Assembly: GCF_023715895.1 (NCBI RefSeq)
Contig: NZ_JAMBOO010000034.1
Span: forward strand, 1 to 42,653
DNA from: Domibacillus indicus
Lineage (GTDB): Bacteria > Bacillota > Bacilli > Bacillales > Domibacillaceae
Reading direction: 5' to 3'
DNA length: 42,653 bases
Shown here: positions 1 through 42,653 of the stretch, piece after piece
Layout of the letters: each line of letters opens with the position of its first letter
How positions within the stretch are numbered: the stretch's first letter is position 1
Notes under the pieces: generated by a model
What the model saw: only the letters and a program-made list of their open reading frames with translations
Told to the model about the DNA's origin: nothing
Databases searched by the model: none
Translations under genes and position numbers: made by a program

Positions 1-50
1 ATTTGCTTTTTAAACTCAGGCGTGAATGTGCGGCGTTCTCGCTTTGTCAT
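1..50 (-). CDS. IS3-family transposase OrfA, N-terminal 16 codons
   Basis: This is the 5' end of an orfA identical in its visible residues (MTKRERRTFTPEFKKQM) to the complete orfA at 23680-23964. It runs off the left edge of the window. OrfA carries the helix-turn-helix that recognises the IS ends. It is partial here only because of the window boundary. Confidence 0.85.
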   Translation of the reverse strand, partial: MTKRERRTFTPEFKKQ

Positions 51-127
51 AGTTGGAGCTCCTCATCTGTTTTAGGTCAAGTGTACGTGACCTTAATTTT
101 TCTGTCCAGATAAGTGTAGACGCTCCA
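1..127 (-). mobile_element. IS3-family element, orfA-proximal end (cut by window edge)
   Basis: The sequence matches the right end of the complete IS3 element at 22826-24041 almost base for base, in the same orientation. The terminal inverted repeat ends at 127 (..GTAGACGCTCCA). The first 16 codons of orfA lie at 1-50 (start codon complement at 48-50). The rest of the element would lie left of the window. The iteron array that follows begins directly at the IS tip, so the element probably inserted into that array. Confidence 0.9.
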
Positions 128-170
128 GTGTACATAGGTAAAAGTATATTTACGCTTATGTACACTTTTG
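127..170. repeat. Iteron array A (GTRTAC repeats)
   Basis: Two AAGTGTACATA-type units face each other (127-136 forward, 157-168 reverse) around an AAAAGTATAT unit at 140-149. They share the core of arrays at 3523-3570, 3700-3763 and 6761-6838. The left unit is cut by the IS3 tip. The array lies 130 bp upstream of the fic start, so it may be an operator or a partition/replication site. Its function is unknown. Confidence 0.65.
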
Positions 171-301
171 TTGTTAAAGAGGTATCTGCAGCCAAAAGAC
201 AACGGTGTACCCTCTAAATTCCCTGTATATTGATTAGTGAACACCTGTTTCATACAGTGAGATAAAAAGAAATTAATTAAATAAGAAAGGAGGCGGCCAG
301 G

Positions 302-427
302 GTGTTTCAAGTAATTGACGAAAAAAAGAAGCAGCTGAATGCAAAATGTCCTCTGCCTGCTTATACATTAAGGAGCTTAAAGGAAAAATTACTTCTCGAG
401 TGGACGTATCATTCCAATGCGATTGAA
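302..427 (+). pseudogene. fic, 5' part (42 codons) of interrupted Fic-family AMP-transferase
   Basis: GTG start at 302 after a strong AAAGGAGG (287-294). The 42 codons give the N-terminal helix of a Fic protein and end in the residues SNAIE. Joined to base 2078 the frame continues with GNSLTLKET, giving a 242-residue class II Fic protein whose inhibitory motif (S/T)xxxE(G/N) reads SNAIEG. An IS200/IS605-type element (428-2077) sits between the E and G codons. Family knowledge: Fic enzymes transfer AMP or other nucleotide parts onto target proteins, and the Glu of this motif blocks productive ATP binding. As found, the 5' part would make a short peptide ending in element sequence at 487. Confidence 0.85.
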
Positions 428-645
428 CAAAAAATTAGCGCCGCATTCCCCTTCAAAATCTCCGATTTAGTGGGGGTTAGGCGCTAAGGTCTTTATTCTT
501 CTCGTTCTTCTATCTTTTTATTATGCCAATTGCCACTTCTTACCTATCATCATTCATACTGATTCTCTTTTGTTTTACAATTGATTTCCATTTTGATACG
601 ATCAACCTATCATAAGGACTACAAAATGGAAAGGAGGGTTTGGTC

Positions 646-2004
646 ATGAAAGTTGCGAAGTCGCTGCTGCACAAAATTACAAACCAGACAGAAATCTTCC
701 ATGCTACGCTGGATATTTACAATGACGCTTTGGCTTATGTGATTGAGGTCATTGACAAAGAATTTGATGATACCGAATGCCTGACAACAAAGTCGATTGT
801 GCCGGCAGTGGAAAAACTGATTCACGCAACCAAATCAAACCCTCTTCCGAAGTACAAAGAGTTTAATGAGCGTTTTTACAAGTTTCCATCCTACTTCCGT
901 AGAAGTGCCATTGCTTCTGCTTTTGGCAAGGTAAAGAGCTTCCGCTCTAACTATCAAAATTGGGAAAAAGAGCAGAAACACGCTCTTTCCGAAGGAAAAA
1001 GATTTAAGAAACATCCTCCACGGCTGCAGGTGGAACATAAAGAATTCCCTGTTTTTTATCGAGGGAACATGTTTAATAAAACATCCGATACATCTGCACA
1101 AATTAAGGTGTTCTATCAGAATGACTGGGTATGGATGGATATCGAATTCAAAGGACAAGACCACTACAAACGTGGTGTCTGGGAATGGAAAGAAAACAAC
1201 CCTAAGCTGATTAAGCGGGGAAAGAAATTCTTCCTTTCCATCAGTTATGAAAATAAAGTTACTTTAACAAAAACACCTATTCAAGAGCAAAAAGTGTGTG
1301 CGGTAGACCTCGGATTGACAAATTCTGCGGTTTGTTCGGTTATCGATGCAACAGGCACTGTCTTAGGACGGACGTTTATTGACCAGCCTAAAGAAAAAGA
1401 CCGGCTGCATACGTTAACGAACAAACTGCGGAAAGCCCAGCGGGCAAGTGGCCGCATTCATGCGCCGAATTTTTGGCGGCAGATCAATGGGTACCAGCAG
1501 CATATTGTCCGCCACACCAGCCATGAAATTGTAAAATTCGCATCAAAGCATGACTGTGACGTTATCGTATTCGAATACCTGGGCAGAATGAACAGCCCGA
1601 AGGGGTTCTATGGAGCCAGGAAACTTCGCTTCAAGCTTCATGGGTGGCGAAAAATTGGCATCCAGAACAAAGTGGAAGAAATGGCGCACTACCTAGGCAT
1701 GCGCATTTATCGGATCAATCCGCGAAATACCAGCGCCCTCGCGTTCGATGGTTCTGGAAAAGTAGAACGAAATCAGAAAAAAGACCTTGCCACATTTTCA
1801 ACAGGCAAAGTCTATCATGCGGATTTATCTGCTTCGTATAATATCGGCGCCCGTTATTTCATTCGGGCTTTTAAAAAATCCATTTCGGAAACGAAATGGT
1901 TGTCTCTTCAGGCAAAAGTTCCTGAGCTGGCAATAAGGACATCTCAGACCTTGTCTTCGTTCATTAGTCTCCATCATGCACTCGGGCTTCCGCAGGAAGC
2001 TTAA
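646..2004 (+). CDS. tnpB: TnpB-family RNA-guided nuclease, zinc-ribbon-less variant
   Basis: A 452-residue TnpB. ATG 646 follows AAGGAGGG (631-638) at 7 nt. RuvC-type acidic residues are visible: D221 in AVDLGLTN, E310 in VFEYLGRM and D393 in HADLSASYNIG. The region between the last two blocks normally holds a four-cysteine zinc ribbon; here it reads NPRNTSALAFDG...FSTGKVYHAD with no cysteines. In studied relatives TnpB uses an RNA made from the element's 3' end to cut DNA next to a short motif equal to the insertion target, here inferred as TTGAA. The flanking guide would come from fic sequence after 2077. About 20 substitutions separate it from copy 2 at 20127. Confidence 0.9.
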   Translation: MKVAKSLLHKITNQTEIFHATLDIYNDALAYVIEVIDKEFDDTECLTTKSIVPAVEKLIHATKSNPLPKYKEFNERFYKFPSYFRRSAIASAFGKVKSFRSNYQNWEKEQKHALSEGKRFKKHPPRLQVEHKEFPVFYRGNMFNKTSDTSAQIKVFYQNDWVWMDIEFKGQDHYKRGVWEWKENNPKLIKRGKKFFLSISYENKVTLTKTPIQEQKVCAVDLGLTNSAVCSVIDATGTVLGRTFIDQPKEKDRLHTLTNKLRKAQRASGRIHAPNFWRQINGYQQHIVRHTSHEIVKFASKHDCDVIVFEYLGRMNSPKGFYGARKLRFKLHGWRKIGIQNKVEEMAHYLGMRIYRINPRNTSALAFDGSGKVERNQKKDLATFSTGKVYHADLSASYNIGARYFIRAFKKSISETKWLSLQAKVPELAIRTSQTLSSFISLHHALGLPQEA

Positions 2005-2036
2005 CCAGCTGATGTTGTACTGTATTCAAGATAAGG

Positions 2037-2077
2037 GATGCTCCATCAAAATCTTTGATTTAGGTGGAGAGGTTCAC
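2037..2077 (+). ncRNA. Putative 3' end of TnpB guide (omega) RNA / right-end hairpin
   Basis: Right end of the element, with stem CTCC/GGAG and inner TCAAA/TTTGA. By analogy with ISDra2 and IS608 relatives, the guide RNA scaffold would cover the tnpB 3' end through this hairpin and the guide would be the next ~16-20 nt (fic bases from 2078). Inferred by family only. Confidence 0.4.
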
Positions 2078-2680
2078 GGAAACTCACTAACCTTAAAAGA
2101 AACAAAGGTCGTTCTTGAAGGCATTACTGTAGGCGGCAAAACCATGCGGGAACATTTAGAAGTAATTAATCATCAAGAAGCCGTCAGGTATATTCAGGAA
2201 ATCGTAATAACGAAGGAGCCTCTATCCCAATCACAAATCAAAAGTATTCACCGGCTTGTCTTAAAAGGAATTGATGATAAGCATGCTGGTGTGTACCTTG
2301 ATCAGCAAGTATCTATTTCCGGAGCAGAGCATATTCCGCCTGAACCATTTCTTTTAAAAGAAAAGATGGAAGAGCTTGTTAAATGGCATGAAGGAGAGGC
2401 ACAGCAGCTTCATCCGGTTGAACGGGCTGCCAAGTTGCATGCCATCTTTGTCGGCATCCATCCATTCATTGACGGAAATGGCCGCACGTCAAGGCTGCTG
2501 TTAAATTTGGATTTAATGAAGTCAGGGTTTCCGCCAATCGTTATTAAAGCAGAAAATCGTCTGGCTTACTATGGTGCATTAGACAAGGCGCACATAACAG
2601 ATGATTTTCAGGACTTTGTCGAATTAGTAGAGCAAGAAGTGAATCACACGCTGGATTTGTATTTGTCTGCGGTGAAATAA
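2078..2680 (+). pseudogene. fic, 3' part: catalytic Fic domain detached from its inhibitory helix
   Basis: Two hundred codons continuing the fic frame, from GNSLTLKET to the TAA at 2678-2680. The catalytic signature HPFIDGNGRTSR (HPFxxGNGRxxR) is complete. The frame is also open upstream through the element's right end to ATG 1976, which overlaps the last 29 bases of tnpB, so a 234-residue fusion with 34 element-encoded residues could be made; an internal ATG lies at 2144. Neither start has a clear Shine-Dalgarno. If translated, the product would lack the regulatory Glu and be a deregulated Fic domain. Otherwise it is a dead fragment. Confidence 0.8.
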
Positions 2681-2732
2681 GTGAGGACAATGATAATCCA
2701 GGTGGCCAAATAGAAGGTTAAACGTTGAACGA

Positions 2733-2776
2733 TAAGAAAAAAGCACCGTTCTGTTTTTAAAGCGGTGTTTTTTCTT
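2733..2776 (+). terminator. Bidirectional intrinsic terminator
   Basis: AAGAAAAAAGCACCG pairs with CGGTGTTTTTTCTT around a 14-nt loop, with T runs on both strands. It lies just after fic. A related hairpin is at 3799-3834. Confidence 0.75.
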
Positions 2777-2790
2777 ATGGTCTTCCCTGT

Positions 2791-3321
2791 CTTTGCTACT
2801 ACGAAGTGTTTAATGTGATCAAACAGGCAGAGGGTCTCCAAAGCAAGCGGGAGACGGAAACATTTGAACACGATCCAATTGAGTCCGCTCAGCAGATCGT
2901 CGATGGATATACAGATTCCCCTGTTATCCGCCATCATTCCGGGCGTGCGGTTTACTTTCCAAAATTGGATCGTGTCAGTGTCCCGCCGATAAAGGATTAC
3001 CGAAAAGCGGAAAAGTATTATTCGGTCCTGTTTCATGAGATGATTCACAGTACAGGCCATCAAAGACGGCTTGCCCGCAAAGGGATTACACAAAGCGGCG
3101 TGTCATTTGGAGACGAGACCTATTCAAAAGAAGAGCTGGTTGCAGAAATTGGCGCGGCGATGCTGTGCGGAGTAGCAGGTATTGAAAATACGACAATCGA
3201 AAATAGTGCCAGTTATATCGAGTCCTGGCTACGTGTACTAAAAGAAGATTCCAAATTGATTGTCTATGCGGCAGCGCAGGCTCAAAAAGCAGCTGACTAT
3301 AAAACAATAGTAGCTTCTTAA
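2791..3321 (+). pseudogene. ArdC-like antirestriction / zincin metallopeptidase, N-terminally truncated
   Basis: The reading frame is recognisable from YYEVFNV (2797) to the stop at 3321. It shows the C-terminal zincin domain of ArdC-like proteins: FHEMIHSTGHQRRL (HExxH-type metal site) and EELVAEIGAAML (downstream Glu), then YIESWLRVLKEDS and AAAQAQKAADY. In the family this domain follows an N-terminal ssDNA-binding domain, and the proteins protect incoming plasmid DNA. Here that first domain is missing, replaced by the terminator at 2733-2776, and there is no ribosome site before GTG 2806. Probably a remnant; it points to a conjugative-plasmid past. Confidence 0.8.
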
Positions 3322-3340
3322 TTAATAGCTGTGTTTGACA

Positions 3341-3384
3341 AAAGAGCCTTCTTATTTAAGTACCTTATAATAAGAGGACTCTTT
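3341..3384 (+). terminator. Hairpin after the ardC remnant
   Basis: AAAGAG and TTCTTATT pair with AATAAGA and CTCTTT; a short T run follows. Likely terminator of the truncated ArdC reading frame. Confidence 0.5.
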
Positions 3385-3522
3385 ACCCTCGATTATCTAT
3401 ATCTGCAATTAGAAGGCCGGGTGTTATGATATCCCTGATTAGGATGATGATTCTTGTTATTAGCGTTATATCGTTGCCTTTTAGCTAACCTATTGAGGAA
3501 AACAAACAATCAGTTAGTGAGC

Positions 3523-3570
3523 ATAAGTATACCTAATAAAAAGTATACATGTGATTAGGTATACTTTTGT
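3523..3570. repeat. Iteron array B
   Basis: Two direct 16-bp units, ATAAGTATACCTAATA (3523-3538) and AAAAGTATACATGTGA (3539-3554), then one reversed unit whose complement reads ACAAAAGTATACCTAA (3555-3570). The second and third units make an inverted repeat of AAAAGTATAC. Same family as arrays A, C and D. Confidence 0.8.
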
Positions 3571-3605
3571 AATGGAGATATTCGTACACAACAGGTATTC
3601 AAAAC

Positions 3606-3659
3606 CATAAAGTCATACAAAAAGGAATTATCAAGCTTCCTCTTTTGTATGGCTTTATA
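3606..3659. repeat. Long stem-loop between iteron arrays B and C
   Basis: CATAAAG, CATACAAAA and GGA on the left pair with TCC, TTTTGTATG and CTTTAT on the right, with single mismatches. There is no T run, so it is not an obvious terminator. It sits centrally between two iteron arrays. Confidence 0.5.
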
Positions 3660-3699
3660 AGCGGGTTCGTTTACGAAGATAATTAAAAAGTTAGCGGTC

Positions 3700-3763
3700 A
3701 AAAGTATACCTAATCAAAAGTGTACCTAAACACAAGTATACATATGATTACGTACACTAGTGT
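3700..3763. repeat. Iteron array C
   Basis: Three contiguous direct 16-bp units: AAAAGTATACCTAATC (3700), AAAAGTGTACCTAAAC (3716), ACAAGTATACATATGA (3732). A reversed unit follows at 3748-3763 (complement ACACTAGTGTACGTAA). The GTRTAC core recurs every 16 bp exactly. It is the best-ordered array after D. Confidence 0.85.
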
Positions 3764-3798
3764 TTATAATGAATGAAATTCGACTGTGTAACGACAAG

Positions 3799-3834
3799 AA
3801 AAAAGCGCTGCTTATTTTTAAAACAGTGCTTTTT
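3799..3834. terminator. Bidirectional terminator
   Basis: AAAAAAGCGCTG pairs with CAGTGCTTTTT around an A/T-rich loop. It lies between array C and the convergent gene ending at 3872 and resembles the hairpin at 2733-2776. Confidence 0.65.
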
Positions 3835-3871
3835 ATGATTCCGTATAACATTGTGTTAGACCAAAAAGGGA

Positions 3872-4570
3872 TCAGCCCTCTAAGATTTCTAATAAAGGAC
3901 GGGCTTCGTATAAATGATCGGCAAACTTATTTAAGAATTTTCGCCGCTTTTGTTTGCTCATCTTATTTGCTGCTGTCGTATCTAATAACTCAATATAATA
4001 GGAGAGCTCAACCGCAATAATATCTGGTTCATTAAACTTATATTCTTCTGCCGCCTGCTCAAAATTTTTATCCAAATCATCATTTTTATCAGTAGCCATT
4101 AATGCTTTGTGTATGGTCTTTATAACTGCACTTTCCTTAGCCTCATCAAATACTGCTGAAACACACTCCATAACTGGTTCATAATCGCTAAGCTGAGCGG
4201 CTGCTTCTGCTATATATTTGGTAAAGGGCTTGTACAAAACATCCAGTCTGCTCTTAAAGTCTTGAGGTTTTCCAGTGAATTGCAGCATAAACATTTCCTG
4301 AACAAATTTCCTTTTCCATGTGACAGGGTGGAATTCTCTTAAAGCATCATTGAAAAACCGCTTCCGAAAGTATTCGGACACTTCATGCGTTTTTGCCATT
4401 TCTTTTAAAAATTCCTCAATCGCACCTGCTGTATTTTTAGATAGGTTATGCTGTTGGTATTCAGACACAAATACAGCTACAGATTGTCTGTATCCATGAT
4501 CAAAATATTCTTCATCCAGGTACTTCTTCTGTATACTGCCAGAATTCCAATCTGAATGTTTATCAAACAT
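3872..4570 (-). CDS. Uncharacterised 232-residue protein
   Basis: ATG at 4570 is preceded on the minus strand by AGGGAGGG. The product is soluble, charged and predicted alpha-helical (repeated EEF, KKF, EAAEE patterns), with no signal peptide, membrane segment, cysteine motif or catalytic signature I recognise. It stands alone: iteron array C lies beyond its 3' end and a 0.5-kb gene-poor stretch lies upstream. Length and ribosome site argue that it is real. Function unknown. Confidence 0.75.
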   Translation of the reverse strand: MFDKHSDWNSGSIQKKYLDEEYFDHGYRQSVAVFVSEYQQHNLSKNTAGAIEEFLKEMAKTHEVSEYFRKRFFNDALREFHPVTWKRKFVQEMFMLQFTGKPQDFKSRLDVLYKPFTKYIAEAAAQLSDYEPVMECVSAVFDEAKESAVIKTIHKALMATDKNDDLDKNFEQAAEEYKFNEPDIIAVELSYYIELLDTTAANKMSKQKRRKFLNKFADHLYEARPLLEILEG

Positions 4571-5107
4571 GAAAACCCTCCCTTGCTCTTTTTAAAGAAA
4601 CAGGCTTTTCCAATGCGTACCAACATCCGCATCGTACCATTCATACTTCTTGGTTTCCATATTTTTCTGAACTCTTAACATTTCTTTAATATAGAGGGTA
4701 ATGGCTAAGGGTTTAACGCCAGAGAAAATAGCTGTCCAAATAGCCCAAAATATACGGTCTTTGGAGCAGCAAATTATTTAGCTGCAGGAATAAGAAGTAC
4801 CGTTTATGCTTTTAGCTAATAGAGATTTAAAAGGCAGGAAACAGCCTGTTGCTAACAGTTCATCCGTATCGAATCACATTATTACTCCGGCTGACACATT
4901 AAGCGGTCTTTTCTCAGGGAGAAAGACCGCTTTTGTTATATGCCGGCTCACAAAGCAGCGCTAATCATCCATACACTGCTTCTACGTAGTTAAGCAGAGA
5001 CATATAGTAAAAAATGTACTGGGAAATGTGAAAAAATTGCTTCCACAGCTGCAGGGAGACCTGAAGAAGAAACAAATTGTAGTCATTTATTGTTTAGGAG
5101 GAGAAAA
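4571..5107. other. Gene-poor stretch upstream of threonine synthase
   Basis: Contains a 26-codon open frame at 4701-4781 (MAKGLTPEKIAVQIAQNIRS), preceded by AGAGGGTA, of unknown meaning; a terminator at 4901-4937; and an open frame 4965-5111 whose last codons (..VVIYCLGGEK) overlap the threonine synthase start as ATGA. The last lacks a clear start and may be the tail of a lost upstream gene. Confidence 0.4.
4901..4937 (+). terminator. Intrinsic terminator
   Basis: AAGCGGTCTT pairs with AAGACCGCTT, followed by a T run. No intact gene ends just before it. Confidence 0.7.
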
Positions 5108-6322
5108 ATGAAAAACTATAGCTATATCTCACATTTAGAGTGCCCAAAATGCGGTGAAGTACATGAGGAAAAAAAGGTACAACAATTATGTAAGTGTGGT
5201 TCACCATTATTGGTGCGCTATGATTTAGAGAAAGTGAAAGCAAACGTGTCACGTGAAGAGATTGCAAATCGTCCAAATAGCTTATGGAGATATCATGAGT
5301 TACTGCCTGTTCATGAAAAGGAGAATGTTGTAACACTCCGTGAAGGAATGACGCCGTTTGAAAGACTCCCATCATTAGGTGCAGAATATGGATTAAATCA
5401 TTTATACATAAAAGATGAAGGCGTGATTCCAATGGGTTCTTTTAAAACACGGGGTGCGAGTGTTGGTATTTCAAAAGCAAAAGAACTGGGTGTAAAACAC
5501 TTAGCCATGCCAACAAACGGTAATGCAGGCGCGGCTTGGGCGCTGTATGCAGCAAAAGCAAATATCAAAGCTACAATTGTCATGCCTTTAGATGCGCCGC
5601 AAATTACACGTAAAGAAGTTTATATTGCCGGTGGAGACTTGCATCTTATCAACGGTTTGATCAGTGATGCAGGAAAAGTTGTGGGCCACTTAGTTCAAAA
5701 CCAAGGAGTATACGATGCTTCTACACTTAAAGAGCCCTATCGTATTGAAGGTAAAAAGACAATGGGCTATGAGATTGTCGAACAATTTGGATGGAAAGTG
5801 CCTGATGTTATTTTGTACCCAACAGGCGGGGGAGTAGGCATCATTGGAATTTATAAAGCCATTCTTGAACTGCAGCAATTGGGCTGGATCGAAGAGGGGA
5901 AACTTCCACGTTTAGTAGCTGTTCAAGCAGAAGGCTGTGCGCCAATTGTAGAAGCCTGGAAAAAAGGCGAAAAAGAATCCAAATTCTTTGAAGATTCAGC
6001 GACATGTGCATTTGGCATTAATGTTCCTAAAGCATTGGGGGATTTCTTAGTTCTTGAAGGGCTTTATGGAACAGAAGGCTGTGCGATTGCCATTTCAGAT
6101 GAGGAATTATTGAAGGCGCAAAAACAAGTAGCTTCGTTAGAAGGAAACTTTGTCTGCCCAGAAGGAGCAGCAACTTTTGCGGCAGCTAGAATCCTGCGTG
6201 AACAAGGTTGGATCCAGGCAGACGAGCATGTTGTATGCCTTAACACGGGTTCAGGGCTCAAATATCCGGAAACAGTTAAAATCGAAGGTGTAGAAACACT
6301 TCAGCCGGGACAGGAAATATAA
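5108..6322 (+). CDS. thrC: Threonine synthase (zinc-ribbon form)
   Basis: A PLP enzyme of 404 residues. It would convert O-phosphohomoserine to threonine, the last step of threonine synthesis, in the cytoplasm. ATG 5108 follows TAGGAGGAG. Residues 12-30 hold a small zinc-ribbon-like motif (CPKC then CKC). K113 in GSFKTRG is the expected Schiff-base lysine, PTNGNAGAAW the substrate/phosphate loop, PTGGGVGI the PLP phosphate glycine loop, and NTGSGLKYP the C-terminal signature. Bacillus subtilis ThrC is about 350 residues without this N-terminal ribbon, so this is the longer form and may be a second copy. Other PLP lyases of fold type II are possible, but the ribbon plus FKTRG favours ThrC. No other threonine gene adjoins it. 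Confidence 0.88.
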   Translation: MKNYSYISHLECPKCGEVHEEKKVQQLCKCGSPLLVRYDLEKVKANVSREEIANRPNSLWRYHELLPVHEKENVVTLREGMTPFERLPSLGAEYGLNHLYIKDEGVIPMGSFKTRGASVGISKAKELGVKHLAMPTNGNAGAAWALYAAKANIKATIVMPLDAPQITRKEVYIAGGDLHLINGLISDAGKVVGHLVQNQGVYDASTLKEPYRIEGKKTMGYEIVEQFGWKVPDVILYPTGGGVGIIGIYKAILELQQLGWIEEGKLPRLVAVQAEGCAPIVEAWKKGEKESKFFEDSATCAFGINVPKALGDFLVLEGLYGTEGCAIAISDEELLKAQKQVASLEGNFVCPEGAATFAAARILREQGWIQADEHVVCLNTGSGLKYPETVKIEGVETLQPGQEI

Positions 6323-6462
6323 CCCCTGAAAGATGATTATGAGAAAAGAATTTACCTTGTCATCACGAGATGCAAGGGGGATCATGCCTAATTACATGAA
6401 TCCTGTTCTTTATAGTATTCATCAACTTCAAATGAAAACACAGTGATAGAGGAGTGTTTAAA

Positions 6463-6667
6463 ATGTGTCTAAGTATACAAAGAGTATATAACGACTTGCC
6501 TGCAGGCCGCCTCATTTTTGGCCCGCAGCAGCCAGTTCGTTCAACAAAACTGCAAGTTTTACGCCGTCATTTGCGAAGCTTGCGTGAAAGAGTTCAATGA
6601 TACTTGCTGCCGTGAATGTGCACAAGAGGTTGATCTAAAAAGAATGTATGTTTTACTTGCTAAGTAA
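6463..6667 (+). pseudogene. Small cysteine-rich protein, apparently frameshifted
   Basis: ATG 6463 has a good ribosome site (AGAGGAGTG). Its frame closes at 6600 without a recognisable motif. In another frame (6497-6667) the sequence encodes CKFYAVICEACVKEF followed by NDTCCRECAQEV, a zinc-knuckle-like cysteine pattern with no start of its own. A single indel between them would give one small zinc-binding protein. The join is a guess. Confidence 0.35.
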
Positions 6668-6760
6668 CAAACGAAAAAAAAGCGGCCACTCATCTCCCGC
6701 TCATTGCGAAGCAATTTGAAGGGTTTTCTGGCCTGTAATGCGATCAAAAAGTTGGTAAGC

Positions 6761-6838
6761 ACAAGTATACCTACACACAAGTATACCTAAATACAAGTAC
6801 ACCTATACAAAAGGATACTTTTGTATAGGTGTACTTGT
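6761..6838. repeat. Iteron array D with long perfect hairpin
   Basis: Three contiguous direct 16-bp units, ACAAGTATACCTACAC (6761), ACAAGTATACCTAAAT (6777) and ACAAGTACACCTATAC (6793). Then 6793-6813 is the exact complement of 6818-6838, forming a 21-bp perfect stem with a GATA loop. Same core and period as arrays B and C. Confidence 0.85.
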
Positions 6839-6947
6839 GTGAATAGAAAATACCCCCAATAATAAAACCTTAATAAAATAAGATTTTTATCACTCCTAGC
6901 GAGGCTACCCTCTTCTTTAACCCGCTAAGTAACCGGTAGGTGAACTT

Positions 6948-6983
6948 CTCCATCAAGATCTTTGATTTAGGTGGAGAGGTTCA
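6948..6983 (+). mobile_element. Solo right end of the zinc-less tnpB element
   Basis: Thirty-six bases match the right-end hairpin of copies 1 and 2 (CTCCATCA..TTTAGGTGGAGAGG) with one difference, ending GGTTCA. No left end or tnpB is attached, so it is an excision or deletion relic. Confidence 0.75.
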
Positions 6984-7033
6984 GATAGTATAGTGTTTGT
7001 TAGCATACTGGTTTGTATTTGGAGGGGAAACAT

Positions 7034-7432
7034 ATGGAATGGTCAAAAGGGGAGTTTATGGTAAGTGATGAGATTTCATTAATGAATTTAGATACTGTTT
7101 CATATTTGCTTTCATCAACATATTGGGCTGCGAAAAGAACTAAAGAAACCATTGAAACAAGCATCCATAATTCGATTTCTTTTGGTGTGTATCATAATAA
7201 CAAACAAATCGGTTTTGCCAGGGTGGTAACAGATAAAGCAGTGTTCTCCTGGGTGCTGGATGTAGTCATTGATGAACGGTACAGAAAGAATGGGTTAGGC
7301 CAATGGCTGATGGAATGTATATTAGAACATCCAGAAATTAAAAATACCAAGTTTGCACTTGCAACTTCAGACGCTCACGGTTTTTATAAAAAATTTAACT
7401 TTAAAGAAAATCAATGTATGACAAGAGTATAA
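7034..7432 (+). CDS. GNAT-family N-acetyltransferase
   Basis: A 132-residue protein. ATG 7034 lies 7-8 nt after GGAGGGG; the frame is open further upstream but without a ribosome site. The acetyl-CoA motif is ERYRKNGLGQWLME (R/Q-x-x-G-x-G/A), after the beta strand WVLDVVIDE and before FALATSDAHGFYKKFNF, the usual closing strand and helix. It would transfer acetyl from acetyl-CoA to a small amine; substrate unknown. A strong terminator follows at 7466, so it is monocistronic. The solo tnpB end lies 50 bp upstream. Confidence 0.85.
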   Translation: MEWSKGEFMVSDEISLMNLDTVSYLLSSTYWAAKRTKETIETSIHNSISFGVYHNNKQIGFARVVTDKAVFSWVLDVVIDERYRKNGLGQWLMECILEHPEIKNTKFALATSDAHGFYKKFNFKENQCMTRV

Positions 7433-7465
7433 GAAAGCATGCAAAGTGAATGATTGAATGACTGC

Positions 7466-7499
7466 AAAAAAGTAGCCCGCACAATGGGCTGCTTTTTTT
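7466..7499 (+). terminator. Intrinsic terminator of the GNAT gene
   Basis: AAAAAAG and AGCCC pair with GGGCT and CTTTTTTT around a short loop. Confidence 0.85.
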
Positions 7500-7557
7500 G
7501 TATTCAAGTGTCGTCGTCTGTATGTATCGGCACAGAAAGAAGAAAAGCGAAAATAAC

Positions 7558-7853
7558 ATGGGTTACCCAAAAAAATTCGCAAGAAACAAAAGAGAAAAGA
7601 GCTTTTAACTGTTCTTGCTGCCAGGATTCCAGACAAGTCTATACGATAACTTTAAAGAGTATTATGATGACTTGGACCTGTCTATGAGAGAAGATGGGTA
7701 TCTCCTGATAGAACGTGAAACCACCTTAACAAAAAAGCGGCAGAAACTTCTTCAGCCTACGTGAGGGAATACACTAAGGATGAAGATGCAGGTACTTTGA
7801 ATACAAAACCTGTCATCAAACAGACAGCTAAAAGCAAGATGAATACAAAGTGA
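7558..7853 (+). pseudogene. Decayed copy of the RHH-C2H2 protein
   Basis: Homologous to the intact gene at 19125-19613. Pieces in several frames match it in order: FARNKR, TVLAARIPD, DNFKEYYDDLDLS..YLLIERE, then TLNTKPVIKQTAKSKMNTK. At least two frameshifts and stops break the ribbon-helix-helix, and the finger region is missing. A second relic lies at 21860-22154. Confidence 0.7.
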
Positions 7854-7975
7854 TTCAATCTAAAACATGGTCACAAAAGACTCATGGTTATCCCGTTATT
7901 AAACACAGTACACTATGTGAAAAATTCAAACTAAATATTAAAATAACTGTCATTAAAACAATGAATAGAACCATG

Positions 7976-8000
7976 CAAAAAGGTTGCTAAATACCTTTTT
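7976..8000 (+). terminator. Weak hairpin upstream of the secreted repeat protein
   Basis: AAAAAGG pairs with CCTTTTT. It separates the decayed copy from the next gene. Short stem. Confidence 0.35.
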
Positions 8001-8143
8001 AATTTACCTCCCAAAAAAAGTATTTAGTGTTTTCAAAAATCATTTTATCTTTCACCAAACTTTTACTCTTGAAGAGTAAAGTAGCATTTGTACTAGGGAG
8101 GTACATACAAAGCGAAATGAAACTTTTTGGGAGGAATTTACAT

Positions 8144-9013
8144 ATGAAAATTAAAAATAAATTATTTGGATTAGCAATGGCAGGCATGATTGGACTTAGC
8201 TCTTTAGGTACCGTTTCCGCTTATGCGGCCACAGATACAACGACAAGCACAACAGCCGTTCAGGAAGAAACAGCGAAAAATGTAAAAGCAACATTAGATG
8301 CAGCCTCTCAAGAAAAAGTACAGGCGATCATGGATAAATTAACAACAGGGTTACAGGATCTTGGTGTTACATTGCCTGAAAAAGGGGATAAAGCAGACTT
8401 GTTTACGGATCTAGATGCGGACACAAAAGCAAAGACCGAAGCGATCATGGATAAAATGAAGGCCGATACCATTACATTTGAGGAAGCACAGACTCAGTTA
8501 AAAGAGCTTGGCGTAACGCTTCCGGATAAAGCGGAAAGAGGCGATAGGGGCAACCTGTTTGCGGATCTAGATATGGATACAAAGGCGAAAGTAGAAGCCA
8601 TCATGGATAAAGAAAAAGCAGGCACGATTACATTGGAAGAAGCACAGACTCAGTTGAAAGAGCTTGGCGTAACGCTTCCAGATAAAGCGGAAAGAGGCGG
8701 TAAAGGTGATCTATTTGCAGACCTAGATGCCGACACGAAGGCGAAAGCGGAAGCGGAAGCTATCATGGATAAAGAAAGAGCAGGCACGATCACCTTTGAA
8801 GAAGCACAAACTCAGCTGAAAGAACTTGGTGTGACGCTTCCAGACAAAGCAGACAAAGACCAGGATAAAGTAGCAGACCTATTAGCGGGGCTGGATGCTG
8901 ATACAAAAACGAAAGCACAAAAGCTGATTGACCAGGCAGAAGAGCAGCTGGCAGAGTACGGCATTGATCACCTTCCTCTGCATGGATTCAACAAGGCAAC
9001 TGAAGCAGAATAA
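8144..9013 (+). CDS. Secreted helical-repeat protein
   Basis: A 289-residue protein. ATG 8144 has GGAGG 8 nt upstream; an open extension to 8027 lacks a ribosome site. Residues 1-27 are a Sec signal peptide (KIKNK, hydrophobic core, SAYAA cleavage). The mature part has three ~52-residue tandem repeats, each LFxDLDxDTKAKxEAIMDK, then TITxEEAQTQLKELGV and TLPDKAxR, plus a degenerate fourth (LLAGLDADTK). Each repeat looks like two helices, rich in Asp, Glu and Lys. The DLDADT segment resembles a calcium loop but lacks the Glu at position 12. The pattern recalls small exported Bacillus proteins (YckD/DUF2680-like). Function unknown; a strong terminator follows. Confidence 0.85.
   Translation: MKIKNKLFGLAMAGMIGLSSLGTVSAYAATDTTTSTTAVQEETAKNVKATLDAASQEKVQAIMDKLTTGLQDLGVTLPEKGDKADLFTDLDADTKAKTEAIMDKMKADTITFEEAQTQLKELGVTLPDKAERGDRGNLFADLDMDTKAKVEAIMDKEKAGTITLEEAQTQLKELGVTLPDKAERGGKGDLFADLDADTKAKAEAEAIMDKERAGTITFEEAQTQLKELGVTLPDKADKDQDKVADLLAGLDADTKTKAQKLIDQAEEQLAEYGIDHLPLHGFNKATEAE
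8398..8868 (+). repeat. Three in-frame tandem repeats of about 156 bp
   Basis: Units begin near 8398, 8554 and 8710, each encoding LF(T/A)DLD..DTKAK to PDKA. The DNA is similar but not identical, so the duplications are not recent. Copy number may vary between strains by recombination. Confidence 0.8.
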
Positions 9014-9034
9014 GCATCTTCTTATAAAAAATAT

Positions 9035-9069
9035 AAAAGACACTGCAATACCATTGCAGTGCCTTTTTG
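9035..9069 (+). terminator. Intrinsic terminator
   Basis: CACTGCAAT pairs with ATTGCAGTG, flanked by an A run and a T run. Ends the secreted-protein transcript. Confidence 0.85.
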
Positions 9070-9132
9070 CTACGGATATAAATGAATAGTTTGTAAATGG
9101 ATAAGTGCATAACAACAAGGGAGATAGCGCCT

Positions 9133-9276
9133 ATGGAAGAAGAGGTTCTTATCTATATAAATGAAATTCGTCTTCTGTATGATGAGTATCTCAAGTGTGA
9201 GGATAAAAAAATTAAGCAAATGATACATGATGATATTCTTTCTTTAGTTGAGGCGATTGATGAAATGGACAGATAA
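9133..9276 (+). CDS. Small uncharacterised protein (47 aa)
   Basis: ATG 9133 follows AAGGGAGA with about 9 nt spacing. It encodes MEEEVLIYINEIRLLYDEYL and then a charged helix to MDR. It is acidic, apparently all-helical, with no motif recognised. It is bracketed by its own upstream terminator (9035) and downstream terminator (9302), which supports a real independent unit. Confidence 0.6.
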   Translation: MEEEVLIYINEIRLLYDEYLKCEDKKIKQMIHDDILSLVEAIDEMDR

Positions 9277-9301
9277 AGATAAAAAGGTAAATAATAAAGT
9301 T

Positions 9302-9347
9302 AAGCCCCATGTGTAAAAGAATCCTTTGACACATGGGGCTTTTTTTA
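9302..9347 (+). terminator. Strong intrinsic terminator
   Basis: AAGCCCCATGTGT pairs perfectly with ACACATGGGGCTT, followed by seven T. Confidence 0.9.
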
Positions 9348-9422
9348 ATAAAAAACCTCTGTGGAACTGGCTTGGTGGAGGCCACTCTTTTTTATTGTCG
9401 TTGTAAAACCAAGCAGAGGAAC

Positions 9423-9917
9423 TCAGTCTATTGGTGTACTGGGCAAGACTTCTTTATAACAGCAGCCCTCATCATCCCATTTATAAGGGCCTTCTTGTAT
9501 TAGAATCTGCTTAGGGTAGGGGGTTATGAACCGCTCGGATACATCACCGATATAGGAAAACAATTTAGAAGCACCATCCAAGAATCCTAGCAGCTCGTCA
9601 AGACTAACCAAGCGAACAATCATATCCATTCTTATCCCATCTTCGCTGTCTATTTCATCATACACTTCAATTACAGCCTGACGAAACGCACGATCATGCT
9701 TTACCAATTTCACAACGTCTTTCATAGTTGGAACACCGAAAATGAAATTCAGCTCATCAGATGGTTCTCTAAGGGCTTTTTCTCCAATTAAGTTTACATG
9801 GCGATTAATAGGATTCGTTACGTAATAAAGGCGCTCAAATTCCATGAACACATTGTGGTCCGGATTCGTTTGTTTAACGGCTGGATCCGTTACCAGGTAT
9901 AAAGCTGAATGATTCAC
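9423..9917 (-). CDS. Uncharacterised 164-residue protein
   Basis: GTG start at 9917, eight nt after AAGGAG on the minus strand; the codon before it is a stop, fixing the start. The protein is soluble and acidic with mixed alpha/beta character (e.g. FIFGVPTMKDVVKLVKHDRA, LVSLDELLGFLDGA), ending in an aromatic-rich tail with two adjacent cysteines. No family recognised. It is divergent from the SLH gene. Confidence 0.7.
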   Translation of the reverse strand: MNHSALYLVTDPAVKQTNPDHNVFMEFERLYYVTNPINRHVNLIGEKALREPSDELNFIFGVPTMKDVVKLVKHDRAFRQAVIEVYDEIDSEDGIRMDMIVRLVSLDELLGFLDGASKLFSYIGDVSERFITPYPKQILIQEGPYKWDDEGCCYKEVLPSTPID

Positions 9918-10094
9918 TCATAAAACTCCTTAGTTTTTGCTTTTATTATATCAATTGAAAAACAACAAAGGAAAAAGTGAGAATATTGAGCCTAAGGGCA
10001 AAACAGGAAGTAATACTTTTTTTGTATGTTCATCCATTTATTGTTTTATTATACTAGATTGTAGAATCAAAGCTGATATAAGGAGAGAGGCATA

Positions 10095-10733
10095 ATGATA
10101 AAGCCATTAAATGTTTTAGCTGCATCACTAGTAGCAGGAACAATTTTTACGTCGTCCGTTTCATCAGTTTCCGCGTCTTTCATTGATACTAAGGGGACAA
10201 TTTACGAAGAGGCTGTAGATTTCCTTATGGATACTCAGATCTCTACGGGTTATTTCGAGGAATTCGGAGTAGAAATGCCAATCAAACGAGTGGATGCTGC
10301 TGTGATGATCGCCAAATACTTGAATCTTGATGTCCAGCGCGCCCCTAAAACGAATTTTAAAGACGTGCCGGCTCGTGCAGTTCAATACGTGGCTGCTCTT
10401 AAATATGCTGGAATTGTAAATGGTAAATCGGATACTTACTTTGGTGCTGCGGACAACATTACGCGAGGCGAAGCAGCTATTATCTTTATGAACGCATTTG
10501 GAATGGAGCTTGATGGAGAATTCCGGCCAGCTGATATATCGACTAAGTTCACAGATGTAACAGGCCGCTATGTACAGCCTGTAAACTTCCTTGTAGAGCG
10601 TGGTGTTATTCAAGGAAAAGCGAATAACCGGTTTGGTACAACTGAGCCTTTAACAAGAGGTCAGTTTGCTTTGATGGTTTATAGAATGCACCTGTACAAT
10701 AAAAAAACGACGATGGTATTCGCAAATTCCTAA
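10095..10733 (+). CDS. Secreted protein with S-layer homology (SLH) domains
   Basis: A 212-residue protein; ATG 10095 follows AAGGAGAG. Residues 1-27 are a signal peptide (LNVLAASLVAGTIF, cleavage near SVSA). The rest forms three SLH-like units, e.g. FKDVPARAVQYVAALKYAGI..NGKSDTYFGAADNITRGEAA and FTDVTGRYVQPVNFLVERGV..GTTEPLTRGQFAL, the TRGE/TRGQ being the conserved sugar-binding motif. SLH triplets bind pyruvylated secondary wall polymer, so the protein should anchor at the cell surface. There is no extra catalytic domain: it is essentially a bare SLH triplet. The third, N-terminal unit is the least conserved. Confidence 0.88.
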   Translation: MIKPLNVLAASLVAGTIFTSSVSSVSASFIDTKGTIYEEAVDFLMDTQISTGYFEEFGVEMPIKRVDAAVMIAKYLNLDVQRAPKTNFKDVPARAVQYVAALKYAGIVNGKSDTYFGAADNITRGEAAIIFMNAFGMELDGEFRPADISTKFTDVTGRYVQPVNFLVERGVIQGKANNRFGTTEPLTRGQFALMVYRMHLYNKKTTMVFANS

Positions 10734-10765
10734 ACATATTAATAAGAGAAGAGAGCGGCCTTGTT

Positions 10766-11009
10766 TGATCTGAACCCAAAAAGCTAGACACAAATATTAA
10801 GCAGCTTCCTGGGCATGAATCCGGTATTGAACCGGGCTCATGCCCTCTGGATTCGTTTCTGATTATAATACGTCATGTAGCTTTCTAATTCCTCAATGAA
10901 ATGATCCATGTTCTGGCATTTTTGAAGATAAAGCAGCTCTGATTTCAACAGGTCAAAAAAGTTCTCCATAATGGCATTGTCCAGACAGTTTCCCTTACGG
11001 GACATGCTT
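10766..11009 (-). mobile_element. IS3-family remnant, orfB C-terminal part
   Basis: The minus strand encodes [18 protein letters not shown] and [17 protein letters not shown], with the DDE catalytic glutamate, then YNQKRIQ. A deletion shifts frame before the expected end ([14 protein letters not shown]). The IS tip is TGATCTGAACCC at 10766. It continues at 12480 beyond the tnpB insertion. Confidence 0.8.
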
Positions 11010-11217
11010 GGTTTGACACTCCCACGGCTAAAGCCGCAAGCCCTTCACCTTGCGGTGAGACGGGTGGGATTCTGAAGTGCGAACGCGTTCCCAGTCCATT
11101 TCTGTTTAGAAATCGCCTTCAGTTAGGGGCGGTGTCATCAGCCCGTCCTGCTTCGTTTTGTATGCCTTCGGCATACATGTACCTTACAGGCGGTCCTGCT
11201 GTTACCACAGGACTAGG
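11010..11217 (-). ncRNA. Putative TnpB guide-RNA scaffold / structured right end
   Basis: A GC-richer segment after the tnpB stop with several stems: TATGCC/GGCATA, CACC/GGTG and CGGCT/AGCCG. This is the typical place for an omega RNA in tnpB elements. The guide would be IS3 sequence starting near 11009 (AAGCATGTCCCGTAAGGG on the minus strand). Confidence 0.5.
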
Positions 11218-12297
11218 TTAAGCTGCTTGCTTGTTTTTCTTTTTTGAAAGTCCGCTGATGGCTTTCGAAATATTAATGGCCGCATTCACATCGGCATGAA
11301 GTTTATACTGACACTTGATACAGGCAAACGTGTGTCTTTTTCGATTCTTTTTGTCTACATAGCCACATTTACATGTTTGAGAGGTATGATGTGGATTCAC
11401 ATATTCAACTTCAATCCCCGCCATTTTGGCTTTGTATTCAATAAACTGCTGAAGCTGATAATGTGCCCAGGAGTGTAGATTCCTGCCTGCGTCTTTTTTT
11501 GATTTGGCTTTATGCCGAATGCCTGTCAAATCTTCCATTCGAATGCAGCGAACACCGTTCTCTGCAGCAAAACTCACGATTTGCCGGCTTATTGTATGGT
11601 TCAGATTTTTCATCCACTGTGACTCTTTGTTTTTGGATTTTTTAATAACGGAGATAAGCTTTAGCTTTCCTAACTTTTTTCTTCTTGAAGAAAATGTTCT
11701 TCGAATGAAAGCAGCCTCGTTTCCGCGAAAGAAGAGCGTTTTCGTACCGACCGAGGCAGCAGCTAAATAGTTCAGCCCTACATCGATGCCCATCACTTTT
11801 GATGAAGAAGCAGCTCGTTTTGGCTCAAATGAAACAGAAAGCGAGATATACCATTTGCCTTTTTTCTCATACAGCTCAGCGGCTCCTTGTTTTGCCTGCC
11901 CGGAAAGAATTTTATCCAGCCAGTGCTGCTGATACGCTTCTGCGATAACCGGCACACCAATTCTCTTTTCTAACGTAGGGAAAGACAGCTTATATAAACC
12001 GTTTTCCTTTTCGATAGCGAGGTTTTGATTGTTAAAACCACACCAGAAACGGCGAAACGTTTTTGCTTTTTGATTCTTTTTCTTCGATTTCACTTCACGG
12101 ATGGTCTGATTCACCACTGCCGAAGGTAGTTTTTCTTGAGAAAAAAGCTTGTAGACCTTAGACGTTGCTTTAGATAGTTCTTCATAACTTAGCAGCCAGT
12201 TTGAAAAAGAAGTGTTTAATTCGGTCATTTTTTGATACATCTGTTTCTTTGTTTCCGTTGGTTTCATCAGCTCTAGCCTCAATGAAATAGTTTCCAC
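11218..12297 (-). CDS. tnpB: TnpB-family RNA-guided nuclease
   Basis: A 359-residue protein. The GTG at 12297 is chosen because AAAGGAGG lies 7 nt upstream; the frame is open to 12342. RuvC residues are visible in MGIDVGLNYLAA (D), IRMEDLTGI (E) and HADVNAAINI (D). The zinc ribbon is present as TCKCGY...FACIKCQY; the first pair reads C-K-C rather than C-x-x-C. It is only distantly related to the zinc-less copies at 646 and 20127. Confidence 0.9.
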   Translation of the reverse strand: METISLRLELMKPTETKKQMYQKMTELNTSFSNWLLSYEELSKATSKVYKLFSQEKLPSAVVNQTIREVKSKKKNQKAKTFRRFWCGFNNQNLAIEKENGLYKLSFPTLEKRIGVPVIAEAYQQHWLDKILSGQAKQGAAELYEKKGKWYISLSVSFEPKRAASSSKVMGIDVGLNYLAAASVGTKTLFFRGNEAAFIRRTFSSRRKKLGKLKLISVIKKSKNKESQWMKNLNHTISRQIVSFAAENGVRCIRMEDLTGIRHKAKSKKDAGRNLHSWAHYQLQQFIEYKAKMAGIEVEYVNPHHTSQTCKCGYVDKKNRKRHTFACIKCQYKLHADVNAAINISKAISGLSKKKNKQAA

Positions 12298-12479
12298 TTT
12301 TGATCCTCCTTTCCAATTTATTTTATAGAACAAGGATACCAAATGTGTGTTCTATACACAAATACTAAAATTGAAAAAAACAAAAAAATTCGAACCTTTG
12401 ACATGTCAAAAGACATGCCCGGTTCGACCTCGCTCTCATCCCACCTCTGAAGAAGTGGGCTTTCCCGCTTGGAAAGTCT

Positions 12480-12590
12480 GTAATCTGACGTTCCTGAAGC
12501 AGGTGCTGGTATTTGCTCATTTGATAGTGCCAGCCTTGGTCCGAATGAAGAATTGGCGAGTCACCTTCCTGTAAGGAAAGTAAAGATGAT
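12480..12590 (-). mobile_element. IS3-family remnant, orfB middle part
   Basis: The minus strand encodes EGDSPILHSDQGWHYQMSKY and QHLLQERQIT, the second DDE aspartate block, then stops at the tnpB left end. Upstream of EGDSP similarity is lost. It is the other half of 10766-11009. Confidence 0.75.
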
Positions 12591-12774
12591 CGACAAAAAG
12601 ATATACGGGTTTGTTGAACCCATGTTGATTTCGTGAACAATGATAGATAGTTAAGATTACACCAGTGTTTTTGCATAGAGGACCTTTTCATATTTAAGTA
12701 ACGAGTAGTATTGTATATAATTAGGGCAACTATTAAAATAGCCATAAAAGAAAGAACCTTAAGGAGAAAAGAAA

Positions 12775-13665
12775 ATGTTAAATTCTGATTTGGATATACG
12801 CTTAGAACCGCGCATTAAAGAATTATACCAATTACATAAGGAACGTTCTGCTAATATTGACTGGAGCTATCATGAATTTATCCCCTGGGACAAGGCCATG
12901 TCCTTTAAACGAGTTCCTTGGGATGAGAGTCAAGTAACTCTTCCAGAAGGTGTAATTGTGGCTATAGAAACAGCATTACTTACAGAAGTAAATTTACCTT
13001 GGTATACTTCGCATTTAGATTATACATTTAAAAACTCAATGGAAGTAATAAATGATTTCGTACGCACTTGGACGGCTGAAGAAGACCAGCACTCTAATTT
13101 ACTTGAAACGTATTTATTGGTGACACGAAACGTAAATCCTACAAGATTGCATCAATTAAGAAAAAGGGTAGTTGAAAATGGCTGGTTTCCAGACTTCACT
13201 AATCCTCTCGCAACAATGGCCTATACTTCATTGCAGGAGTTAGCCACACTAGTTTTTTACAATAATGTAGCTAAAATAGCGAGTCCATACGATAAAGATT
13301 TATCAACATTACTTAGACGTTTAGCGAAAGATGAAGCACTCCATTATGCATTCTATCGCGATACAGTGAAAGCACATCTAGAACTTGATCCGAATTTCAT
13401 TGTTTATTTTGAAAATGTAATTATCAATTTCTCTATGCCAGGCGCCGTTATGCCAGACTTTAATGAAAGAATGAAGACCATAGCAATAGATTCGAATTAT
13501 GGTCCTCTACAATATTTTGACCAAGTATTAGATGTGATTGTGACGTATTGGGATATTGCTAACTTACAGCCTACTAGCGAAGACGCCAAACAATCACAGG
13601 CGAATATCTTGAAATATCATGGTCGTTTAAAAAGAGTTAGAGATCGCCATCTAGAAAAAAAATAA
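12775..13665 (+). CDS. Acyl-ACP desaturase (ferritin-like diiron type)
   Basis: A 296-residue soluble diiron protein; ATG 12775 follows TAAGGAGA. Candidate iron ligands: E65 or E71, the EEDQH block (E103, H106), E155 in TSLQE and the DEALH block (E187, H190). The tryptophan- and proline-rich start (HEFIPWDKA) also fits the family. Known members (plant stearoyl-ACP desaturase, mycobacterial DesA) add a cis double bond to ACP-bound acyl chains using O2 and ferredoxin electrons. No ferredoxin gene adjoins, but a small CxxC protein follows 28 nt downstream. Other ferritin-like N-oxygenases cannot be excluded. Confidence 0.85.
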   Translation: MLNSDLDIRLEPRIKELYQLHKERSANIDWSYHEFIPWDKAMSFKRVPWDESQVTLPEGVIVAIETALLTEVNLPWYTSHLDYTFKNSMEVINDFVRTWTAEEDQHSNLLETYLLVTRNVNPTRLHQLRKRVVENGWFPDFTNPLATMAYTSLQELATLVFYNNVAKIASPYDKDLSTLLRRLAKDEALHYAFYRDTVKAHLELDPNFIVYFENVIINFSMPGAVMPDFNERMKTIAIDSNYGPLQYFDQVLDVIVTYWDIANLQPTSEDAKQSQANILKYHGRLKRVRDRHLEKK

Positions 13666-13693
13666 AAGAAAGATGCGTGAAAGGGTTTTTAAA

Positions 13694-13948
13694 ATGAAAA
13701 CAACTTGCGAATTATGTGAAAAAGAAACAAACGATAAAGTAAGTTATTTAGAGCTTGAAACATGGGAATTTGATTTTTTAAATAAAGAGAAAAAAGATTT
13801 TTACCCTATCTGTTTCGATTGTTTTGACAAACATACCAATCATTTTATTGACAAAGAAATGAATCTTGAATTAAGAAAAAAACGTTCTCTTTCGGTGAAT
13901 AAGGAGATCCAAGAAGAAATTGAGGCTATTCTTGAAATCGAAAATTAA
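13694..13948 (+). CDS. Small double-CxxC protein downstream of the desaturase
   Basis: An 84-residue protein. ATG 13694 follows GAAAGGG at about 8 nt; an upstream in-frame ATG at 13673 lacks a site. CELC (residues 5-8) and CFDC (near 43-46) give a four-cysteine metal knuckle, with a charged helical tail. It starts 28 nt after the desaturase stop with no terminator between, so it is probably co-transcribed. It could be a zinc-ribbon adaptor or a rubredoxin-like redox partner, but the spacing does not match rubredoxin (CxxCG..CPxCG). Function unknown. Confidence 0.7.
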   Translation: MKTTCELCEKETNDKVSYLELETWEFDFLNKEKKDFYPICFDCFDKHTNHFIDKEMNLELRKKRSLSVNKEIQEEIEAILEIEN

Positions 13949-13960
13949 TTTTAGCTGCAA

Positions 13961-14349
13961 ATGCAATCTGATTATGTTTGCCTCCTTCTCCCGTATAGTC
14001 CCGATGTACATCATATGATTGGCCAAGATGAGTTATCCCTCATGAAAAGCGCTGCTAGACTCGTAAATACCGCCAGAGGCGGAATTATAGATGAGGATGC
14101 ATTATATCATGCGTTGAAGGATAGAAGGATTTGGGGAACTGGACTCGATGTTTTTGAGCAAGAGCCTGTACGATTAGATCACTCTATATTTTCTTTGCCC
14201 AACGTTGTCACTTTACCCTTATAGGGAGTGCTAGTGTGAAAACGAGAATGCAGGTGGCTCATTTAGCTATGAATAATCTAGTGAGTGTATTAAAAAGTGC
14301 AGAACCAATTACACCAATTCTGATAAATAAGGTTTCAAGTAATGGTTAA
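13961..14349 (+). pseudogene. D-2-hydroxyacid dehydrogenase, C-terminal fragment with frameshift
   Basis: Codons from 13961 match the NAD-domain end of D-isomer hydroxyacid dehydrogenases: SDYVCLLLPYSPDVHHMI, ARLVNTARGGIIDEDAL and TGLDVFEQEP, with catalytic residues expected nearby. The frame breaks at 14221 (PL then stop, where PHIGSAS is expected) and resumes one frame over (IGSASVKTRMQVAHLAMNN) to 14349. The N-terminal two thirds are absent, so the gene is dead. Confidence 0.8.
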
Positions 14350-14388
14350 AATCAATCGAAAAACACATGGTGGAGGCTATAATTTAAG

Positions 14389-15339
14389 ATGACTTATCAA
14401 TTAAGAGACTGCTTCAAAATGTTTGCATTAAATTCAAATCAGAAGCTCGCAGCTGAGGTCGCTCGGCTTTTGGGCTGCGAGTTGGGAAAAAGTTCTGTAA
14501 CCCGATTTAGTGATGGTGAAATCCAAATTAATATAGAAGAAAGTGTGCGAGGATGCGAGGTGTTTTTAGTTCAATCCACTTCATATCCCGGGGCTGAACA
14601 CGTTATGGAGCTTCTTATCATGATTGATGCCTTGAAAAGGGCTTCAGCCGAAAAAATTAACGTTGTAATACCTTACTACGGCTTTGCACGTCAAGACAGA
14701 AAAGCACGGTCTCGAGAACCAATCACAGCAAAACTGATTGCAAACCTTTTGGAAAAAGCGGGAGCAACGAGGGTGATCTCAATTGACCTTCATACTCCGC
14801 AAATTCAAGGCTTTTTTGATATCCCTGTTGACCAGCTAGTGGGTGTTCCTATCCTTTCAGAGTATTATCAAAACACAGAATTGGAAGATATTGTCGTTGT
14901 TACGCCGAATCATGGCGGTGTAGCGAGGGCCAGAAAAATGGCGAGCAAATTAAATGCCCCGATTGCCTTAATTGATATACGCCGTCCTCAGCCAGGTGAA
15001 GACGAAGTTACCAATGTAATAGGCAGTGTAGAAGGGAGAAATGCCATTATTATTGATGGTGTAATTGATACAGCTACAACTATGACTCTAGCTGCCAACG
15101 CTTTAGTCGAAGCGGGAGCAAAATCAGTACGTGCCTGCTGCACTCACGCGATCCTTTCTGGATCTGCTGCCAGCAGAATCGAATCATCACCAATTAAAGA
15201 ATTAGTGGTGACGAACACAATTGAGCTTGCAGAGAAAAAACTTGTTGATAATATTACATCTCTATCCGTTGCACCATTGCTTGCCAATGCGATTGACCGA
15301 ATCCATAACGAAATAGCAGTCAGTCCATTATTTGAATAA
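14389..15339 (+). CDS. Ribose-phosphate pyrophosphokinase paralogue, catalytic loop altered
   Basis: A 316-residue PRPP synthetase homologue, collinear with Bacillus subtilis Prs without gaps; ATG 14389 after GGTGGAGG gives the usual N-terminus. Kept: [28 protein letters not shown] and [11 protein letters not shown]. Changed: the flexible loop reads IDIRRPQPG where Prs has IDKRRPRP, so the lysine at 197 is isoleucine (R199 kept). The ribose-phosphate loop reads [11 protein letters not shown] where Prs has IDDIIDTAGT. PDHGG is PNHGG. These are key catalytic and binding positions, so it may be inactive, regulatory or altered in substrate. Terminator at 15350. Confidence 0.88.
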
Positions 15340-15349
15340 ATTTGATTAG

Positions 15350-15378
15350 AGCCAACTATAACTGTTAGTTGGCTTTTT
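15350..15378 (+). terminator. Intrinsic terminator of the prs paralogue
   Basis: AGCCAACTA pairs with TAGTTGGCT, then TTTT. Confidence 0.85.
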
Positions 15379-15388
15379 ATTACTAAAT

Positions 15389-15500
15389 GGGGCACAAGAA
15401 ATTCTGCTTGCAGGTGTGCCAGAGATTATACGCGGCAAAGTCACAATCATAGGCAGGGGTGTTATTAATAATGGCACTAGCTGTTGCAGTCGTGTAAAGC
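15389..15500 (+). pseudogene. Alanine dehydrogenase fragment
   Basis: About 35 codons: ILLAGVPEII, GKVTIIGRGVINNG. These resemble the LLGGVPGV..GKVTIIGGGVVGTNA segment opening the NAD fold of alanine dehydrogenase. Nothing precedes or follows it. A short relic. Confidence 0.5.
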
Positions 15501-15544
15501 ACGCTGTCAGCTACAAACCTAAATTACTTTTATTAATAAATTTG

Positions 15545-15573
15545 AACTTTGCGTAAAATATCAATTTTAGGAA
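15545..15573 (+). other. dif-like tyrosine recombinase site 1
   Basis: Arm TGCGTAAAA (15550-15558), 6-bp spacer TATCAA, arm TTTTAGGAA (15565-15573). The same architecture and AACTTTGCG flank occur in sites 2 and 3. Likely substrate of the XerS-like recombinase at 17080, by inference. Confidence 0.5.
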
Positions 15574-15614
15574 AAAATAAAATAAAAAAAGCGGGTGCTA
15601 AAATGACAGACCGC

Positions 15615-15899
15615 TTAACTTACTTTTTTAATAATCGGCTTATAATAATTTGCGAAATCTTTGTTACCGACAAGCGTTTCCTGAATGATTCGACGTATAG
15701 CGCCTTTGACAAAAGTTTCAATATTTGAGTGATCAATCATTTTTAGAATAGCCAGTATTTTCTTATGACCGCCACGATCTGAAACAGCTTGAATATAATC
15801 CGCTACCGTAAGATAATATCCATCGAATTCAAATTTCTTATCGGCTTCGAGTCCATGTTCAAGTACAATAATCTTATATAACTCGTTATAAGGTTCCAT
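15615..15899 (-). CDS. Uncharacterised 94-residue protein
   Basis: ATG 15899 lies 7 nt after AGGAGG on the minus strand. The protein is helical and basic at the C-terminus (MEPYNELYKIIVLEHGLEAD .. YKPIIKKVS) with no cysteines, signal peptide or recognised motif. It sits between dif-like sites 1 and 2. It could be cargo between the sites or a partner of the recombinase; nothing in the sequence decides. Confidence 0.65.
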   Translation of the reverse strand: MEPYNELYKIIVLEHGLEADKKFEFDGYYLTVADYIQAVSDRGGHKKILAILKMIDHSNIETFVKGAIRRIIQETLVGNKDFANYYKPIIKKVS

Positions 15900-16014
15900 A
15901 TGAGAAGCCTCCTAAAGTTTTAAATAAGATTAGTTTACTCAGAATCTTATATGTATATACATATTATTTATTTCTCCGTTAGCTTTCAAAGCATAATAGA
16001 GAAAAACATAAAGG

Positions 16015-16056
16015 GGTAATGTAAATTAATTTTTATTTTGCATAATTTATATTACC
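16015..16056. repeat. Inverted repeat, 14-bp arms
   Basis: GGTAATGTAAATTA and TAATTTATATTACC are complementary except for one base and are separated by 14 nt. There is no T run, so it is not a standard terminator. Possible protein-binding dyad. Confidence 0.5.
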
Positions 16057-16262
16057 GCCGGCAGTAAAAATGTTTCATCCCAAAATGAACGGTAATCTTA
16101 TGATATTGAGGCACAAGGGAAAAAATGAAGCTTTTTTGTAATTAACGAGACTACACTTTGCAAATGCTCAATATTTTCTCTATACTAACAAAACAGGGAT
16201 GCTGGTAACATCTCCGTATTTACGGCTCATGACAGAATGTCGGCGGCTAATTGAATTAGGTC

Positions 16263-16317
16263 AAAAAATAACCCAGTATAGAGCCGCGAACTCTACACAC
16301 AGGATGGGTTATTTTTT
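16263..16317. terminator. Long bidirectional hairpin
   Basis: AAAAAATAACCCA pairs perfectly with TGGGTTATTTTTT, with inner pairs TAGAG/CTCTA. T runs on both strands. It ends 10 bp before dif-like site 2. An upstream small RNA on the plus strand from ~16190 is possible, since no gene precedes it. Confidence 0.65.
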
Positions 16318-16326
16318 ATTGCAATA

Positions 16327-16370
16327 ATATTAACTTTGCGCCAAATACTTATTTTGCGAACAGTTAATAT
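16327..16370 (+). other. dif-like tyrosine recombinase site 2 (extended dyad)
   Basis: Arm TGCGCCAAA (16337-16345), spacer TACTTA, arm TTTTGCGAA (16352-16360), flanked outside by ATATTAAC and GTTAATAT to give about 19-bp arms. The most extended of the three sites. Confidence 0.55.
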
Positions 16371-16410
16371 AGACATACAAACATTCGTTTGATAAAATTA
16401 TCATTATAAT

Positions 16411-16454
16411 AAAAAAGCATCGCGTAGATAATCAAGGCTCCACGAGATGCTTTT
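16411..16454. terminator. Bidirectional terminator-like hairpin
   Basis: AAAAAAGCATCGCG pairs with CGAGATGCTTTT with one mismatch. No annotated gene ends directly before it. Confidence 0.55.
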
Positions 16455-17011
16455 AAAAATAACGCGTTGTTGATCAAAGGCACAACGAGTCGAGTTATCT
16501 TATGATATTGTACACTTAATTATGCACGATTTTAAATGGTTTATTAAGAAATTACGGCAAATTAAGCAGAATTGACGCTAGAGTTGTCATTGAAGAAGCA
16601 ACCGGATATCAAAAGAAAATGCAAATTTAAAAGAGCAGCTTCCCAAACAACTAAATGTGCAGGCAATTTACAAAGGATAATCATTTAAAGTAGTTGAGAG
16701 TTATTACGCGTCTAAAGGGCTAGAAGTCGGATTAGAATCAACTAACCTCTTCATAAGAATGATTAGAACAATTGTGACCAACCCTCTCTATTCAGGATGA
16801 AAAAAGAAAGCTCAAATACATATGATCATGAATTTGCTTAAAGATGAACGATTCTATAGTTTTTTAAAACGAATCAAATATAACGAATGGTCTCATTCCC
16901 ACCAATTAACTGAAATTGATTTCTCTAATTATCTACAATTATTCATTAGTACTCATTACGATCATTATAATAACTAACTACTTTTTAATATTCGCTATAT
17001 TAATACAAACA
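16455..17011. other. Stretch with only short decayed frames
   Basis: No intact gene is recognised. A 51-codon frame at 16822-16977 (MIMNLLKDERFYSFLKRIKY..) lacks a ribosome site. Coding-like pieces around 16550-16800 (e.g. RVVIEEATGYQKKMQ) are broken by stops. It looks like decayed coding DNA of unknown origin. Confidence 0.4.
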
Positions 17012-17015
17012 AATA

Positions 17016-17039
17016 TTCGCCAAAATTGGATTTGGCGCA
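17016..17039 (-). other. dif-like tyrosine recombinase site 3
   Basis: On the minus strand: arm TGCGCCAAA, spacer TCCAAT, arm TTTGGCGAA, 9-bp arms complementary in 8 positions. It lies 40 bp upstream of the recombinase start and is inverted relative to sites 1 and 2. Left arm identical to site 2. Confidence 0.6.
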
Positions 17040-17079
17040 AAGTTTGACTAAATTTGACCTTTAAGGCAGGAGTGATTTT

Positions 17080-18192
17080 ATGGCGGCACCGCGTGAAGAA
17101 AGGATTGCTGAACAAAGAATTGAAGCTATGCTGCCATCCTTTCCTTTTTATGTTCAGGAATATATACGTGATAAACGCAGATATGGCAACACTCCCTCTA
17201 CCCAGCTGGACTACCTATATGATTTCCGGATCTTTTTTGAATGGCTTTTAAAAGAAGGCTTAGCCCCTTCAAGCCAATCTGTCTCTGAGATTCCCTATTC
17301 CATACTGGCTACGCTTAGAAAGCAGGATGTAGAGTTTTTTATTGATTATGTTCGGGATGAACCTTTTGAAGCCAAAAAAGATGTTTGGAAAAAGCGTTCA
17401 GCTACCCGTGTAACTCGGATCATTCAGTCATTAAAATCTCTGTTTCGCTATTTAACAGAGGAAACGGAGCTTGAAAACGGAGAATGCTACTTTGATCGTA
17501 ATGTAATGACAAAGATTAAAATCGGGAAAGCAAAAGAAACGGCCAAACGGCGCTCTCAGCGTATCAGTACTTTACTTTTGAATGACGATGATATCCAAGA
17601 GTTTTTGTTCTTCCTGAAGAATGAATATGAGCTTACCCTGACTCCAAGAAAACAGGCCATGTACCTGCGTAACAAGGAACGGGATATTGCCCTTATCTCT
17701 CTTATGCTAGGCAGCGGGATCCGTGTTAGTGAAGCGGCAGGGCTTTTGATGAACAGTATTAATCATAAGAAGAATACCATAGATGTAACGCGGAAAGGCG
17801 GAAAGGAAGATACTGTGCTGGTCCTCCCTTCTACAATGGAAGACCTTCGCGCGTACCTAGATGTGCGCGAAGCAAGATACCAGCCACAAAAACAAGAATC
17901 CTTTGTCTTTTTAACACGTTATCAGGGAAAAGCGCAGCAAATCTCTATCCGGTCTATTGAGACCAATATTAACCAATATACACAGGCTTTTACGTCTGGA
18001 CGAGCCATGAGTCCACATAAATTGCGGCATTCTTTTGCTGGCGGCTGGCTCCGTAATGGCGGTGACATTGTAAAACTTCGCGATCAATTGGGGCATAGTT
18101 CGATTGAAACGACTTCTCTTTATACAAATTTAAAACAGGAAGAAAGTATTTCTATTATAGAGCAAATGGATAAATCAAGAAAAAACAAATAA
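17080..18192 (+). CDS. Tyrosine recombinase, XerS type
   Basis: A 370-residue recombinase; ATG 17080 follows AGGAG. The N-terminal SAM-like domain (residues 15-150) has the XerS-style opening MLPSFPFYVQEYIRDK and YDFRIFFEWLL. Catalytic residues: R215 (GSGIRVSEA), K239 (TRKGGK), H313 and R316 (HKLRHSF), H339 (LGHSS) and Y348 (SLYTN). XerS proteins are single-subunit resolvases that work without XerD on a dif-like site near their gene. Three candidate sites lie upstream, the nearest 40 bp away. The role is probably resolution of replicon multimers, or integration of the element. A terminator follows. Confidence 0.9.
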   Translation: MAAPREERIAEQRIEAMLPSFPFYVQEYIRDKRRYGNTPSTQLDYLYDFRIFFEWLLKEGLAPSSQSVSEIPYSILATLRKQDVEFFIDYVRDEPFEAKKDVWKKRSATRVTRIIQSLKSLFRYLTEETELENGECYFDRNVMTKIKIGKAKETAKRRSQRISTLLLNDDDIQEFLFFLKNEYELTLTPRKQAMYLRNKERDIALISLMLGSGIRVSEAAGLLMNSINHKKNTIDVTRKGGKEDTVLVLPSTMEDLRAYLDVREARYQPQKQESFVFLTRYQGKAQQISIRSIETNINQYTQAFTSGRAMSPHKLRHSFAGGWLRNGGDIVKLRDQLGHSSIETTSLYTNLKQEESISIIEQMDKSRKNK

Positions 18193-18224
18193 GCAGATTC
18201 AACATAAAAAAGAACGTTCTAAAA

Positions 18225-18264
18225 AGTAAAAAGCGCAGCAGACAAATGTGCTGTGCTTTTTACT
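18225..18264. terminator. Bidirectional terminator between convergent genes
   Basis: AGTAAAAAGC and GCAGCA pair with TGCTGTGC and TTTTTACT. Serves both the recombinase and the regulator ending at 18260. Confidence 0.85.
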
Positions 18265-18868
18265 CTGCTATCTTTTCTAAATCCTTATTGTCCTCTGCCT
18301 GTAAGGCATGCTTTTGAGCCGCTTCATCCCCAAATACGAACATCTTTCTGGCCCTGTCCATGATCCTTACTAAATCCTCATAGTCTTGCTGCATGGTGAT
18401 TGCTCTTTTTTCAAGCTCTTCGTATTTTGTTTCTATGGCCGCTTTCTCGCGTTTGATCGTTTCAAGTTCTCTTTGAAGGATTTCGTAGTCTGCTTCAGAC
18501 ATATTTATATTTTGCAGAAAAGCAATAATCTCTCTCATTGTAAGTGCTGGAGAGTCTGGAATCCCAACTGTGTTTTCACCTGAAGGGTTATTTTCTGAAA
18601 CAATATGAAGTCCTGAAGACTTTTCTTTCTTTTCGAGATTACGAAAATGTTGTTTTCTTTGTTTACGTGCAAGACCCAATGCTTTTTCGTACTGCTGTCT
18701 AATCACAGCATTCCAGCGGAATCCGCATGCCGCGGCTGTTCTGTTTAAGGTGTCTCCCAATTCTTCAAACGCTTTGAGCTGGGTACTTCCCTCTCTTACA
18801 TGGCGCAGTACGGTCTCAGCAAGCAGCAGATCATTTTCTTCTGACCAGGCATCTTGTCTCACTTTCAT
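18260..18868 (-). CDS. RsfA/YlbO-family sporulation transcription regulator
   Basis: A 202-residue protein; ATG 18868 follows AAGGGG. The N-terminal Myb/SANT-like domain (residues 4-60) has the family signature [32 protein letters not shown] and [11 protein letters not shown]. Residues about 115-185 form a coiled coil ([20 protein letters not shown]). RsfA of Bacillus subtilis fine-tunes sigma-F genes in the forespore. A copy here suggests that the element interacts with sporulation or times its own genes to the forespore. No target is evident from the window. Confidence 0.85.
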
Positions 18869-19074
18869 CGGTTATCGCCCCTTTTATTTGGATGACCTTT
18901 TCATCAAGATAGCCGCTTCTTCCGTCTTTTATACAAGAATACTTAAAAATGATGTATTCCATATATATTCTGTTGAACTTTAAAATATTTGTGAAAGTTA
19001 AGAAGTTAACTAAGATTTACTTTATATTGATAGCCACCATACAAATCTGCTGATATGTGTATAAAGCCTAAAAC

Positions 19075-19113
19075 AGAAAGCCAGAACAGTCTAAGACCGT
19101 TCTGGCTTTTTCT
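19075..19113. terminator. Strong terminator
   Basis: AGAAAGCCAGAAC pairs perfectly with GTTCTGGCTTTTTCT. It ends the RHH-C2H2 gene on the minus strand. Confidence 0.85.
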
Positions 19114-19124
19114 ATCACCTCATC

Positions 19125-19613
19125 CTACATGTTTTGTTCTGCTTTTCTTTGACGGACCATCTCATTCGCTCTCTTAATGTATTCCTCGTTTGTAAAAACA
19201 GCCTGGGTAGTGGTATTGTGCTTTCTTGCGTGCCTTGAGAAGCTTTTAGCATTGGACCAAGAACTGCAAATCGGACACGGCAGCTCCCCATCAACTTTCC
19301 ATAGTTTGGTGGTGAATCGCTTTGTATTCGTCTTCATTTTTACTGTATGTTTAATGACAGGTTTTGTATTCGTAGCCGCTTCTTCGCCATTCTGGATGTG
19401 TTCACTTATGTATGCTGCAGGCTCTTTCGCTCCTTTTTGATCAGCGGTTATTTCGCGTTCTACCAGGAGATAAATAGCCTCACTAATAGAAAGGCCTAAC
19501 TCATCGCAACGCTCTTTAAAGTCACCATATAGGCTGTCTGGAAGGCGGGCAGTCAGAACAGTTGAGGACTCTTTTCTTCTTTTGTTTCTTGCGAATTGTT
19601 CCAGGTAGCTCAT
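19125..19613 (-). CDS. Ribbon-helix-helix protein with C-terminal C2H2 finger
   Basis: A 162-residue protein. ATG 19613 is chosen for its AAGGAGAG site; an upstream ATG at 19667 has none. Residues 18-55 (TVLTARLPDSLYGDFKERCD, LGLSISEAIYLLVERE) look like a CopG/Arc-type beta strand plus two helices. A linker of about 50 residues follows, then residues 113-132: C-x2-C, eleven residues, H-x3-H (CPIC..HARKH), the spacing of a classical C2H2 finger, which is uncommon in bacteria. Expected to bind DNA as a dimer, perhaps autoregulating through GTATAC sites at 19640-19690. Decayed copies lie at 7558 and 21860. The partner genes are unknown. Confidence 0.8.
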   Translation of the reverse strand: MSYLEQFARNKRRKESSTVLTARLPDSLYGDFKERCDELGLSISEAIYLLVEREITADQKGAKEPAAYISEHIQNGEEAATNTKPVIKHTVKMKTNTKRFTTKLWKVDGELPCPICSSWSNAKSFSRHARKHNTTTQAVFTNEEYIKRANEMVRQRKAEQNM

Positions 19614-19765
19614 GTTATCGTCTCTCCTTTTTCTTTTTATCTCCTTTTTATATACATATGACGACAAGTGAAACTTTATGTATACAAAGATAATGCAGAC
19701 GAATACATCAGAAATTGTTACTTGGAACTCAGGGATAGTGAGGGTCTGTTAACCTGAAAACAAAA

Positions 19766-19793
19766 AAACAGAACCCGCTCTCGAGTCCTGTTT
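19766..19793 (-). terminator. Terminator of the small gene at 19807
   Basis: On the minus strand AACAGGA pairs with TTCTGTT, followed by seven T. Confidence 0.6.
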
Positions 19794-19806
19794 CCTCTTT
19801 TCTATG

Positions 19807-19959
19807 CTATCTATTGTTACCCTTTTTCATATGTTCAATTAGCTTTTTTGTCATTAAGTCCTGGCTTCTCGATGATTTTACTGGGGCAACGTACACGCCG
19901 TCTTTCACTTCATTTTCAAGATCCGTGATTCTTTTTTTGTTTATTGTTTTAATTTTCAT
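19807..19959 (-). CDS. Small basic protein (50 aa)
   Basis: ATG 19959 follows AGAGGGAG. It encodes MKIKTINKKRITDLENEVKD and GVYVAPVKSSRSQDLMTKKL, basic, probably strand then helix. A short reading frame ending 11 nt upstream (..DTETAKVLVSTYF, to 19973) was cut by the tnpB element at 20054, so this was probably the second gene of a two-gene unit. An antitoxin-like role is conceivable from size and pairing only. Confidence 0.55.
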   Translation of the reverse strand: MKIKTINKKRITDLENEVKDGVYVAPVKSSRSQDLMTKKLIEHMKKGNNR

Positions 19960-20053
19960 GGCTGCTCCCTCTTAAAAGTAGGTTGAAACAAGTACCTTTG
20001 CGGTTTCTGTATCCAGAACCATTTGTCTCAATTTAGCATTTAGCAAAGCTGCA

Positions 20054-21705
20054 GTGAACCTCTCCACCTAAATCAGGGATTTTGATGGAGCATCCCTTAT
20101 CTTGAATACAGTACAGCATCAGCGGATTAAGCTTCCTGCGGAAGCCCGAGTGCGTGATGGAGACTAATGAACGAAGACAAGGTCTGGGATGTCCTTATTG
20201 TCAGATCAGGAACTTTTGCCTGAAGAGACAACCATTTCGTTTCCGAAGTGGATTTTTGAAAAGCCCGAATGAAGTAGCGGGCGCCGATATTATAAGAAGC
20301 AGATAAATCCGCATGATAGACTTTACCGGTTGAAAACACGGCAAGGTCTTTTTTCGGGTTCCGTTCCACTTTTCCAGAGCCATCGAACGCCAGGGCGCTG
20401 GTGTTTCGCGGATTGATCCTGGAAATGCGCATGCCCAGACAGTGCGCCATTTCTTCCACTTTGTTCTGGATGCCTATTTTTCGCCACCCATGAAGCTTGA
20501 AGCGAAGTTTTTTGGCTCCATAAAATCCTTTCGGCATTTTCATCCTGCCCAGGTATTCGAATACGATGACGTCACAGCCATGCTTTGCCGCAAATTTTAC
20601 AATTTCATGGCTGGTGTGGCGGACAATATGCTGCTGGTACCCATTGATCTGCCGCCAAAAATTCGGCGCCTGAATACGGCCGCTTGCCCGCTGGGCTTTT
20701 CGCAGTTTGTTCGTTAACGTCTGCAGACGGTCTTTTTCTTTAGGCTGGTCAATAAATCTTCGGCCTAAGACAGTGCCTGTTGCATCGATAACGGAACAAA
20801 CCGCAGAGTTCGTCAGTCCAAGGTCTACCGCACACACTTTTTGCTCTTGAATAGGTGTTTTCGTTAAAGTGACTTTATTTTCATAGCTGATGGAAAGAAA
20901 GAACTTCTTCCCCCGCTTAATCAGTTTCGGGTTGTTCTCTTTCCATTCCCAAACACCGCGTTTATAAAGATCCTGCCCTTTAAATTCGATATCTGTCCAT
21001 ACCCAGTCATTCTGGTGGAATACCTTGATCTGGGCAGTCGTATCAGATGTTCTGCTGAACATGTTTCCGCGATAAAAAACAGGGAACTCTTTATGCTTTA
21101 TTTGCAGCCGAGGAGGCTGTTTCTTAAATATTTTTCCTTCGGAAAGAGCGTACTTCTGCTCTTTTTCCCAATTTTGATAGTTAGAGCGGAAGCTCTTTAC
21201 CTTGCCAAAAGCAGAGGCAATGGCACTTCTGCGGAAGTAAGACGGAAACTTATAAAAACGCTCGTTAAACTCTTTGTATTTCGGAAGAGGGTTTGACTTG
21301 GTTGCGTGAATCAGTTTTTCCACTGCCGGTACAATCGACTTAGTTGTTAAGCCTTCGATATTATCAAACTCTTTGTCGATAACCCGGATGATAAAGGACA
21401 GGGCCTCATTGTAAATATCCAGCGTATCATTGAAGATTTCGGTCTGGTTTGTAATTTTGTGCAGCAGCGACTTCGCAACTTTCATCACCAAACCCTCCTT
21501 TCCATTTTTTAGTCCTTATGATAGATTGATCGTATCAAAATGGAAATCAATTGTAAAACGAAAAGAGAATCAGTATGAGTGATGATAAGTAAGAAGCAGC
21601 AATCAGTGTAATAAAAAAAGATAAAAGAACAGGAAGAATAAAGACCTTAGCGCCTAACCCCCACTAAATCGAAGATTTTGAAGGAGAATGCGGCGCTAAT
21701 TTTTG
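20054..21705 (-). mobile_element. IS200/IS605-type element, tnpB only, copy 2
   Basis: A 1652-bp near-copy of 428-2077. On the minus strand the left end starts CAAAAATTAGCGCC at 21705, after TTGAA, and the right end finishes GGTTCAC at 20054. It has the same hairpins. It has landed in or just before a short unknown reading frame that continues to 19973. Expected guide: TGCAGCTTTGCTAAATGC. Confidence 0.9.
20127..21485 (-). CDS. tnpB: TnpB-family RNA-guided nuclease, zinc-ribbon-less variant, copy 2
   Basis: A 452-residue protein, the same length as copy 1; ATG 21485 follows AGGAGGG. D (AVDLGLTN), E (VFEYLGRM) and D (HADLSASYNIG) are kept at the same positions, and again no cysteines lie in the ribbon region. 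About 20 amino-acid differences from copy 1 are spread through the protein with the frame intact, which suggests that both copies evolved under constraint rather than one being a fresh duplicate. Confidence 0.9.
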   Translation of the reverse strand: MKVAKSLLHKITNQTEIFNDTLDIYNEALSFIIRVIDKEFDNIEGLTTKSIVPAVEKLIHATKSNPLPKYKEFNERFYKFPSYFRRSAIASAFGKVKSFRSNYQNWEKEQKYALSEGKIFKKQPPRLQIKHKEFPVFYRGNMFSRTSDTTAQIKVFHQNDWVWTDIEFKGQDLYKRGVWEWKENNPKLIKRGKKFFLSISYENKVTLTKTPIQEQKVCAVDLGLTNSAVCSVIDATGTVLGRRFIDQPKEKDRLQTLTNKLRKAQRASGRIQAPNFWRQINGYQQHIVRHTSHEIVKFAAKHGCDVIVFEYLGRMKMPKGFYGAKKLRFKLHGWRKIGIQNKVEEMAHCLGMRISRINPRNTSALAFDGSGKVERNPKKDLAVFSTGKVYHADLSASYNIGARYFIRAFQKSTSETKWLSLQAKVPDLTIRTSQTLSSFISLHHALGLPQEA

Positions 21706-21766
21706 TTCAACTAAAAACCAGCATTTTTTTATCAAATTTCTTCTATAATTAAGTTATAGTACACCG

Positions 21767-21806
21767 AAAAGCCTCTCCTATACCAAGTAATAGGAAAGAG
21801 GCTTTT
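21767..21806 (-). terminator. Terminator of the second decayed RHH-C2H2 copy
   Basis: AAAAGCCTCT pairs with AGAGGCTTTT. T runs on both sides. Confidence 0.7.
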
Positions 21807-21859
21807 GTAATATATTATGTTTTATCGTCCAAGCCTTATAAAAGTTAAATATGAAGGTA

Positions 21860-22154
21860 GCTTCCCATTGTTTGACGGTAAATCGTCTTGTACTCTTTTT
21901 GTTTCTACTGTATGTTTAATGACAGGTTTTGTATTTACAGTAAATACACCCTCTTCGTTGGTGTATTCCCTCATGTATGCTGAAGGATCTTTCGCTGTTT
22001 TTGGATTAGCGGTGGTTCCGCGTTCTACCAGGAGACAAATAGCTTAGCTTATGAAGATTACAATGCTCCTTAAAGTTGTCATATAAGCTGTTTGGCAAGC
22101 GGGCAGTTAGAACGGTTTTCTTTTGTTTCTTGCGAATTGTTCCAAGCAGCTCAG
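21860..22154 (-). pseudogene. Second decayed copy of the RHH-C2H2 gene
   Basis: The minus strand shows LEQFARNKRK, then a stop where the strand (TARLPDSL) should follow, pieces of SLYDNFKE, and VNTKPVIKHTVETK. The start codon has become CTG. The finger cysteines are not found. The flanking GTATAC sequence is kept (22172-22232: GTATACC, ATGTATACAAG). Confidence 0.7.
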
Positions 22155-22305
22155 GCTATCTTCTCTTCACTCTCCTTTGTATACCTGTTTATATACATAC
22201 AAAGACAAATGAAGCTCCATGTATACAAGCACAGTGATGACGAATACAACTGAAGAAAAAAGCTAACACAAAGTTAAGAGAAGTAATGAAGCATACATTT
22301 TTATA

Positions 22306-22620
22306 TTATGCTGTTTCACTATCGGATTCCGCTTTCTGACGCAAAGCTTTATTAACAGAGCCACGGTTCTTCCAGATAAACCGAACCATTTCTGTTGGTT
22401 CCAGCAGCTGTTCATCTGGATCGCAATAGGTTTCACCCTTTCCATGAATGGTCCATGCCTTCGTGTGGTGATTGAACATCAGCGTCCACTTCCCATTTCG
22501 CTGCCTGTCTTCAAAAACAAAGTAATGCTTGTTTCCTTGTTCATCGTAAAAAGCTATATGGGGGAAATCAATAGAAAATTGTTCAATATCTTTTTTCGAT
22601 TTTAAAATTCTAGTCATCAT
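22306..22620 (-). CDS. Uncharacterised 104-residue protein
   Basis: Tandem ATGs at 22620 and 22617 follow AAGGAG; the first has better spacing. Beta-rich with many aromatics (HYFVFEDRQRNGKWTLMFNH, TKAWTIHGKGETY), then a basic helix. No family recognised. It lies between the decayed RHH copy and the IS3 element, alone on its strand. Confidence 0.65.
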   Translation of the reverse strand: MMTRILKSKKDIEQFSIDFPHIAFYDEQGNKHYFVFEDRQRNGKWTLMFNHHTKAWTIHGKGETYCDPDEQLLEPTEMVRFIWKNRGSVNKALRQKAESDSETA

Positions 22621-22780
22621 TCAACTCTCCTTCACGAAAACTTGAGAAATGCAAAAATATCTTGTTTTTAGACAGTTATTTTCAATATTATATATAATTT
22701 CAGAAAGTAATGTACACGGTCTTTTTATTCTACATTTTACTCTTCTGAAACATATATGCTGCATTTGATAAAATCTAAAA

Positions 22781-22825
22781 TTAAGATATGCCAAGAGCAA
22801 TCCCTAACCCGTGGCCAACAGATTT
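22781..22825 (-). pseudogene. Tiny UvrX-type polymerase fragment
   Basis: Twenty-plus bases (AAGATATGCCAAGAGCAATC, 22784 on) are identical to part of the fragment at 34763-35237, encoding GIALGIS on the minus strand. The IS3 element at 22826 cuts it. Confidence 0.5.
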
Positions 22826-22843
22826 TGGATTGTCAACACTAAA

Positions 22844-23638
22844 TCAGACAGCCTTTTTAAGGGACGATCGTTTGTATTCAATCGGGCTTACATAGCCTAG
22901 TGTTCCATGAATCCGCCGCTTATTAAACCAATTAACATAATCACTGAATTCCAGCGTAAGATGCTCGAGGCTATCAAACTTCATTTGGCTGACAAACTCT
23001 GTTTTAATGATTTTAAATGTGGCTTCCGCCACGGCATTATCGTATGGACAACCTTTCATGCTTAAAGAGCGGCCAATCTGGAAGGCCGCTAACGTTTCAT
23101 CGATGAGCTGGTTTTTAAACTCACTGCCACGGTCGGTGTGGAACATCTGGATGTCCCGCAGATCACCCTGAATGGAAGAAAAAGCCCGTGCGACAAGGCT
23201 TGCATCTTTGTTTGGGCCTGTGCTGAAGCCAATAATTTCGCGGTTAAAGAGATCGACAAAGATACATACGTAATGCCATTTGTTTTTGACTTTGACGTAT
23301 GTTAAATCACTGACGACTACTTTTTTGGCTTCTGCCTGCTGAAACTCGCGTTTCAATTCGTTTGCCTGGGCTGACTCATTACACGGAGCTTTCTGTGGCT
23401 TGAACTGTGCCACCGTATAGGAAGAAACAAGCCCTTGTTCCTTCATGATACGTCCAATACGTCGCCTGGAAACTATAAATCCACGTTTGTGCAATTCGAC
23501 TTTGATTTTGCGCGTGCCGTAGGCACTTCGATTTTGTTTGAAAATCTCTATGACAGCGCCTGTTACGTTGTCTTCTGACTGACGTTCTTTTGCCTCATAA
23601 TAGTACGTACTACGTGAGATTTGCAGGACGCTGCACAT
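22844..23638 (-). CDS. IS3 transposase OrfB (DDE integrase)
   Basis: A 264-residue reading frame from ATG 23638; the frame is open upstream to about 23683 (VNVIKRNQDKYSVST) for fusion with OrfA. Catalytic triad: D in VVSDLTYVKV, D in MFHTDRGSEF, E in NAVAEATFKIIKTE. An HTH_21-like N-terminal part (RSAYGTRKIKVEL) precedes it. Functional transposase needs a -1 frameshift from orfA near 23682. Confidence 0.92.
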   Translation of the reverse strand: MCSVLQISRSTYYYEAKERQSEDNVTGAVIEIFKQNRSAYGTRKIKVELHKRGFIVSRRRIGRIMKEQGLVSSYTVAQFKPQKAPCNESAQANELKREFQQAEAKKVVVSDLTYVKVKNKWHYVCIFVDLFNREIIGFSTGPNKDASLVARAFSSIQGDLRDIQMFHTDRGSEFKNQLIDETLAAFQIGRSLSMKGCPYDNAVAEATFKIIKTEFVSQMKFDSLEHLTLEFSDYVNWFNKRRIHGTLGYVSPIEYKRSSLKKAV

Positions 23639-23679
23639 TGTTGATACCGAGTATTTGTCTTGGTTTCGCTTGATGACAT

Positions 23680-23964
23680 TTACTTTCGTCCCATGATCAG
23701 CGCGGCTTGCTTTAAAATATCGTTCTCCATTCTGAGCTGTTTCAATTCCTTGCGAAGCTCTAAAAGCTCCTGCTGTTCAGGAGACCGGTTGTCTTTTTCT
23801 TTAAAAGAACCGGAGGTTTCATCCTGGTGGATCCACCGGTCAAGAGATGACGGAGTCAGATCATATTCATCAATAATGGCTCGTTTCGTTTTTCCATTCT
23901 GGTACAGCTGCACCATTTGCTTTTTAAACTCGGGCGTGAATGTGCGGCGTTCTCGCTTTGTCAT
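23680..23964 (-). CDS. IS3 transposase OrfA
   Basis: A 94-residue helix-turn-helix protein (FTPEFKKQMVQLYQNGKTKR) with a C-terminal leucine-zipper-like helix (QELLELRKELKQLRMENDIL). It ends in the other frame relative to orfB; a GAAAG slip just before the stop could give the OrfAB fusion. ATG 23964 has only a modest AGG site. Confidence 0.9.
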   Translation of the reverse strand: MTKRERRTFTPEFKKQMVQLYQNGKTKRAIIDEYDLTPSSLDRWIHQDETSGSFKEKDNRSPEQQELLELRKELKQLRMENDILKQAALIMGRK

Positions 23965-24041
23965 ATTTGGTGCTCCTCATCTGTTTTAGGTCAAGTGTAC
24001 GTGACCTTAATTTTTCTGTCCAGATAAGTGTAGACGCTCCA

Positions 24042-24340
24042 CTCCCACCCCTTAGATATAAAGGGAAATTTTTCTTTTTACTATACACCAAGTTACAATT
24101 TCATTTTACCTAATTTGTTTTTTTATTGAGCTACCCTAAAGGTTAATAACACTCCTTCACAATCCCTTCCTACTTTAAAAAAATATTCTTCATCCCTTAT
24201 GCTACAATCTGGCCCTTTACATAAAGAAAGGCCCTTTCCTTGTTACAGAAAAGCGCCCGATTGTTAAAGATCAAAGGCTGTTGTAGCTTGCTGCACTTAT
24301 TTAACTCTACCATTTTTTTATATTCTGCCCTTTTTCTGAG
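24042..24340. other. No gene seen
   Basis: AT-rich, with a small hairpin GGCCCTTT/AAAGGCC near 24212-24235. It may be decayed IS flank. Nothing coding recognised. Confidence 0.4.
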
Positions 24341-24484
24341 AAGAAACCACTCGCAATCGATTTTGATCAGACTTTATTCCAAAACGACATAAGAAAGTAT
24401 CGTGGGGTAGAAAAAAATCAACACCAAACGATGCTTAATTTTGCAGCCATGAATTTAAAAAGCTGGCATGTTGGATATAATTAG
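24341..24484 (+). pseudogene. IS1182-family transposase, C-terminal remnant
   Basis: The frame encodes KKPLAIDFDQTLFQNDIRKY, RGVEKNQHQTMLNFAAMNLK and stops at 24484. RG-EKN..AA-NLKK is the usual end of IS1182-type transposases. The rest of the element is gone. Confidence 0.6.
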
Positions 24485-24542
24485 ATAAAACAATCGATAT
24501 CCAATGGATACTAAGATGCTTTATTTTGACAAAATACACAAG

Positions 24543-24586
24543 AAAAAAGGTATTCAATTCAAAATCAATGAATTGAATACCTTTTT
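24543..24586. terminator. Strong bidirectional hairpin
   Basis: AAAAAGGTATTCAATTCA pairs perfectly with TGAATTGAATACCTTTTT. Probably the transcription stop at the end of the IS1182 remnant. Confidence 0.8.
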
Positions 24587-24597
24587 GTCTACAGTCT

Positions 24598-24629
24598 GAA
24601 AGAAGTCGGTGCGATGACTTCTTTTTTTT
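24598..24629. terminator. Hairpin at the end of the hydrolase gene
   Basis: AAGAAGTC pairs with GACTTCTT, then seven T on the plus strand. Confidence 0.6.
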
Positions 24630-24631
24630 AT

Positions 24632-25693
24632 TTACATTTTTTCACTAAAGAAAGTCGTCATCTTATCAACAGCTTGGTTTACATATTGAGGCACATCATA
24701 CATATCTACATGAGTTGCTCCCTCCACAATCACCAATTCTTTATCACTCGAAGCTGCTTTTTCATACGCACGTTCCGAATAATAACGTGATTCTGAAATA
24801 TCGCCAGTAATTAGCATTAACGGTTGTGTCAGCAACTTATCTATATTTGCGTACGGATCAAAGTTCATAAGGTATAAAGCACTTGTTGCCAACATTTTAT
24901 TCGGTGCATTTGGATGGAAAGCACGGTCTGTACGGTAGTAATCATATGCCTCTTTTGCAGTTGTTGGCATATCATCCGTAAGTTCATCTTCAGAATTTGG
25001 CACATAAGTACCATATACTGGTTCGCCACCGTTGGCCATTATTGTACGAGCATCACTTGCAGATTTCAAAGTAGCAAGTTGGTCTTCCGGATTTCCTTGT
25101 CCCTCATTCGGAAAACCATCCCGAAAAGCTGCTCCAAAATCGTAAGTACTTATCCCAGCGACCGCTTTAATTCGGTGGTCAAGTGTACTTGCGGCAATTG
25201 TGTAACCGCCACCAGCACAAATTCCAGTCGCACCAATTTTTTCCTTATCCACATATTTTAGTGTCGTTAAATAATCAACCGCCGCAAAAATATCGCCCAC
25301 ACGTTCTGTTGGGTTTTCCAAATAACGCGGCTCGCCTTCGCTTGCACCTTGATGACTCGCATCAAAAGCTAAAGTAACGAAGCCTTTTTCCGCCATGCGT
25401 TTTGCGTAAAGTCCTGCTGTTTGCTCCTTAACTCCACCACCCGGGTGCGTGAACACGATTGCTGGGTACTTTTGTTTTTTATCAAAATTTTCTGGATAAA
25501 ATACGTTCCCCGCCATATCCCATACACCATTTTTAAACGTAATAGTTTCCATAGTAACTTTATCATCTCCACTTTTTTTACCTGCTTTTTTACCTGAAGC
25601 CTCTGCACTTCCACCAGTCGGTCCCGCATTAAAGCCAGCTAGTAAAATTGCAAACAATATGGAAACGATCGCAAAAGCCTTAATTTTTCTCAT
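24632..25693 (-). CDS. Exported alpha/beta hydrolase with cysteine nucleophile
   Basis: A 353-residue protein. ATG 25693 follows AGGAGG at 7 nt; the frame runs upstream into a transporter fragment, which is not part of this gene. Residues 1-32 are a Sec signal peptide (AFAIVSILFAILLAGF, cut near AEA). The hydrolase core has HPGGG (oxyanion region), nucleophile elbow GATGICAGGG with C159, D298 (TGDIS) and H328 (GATHVDMYD). A Cys-Asp-His triad is known from dienelactone-hydrolase-like enzymes. Substrate unknown; neighbours suggest detoxification of reactive organics. It is preceded by SulP debris rather than a MerR promoter. Confidence 0.85.
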   Translation of the reverse strand: MRKIKAFAIVSILFAILLAGFNAGPTGGSAEASGKKAGKKSGDDKVTMETITFKNGVWDMAGNVFYPENFDKKQKYPAIVFTHPGGGVKEQTAGLYAKRMAEKGFVTLAFDASHQGASEGEPRYLENPTERVGDIFAAVDYLTTLKYVDKEKIGATGICAGGGYTIAASTLDHRIKAVAGISTYDFGAAFRDGFPNEGQGNPEDQLATLKSASDARTIMANGGEPVYGTYVPNSEDELTDDMPTTAKEAYDYYRTDRAFHPNAPNKMLATSALYLMNFDPYANIDKLLTQPLMLITGDISESRYYSERAYEKAASSDKELVIVEGATHVDMYDVPQYVNQAVDKMTTFFSEKM

Positions 25694-25762
25694 ATCAAAT
25701 CCTCCTTTTTTCAAATGCATTTTAATAGTCGGGTCACTTATCACTGATTTCGTTGACTTATG

Positions 25763-25985
25763 GTTTAATCCAATCAATTCTTTGTTGCTATTATGTTTAC
25801 CATTCGTCATACTGTCTGTTGCTAAAGCCGATAAAAGAGACTCAATTCTCCCTAGCATCGCAATCACACAAGCAGCAGGAAAAAGCATAACAATTGTCTC
25901 CCATGTGATATTAGGAAATTGAAAACTAAATAATTGACTTGGAATCGATCCGAAAATCGAACCTATTGCCGCTACCAAAAGTTAT
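25763..25985 (-). pseudogene. SulP-family anion transporter fragment
   Basis: The minus strand encodes VAAIGSIFGSIPSQLF, IVMLFPAACVIAMLGRIESL and LSALATDSMTNGKHNSNKEL, the well conserved SulP helix pair and NSN(R/K)EL motif. It is truncated at both ends and then runs into the hydrolase leader. Confidence 0.75.
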
Positions 25986-26189
25986 ATGAAATTGTAGATT
26001 TCTGTGCCCCTCCTGTCACATTGACTAATAATTCGCACTATTTTAAGTATTACTTTGCACATCCAACTTGTAAATTTTATTAAAAAATTACCTATCGACT
26101 AAAAAGATTATTAAAGTCTTCATTTTATAATCGAACAATCGTTATTTAACATGTAAATAATACACCACAAGGTAGATGCTTTTTTATAT

Positions 26190-26909
26190 TCAGCCCTTTT
26201 CACGCACAATAACTTCACTTACATCCACATAATCCGGTTGCTCAATCGCATACGCCATGGCATTAGCAATGACTTCCGGAGGAAGAGCCATTTTACGACC
26301 TTCCTTTAAGAAAGCAGCGCTGACTTCGTCGGTAATATCGTGTCCAAGCTCGGTTTCTGTAACACCTGGACTTATTGCCGTAACCTTTAATTTCCCGGCA
26401 ACTTCTTGTCTCAATCCTTCGGAAATAGCCATTACAGCAAATTTTGTTCCAGCGTACACAGCAGCCGTTGGTACTACGGTATGAGCAGCTGTAGAAGCAG
26501 TATTAATGATATGTCCGTAACCCTGTTCCTGCATTAAAGGTAATACGGCAGCAATGCCGTAGAGCACACCCTTAATATTTACATCAATCATTTTTTCCCA
26601 TTCGTCTACCTTTAATTTATCTAATGTGGACAATGGCATAATCCCTGCATTGTTAATCATAACATCCACTTTTCCATAAGTAGTTACTGCGTGTTTAACC
26701 AAGTTTTCTACATCGTTGCGCTTTGTTACATCAGTTACTTGATAAGTTGCTGTCCCGCCTTTGGAAGCAATAGAGGCTGCCAATTCTTCAAGATTTTCTT
26801 TTCTACGTGCTCCTAAAACCACTTTTGCACCTTTTTCAGCGAGAAGTGAAGCCGTCGCACGTCCAATTCCACTGCTTGCCCCAGTAATAATAATTACTTT
26901 ATCTTTCAC
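26190..26909 (-). CDS. Short-chain dehydrogenase/reductase (SDR), MerR-regulon copy 1
   Basis: A 239-residue classical SDR; GTG 26909 follows AAGGAG. TGASSGIG (cofactor), NNAG, and YAGTK (catalytic Tyr and Lys) with an upstream serine block (TASTAAH). The R-R pair after beta 2 (GARRKEN) suggests NADPH. Very similar to the SDR at 28965 (NVNIKGVLYGIAAVLP-like core in both). The leader carries a short reading frame MSNIQDKKEF, a relic of that paralogue's start. A MerR-type promoter lies at 27037-27067. Confidence 0.9.
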   Translation of the reverse strand: MKDKVIIITGASSGIGRATASLLAEKGAKVVLGARRKENLEELAASIASKGGTATYQVTDVTKRNDVENLVKHAVTTYGKVDVMINNAGIMPLSTLDKLKVDEWEKMIDVNIKGVLYGIAAVLPLMQEQGYGHIINTASTAAHTVVPTAAVYAGTKFAVMAISEGLRQEVAGKLKVTAISPGVTETELGHDITDEVSAAFLKEGRKMALPPEVIANAMAYAIEQPDYVDVSEVIVREKG

Positions 26910-27036
26910 CTTTAAAACTCCTTTTTATCTTGAATATTTGACATTTCTCTCGTTCCAGTTTTCATGTTTCCATTTTATTTACCTCCTTTTTTGTAAAGGT
27001 TTATTAATCCTTCATGTATTTAAATGGTGCAAGAAT

Positions 27037-27067
27037 AGGTTAATTCTTAGAGGCGACTCTAAAGCAA
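27037..27067 (-). promoter_or_regulatory. MerR-type promoter P1
   Basis: On the minus strand -35 TTGCTT, 19-bp spacer, -10 TAACCT. The spacer holds the dyad CTTTAGAGT / CCTCTAAG with one mismatch. Drives the SDR at 26190. Same design as P2, P3 and P4. Confidence 0.75.
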
Positions 27068-27506
27068 GTGTTTTTTTATTTTTTTCGGTAAAACACGATT
27101 TAGAAAGCTGTCTGTACGAGAGGTTTACCAAAAAGAAGCAACTCTTGCAGCTACTGTTCATCAATATTTTGATAACGTTAGGCAGGATAAAAAAATGAAA
27201 ATTATATCCTCATAAGATCTAATGAGGGAGCATGGTGTCCTCAAGCACATTTTATAATTATTCGAAGATGCGTTAGGCGCTTAATTGGACAAAAATCGTA
27301 TGAGCCACAAACGATTCGATTCATCCTCTACCATACTGCTTCTATTACTATCAATTAATTGAGGAATATCACCAGGAACTTGAGGAAGATTACGTTTTTA
27401 TTCCCCCGATCGTATAACTTAACGCTCAATCAAACTACTTACAAAATTTGATCCAGGTTGTCTCTCAACCTAACAGCACTCCTATTTACACGAACCATTT
27501 TTCGCA
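27068..27506. other. Decayed duplicate of the leader at 30932-31133
   Basis: Shared pieces with 30932-31133: AGAAAGCTGTCTGT, TTGCAGCT..CTGTTCATCAATATTT. It also holds broken coding-like DNA around 27330-27420 (QLIEEYHQELEEDYVFIPP) that I do not recognise. No intact gene. Confidence 0.45.
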
Positions 27507-27547
27507 TAAAAAAACTGTCCCAAAATCAATAAAAAATTGGGACAGTT
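27507..27547 (-). terminator. Terminator of the decayed SDR copy
   Basis: AACTGTCCCAA pairs with TTGGGACAGTT; T run on the minus strand. Duplicate of 31134-31171. Confidence 0.75.
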
Positions 27548-27661
27548 ACAATAAAAGTAATGAAATTCTTTAAAACCTTGAAATTACATAATTACGAGAA
27601 GAAAACCATGTCGGTGTCTCAATGACCAGTATACCGATTACCAACTCGATAACTCGTAATT

Positions 27662-28150
27662 TATGCATCCTCATATGCAAGAGAAGTTGATAAATCACGT
27701 TAAGCGTTAATCTGCTCTTGGAGATCTGCTACCTTCTGCTCAGCAATAGCTATTGAATCAGCTCCAGCGTACCGGTGGCTCCTCCTGGCTTGCGATCGTA
27801 ATCAACGCCTTAGCTAGTTTCGCCGGATCTCCACCCTGTTCGCTGTTCTGCTCCGCCCACCAAAGGAGATTTTGAGCGTTACGCTCGGCATAATCTTCAA
27901 TAGACGGCTCTGCATAAGTCAAAGATTCAGGTTCCAACAATTCAGTACGGAAGAATCCCGGTTCAACGATGGTAGTCTTAATACCAAAAGGCGCTACCTC
28001 GAAGCGTAGTGACTCTATTCAACCCTCAAGTGCGAATTTTGAAGTTACATAGGTCGAAGTGAACTCTGCCCCAACCAAACCACCTATTGATGAGTCGAGA
28101 TAATGTGACCCGAGCGATCCTTGCGCATCACAGGTAGCTAGATGACGCGT
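27662..28150 (-). pseudogene. Decayed duplicate of the large SDR
   Basis: Near-identical to 31285-31790 at first (..LQEQINA, AYEDA) but with an indel at the position of GADAI, a stop near 28020 and loss of the whole N-terminal half including the cofactor motif. Kept pieces: GDPAKLAKALITIASQEEPP and LEPESLTYAEPSIEDYAER. Confidence 0.8.
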
Positions 28151-28210
28151 TACATAAGTTAGTTTAAAGAACCACCCTTATACATAAAATTATTCGTTTA
28201 GACTATAATG

Positions 28211-28918
28211 TTACCAATCGATTCGTTTTCCATCTCTAAAGAACCCCCCATTAGGCCCATCAGGTCCAATAGTCGCTAACCAAAGAATAGATTCAGCTGC
28301 TTGCTTTGGGGTTCTTGGAGCAGATGGTCCACCCATATCTGTACTTACCCATCCCGGACAGACCGCGTTTATTTTGATATCTCCTTTGACTTCGGCACTT
28401 ACCAATTGTGTCAATCCATTCAAGGAAAGTTTAGACAATTTATAGGCACCTGCTCCTTGGACGGACATGTCTCTCATTGCCCCATATCCTGAAGATACAT
28501 TAATAATTCTCCCATAGCCTTGCTTTTCCATGAGCGGAATAAAGGAATGGATGACATGGTAAGCACCGAAGAAATTAGTTCTCATCGTTTTCTCTAGAAT
28601 GGAAGGGTCCATAGTCAATAACTTTTCATTCACATTCAAATACACACCAGCATTATTAATCAATACGTCTAATCTTCCATACCTCTCACTTACTGTAACC
28701 GCAGCTTGACGGATGCTTTCTTGATTGTCTACATCCAACATCACAAACGAAACATCCAGATCTGATTCCTTAAGTTTTTCCGCAGCTTCATGGCCCATCT
28801 TTGGATCCCGACTTGCCAAAACAACCTTAAATCCTTTTAGAGCCAATTGTTTAACCAGCTCATATCCAATCCCTCGATTCCCGCCGGTGACAAAAGCAAC
28901 TTGTTTATCCTGTGACAA
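28211..28918 (-). CDS. SDR family oxidoreductase (carbonyl-reductase-like)
   Basis: A 235-residue protein. TTG 28918 lies 6 nt after AAAGGAGG on the minus strand; the frame is open further but upstream ATGs have no site. TGGNRGIGYE cofactor loop, NNAGVYLN, catalytic serine in NVSSGYGAM and YKLSK, then CPGWVSTDMGG. The GGNRGIG form is typical of carbonyl reductases and of SDRs acting on quinones or ketones. It is the last gene of the operon with the SDR at 28965 and the aldo/keto reductase at 29856; its upstream neighbour ends 46 nt before this start. Confidence 0.88.
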   Translation of the reverse strand: MSQDKQVAFVTGGNRGIGYELVKQLALKGFKVVLASRDPKMGHEAAEKLKESDLDVSFVMLDVDNQESIRQAAVTVSERYGRLDVLINNAGVYLNVNEKLLTMDPSILEKTMRTNFFGAYHVIHSFIPLMEKQGYGRIINVSSGYGAMRDMSVQGAGAYKLSKLSLNGLTQLVSAEVKGDIKINAVCPGWVSTDMGGPSAPRTPKQAAESILWLATIGPDGPNGGFFRDGKRIDW

Positions 28919-28964
28919 GTAAATCCTCCTTTTAGCATTGAGTCTTATCCATTGTTTCAATTCA

Positions 28965-29708
28965 TTAGAGTTCTTGAATGGTTGGACGAACAATCATCTC
29001 ATTAATCGCTACATCTGATGGTTGTTCAATGGCAAATGCAATGGTACGAGCAATGCTAGCAGGCTCGATTTGAACTTTTTTATTAGCTTCAACGGATGCA
29101 GATTTTAATTCTAAATCTGAAATGGCATCTAGTAATTCTGTATCAATAGTCCCTGGCGAGATAATGGTTGTACGAATATTGTTGCTAGCCTCTTCTATAC
29201 GAAGACCTTCTGTTATGGCTCGTACAGCAAACTTGGTACCACTATAAACTGAACTAGCAGGGAATACTAAGTGACCGGCTATTGAGGAAACATTTATGAT
29301 ATGCCCTTCTTTTCTTTCTCTCATGAACGGAAGAACAGCAGCAATACCATAAAGTACACCCTTGATGTTAACATCAATCATCTTATCCCATTCATTGATT
29401 TTTTTCTGATGAACTGGTGATAATGGCATTACTCCCGCATTATTAACCATTATATCAATTTTTCCGTACTCTTTAAGAGCATAATCAGCTAACTCTTCCA
29501 CTTGTTCGTGTGAGGCAACATCGGTCACTTTGTAAATGGCTTGCCCGCCTTTATGTTGAATCTCTTCTTGTAACTTCTTTAATCGCTCTTCGCGTCGAGC
29601 AGCTAGCACTAGCTTCGCACCTTTAGATGCAAGTTCTTTTGCAGTAGCTTCACCAATTCCACTAGAGGCACCAGTAATAATGACAACTTTATCTTGAATA
29701 TTTGACAT
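28965..29708 (-). CDS. Short-chain dehydrogenase/reductase (SDR), MerR-regulon copy 2
   Basis: A 247-residue classical SDR; ATG 29708 follows AGAGGAT. TGASSGIGEAT, NNAGVMPLS, NVSSIAG with catalytic serine, YSGTK. Close paralogue of the SDR at 26190 (about the same length, shared MIDVNIKGVLYGIAAVLP-like core). It lies 147 nt downstream of the aldo/keto reductase with no terminator seen, hence probably co-transcribed from P2. Confidence 0.9.
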   Translation of the reverse strand: MSNIQDKVVIITGASSGIGEATAKELASKGAKLVLAARREERLKKLQEEIQHKGGQAIYKVTDVASHEQVEELADYALKEYGKIDIMVNNAGVMPLSPVHQKKINEWDKMIDVNIKGVLYGIAAVLPFMRERKEGHIINVSSIAGHLVFPASSVYSGTKFAVRAITEGLRIEEASNNIRTTIISPGTIDTELLDAISDLELKSASVEANKKVQIEPASIARTIAFAIEQPSDVAINEMIVRPTIQEL

Positions 29709-29855
29709 TCAAATAACATCCTCTCTTATAAAAAACTTGATAGAACAATCAACTTTCTATTTTTCTTAGATGAATGGAGGAAGGGAATTTCCTTTACCAA
29801 TCATCTTTTCAGGAGTAACTGGGTGTACTTTAGTAATTGTTAAGGACCATTGCTG

Positions 29856-31133
<1,278 letters not shown>

Positions 31134-31171
31134 AAAAAAACTGCCCCAGACAATAGAAAATTGGGACAGTT
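31134..31171 (-). terminator. Terminator of the large SDR
   Basis: AACTGCCCCA pairs with TTGGGACAGTT (one mismatch), T run on the minus strand. Confidence 0.75.
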
Positions 31172-31284
31172 ACAATAAAAGTAATGAAATCTTTTAAAAC
31201 CTTGAAATTACATAATTACGAGAAGAAAACCATGTCGGTGTCTCAATGACCAGTATACCGATTACCGACTCGATAATTAGTAAT

Positions 31285-32127
31285 TTATGCATCCTCATAT
31301 GCAAGAGAAGTTGATAAATCGCGGTAAGCGTTAATCTGCTCTTGGAGATCTGCTACCTTTTGCTCAGCAGCAGCTATTGCATCAGCCCCAGCGATCCAGC
31401 GTAATGGTGGTTCCTCCTGGCTTGCGATCGTAATCAACGCCTTAGCTAGTTTCGCCGGATCTCCACCCTGCTTGCCACTCATTGATTCCCATGCAGTGCG
31501 AGTTTTTTCTGTACGCTCGGCGTAATCATCAATCGACAACTCAGGCCAGATTCTTGACTCCGGCTCTAGCAACTCTGTACGGAAGAAGCCCGGCTCGACG
31601 ATGGTAGTCTTAATACCAAAAGGTTCTACCTCGAAGCGTATTGATTCCATCCAACCCTCAACTGCGAATTTTGAAGCTGCGTAGGCGGAAGTGAACTCTC
31701 CTCCAACCAAACCAGCTATTGATGAGATCGAGATAATGTGACCTGAACGAGCTTTGCGCATTACAGGCAGTACTGCACGAGTAACATTCATCGGACCAAT
31801 AAGGTTGGTGGCTAGTTGTTTCTCAATCTGAGCCGGGCTTAGTTCCTCAAAGTAACCCGCATAGAAGTTACCGGCATTATTAACCAGCACATCGATTGTT
31901 CCGAAGCGCTCTACTGCCGTCTTGACAGCCGCCGCAGCATCAGTTGAACTAGTAACGTCCAATTTAACAACTAGTAAATTTTCGTTTTCACCAATGACCT
32001 TAGCCACCTTTTCTGGATTTCTACCTGTTGCAACAACCTTATAGCCTGCTGCAAGAGCAGCTTTTGTAATATCAACACCCATACCGCGTCCGGCGCCTGT
32101 AATAAACCAAACTTTATTGTTTGTCAT
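31285..32127 (-). CDS. SDR family oxidoreductase (280 aa, extended C-terminus)
   Basis: ATG 32127 follows AGGAGGAAAC. TGAGRGMGVD cofactor motif, NNAGNFYAG, SISSIAGLVG (Ser) and YAASK. After the core comes a 60-residue extension (DYAERTEKTRTAWESMSGKQ .. AADLQEQ-like helix) seen in SDRs annotated as oxidoreductases of ketone or quinone stress clusters. Preceded by MerR-type promoter P3 and divided from merR by 170 bp; both are on the minus strand. A decayed copy lies at 27662-28150. Confidence 0.9.
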   Translation of the reverse strand: MTNNKVWFITGAGRGMGVDITKAALAAGYKVVATGRNPEKVAKVIGENENLLVVKLDVTSSTDAAAAVKTAVERFGTIDVLVNNAGNFYAGYFEELSPAQIEKQLATNLIGPMNVTRAVLPVMRKARSGHIISISSIAGLVGGEFTSAYAASKFAVEGWMESIRFEVEPFGIKTTIVEPGFFRTELLEPESRIWPELSIDDYAERTEKTRTAWESMSGKQGGDPAKLAKALITIASQEEPPLRWIAGADAIAAAEQKVADLQEQINAYRDLSTSLAYEDA

Positions 32128-32181
32128 AATGTTTCCTCCTGATTTTTCTGTAGTTTTTTCCCCTTCAATGGGAGTAAGAAT

Positions 32182-32212
32182 AGATTAATCCTTAAAGTCG
32201 ACTCTAAAGCAA
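32182..32212 (-). promoter_or_regulatory. MerR-type promoter P3
   Basis: -35 TTGCTT, 19-bp spacer, -10 TAATCT on the minus strand; dyad TAGAGTCGACTTTAAGG. Drives the large SDR. Confidence 0.78.
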
Positions 32213-32294
32213 GTTTTTTTTTCGAAAAAAAGATTTAGAAAGCTGTCGATTCGAGGTTTATCAAAAAGACGCAAATGAAAAAACAACTGGCTGC

Positions 32295-32669
32295 TTAATT
32301 TTCAGAGAAACAGTTTCCTAATTCATTTTCATAAAAATTTATTTTAGTATCCAGAAACTCTAAACTTTGACGAATCTTCTCGAATTCTTCCTCTACTTTT
32401 TTGCGATGATTTTTAAGTAGTGCTAACCTTTCTTCCATTGTTTCATCCCCCATATACCCCCACATGATAAATTGTTTCATGTCTTTTAGTGACATCCCCG
32501 ATTTTTTTAGGTGGAGCAAAGTTTCAACCCATAATTTGTCTTTATCCGAGTAAATTCTGTTATTATTATCGTCTCTTTCTATTTTTATTAATCCTTCTCT
32601 TTCATAAAACCTTAATGTATGTGCGCTTACCCCAACCATTTCAGAAAATTCTTTAATCGAATATGTCAA
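32295..32669 (-). CDS. MerR-family transcription regulator
   Basis: A 124-residue protein; TTG 32669 lies 9 nt after GGAGG. N-terminal winged helix (YSIKEFSEMVGVSAHTLRFY, EREGLI) and a C-terminal coiled coil (EERLALLKNHRKKVEEEFEK). Similar in layout to AdhR-type aldehyde regulators, but it has a single cysteine, C120 near the C-terminus (ELGNCFSEN), rather than the mid-protein cysteine used by AdhR. It should sit on the 19-bp spacer dyads P1-P4 and twist them into active promoters on sensing an electrophile. Its own promoter P4 has the same dyad, so autoregulation is likely. Confidence 0.9.
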   Translation of the reverse strand: MTYSIKEFSEMVGVSAHTLRFYEREGLIKIERDDNNNRIYSDKDKLWVETLLHLKKSGMSLKDMKQFIMWGYMGDETMEERLALLKNHRKKVEEEFEKIRQSLEFLDTKINFYENELGNCFSEN

Positions 32670-32738
32670 TATGAATCGCCTCCATTAAAATCTGATATGT
32701 CTATTTGTTCTTTCTTTTTTAATATGTGACACAATGAA

Positions 32739-32769
32739 AGAATAATGCTTAGAGTTCACTCTAAGGCAA
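32739..32769 (-). promoter_or_regulatory. MerR-type promoter P4 (merR autoregulation)
   Basis: -35 TTGCCT, 19-bp spacer, -10 TATTCT on the minus strand; near-perfect dyad CCTTAGAGTGAACTCTAAGC. It lies 70 nt before the merR TTG start. Confidence 0.8.
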
Positions 32770-32852
32770 GATTTTTTTTATTCCTCTGTATATGACGTTC
32801 TAACGATCTTTTTGATTTATTTCGTTAGAAAAATTTTAAAAAGGAGATATAT

Positions 32853-34578
32853 GTCAGTTCCGCTGTTAAAATGGTTCTCCCGGTATTTTGGTGAAGCCTT
32901 TTGCGGGGAATTATAGCAGTAAATCGATTCCCCAGGAGGCGAATGGTCATGAATGTTCAGCTGTTTGATTCGGAATGGACTTTTCTGCATACTGCTCAAA
33001 CGCCTGATTGTGTTCATCTATATGTTCAGCCAATTTCGTCCAATAATCCCTGCCCTTCTTGTCACAAAATTTCGAGGCGCATACACAGCCGTTATTGGCG
33101 TACTCTTCAGGATACGCCGATCCGGTCTATGGCTGTGGTTCTTCATGTCAAGGCCAGGAAGTTTTTCTGCGATTAGCCGGACTGCAGCCAAAGAATCTTT
33201 ACGGAAAGGCGGCCAGGCTGGTGGAATTCTTATTGCCGGCGTATAGAGAGGCTCGACGCTTTTTTAAAGCAGCTTGCTTTTTCGCTCAGCGCTGAAGCTG
33301 CCAGCCGCCTTTCCTGCCACTATGGTGTTCCTGTCAGTGCCGACACGTTTCTGGCGCTCGTCCGAAAGGAAGAGATTCTTCCAGCAGATACTCCAGCTGT
33401 CATTGGTATTGATGACTGGGCATTGAAAAAGGGGAGGCGGTACGGCAGTCTTATCTGCGATTTAACGAACCGAAAGCCGATTGATCTCTTGGAAAGCCGC
33501 ACGGTAGAAGAGGTAAAAAGCTGGCTAGTCCAGCATCCCTCGATTCAGGTTGTTTCCCGGGACGGATCGATGGAGTACGCAAAAGCCATTACAGGCCCTT
33601 CAGGTTACGGACCGATGGCATTTGTTTTCTAATCTTAGCCAAAAAATAGACCACTTATTAAAGCGCAAGTTTTCAAAAGCGATCTCCATACCCATTCCGC
33701 TTGAGAAAGAACCGCTGCTTCCTGCCGTTACAGAGAGAGAATGGACGGAAAGTGAGAAGAAAAAGTGGCAGCTGGCCCAGCAGGTACAGGCGCAGTATCA
33801 TAAAGGAGTGAGTATCTCTGTAATCGCCCGGACCTTTTCACTGGACCGTAAAAAAGTTCGAAAGTATATCCAATTAAAAGAACCAATCCGGCATGAGCGA
33901 AGGTCACATCACAGCGCAGATCCTTACCAGCCTATTATTCTGGAGCTGCTTAAACAGAATCTGGCCACTCCGGCTATTTTCGCCATTATTCAGAAGGAAG
34001 GCTATCAAAAATCACTCTCGTCACTAAGAGACTATATTTTTACCTTAAAGAAGAAAGGACAAGTTTCCCCTAGAAATAAGGTGGTGAAACTGTCTAGAAG
34101 CAGGCTGCATGCTTATCTCTGGTCTAAGCTCGCTTCTTCTCCCGAAGAAGAAACAGCTATTCAGATAGTAATGAAAAAGGACCCGGAGCTGGCGAAAATT
34201 AGATCGCTTCTAAGTCGTTTCCACAAACTGATGACAGACCGGGAAAGTTTGGCCATATTTGAGAAATGGATAGATGCGGCTTCACAAAGCGGTATCGATG
34301 AATTTCAGCAGTTTAGCCAGTATCTCCGTTCTGACTGGGCAGCTGTCAAAAATGCCTTTTTATATTCTTGGAGCAATGGCTTGGTTGAAGGCCATGTAAA
34401 TCGAATTAAGGTAATCAAGCGGCAGATGTATGGCCGTATGAGCTTTGACCTTCTTCGCCAGAAAGTTCTGTTTCAAACAAGTTGATTCTATTCTGAAAAA
34501 ATGACAGACAGAGTCTATACATACCTATGATAAGGTTCACCAAAATACCGGGAGAACCATTTTAACAGCGGAACTGAC
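32853..34578 (+). mobile_element. ISL3-family element, inactive
   Basis: A 1726-bp element. The ends are inverted repeats of about 46 bp: 32853 onward (GTCAGTTCCGCTG ... GGTATTTTGGTGAA) reappears inverted at 34533-34578 with one base missing. The inner part (GGTTCTCCCGGTATTTTGG) is the usual ISL3 tip; the repeat extends 20 bp outside it. No clear 8-bp target duplication. The transposase is broken. Confidence 0.88.
32943..34485 (+). pseudogene. ISL3 transposase, nonsense and frameshift mutated
   Basis: ATG 32943 follows CAGGAGG. Zinc-finger N-terminus (PCPSCHKISRRIHSRYWRTL), then FFCD-stop-PDCSQ: TAG at 33174-33176 probably replaces CAG. The frame continues (SLSAEAASRLSCHYGV, IGIDDWALKKG with the first D, VVSRDGSMEYAKA with the second D) to about 33600, where an indel moves it to the next frame (QVTDRWHLFSNLSQK ... 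SWSNGLVEGHVNRIKV with the E). Two lesions, so inactive. Confidence 0.9.
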
Positions 34579-34762
34579 AATTGTCCTTTTATCGCATTAC
34601 AGATCAGAAGACTCCTTTAAATTGCTTAGTAATTAGCAGGACATGAATGGCCGGTAATGGGAGAAAAATGACGTCAATCCTATTTTTATATAAATATATA
34701 TTTAAAGTTAGAGGTTAAATGGATTGAGTAGTTGCACTCTCTTTCCTAATTGGTTTTAATCA

Positions 34763-35237
34763 TTAGGACATTCCTTTGTGGCTACCTACATGCCCTGCCC
34801 TCTGCAAATACGTCCCTCCTTTCATCAAACTGTAAGCATGAAAAATTGCCTTTTTGCCAAAACGATCCCGTATTTGATCAATCGTTTCGTCTAAAATATG
34901 CTGTCTTTCATCCAGATCCAGCGGCGTAAACAAGTCGATTTGTTCGTGCCCCGCCGGCTGCAGCTTGCTGCAAACTACATGAATCTGACGTACTGGCTGT
35001 CCGTCCCAATATCTTTTAAACAGCCGAACAAAGTGCTCACACAGTTCAGCTGTTTTGTTTGTGCTTCGTGGAAGCAATATTTGATGCCGAAAGCCGCGGT
35101 CCTCAATATCCCGGCTGTAAGATATGCCAAGAGCAATCCCCGCTGCAGCAGCTCCATGCTGGCGCAAACGCATCGCAACATCCTCTGTCATTTCTTTAAT
35201 AACGATGATAATTTCACCTTCCTTACAAGTATGAGTA
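34763..35237 (-). pseudogene. UvrX-type Y-family DNA polymerase, C-terminal fragment
   Basis: The frame is open from 35237 to the stop at 34763; the first ATG is 35191. EMTEDVAMRLRQHG, GIALGISYSRD, HFVRLFKRYWDGQPVRQIHV and HAYSLMKGGTYLQRAGHVGS are the little-finger domain and tail of UvrX/YqjW-like UmuC proteins. The palm with its catalytic aspartates is absent, so it cannot polymerise DNA. Smaller pieces of the same gene lie at 22781 and 39288. Confidence 0.8.
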
Positions 35238-35241
35238 GCCT

Positions 35242-35275
35242 AAAAAAGCCCTAGATTCAAAAGATCTGGGGCTTT
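35242..35275 (-). terminator. Terminator of the phosphatase gene
   Basis: AAAGCCC and AGAT pair with ATCT and GGGCTTT; six T follow on the minus strand. Confidence 0.65.
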
Positions 35276-35297
35276 ACCAATGCAACATAATATGTTG

Positions 35298-35353
35298 AAG
35301 TGCACCTCTTAGAATAGACGTTGAAAACCGTTACTATTTTAGGGGGTGCACTT
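35298..35353. repeat. 56-bp imperfect palindrome
   Basis: AAGTGCACCTCTTAGAATAG faces CTATTTTAGGGGGTGCACTT (17 of 20 pair) over a 16-nt centre. It looks like abutted IS ends or a small MITE. It is not followed by a T run. Confidence 0.6.
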
Positions 35354-35388
35354 TAAAAGATATCAAGGGGTTATTTTTTGAAAAATTT

Positions 35389-35919
35389 TCAGCCCCAGAT
35401 TCTCCTTACGTAATAGGTATCCTTTTTTAATTTCACTTCGTAGACATCCGGATACGACAATTCTTTCCATTCTTTGAACCCATACATGCCGTCAATTCGT
35501 ATCAACAAAAGTCCCATCATATTGCTATGAGTGGATAGAACGGTGCCGTCGGTTGCTGCTTCAAGCACTTCCATTCCCCCTTTTGTTATTTCGCGGCTCG
35601 ATTCTCCGCCGGCCATTTTCAGGTCCATATCCCGAAAGGATTCTTTAAGACGTTCCAACCAATCTTTTATGTTTTTCGAAATCAACCTGTGCTCAGCAAG
35701 CCGATCGTCCATTTCTACCTGCAAGCCCAGGCTGTCTGCTGTTGGTTTGACGGATTGAATAGCCCGTGTGAACGGGCTGGAAATGATGTGCTTAATATTC
35801 CGCTTTTCAAAAAAGTGCATAAGCTCTTTCGCTTGTTCTTTTCCCTCTTCAGTCAATTCCGCATCCAGCTCTTTTCCTGTAGCTTGGCAATGCCTGACCA
35901 GATATACTGTTTTGTCCAT
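35389..35919 (-). CDS. Histidine phosphatase family protein
   Basis: A 176-residue protein; ATG 35919 follows TAGGAG. N-terminal YLVRHCQATG (RHG motif in the RHC form), SSPFTRAIQSVKPTA (second Arg), acidic LAEHRL and second histidine STHSNMMG. The phosphohistidine mechanism of phosphoglycerate-mutase-like phosphatases is expected; substrate unknown, probably a small phospho-metabolite. Its own terminator lies at 35242. Confidence 0.88.
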   Translation of the reverse strand: MDKTVYLVRHCQATGKELDAELTEEGKEQAKELMHFFEKRNIKHIISSPFTRAIQSVKPTADSLGLQVEMDDRLAEHRLISKNIKDWLERLKESFRDMDLKMAGGESSREITKGGMEVLEAATDGTVLSTHSNMMGLLLIRIDGMYGFKEWKELSYPDVYEVKLKKDTYYVRRIWG

Positions 35920-36008
35920 TTGGTTCGCTCCTAACTTCCTTTACTCACAACGTCATTACTTTTTTCGTTTTCACCATAAGTTTTAACGAAAAATCCTTCA
36001 GATTTAGA

Positions 36009-36197
36009 TCACTCTGTATATAGAATATCTTGAATATTTGAGTACCCTTCCTTTTCCAGCTCACCATATAGCCATTTTTTTGATTTGCCTACGTCGTTAA
36101 GGATTCCTTTGTTAATCTCTCCTTCGTCAATTAAGCCTATACCCTTTCCCCCCGTATCTGACTCCTTTAGGGGTCCTGCCGCATGCCCATCAAGCTA
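36009..36197 (-). pseudogene. Membrane-protein tail (DUF421/YetF-like) fragment
   Basis: The minus strand encodes GLIDEGEINKGILNDVGKSK, KWLYGELEKEGYSNIQDILY and stops. This resembles the soluble C-terminal domain of DUF421 proteins (LI.EG.I....L........L...LR..G...I.DV.YA). No start or membrane part is present. Confidence 0.45.
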
Positions 36198-36540
36198 AGT
36201 TAAAATCATAATCCAAACAAAAAATGCTATGTTTACCATAGGCAGTTTACGATAAAGGATGGCGTTTTTTTGATGAACTATTTCAGCTGAAATGATTTGA
36301 ACATTCAAGATTCAAAGCTCAACTATTGGTATACGATCTTTTAAATGCGAGTGAAGAAGATTTGCGAAAGCTCCAGCAATTTTGGGAAACTCTTAAAGAA
36401 GAATAAGACTAATTTAATCAAAAGACCTGATTGTCACTGAACATGATAGTCAAATGACTGCTGCTTAATGGTGTATTAAGAATGTAGAACTTGGATTTGA
36501 TGGTAAAACAGGAACAACACATTAGGCGGGAGAAATCTTT
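36198..36540. other. Stretch with an unrecognised open tail
   Basis: A frame without start at 36296-36406 encodes FKAQLLVYDLLNASEEDLRK and LQQFWETLKEE, helical, perhaps the end of a lost gene. Nothing else supported. Confidence 0.35.
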
Positions 36541-37140
36541 ATGAAAATTAAAACCGTAGGCACTTGGGATGATGAATTTTGGCAGGACGCGAACCCCCTT
36601 TATATGGAGGCATTTGGAGATAAGGGAGCCAAGCCGGTTAAGATTATCAAAAATATGTTTGCACAAGGAATTGCTGAGCTTCATGTGGCGTACAACGAGT
36701 CGGGAGCGGTTGTTATGGCTCTTACAGGGAAACTCGTATCTGACCGGGTGATGATCATCGACTATTTGGCTGTATCTGAAAAAGAGCGAGGTCATGGACT
36801 TGGCAAACACTTTGTTGATTACCTGCGAAAGAAAGTAGGTGATGAGGTGTATCAGAAATTAATTATTGAGGCTGAGTCAGAGGAAACACCAGATAATAGA
36901 AGACGTATCCACTTTTGGCAATCATGCGGCTTTCTTCTCACAGAGTATGTCCATCACTACATCTGGGTGCCGGAAACCTACCAGGCTATGTACCTTCCCC
37001 TCCTTGCTGATTCGAGGAAGGTAATGGGAGATGACGAGCTGGGCCGGGCTCTTCAGCTGCTCAACAACCGGCCGCGTAAGTGCCTGGGCTGGCGTACGCC
37101 ACACGAAGCGTTTATTGACGAAGTGTTGCACTTAAATTGA
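36541..37140 (+). CDS. GNAT acetyltransferase fused to an IS30 transposase tail
   Basis: A 199-residue reading frame from ATG 36541 (GCGGGAGAAATCTTT ahead, weak site). Residues 1 to about 170 are a GNAT fold: VAYNESGAVVMALTG, MIIDYLAVSEKERGHGLGKH (acetyl-CoA loop), FWQSCGFLLTEYVHHYIW. From about 171 the residues LNNRPRKCLGWRTPHEAFID and EVLHLN are the standard C-terminus of IS30-family transposases. An IS30 insertion plus deletion has replaced the last part of the acetyltransferase in frame. The acetyl-CoA site is intact, so it may still work. Confidence 0.8.
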   Translation: MKIKTVGTWDDEFWQDANPLYMEAFGDKGAKPVKIIKNMFAQGIAELHVAYNESGAVVMALTGKLVSDRVMIIDYLAVSEKERGHGLGKHFVDYLRKKVGDEVYQKLIIEAESEETPDNRRRIHFWQSCGFLLTEYVHHYIWVPETYQAMYLPLLADSRKVMGDDELGRALQLLNNRPRKCLGWRTPHEAFIDEVLHLN

Positions 37141-37308
37141 CAAATGATCCAATAAAAAAAGACCTTATTGATCCTGTGAGATTTTCTAACATGAAATTTT
37201 ATTTTATAAAGAAAAACAGAGCAGAAATTAGTATATAATGTAAAATTATCGCATCAAATTACGAAAATTGAACTTATTAACCATCATAATAAATCAGAGG
37301 ATACAAAT

Positions 37309-37740
37309 ATGGCTCATAATAACATCGTAAATAGTCTGGATATTCAAAATAAAAAACTCGACCACAAATCTCTTATCCCAACACCAAATGGGTTTGTGTT
37401 CAAATTTATAAAGAAAGATAACGATTTTGTTTATACATTTATTAAAGGTGAATTTCTAAAAAAAGTAGGACTTTCTCCTGCATGTATCGTTGGCAAAACC
37501 TTGCATGAGCTCTCCCGTGAAGATAAAGCGAATGAGAAATATCATTTTTATGAAACAGCCTGGAACGGCAGCATTATTAACTATGAAGAAAATGTAAATG
37601 GATTTCATTATCTCGCTTTATTAATTCCAGTAATGGCCGATTCACAGGTTATTGAAGTAACTGGTACTGCTATCGAGACTACAGAGCATCAGAAGAGTGC
37701 CCTCAAAATTCAAGAACTAGAGAAACTTTCATTTGGTGTG
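37309..37740 (+). pseudogene. PAS-domain protein, 3' truncated by tnpB element
   Basis: ATG 37309 (GAGGATACAAAT upstream). Residues 25-135 form a PAS fold: GFVFKFIKKDNDFVYTFIKG, IVGKTLHELSREDKA, FHYLALLIPV and the TGTAIETTEHQ closing strand. It then begins a helical linker (ALKIQELEKLS), where a kinase or cyclase output domain is expected, but runs into the tnpB 3' end (FGVAKQW..) and stops at 37782. A sensor without output. Confidence 0.75.
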
Positions 37741-38985
37741 GCTAAACAATGGCTAAGTCATGGATATTCCGGGAAGCATTGATGTCCGCGTTTTCGGAAT
37801 GACCGCACGAAACACAAATAAATACCGCTTGTGTTCGACGGTTTTCTTTCGCTGTATGTCCGCATGAGTGACACTTTTGGGAAGTGTAGTGAGGATCAAC
37901 AGCGATCACCTTCTTGCCGTACCACTTCGCTTTGTATTCCAGCATCGTGCGGAATTCCGACCAGGAAACTTCGCTGATTGCTTTGGATAATGTACGGTTC
38001 TTCAGCATGTTTGACACTTTCAGGTCCTCAATCCCGATGACATCGTGGTTTTTGATGATCTCGGTCGTGATTTTTTGCAAGTAATCAGTCCGTGCGTTCG
38101 CAATCTGTTCATGAATACGTGCCACTTTCATACGCTGTTTTTGTACATTTTTCGCTTCTGATAAAGGTTTTTTTTGCTGAATCGCCAGGCGCTGGCGGCG
38201 GGAAAGAACACGCTGTGCTTTGGCCAGCTTCTCTTCTAACGCTCTAAAAAATGTTGGATTTTTGTACACTTTCCCATTCGAGAGAATGGCAAAGTCTTTT
38301 AAGCCGACATCAATCCCAACAGTGGAATCTGTTTTGGGCAGGTCTTTCACCTCTGTTTCAACAAGCAAAGAAACTAAGTATTTGCCGGAGGGGTTTTTTC
38401 GTACCGTTGCGTTTAAAATGCGGCCTCGCACGTCACGGCTGTTCGCAAAACGAACCCACCCCAGCTTAGGCAGTTTCATGCGATTGCCTGCAATACTTAC
38501 CTCTGGAAGCTGGTTCTTTTTTTCAATATTTGTCGTGTAAGACTGAACCTTATTTTTCTTACTCTTAAATCGTGGAGCCTTGTTTTGCTTCTTGAGGAAA
38601 CGGCCAAATGAGTCTGCAAGATGTTTCAAGGATGACTGCAGGGAATGTGAGTCAACTTCTTGCAGCCAGCTTAATTCTTTCTTTAGCTGTGTAAGCTGGG
38701 AAGAACAGGCACTGTACGATAAGCCTTTTCCGGTTGTTTGATAGGTTTCGTTCCATAAGGAAAGGAAGCGGTTGAACACAAAACGCGAACAGCCGATGGT
38801 TTTCGCAATCCACCCTTCTTGTTCTTTGTTTGGATATAGGCGAAAGCGATAGGCTTTGTTAACCAGCATTCTACTCACCTCGTTTAGTAGATATAATACA
38901 AATTATACCAAAAGTAAGACAAAACTAAAAACGTTTGCTTCGCAAAACTGACATTCACCCCACCGCTTATTTCTAGGCTGCGCCC
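37735..38985 (-). mobile_element. IS200/IS605-type tnpB element lacking its right end
   Basis: tnpB reaches within about 10 bp of the PAS gene, so the usual structured right end and guide-RNA region after tnpB are missing. On the other side, hairpin TTTGC/GCAAA (38935-38947) and GTGGGGTGAATGTCAG (minus strand) look like a left end. The outer boundary near 38985 is uncertain. Confidence 0.6.
37742..38869 (-). CDS. tnpB: TnpB-family RNA-guided nuclease
   Basis: A 375-residue protein; ATG 38869 after GAGGTG is preferred to GTG 38878. RuvC residues in VGIDVGLKDFAIL (D), IGIEDLKVSNML (E) and NADINASRNI (D). Full zinc ribbon CHSCGH...CVSCGH. It ends only 7 residues after the last aspartate motif, shorter than usual, because the element's right end is deleted. 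The protein may be active, but its own guide RNA scaffold is gone. Confidence 0.88.
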   Translation of the reverse strand: MLVNKAYRFRLYPNKEQEGWIAKTIGCSRFVFNRFLSLWNETYQTTGKGLSYSACSSQLTQLKKELSWLQEVDSHSLQSSLKHLADSFGRFLKKQNKAPRFKSKKNKVQSYTTNIEKKNQLPEVSIAGNRMKLPKLGWVRFANSRDVRGRILNATVRKNPSGKYLVSLLVETEVKDLPKTDSTVGIDVGLKDFAILSNGKVYKNPTFFRALEEKLAKAQRVLSRRQRLAIQQKKPLSEAKNVQKQRMKVARIHEQIANARTDYLQKITTEIIKNHDVIGIEDLKVSNMLKNRTLSKAISEVSWSEFRTMLEYKAKWYGKKVIAVDPHYTSQKCHSCGHTAKENRRTQAVFICVSCGHSENADINASRNIHDLAIV

Positions 38986-39027
38986 TTGACGAAATGGAAG
39001 CGGGGGTACTCTTTCAGTAAAATCTGA

Positions 39028-39288
39028 TAGAGTGTGATAAATAAAAACACCTTTAAGTTGAAAAACGGGTATGTACTTACCTAAAAAACTAACTTGGAGG
39101 TGTTTTTTTCTATGGGGACAAGAGTCTGTTATCCAGTGGAAGTAAAAATGAAGGCTGTAAAAATGAGATTAGCTGGAGTGCCGGTCAAAGAAGTCTTAAA
39201 TGAGTTAAATATCCGAAACAAGACGCAGCTTAAACCATGAATGAAATGGTACAAATCAGGTGAACTTCACCGATTTGAACAGCCGGAA
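39028..39288 (+). mobile_element. IS3-family remnant (left end and orfA start)
   Basis: Matches the orfA end of the complete IS3 at 41115-42407: ATAAAAACACCTTTAAGTTG (39040s) and an orfA start at ATG 39112 (MGTRVCYPVEVKMKAVKMRL). A TGA replaces the tryptophan codon at 39239, and similarity ends at FEQPEK near 39288, where a polymerase fragment begins. Confidence 0.8.
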
Positions 39289-39360
39289 AAAGTGCTCACA
39301 CAGTTCAGCCGTCTGATTTGTACTTCTTTTGCAACAATATTTGATGCCTAAAGTCGCGTA
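39288..39360 (-). pseudogene. UvrX-type polymerase fragment
   Basis: Matches 35025-35100 (AAAAGTGCTCACACAGTTCAGC identical in part); the minus strand gives RDFRHQILL and AELCEH. A third piece of the same gene. Confidence 0.6.
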
Positions 39361-39485
39361 CATTGTTTCACAAACAGAGGCAGTCTGCCAGCCTAGGCCG
39401 ATTCTTTTTTATGCATAAAATACCGGATCTTCCTCATCCTACTGAAAAAGGGGCAATAGGTGATGTCATTTTAGCAGCAGGATGA

Positions 39486-39689
39486 AGCATTGTATTCAGA
39501 AAGCCGTTTTTATTGGTCTATTTATACAAGATGTTCTTTCTTGGCATACCATATTTCTCACCGCTACGGTGGAAGGGTTTAAAAGATGCATTTGATCGGC
39601 GGTCTTGGCGGAAATTAATGAAGCGGTCCTATGACAGCAAGCTACAAACGCTAAAAAAAGTAGAAGGAAGACAGTGGGTGAAAAAATGA
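39486..39689 (+). pseudogene. Spore germinant receptor A-subunit, C-terminal tail
   Basis: A frame without start: IVFRKPFLLVYLYKMFFLGI, PYFSPLRWKGLKDAFDR, ending VEGRQWVKK at TGA 39687-39689, which overlaps the next gene's ATG as ATGA. The last membrane helix then GIPYFSPL then basic tail is the pattern of GerAA/GerKA subunits. The bulk of the gene is lost. Confidence 0.6.
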
Positions 39690-40774
39690 AAAGGGAAGCA
39701 AGCATTTCAACCTGGCAGCTCTTTTTCTTTATGCTGCAGACCCATGTTGGTGTCGGAATTCTCTCTCTTCCATACGACGTGCATCAAGCCGCAGGGAAAG
39801 ACGGCTGGTTATCGATCCTGCTTGCGGGTTTTTTCATGCAATTAGGGATTATCGTGATTTGGATGCTGGCTTCCCGCTTTCCCAACAAGGCACTGCCTGA
39901 ATTTCTGCCGCTCATAGTCGGACGTGTGATCAGTGTACTTATTATAGCGCTTTATATGCTCTTCTTTTTCATGGTCGCCAGCCAGGTTTTAGCAGTTTTT
40001 CTTTCCATTACAGCAGACTGGGCATTTCCACGAACACCGTCCGTTGTTTTCGCCGTTATTATTACTGGGATTACGATCTATTTGATTCAGGAGGATATCA
40101 GGGTTATTGCTCGCTTTCACATAGTGGTGTCCTTTTTAATGGTTAGCGTGCTTGTAGTCTTTATTTTTATATGGAACCACTTGAATGTTTATTATTTACT
40201 GCCTATTGCATCTTCCGGTATCCAGGATATAGCAGCAGGAGCCCAGAAAGCGATTTTTTCATTAGCTGGAATCGAAATGCTGCTCTGGCTTTTTCCCTTT
40301 ACTCAGGCGAACAACAAAGGAAAATGGAAAGCTGCTGCAGGAGCAAGCCTGGTTGTCACGATTATTTATACATTGCTGACGCTTTGCGCATTTACCTATT
40401 TTAGCGAAGCTAAGCTAAAGCACGTCCCAGAACCAGTTATTTACATGCTTAGATCAATTGAACTGGGCATCGTAGAACGGCTGGATCTTATTTTTCTTAC
40501 TTTTTGGGCTGGTTTCTCCATTACTTCGTTTATGAACTACCTGTACTTAGCTGCAATGAGTGCAGCTAACATCACTAAAGCGAAGCACCATAAAACGGCT
40601 GTTTATATTTTCGGTCTTCTCATTATACCGCTGGCTGTTTATACGAGTAATGCCGAGTCGATCAAAATGCTTGGCGGCTTCATCAGCTCGGCCGCTCTTG
40701 GTTTTTTGTTTATCATTCCTTTATTTTTACTTGTTGTCGCCGTTATTATGCGAAAGCGAGAAGGTACAGGATGA
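39686..40774 (+). CDS. Spore germination permease, GerAB/GerKB type
   Basis: A 362-residue integral membrane protein; ATG 39686 overlaps the GerAA-like stop (ATGA) and gives the family start KREASISTWQLFFFMLQTHV, GVGILSLP. About ten membrane helices follow, e.g. VISVLIIALYMLFFFMVASQ and AVIITGITIYLIQ. These APC-superfamily subunits sit in the spore inner membrane and bind germinants such as L-alanine. Its partners are broken (A tail before, C start after), so the receptor is incomplete unless complemented in trans. Confidence 0.9.
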   Translation: MKREASISTWQLFFFMLQTHVGVGILSLPYDVHQAAGKDGWLSILLAGFFMQLGIIVIWMLASRFPNKALPEFLPLIVGRVISVLIIALYMLFFFMVASQVLAVFLSITADWAFPRTPSVVFAVIITGITIYLIQEDIRVIARFHIVVSFLMVSVLVVFIFIWNHLNVYYLLPIASSGIQDIAAGAQKAIFSLAGIEMLLWLFPFTQANNKGKWKAAAGASLVVTIIYTLLTLCAFTYFSEAKLKHVPEPVIYMLRSIELGIVERLDLIFLTFWAGFSITSFMNYLYLAAMSAANITKAKHHKTAVYIFGLLIIPLAVYTSNAESIKMLGGFISSAALGFLFIIPLFLLVVAVIMRKREGTG

Positions 40775-40833
40775 GAAAATGGTGGACTGTCGTTCCTCTT
40801 TGCCTTAGCAGCAGGAAAAGCACAGCAAAGGAG
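40771..40833 (+). pseudogene. Spore germinant receptor C-subunit start
   Basis: ATG 40771 overlaps the gerAB stop (ATGA). MRKWWTVVPLCLSSR is the start of a lipoprotein signal, as in GerAC, but the frame then leaves similarity and meets the LexA-like gene. Confidence 0.5.
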
Positions 40834-40841
40834 AATGGCCT

Positions 40842-41067
40842 ATGCTAAAAAAAACTGTCTATACACCAGGAAAAAAAGCTCCAGTTTATAGATGGCTATG
40901 TAAGTGCAAAAAAATATCCTCCGTCTATTCGTGAAATAGATGATGCGGTTGAGTTAAATTCTTGTTCAACCGTAAAGGGCCATCTTGATCGTTTAAAGGT
41001 GTCCGGATACGTAACCTGGGAACAGGGAAAGCCGCGGACATTGAACGTTATAAAAAAAGCACAATAA
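40842..41067 (+). pseudogene. LexA-like DNA-binding domain with one-base frameshift
   Basis: ATG 40842 follows AAAGGAG at 8 nt. As written the frame ends early (MLKKTVYTPGKKAP..). Removing one A from the A8 run at 40846-40853 gives 74 residues: MLKKLSIHQEKKLQFIDGYV, SAKKYPPSIREIDDAVELNS, STVKGHLDRLKVSGYV, the LexA winged helix. The LexA peptidase domain is not encoded; the stop is at 41065-41067. Either dead or expressed by slippage on the A run. Confidence 0.7.
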
Positions 41068-41158
41068 CTCCATTGAAATTAAATGCTTAATAGATAAAAG
41101 GAGCAACAACAGCATGAGGGACTGACCCCTGTCTGTGAGACAAGGATCAAAGCACCTT

Positions 41159-42007
41159 TTAAACAGCTAGCTGCCGGTACGCAACCGGCGGCTGGTTGTT
41201 TAATTTCGCTTGAATACGGATATGGTTATAGTAGTGAATATACCTTTCAACAGTTTGCACTACGATGGCCGTCGTAGTGCTTTCCAGGTTGTCGAGGTAG
41301 AACGTTTCAGACTTTAGTGAGGAATGAAACGATTCGATGGAGGCATTATCAGCGGGCGTCCCTTTACGGGACATGCTCATGATAATGCCTTTTTCTCTGA
41401 CTTTCTGCTGGTACGCATAAAATGTGTAAACGGATCCCTGATCACTATGAAGGATGCATTCTCCAAGCAGAGGAGGAAGCTGCGACAGGGTATCGAGCAC
41501 AAAGTTTGTATCCTGAAAGTCTCTGATCAAATACGCAATGATTTCGCCGTTATATAAATCCTGGATACTTGAAAGATACAGCGGTTTCTGCCCAAAAGGC
41601 AAGTACGTAATATCTGTGACAAGCTTTTGAAGGGGCTGACTTGCCTGAAAATTACCTTTTAAAAGATTGTCGGCAATATGATAAGGCTGTCCCGTCTGCC
41701 TGCGTTTCTTCACTCTCACCCGGCACTGCCAGCCATACTTCTGCATCACACGCTGCACCCTTTTATGATTTATAGGGATTTCCCGCTTTAATAAGGCAGT
41801 GATTTTACGGTAGCCATATCGAAATTTATTCTCCCGGCACAACGTGCCGATTTTTCGTTCAATCGCCTGCCTGGAAGTTTCTATCCGGCTCTTCTTCCTC
41901 CAGCGATAATAAGTAGATCTTGGTATGCCCAGATGACTGCAGATTTCCTTAATGGGCATCTCTTTTTTCAACTCATCAACTAATTCTACAGCTACTTCTG
42001 GTACCAC
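41159..42007 (-). CDS. IS3 transposase OrfB
   Basis: A DDE integrase; independent ATG at 42007 but normally made as an OrfAB fusion. HTH_21 part (FRYGYRKITALLKREI), D in LVTDITYLPF, D in ILHSDQGSVY, E in NASIESFHSSLKSE. The frame is open upstream to the A6G slip at 42028-42034. Confidence 0.92.
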   Translation of the reverse strand: MVPEVAVELVDELKKEMPIKEICSHLGIPRSTYYRWRKKSRIETSRQAIERKIGTLCRENKFRYGYRKITALLKREIPINHKRVQRVMQKYGWQCRVRVKKRRQTGQPYHIADNLLKGNFQASQPLQKLVTDITYLPFGQKPLYLSSIQDLYNGEIIAYLIRDFQDTNFVLDTLSQLPPLLGECILHSDQGSVYTFYAYQQKVREKGIIMSMSRKGTPADNASIESFHSSLKSETFYLDNLESTTTAIVVQTVERYIHYYNHIRIQAKLNNQPPVAYRQLAV

Positions 42008-42309
42008 TTCCTCTCCAATTCTTTGTACTTTTTTAAGACTTCAATCTGTTGTTTCAAAAAACGATTTTCTGTCTTCAGTTTCTCTGCTTCATTTTCACCT
42101 TCCGGTCCTTTCCCATAGGCATATTGCTTACCTACAGGCTGTTCAAACCGATAGGTTTCCTTGTTTTGATACCATTTCACCCACCTTATGAGTTGTGAAC
42201 GGTGCCTAATATTTAATTCCTGCATGACTTGATTGGCCGGAATCCCGGCTAATCGCATTTCCATTGCCTTCATTTTTATCTCTGTTGGATAGCTCACTCT
42301 TGTGCCCAC
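41992..42309 (-). CDS. IS3 transposase OrfA
   Basis: A 105-residue helix-turn-helix protein (MGTRVSYPTEIKMKAMEMRL) with C-terminal coiled coil (AEKLKTENRFLKQQIEVLKK). It overlaps orfB by 16 nt. A AAA AAG heptamer at 42028-42034 in the codons for LKK allows -1 frameshifting. TTGGAGGTG is its ribosome site. Confidence 0.92.
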   Translation of the reverse strand: MGTRVSYPTEIKMKAMEMRLAGIPANQVMQELNIRHRSQLIRWVKWYQNKETYRFEQPVGKQYAYGKGPEGENEAEKLKTENRFLKQQIEVLKKYKELERKWYQK

Positions 42310-42407
42310 AGAAAAACACCTCCAAGTTGTTTTTTTAGGTAATTACATACCCGTTTTTCAACTGAAAGGTGTTTTTATTTGTCTCACTCTATGGGGTCAG
42401 CCCCTGA

Positions 42408-42525
42408 AGACTGTTATTGCTCCTTCTTTTTTACTTTCTGTATTCCAAAAGTGAAATTGACATTCACTTAATCATGAATCATTTCAATTAGTTATAGAGA
42501 GGTAATCAAGTGAGGAAGAGTGTTT
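42408..42525. other. No gene seen
   Basis: AT-rich spacer between IS3 and the IS256-like end, with no supported feature. Confidence 0.5.
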
Positions 42526-42653
42526 GGGGACCGTCAATAATTTTGTGTAAATGGCGAATCCCTTTTCTTGCAGACTGTCATTTAATCAGTCGTTTTAAAC
42601 ATGGCTGCGAGCTCTGCGCGCGCCTGGTCAAAACCAATATGGCACCGCAAAGC
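42526..42653 (-). mobile_element. IS256-like element, transposase 3' end (cut by window edge)
   Basis: Tip GGGGACCGTCAATAATTTTG at 42526; the complement ACACAAAATTATTGACGG is typical of mutator/IS256 ends. On the minus strand a frame to the stop at 42582-42584 ends ..FDQARAELAAMFKTTD. Most of the element lies right of the window. Confidence 0.6.

Follow-up and report, generated by a model that had tools for sequence, protein, structure and literature searches.

The first 7 kb of a stretch of Domibacillus DNA hold four arrays of a short repeat with a period of 16 bp, and the question they raise is which protein such repeats might serve. The stretch, called the window below and analyzed at its full length of 42,653 bp, is contig C109 of G000, a Domibacillus genome of 5.08 Mb in 180 contigs. 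An earlier note on the window had likened the arrays to sites bound by plasmid partition proteins of the ribbon-helix-helix (RHH) kind, such as the omega repressor, or by replication initiators. We analyzed the structure of the arrays, their distribution and the genes beside which they lie.

Anatomy of the Arrays in the Window

Read directly from the sequence, the window arrays are 16-bp lattices of GTRYAC hexamers that turn around in a palindrome (Table 1). The unit is a GTRYAC hexamer within an AAGTRYACTT context, recurring at intervals of 16 bp throughout. The outer boxes are directional (AAAAGTATACCTAATC) and the central box is palindromic (AAAAGTATACTTTT), so that the array turns around, as in the example AAAAGTGTACCTAGTC-AAAAGTATACTTTT-GACTAGGTACACTTTT from contig C108 of the same genome. 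Every step between neighboring hexamers is exactly 16 bp, and 13 of the 15 slots hold an exact GTRYAC, the exceptions being those at 144 (GTATAT) and 6813 (GGATAC).

Table 1. Positions of the arrays and their flank motifs in the window.
Feature	Position	Strand	Description
Array 1	126..171	.	Three slots: GTGTAC 128, GTATAT 144, GTACAC 160
Surroundings of array 1			Left, apparent IS3-type end abutting; right, Fic gene interrupted by a TnpB-like ORF
Flank motif of array 2, AGTTAGTGAGC	3512..3522	+	9 of 11 positions as in the DNA after the parB stop
Array 2	3523..3568	.	Three slots: 3527, 3543, 3559; palindrome 3525-3566
Flank motif of array 3, AGTTAGCGGTC	3689..3699	+	7 of 11 positions as in the DNA after the parB stop
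Array 3	3700..3761	.	Four slots: 3704, 3720, 3736, 3752
Flank motif of array 4, AGTTGGTAAGC	6750..6760	+	9 of 11 positions as in the DNA after the parB stop
Array 4	6761..6838	.	Five slots: 6765, 6781, 6797, 6813, 6829; palindrome 6788-6843

A search of the window with the consensus, allowing up to three mismatches, gave 15 matches against 2.83 expected (maximum of 100 shuffles, 6). Twelve of these fall in the four arrays, and the isolated ones at 12330, 18933 and 35411 amount to a chance number. Exact GTRYAC hexamers 16 bp apart formed 7 pairs and 4 triples in the window, whereas 500 dinucleotide shuffles averaged 0.01 and 0. When the window and 46 further stretches were taken together, the 16-bp spacing accounted for 97 GTRYAC pairs (0 in the reversed sequence) and the 32-bp spacing for 71 (1 in the reversed sequence), and every other spacing between 6 and 40 bp yielded at most 4 pairs. 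An Rfam search of the window produced no match at the arrays, its sole match lying elsewhere in the window.

All array positions and 16-bp direct units given in the earlier note were reproduced. The reversed unit that it saw closing each array is present, but is really one half of a palindrome whose center unit reads on both strands. The partial array that it placed at 127-170 exists as well, but consists of three slots on the lattice, with an apparent IS3-type end abutting on the left. Its statement that the arrays avoid genes holds for ORFs of at least 90 aa, none of which contains a window array, but shorter mechanical ORFs at 77-310 and 6559-6780 (minus) overlap arrays 1 and 4. It had seen no copies of this organization after 7 kb, and a lattice detector likewise found none past 6840 within the window.

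Distribution of the Arrays across Genomes

The earlier note had also proposed a search beyond the window. Run over 733,877 bases, comprising the window and the 46 stretches, which were chosen from earlier hits (G012:C1:141304 left out), the lattice detector reported 64 arrays in Domibacillus DNA, whereas the reversed control gave 1. Of the 64, 35 belong to G000, 19 to G016, 5 to G012, 4 to G011 and 1 to G015. Those of G000 are spread over 11 contigs, 15 on C108 and 20 on ten others, the four of the window included; the 31 arrays of G000 beyond the window, all in the fetched parts, include one that is the two-slot operator of a parA gene. In G012, arrays are present on a contig of 3.39 Mb.

A 28-base array pattern, allowing up to three mismatches, matched 64 times in G000, 33 in G016, 10 in G012, 9 in G011 and once in G015. 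It matched nowhere in the other eight of the 13 Domibacillus genomes, and the reversed control gave a single match over all 13; arrays are thus present in five of 13. The 388 non-Domibacillus genomes of the order (397 less 9) yielded 16 single matches, compared with 19 singles for the reversed control over the list, so that nothing rises above background outside Domibacillus in the genomes searched. We conclude that the arrays are real and are restricted to Domibacillus among the genomes searched. A separate scan of named genomes placed array matches in Domibacillus sp. PGB-M46, in D. indicus and on one contig of a Bacteroidetes metagenome-assembled genome.

Against the PLSDB plasmids, BLAST of window positions 3400-3900 gave no match; positions 1-25000 matched 10 plasmid records, each covering at most 5%. 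Literature searches on dispersed RHH centromeres, Domibacillus plasmids and scattered parS returned no report of these arrays among titles and the starts of abstracts.

The parAB Locus on Contig C108

Contig C108 carries transfer genes, namely a VirB4-like AAA_10 protein, TcpC, coupling-protein domains and an M23/SLT peptidase. It also encodes an actin-like protein, a Replic_Relax match below that model's cut-off and, beside parAB at 38691-39692 on the strand opposite to parA, a rep-like HTH_36 protein that is 37-44% identical to plasmid proteins of Priestia and Bacillus badius (best 8 of 61 records).

The parA product is 270 aa long, has KGGVGKT near its N-terminus and matches Pfam AAA_31 at 2.8e-39. 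It fits a deviant Walker ATPase without an N-terminal HTH, as in type Ib systems, and its best NCBIfam match is PrgP of pCF10 (NF041283), at 231.7 bits against a curated cut-off of 400. The gene here called parB overlaps parA and encodes 174 aa. A profile of 13 ParB sequences matched Reg576 in the PDB (6gyg; E 5.8e-4), which we take to be an RHH protein. Pfam RHH models gave no match to ParB, the single-sequence AlphaFold model of its C-terminus was poor (pLDDT 68) and the PDB fold search returned no RHH protein, and no relative was confirmed when the profile was run against viral contigs. On the profile match, ParB is probably a small RHH protein.

An array starts about 12 bp past the parB stop in both G000 and G016, and the G011 contig terminates within an array at the same place. 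The region 3' of parB is a cluster of tandem repeats of roughly 210-225 bp with arrays and decayed parB-tail DNA, comprising 7 arrays in G000, where an IS3-type element splits it, and 9 in G016. Upstream of parA lies a different repeat family, mostly at 53-bp spacing and containing GTAGAAATTTCTAC. With one mismatch allowed, GTAGAAATTTCTAC repeats occur in seven of the 13 genomes and nearly always adjoin parAB; away from parAB, G008 has a single site on C44 and G013 a block where C25 ends, and G014 has a variant of the 53-bp repeat that the one-mismatch search missed. The par operon therefore has repeats on both sides, the 53-bp family 5' of parA and lattice arrays 3' of parB, again as in type Ib systems and with a putative centromere role. 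Since the 53-bp repeats and the lattice differ in sequence, a ParB serving both would need to recognize two kinds of site, which counts against ParB as the protein that binds the arrays.

These findings speak for the comparison with sites of plasmid partition RHH proteins. The lattice immediately follows a parB whose product, by its profile, resembles such a protein, a box stands in the parA operator, arrays cluster at parAB in G000 and G016, and several plasmids from other genera have a related site at the corresponding position (see below). The omega repressor family as such does not fit, given the 16-bp period and GTRYAC boxes in place of contiguous heptads and a ParA that is nearest to PrgP, below its cut-off. 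It is very improbable that the arrays are iterons for a replication initiator and parts of plasmid origins: direct repeats with inverted ends and a rep-like gene beside parAB would suit that role, but in G000 the arrays occur on 11 contigs instead of clustering at the rep gene, and between rep and parA stands a block of the 53-bp family, not the lattice.

Three observations on distribution tell against ParB. Of the 35 arrays of G000, 20 lie off C108; no intact close ParB accompanies the arrays of G012 and G015; and genomes that lack arrays can have more distant parB genes, so that presence of parB tracks the arrays less well than does that of a second protein (see below).

Linked Change of the Operator and ParB

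The 100 bp upstream of parA were compared among homologues by a scripted box search. Most have two boxes 15-16 bp apart. In G000, G011, G016, G013 and G009, the first box is GTAGAA and the second GTRYAC, with an extra GTACAC upstream in G009. Both boxes read GTRGAA in G007, G008, Planococcus MB-3u-03, P. lenghuensis, two P. maritimus and Paenisporosarcina; G014 has one GTAGAA, and two Kurthia, Sporosarcina and Lysinibacillus capsici have neither box type.

The same five genomes, G000, G011, G016, G013 and G009, share the strand K-T-[IL]-K in ParB, and GTRYAC occurs in the operators of five of five genomes with this strand, compared with none of the 12 others. In an alignment of 13 ParB sequences, the strand position is T in these five and S in the other eight; judging from the alternating pattern of the strand, this residue probably faces the DNA. 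The operator and T/S changes may represent a single event, which makes the correlation suggestive only. The change affected the second box alone and at the same place, suggesting that one protein reads both box types. Along with ParB and its operator, the site adjoining parB seems to have undergone a change of sequence.

Related Sites 3' of parB in Relatives

The ParB of G009 shares 66% identity with the D. indicus protein. The DNA immediately 3' of the parB gene in G009 reads GTGCAC-10-GTATAT-10-GTACAC, a 16-bp lattice with other linkers, and a search allowing up to three mismatches found no second copy of this sequence in G009.

In plasmids of other genera, ACCTAA lies within 110 bp of the parB stop in seven of 11 (two Kurthia, four Planococcus and Lysinibacillus irui), six of which also have a core with at most one mismatch from GTAGAAATTTCTAC. 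The Kurthia site reads AAAAGTAAACCTAAC plus the core, and Sporosarcina has the core only. A strict palindrome test 3' of parB was passed by the two Kurthia alone among the 11. Compared with the Domibacillus unit AAAAGTATACCTAATC, that of Kurthia, AAAAGTAAACCTAAC, has a single substitution and lacks one base; as the two are nearly alike, we take the sites to be homologous. Neither ACCTAA nor the core follows parB in Paenisporosarcina, P. lenghuensis and L. capsici; these three of the 11 plasmids, like the outcome of the palindrome test, speak against ParB.

Gene Context and a Second Candidate Protein

Of the 64 arrays, 63 lie outside ORFs of at least 90 aa, the exception being within a possibly spurious ORF of 117 aa; gene coordinates in unannotated stretches are those of mechanical ORFs. 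When arrays less than 1.2 kb apart were merged and loci without two neighbors dropped, 14 of 33 loci fell in convergent gaps, whereas gap length predicts 25% (P 0.025); divergent gaps held 5. This convergent bias, with few divergent gaps, argues mildly against promoter operators.

That bias bears on a second candidate, an RHH-like protein that includes a C2H2-like stretch and has its gene at 19125-19607 of the window. The arrays would be operators of this protein, which would act as a multi-copy regulator of accessory DNA. We consider this unlikely. Intact or in fragments, the protein is found in all five array-bearing genomes and in none of the eight others, and on C92 and C109 arrays have remnants of its gene nearby. 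The five promoters listed for it contain boxes, with GTATACATA in three, GTATGCATA in G016, GCATACATA in G011 and ATATGTAT in all five, but these stand about 30 bp apart, off the 16-bp lattice. Two of its copies, at G016 C32 and G012 C1:451117, have no array in the surrounding stretches analyzed, divergent gaps are not enriched for arrays, and the RHH and zinc-finger matches of the protein fall below the Pfam cut-offs. ParB is preferred because G009 has its lattice 3' of parB without a gene of the 19125-19607 type, and because of the parAB clusters, the box in the parA operator and the related sites of other genera.

Flanks and Dispersal

Many of the dispersed arrays share a flank with parB. 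The motif ACTTAGTAAKC, derived from three parB 3' regions, was present directly against the lattice at 8 or more of its 11 positions in 28 of 46 arrays, compared with 1.4 in shuffled flanks; this count leaves out 18 arrays of stretches L011 and L094, and the 46 are not independent, some lying within duplicated or orthologous segments. The window arrays scored 9, 9, 7 and 5 of 11. In addition, 42 bp beside array 3 are 81% identical to the 3' end region of parB on C108, and in G012 a decayed parB 3' fragment adjoins an array. The site adjacent to parB appears to have been multiplied, after its change of sequence, to about 35 places in G000.

Such multiplication could have been without function, the site 3' of parB having been copied by recombination and IS activity and persisting as a passenger repeat or MITE. 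Several arrays do lie within duplicated segments, an array with a GNAT gene being found on both C109 and C92 and similar flanks on C106 and C115, and in G012 arrays persist where no intact close parB exists. The 16-bp register is nevertheless kept although linkers and flanks vary, and the arrays avoid ORFs. Flank homology ends at differing distances between the array pairs listed, which share no common element boundary; the known MITE that would have overturned the earlier note's view was therefore not encountered among these pairs. We regard the passenger explanation as improbable.

Discussion

We consider it fairly probable that the arrays are dispersed copies of the candidate ParB centromere/operator site of the C108-type partition system. 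This system would comprise a ParA ATPase and a small, probably RHH, ParB, encoded in the same genome on a contig with conjugation genes. Each near-palindromic AAGTRYACTT box, repeated every 16 bp or about 1.5 helical turns, would most likely hold a ParB dimer, and the two to five boxes of one array would be occupied together. As a 16-bp step puts neighboring boxes on opposite faces of the helix, an array may be wrapped. If type Ib systems are a guide, the box beside parA would repress the operon. The main centromere would be the tandem cluster 3' of parB together with the 53-bp repeats upstream of parA, and the dispersed intergenic copies may act as extra partition sites for the DNA carrying them, which ParA would then move.

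A wider version of this model is possible but doubtful. It holds that the RHH centromere is distributed across replicons, the ParB of a conjugative plasmid binding tens of arrays, whether these lie on that plasmid, in other accessory DNA or in the chromosome. The segments concerned would be partitioned with the plasmid or tethered to it, and the arrays would serve as joining points for mosaic gene content.

On the sequence evidence, the arrays are most likely a multiplied partition site, and what is unusual here is the number and spread of the sites and a site sequence that changes along with ParB. Relatives without the site (G007, G008 and G014), one with a single copy as far as searched (G009) and one with many (G000) form a natural series. 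It lends itself to three questions: by what route a centromere comes to be dispersed, whether having many scattered sites aids segregation or impairs it, and whether a plasmid's partition machine can also carry along other DNA.

Comparison with known systems places these features in context. Type Ib partition systems are described, in the excerpted text of PMC5016525, as having one or few local centromeres. The same text presents delta/omega of pSM19035 (type Ib) as an RHH centromere protein with direct and inverted repeats and several parS that double as operators, as may be the case here; pSM19035, however, has three sites, each present twice, at promoters and built of heptads, whereas here there are tens of arrays with a 16-bp period and a bias toward convergent gaps (PMC5016525). 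On pBMB165, the overlapping genes orf6 and orf10 for a ParA-type and a small protein were needed for stable maintenance and were compared with repB/repC of pAD1, according to the excerpted report (PMC1626470). As on C108, pBMB165 has repeats upstream of the first gene, with three more downstream of the second (PMC1626470). Its repeats are of 8 bp, form two local blocks and are reported as needed for replication, and that portion of the report describes no dispersed palindromic 16-bp lattice (PMC1626470). SGI1 hijacks the IncC ParABS system through parS-like sites, so that, as here, ParB sites lie off the ParB-encoding plasmid (PMC10954446, in part). There, two sites on one element have a demonstrated function, whereas the many sites described here have a role predicted from sequence (PMC10954446, in part). 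The type Ia plasmids OB and N15 resemble the present case in that inverted repeats of centromere type are scattered over the genome (PMC5016525, excerpted text). Their centromere proteins are of the HTH kind according to the same text, whereas the small protein here is RHH-like (PMC5016525).

A candidate array-binding protein and repeats upstream of parA

The protein that rivals ParB as a candidate binder of the 16-bp arrays showed matches to both RHH and C2H2, each of them sub-threshold. Its gene is multi-copy, with numerous decayed fragments, and is found in five of the 13 Domibacillus genomes, the same five as carry the arrays. On C108, the contig of the window's own genome (G000) with the conjugation genes, the GTAGAAATTTCTAC sites are spaced mostly at 53 bp, and similar repeats lie upstream of parA in other parAB genomes.

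Features of the window and of C108 (stretch L011)
Feature	Position	Remark
RHH/C2H2-like protein gene	window 19125-19607	
Remnants of that gene	window 7578-7865, 21855-22145	
Twelve GTAGAAATTTCTAC sites	L011:57-699 = C108:40057-40699	between rep and parA
36-base repeat	window 6948-6983, 2041-2076	
~115-bp dispersed repeat	window 6637-6754	abuts array 4 on its left
Fic gene, 5' part	window 302-487	
454-aa ORF	window 640-2004	between Fic parts
Fic gene, remainder	around window 1976-2680	Pfam Fic
Tyrosine recombinase	window 17080-18192	exceeds NCBIfam XerS cut-off
rli23 match	window 41253-41355	Rfam, 53.6 bits

Mobile elements and dispersed repeats

The Fic gene appears to be split in two by the 454-aa ORF, which we take to be TnpB-like; Pfam gave no match for this ORF, and a near copy of it occupies window 20127-21491. 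Among the matches listed, the 36-base repeat has numerous near-identical copies in five Domibacillus genomes, and the ~115-bp repeat has partial copies in G000 (about 10) and in the Domibacillus genome G012 (6). One 36-base copy lies directly behind the TnpB-like ORF and is possibly the end of that element. The tyrosine recombinase gene adjoins an RsfA-family gene, also above cut-off, and the rli23 match overlaps a transposase ORF (window 41159-42007) typed as IS3 by sequence appearance.

Genome size

G000, G012 and two further genomes (G015, G016) measure 4.7-5.1 Mb, compared with 3.2-3.8 Mb in eight other Domibacillus. Two contigs of G012 measure 1.71 Mb (C1) and 3.39 Mb (C2); the smaller, C1, is possibly a second replicon of large size.
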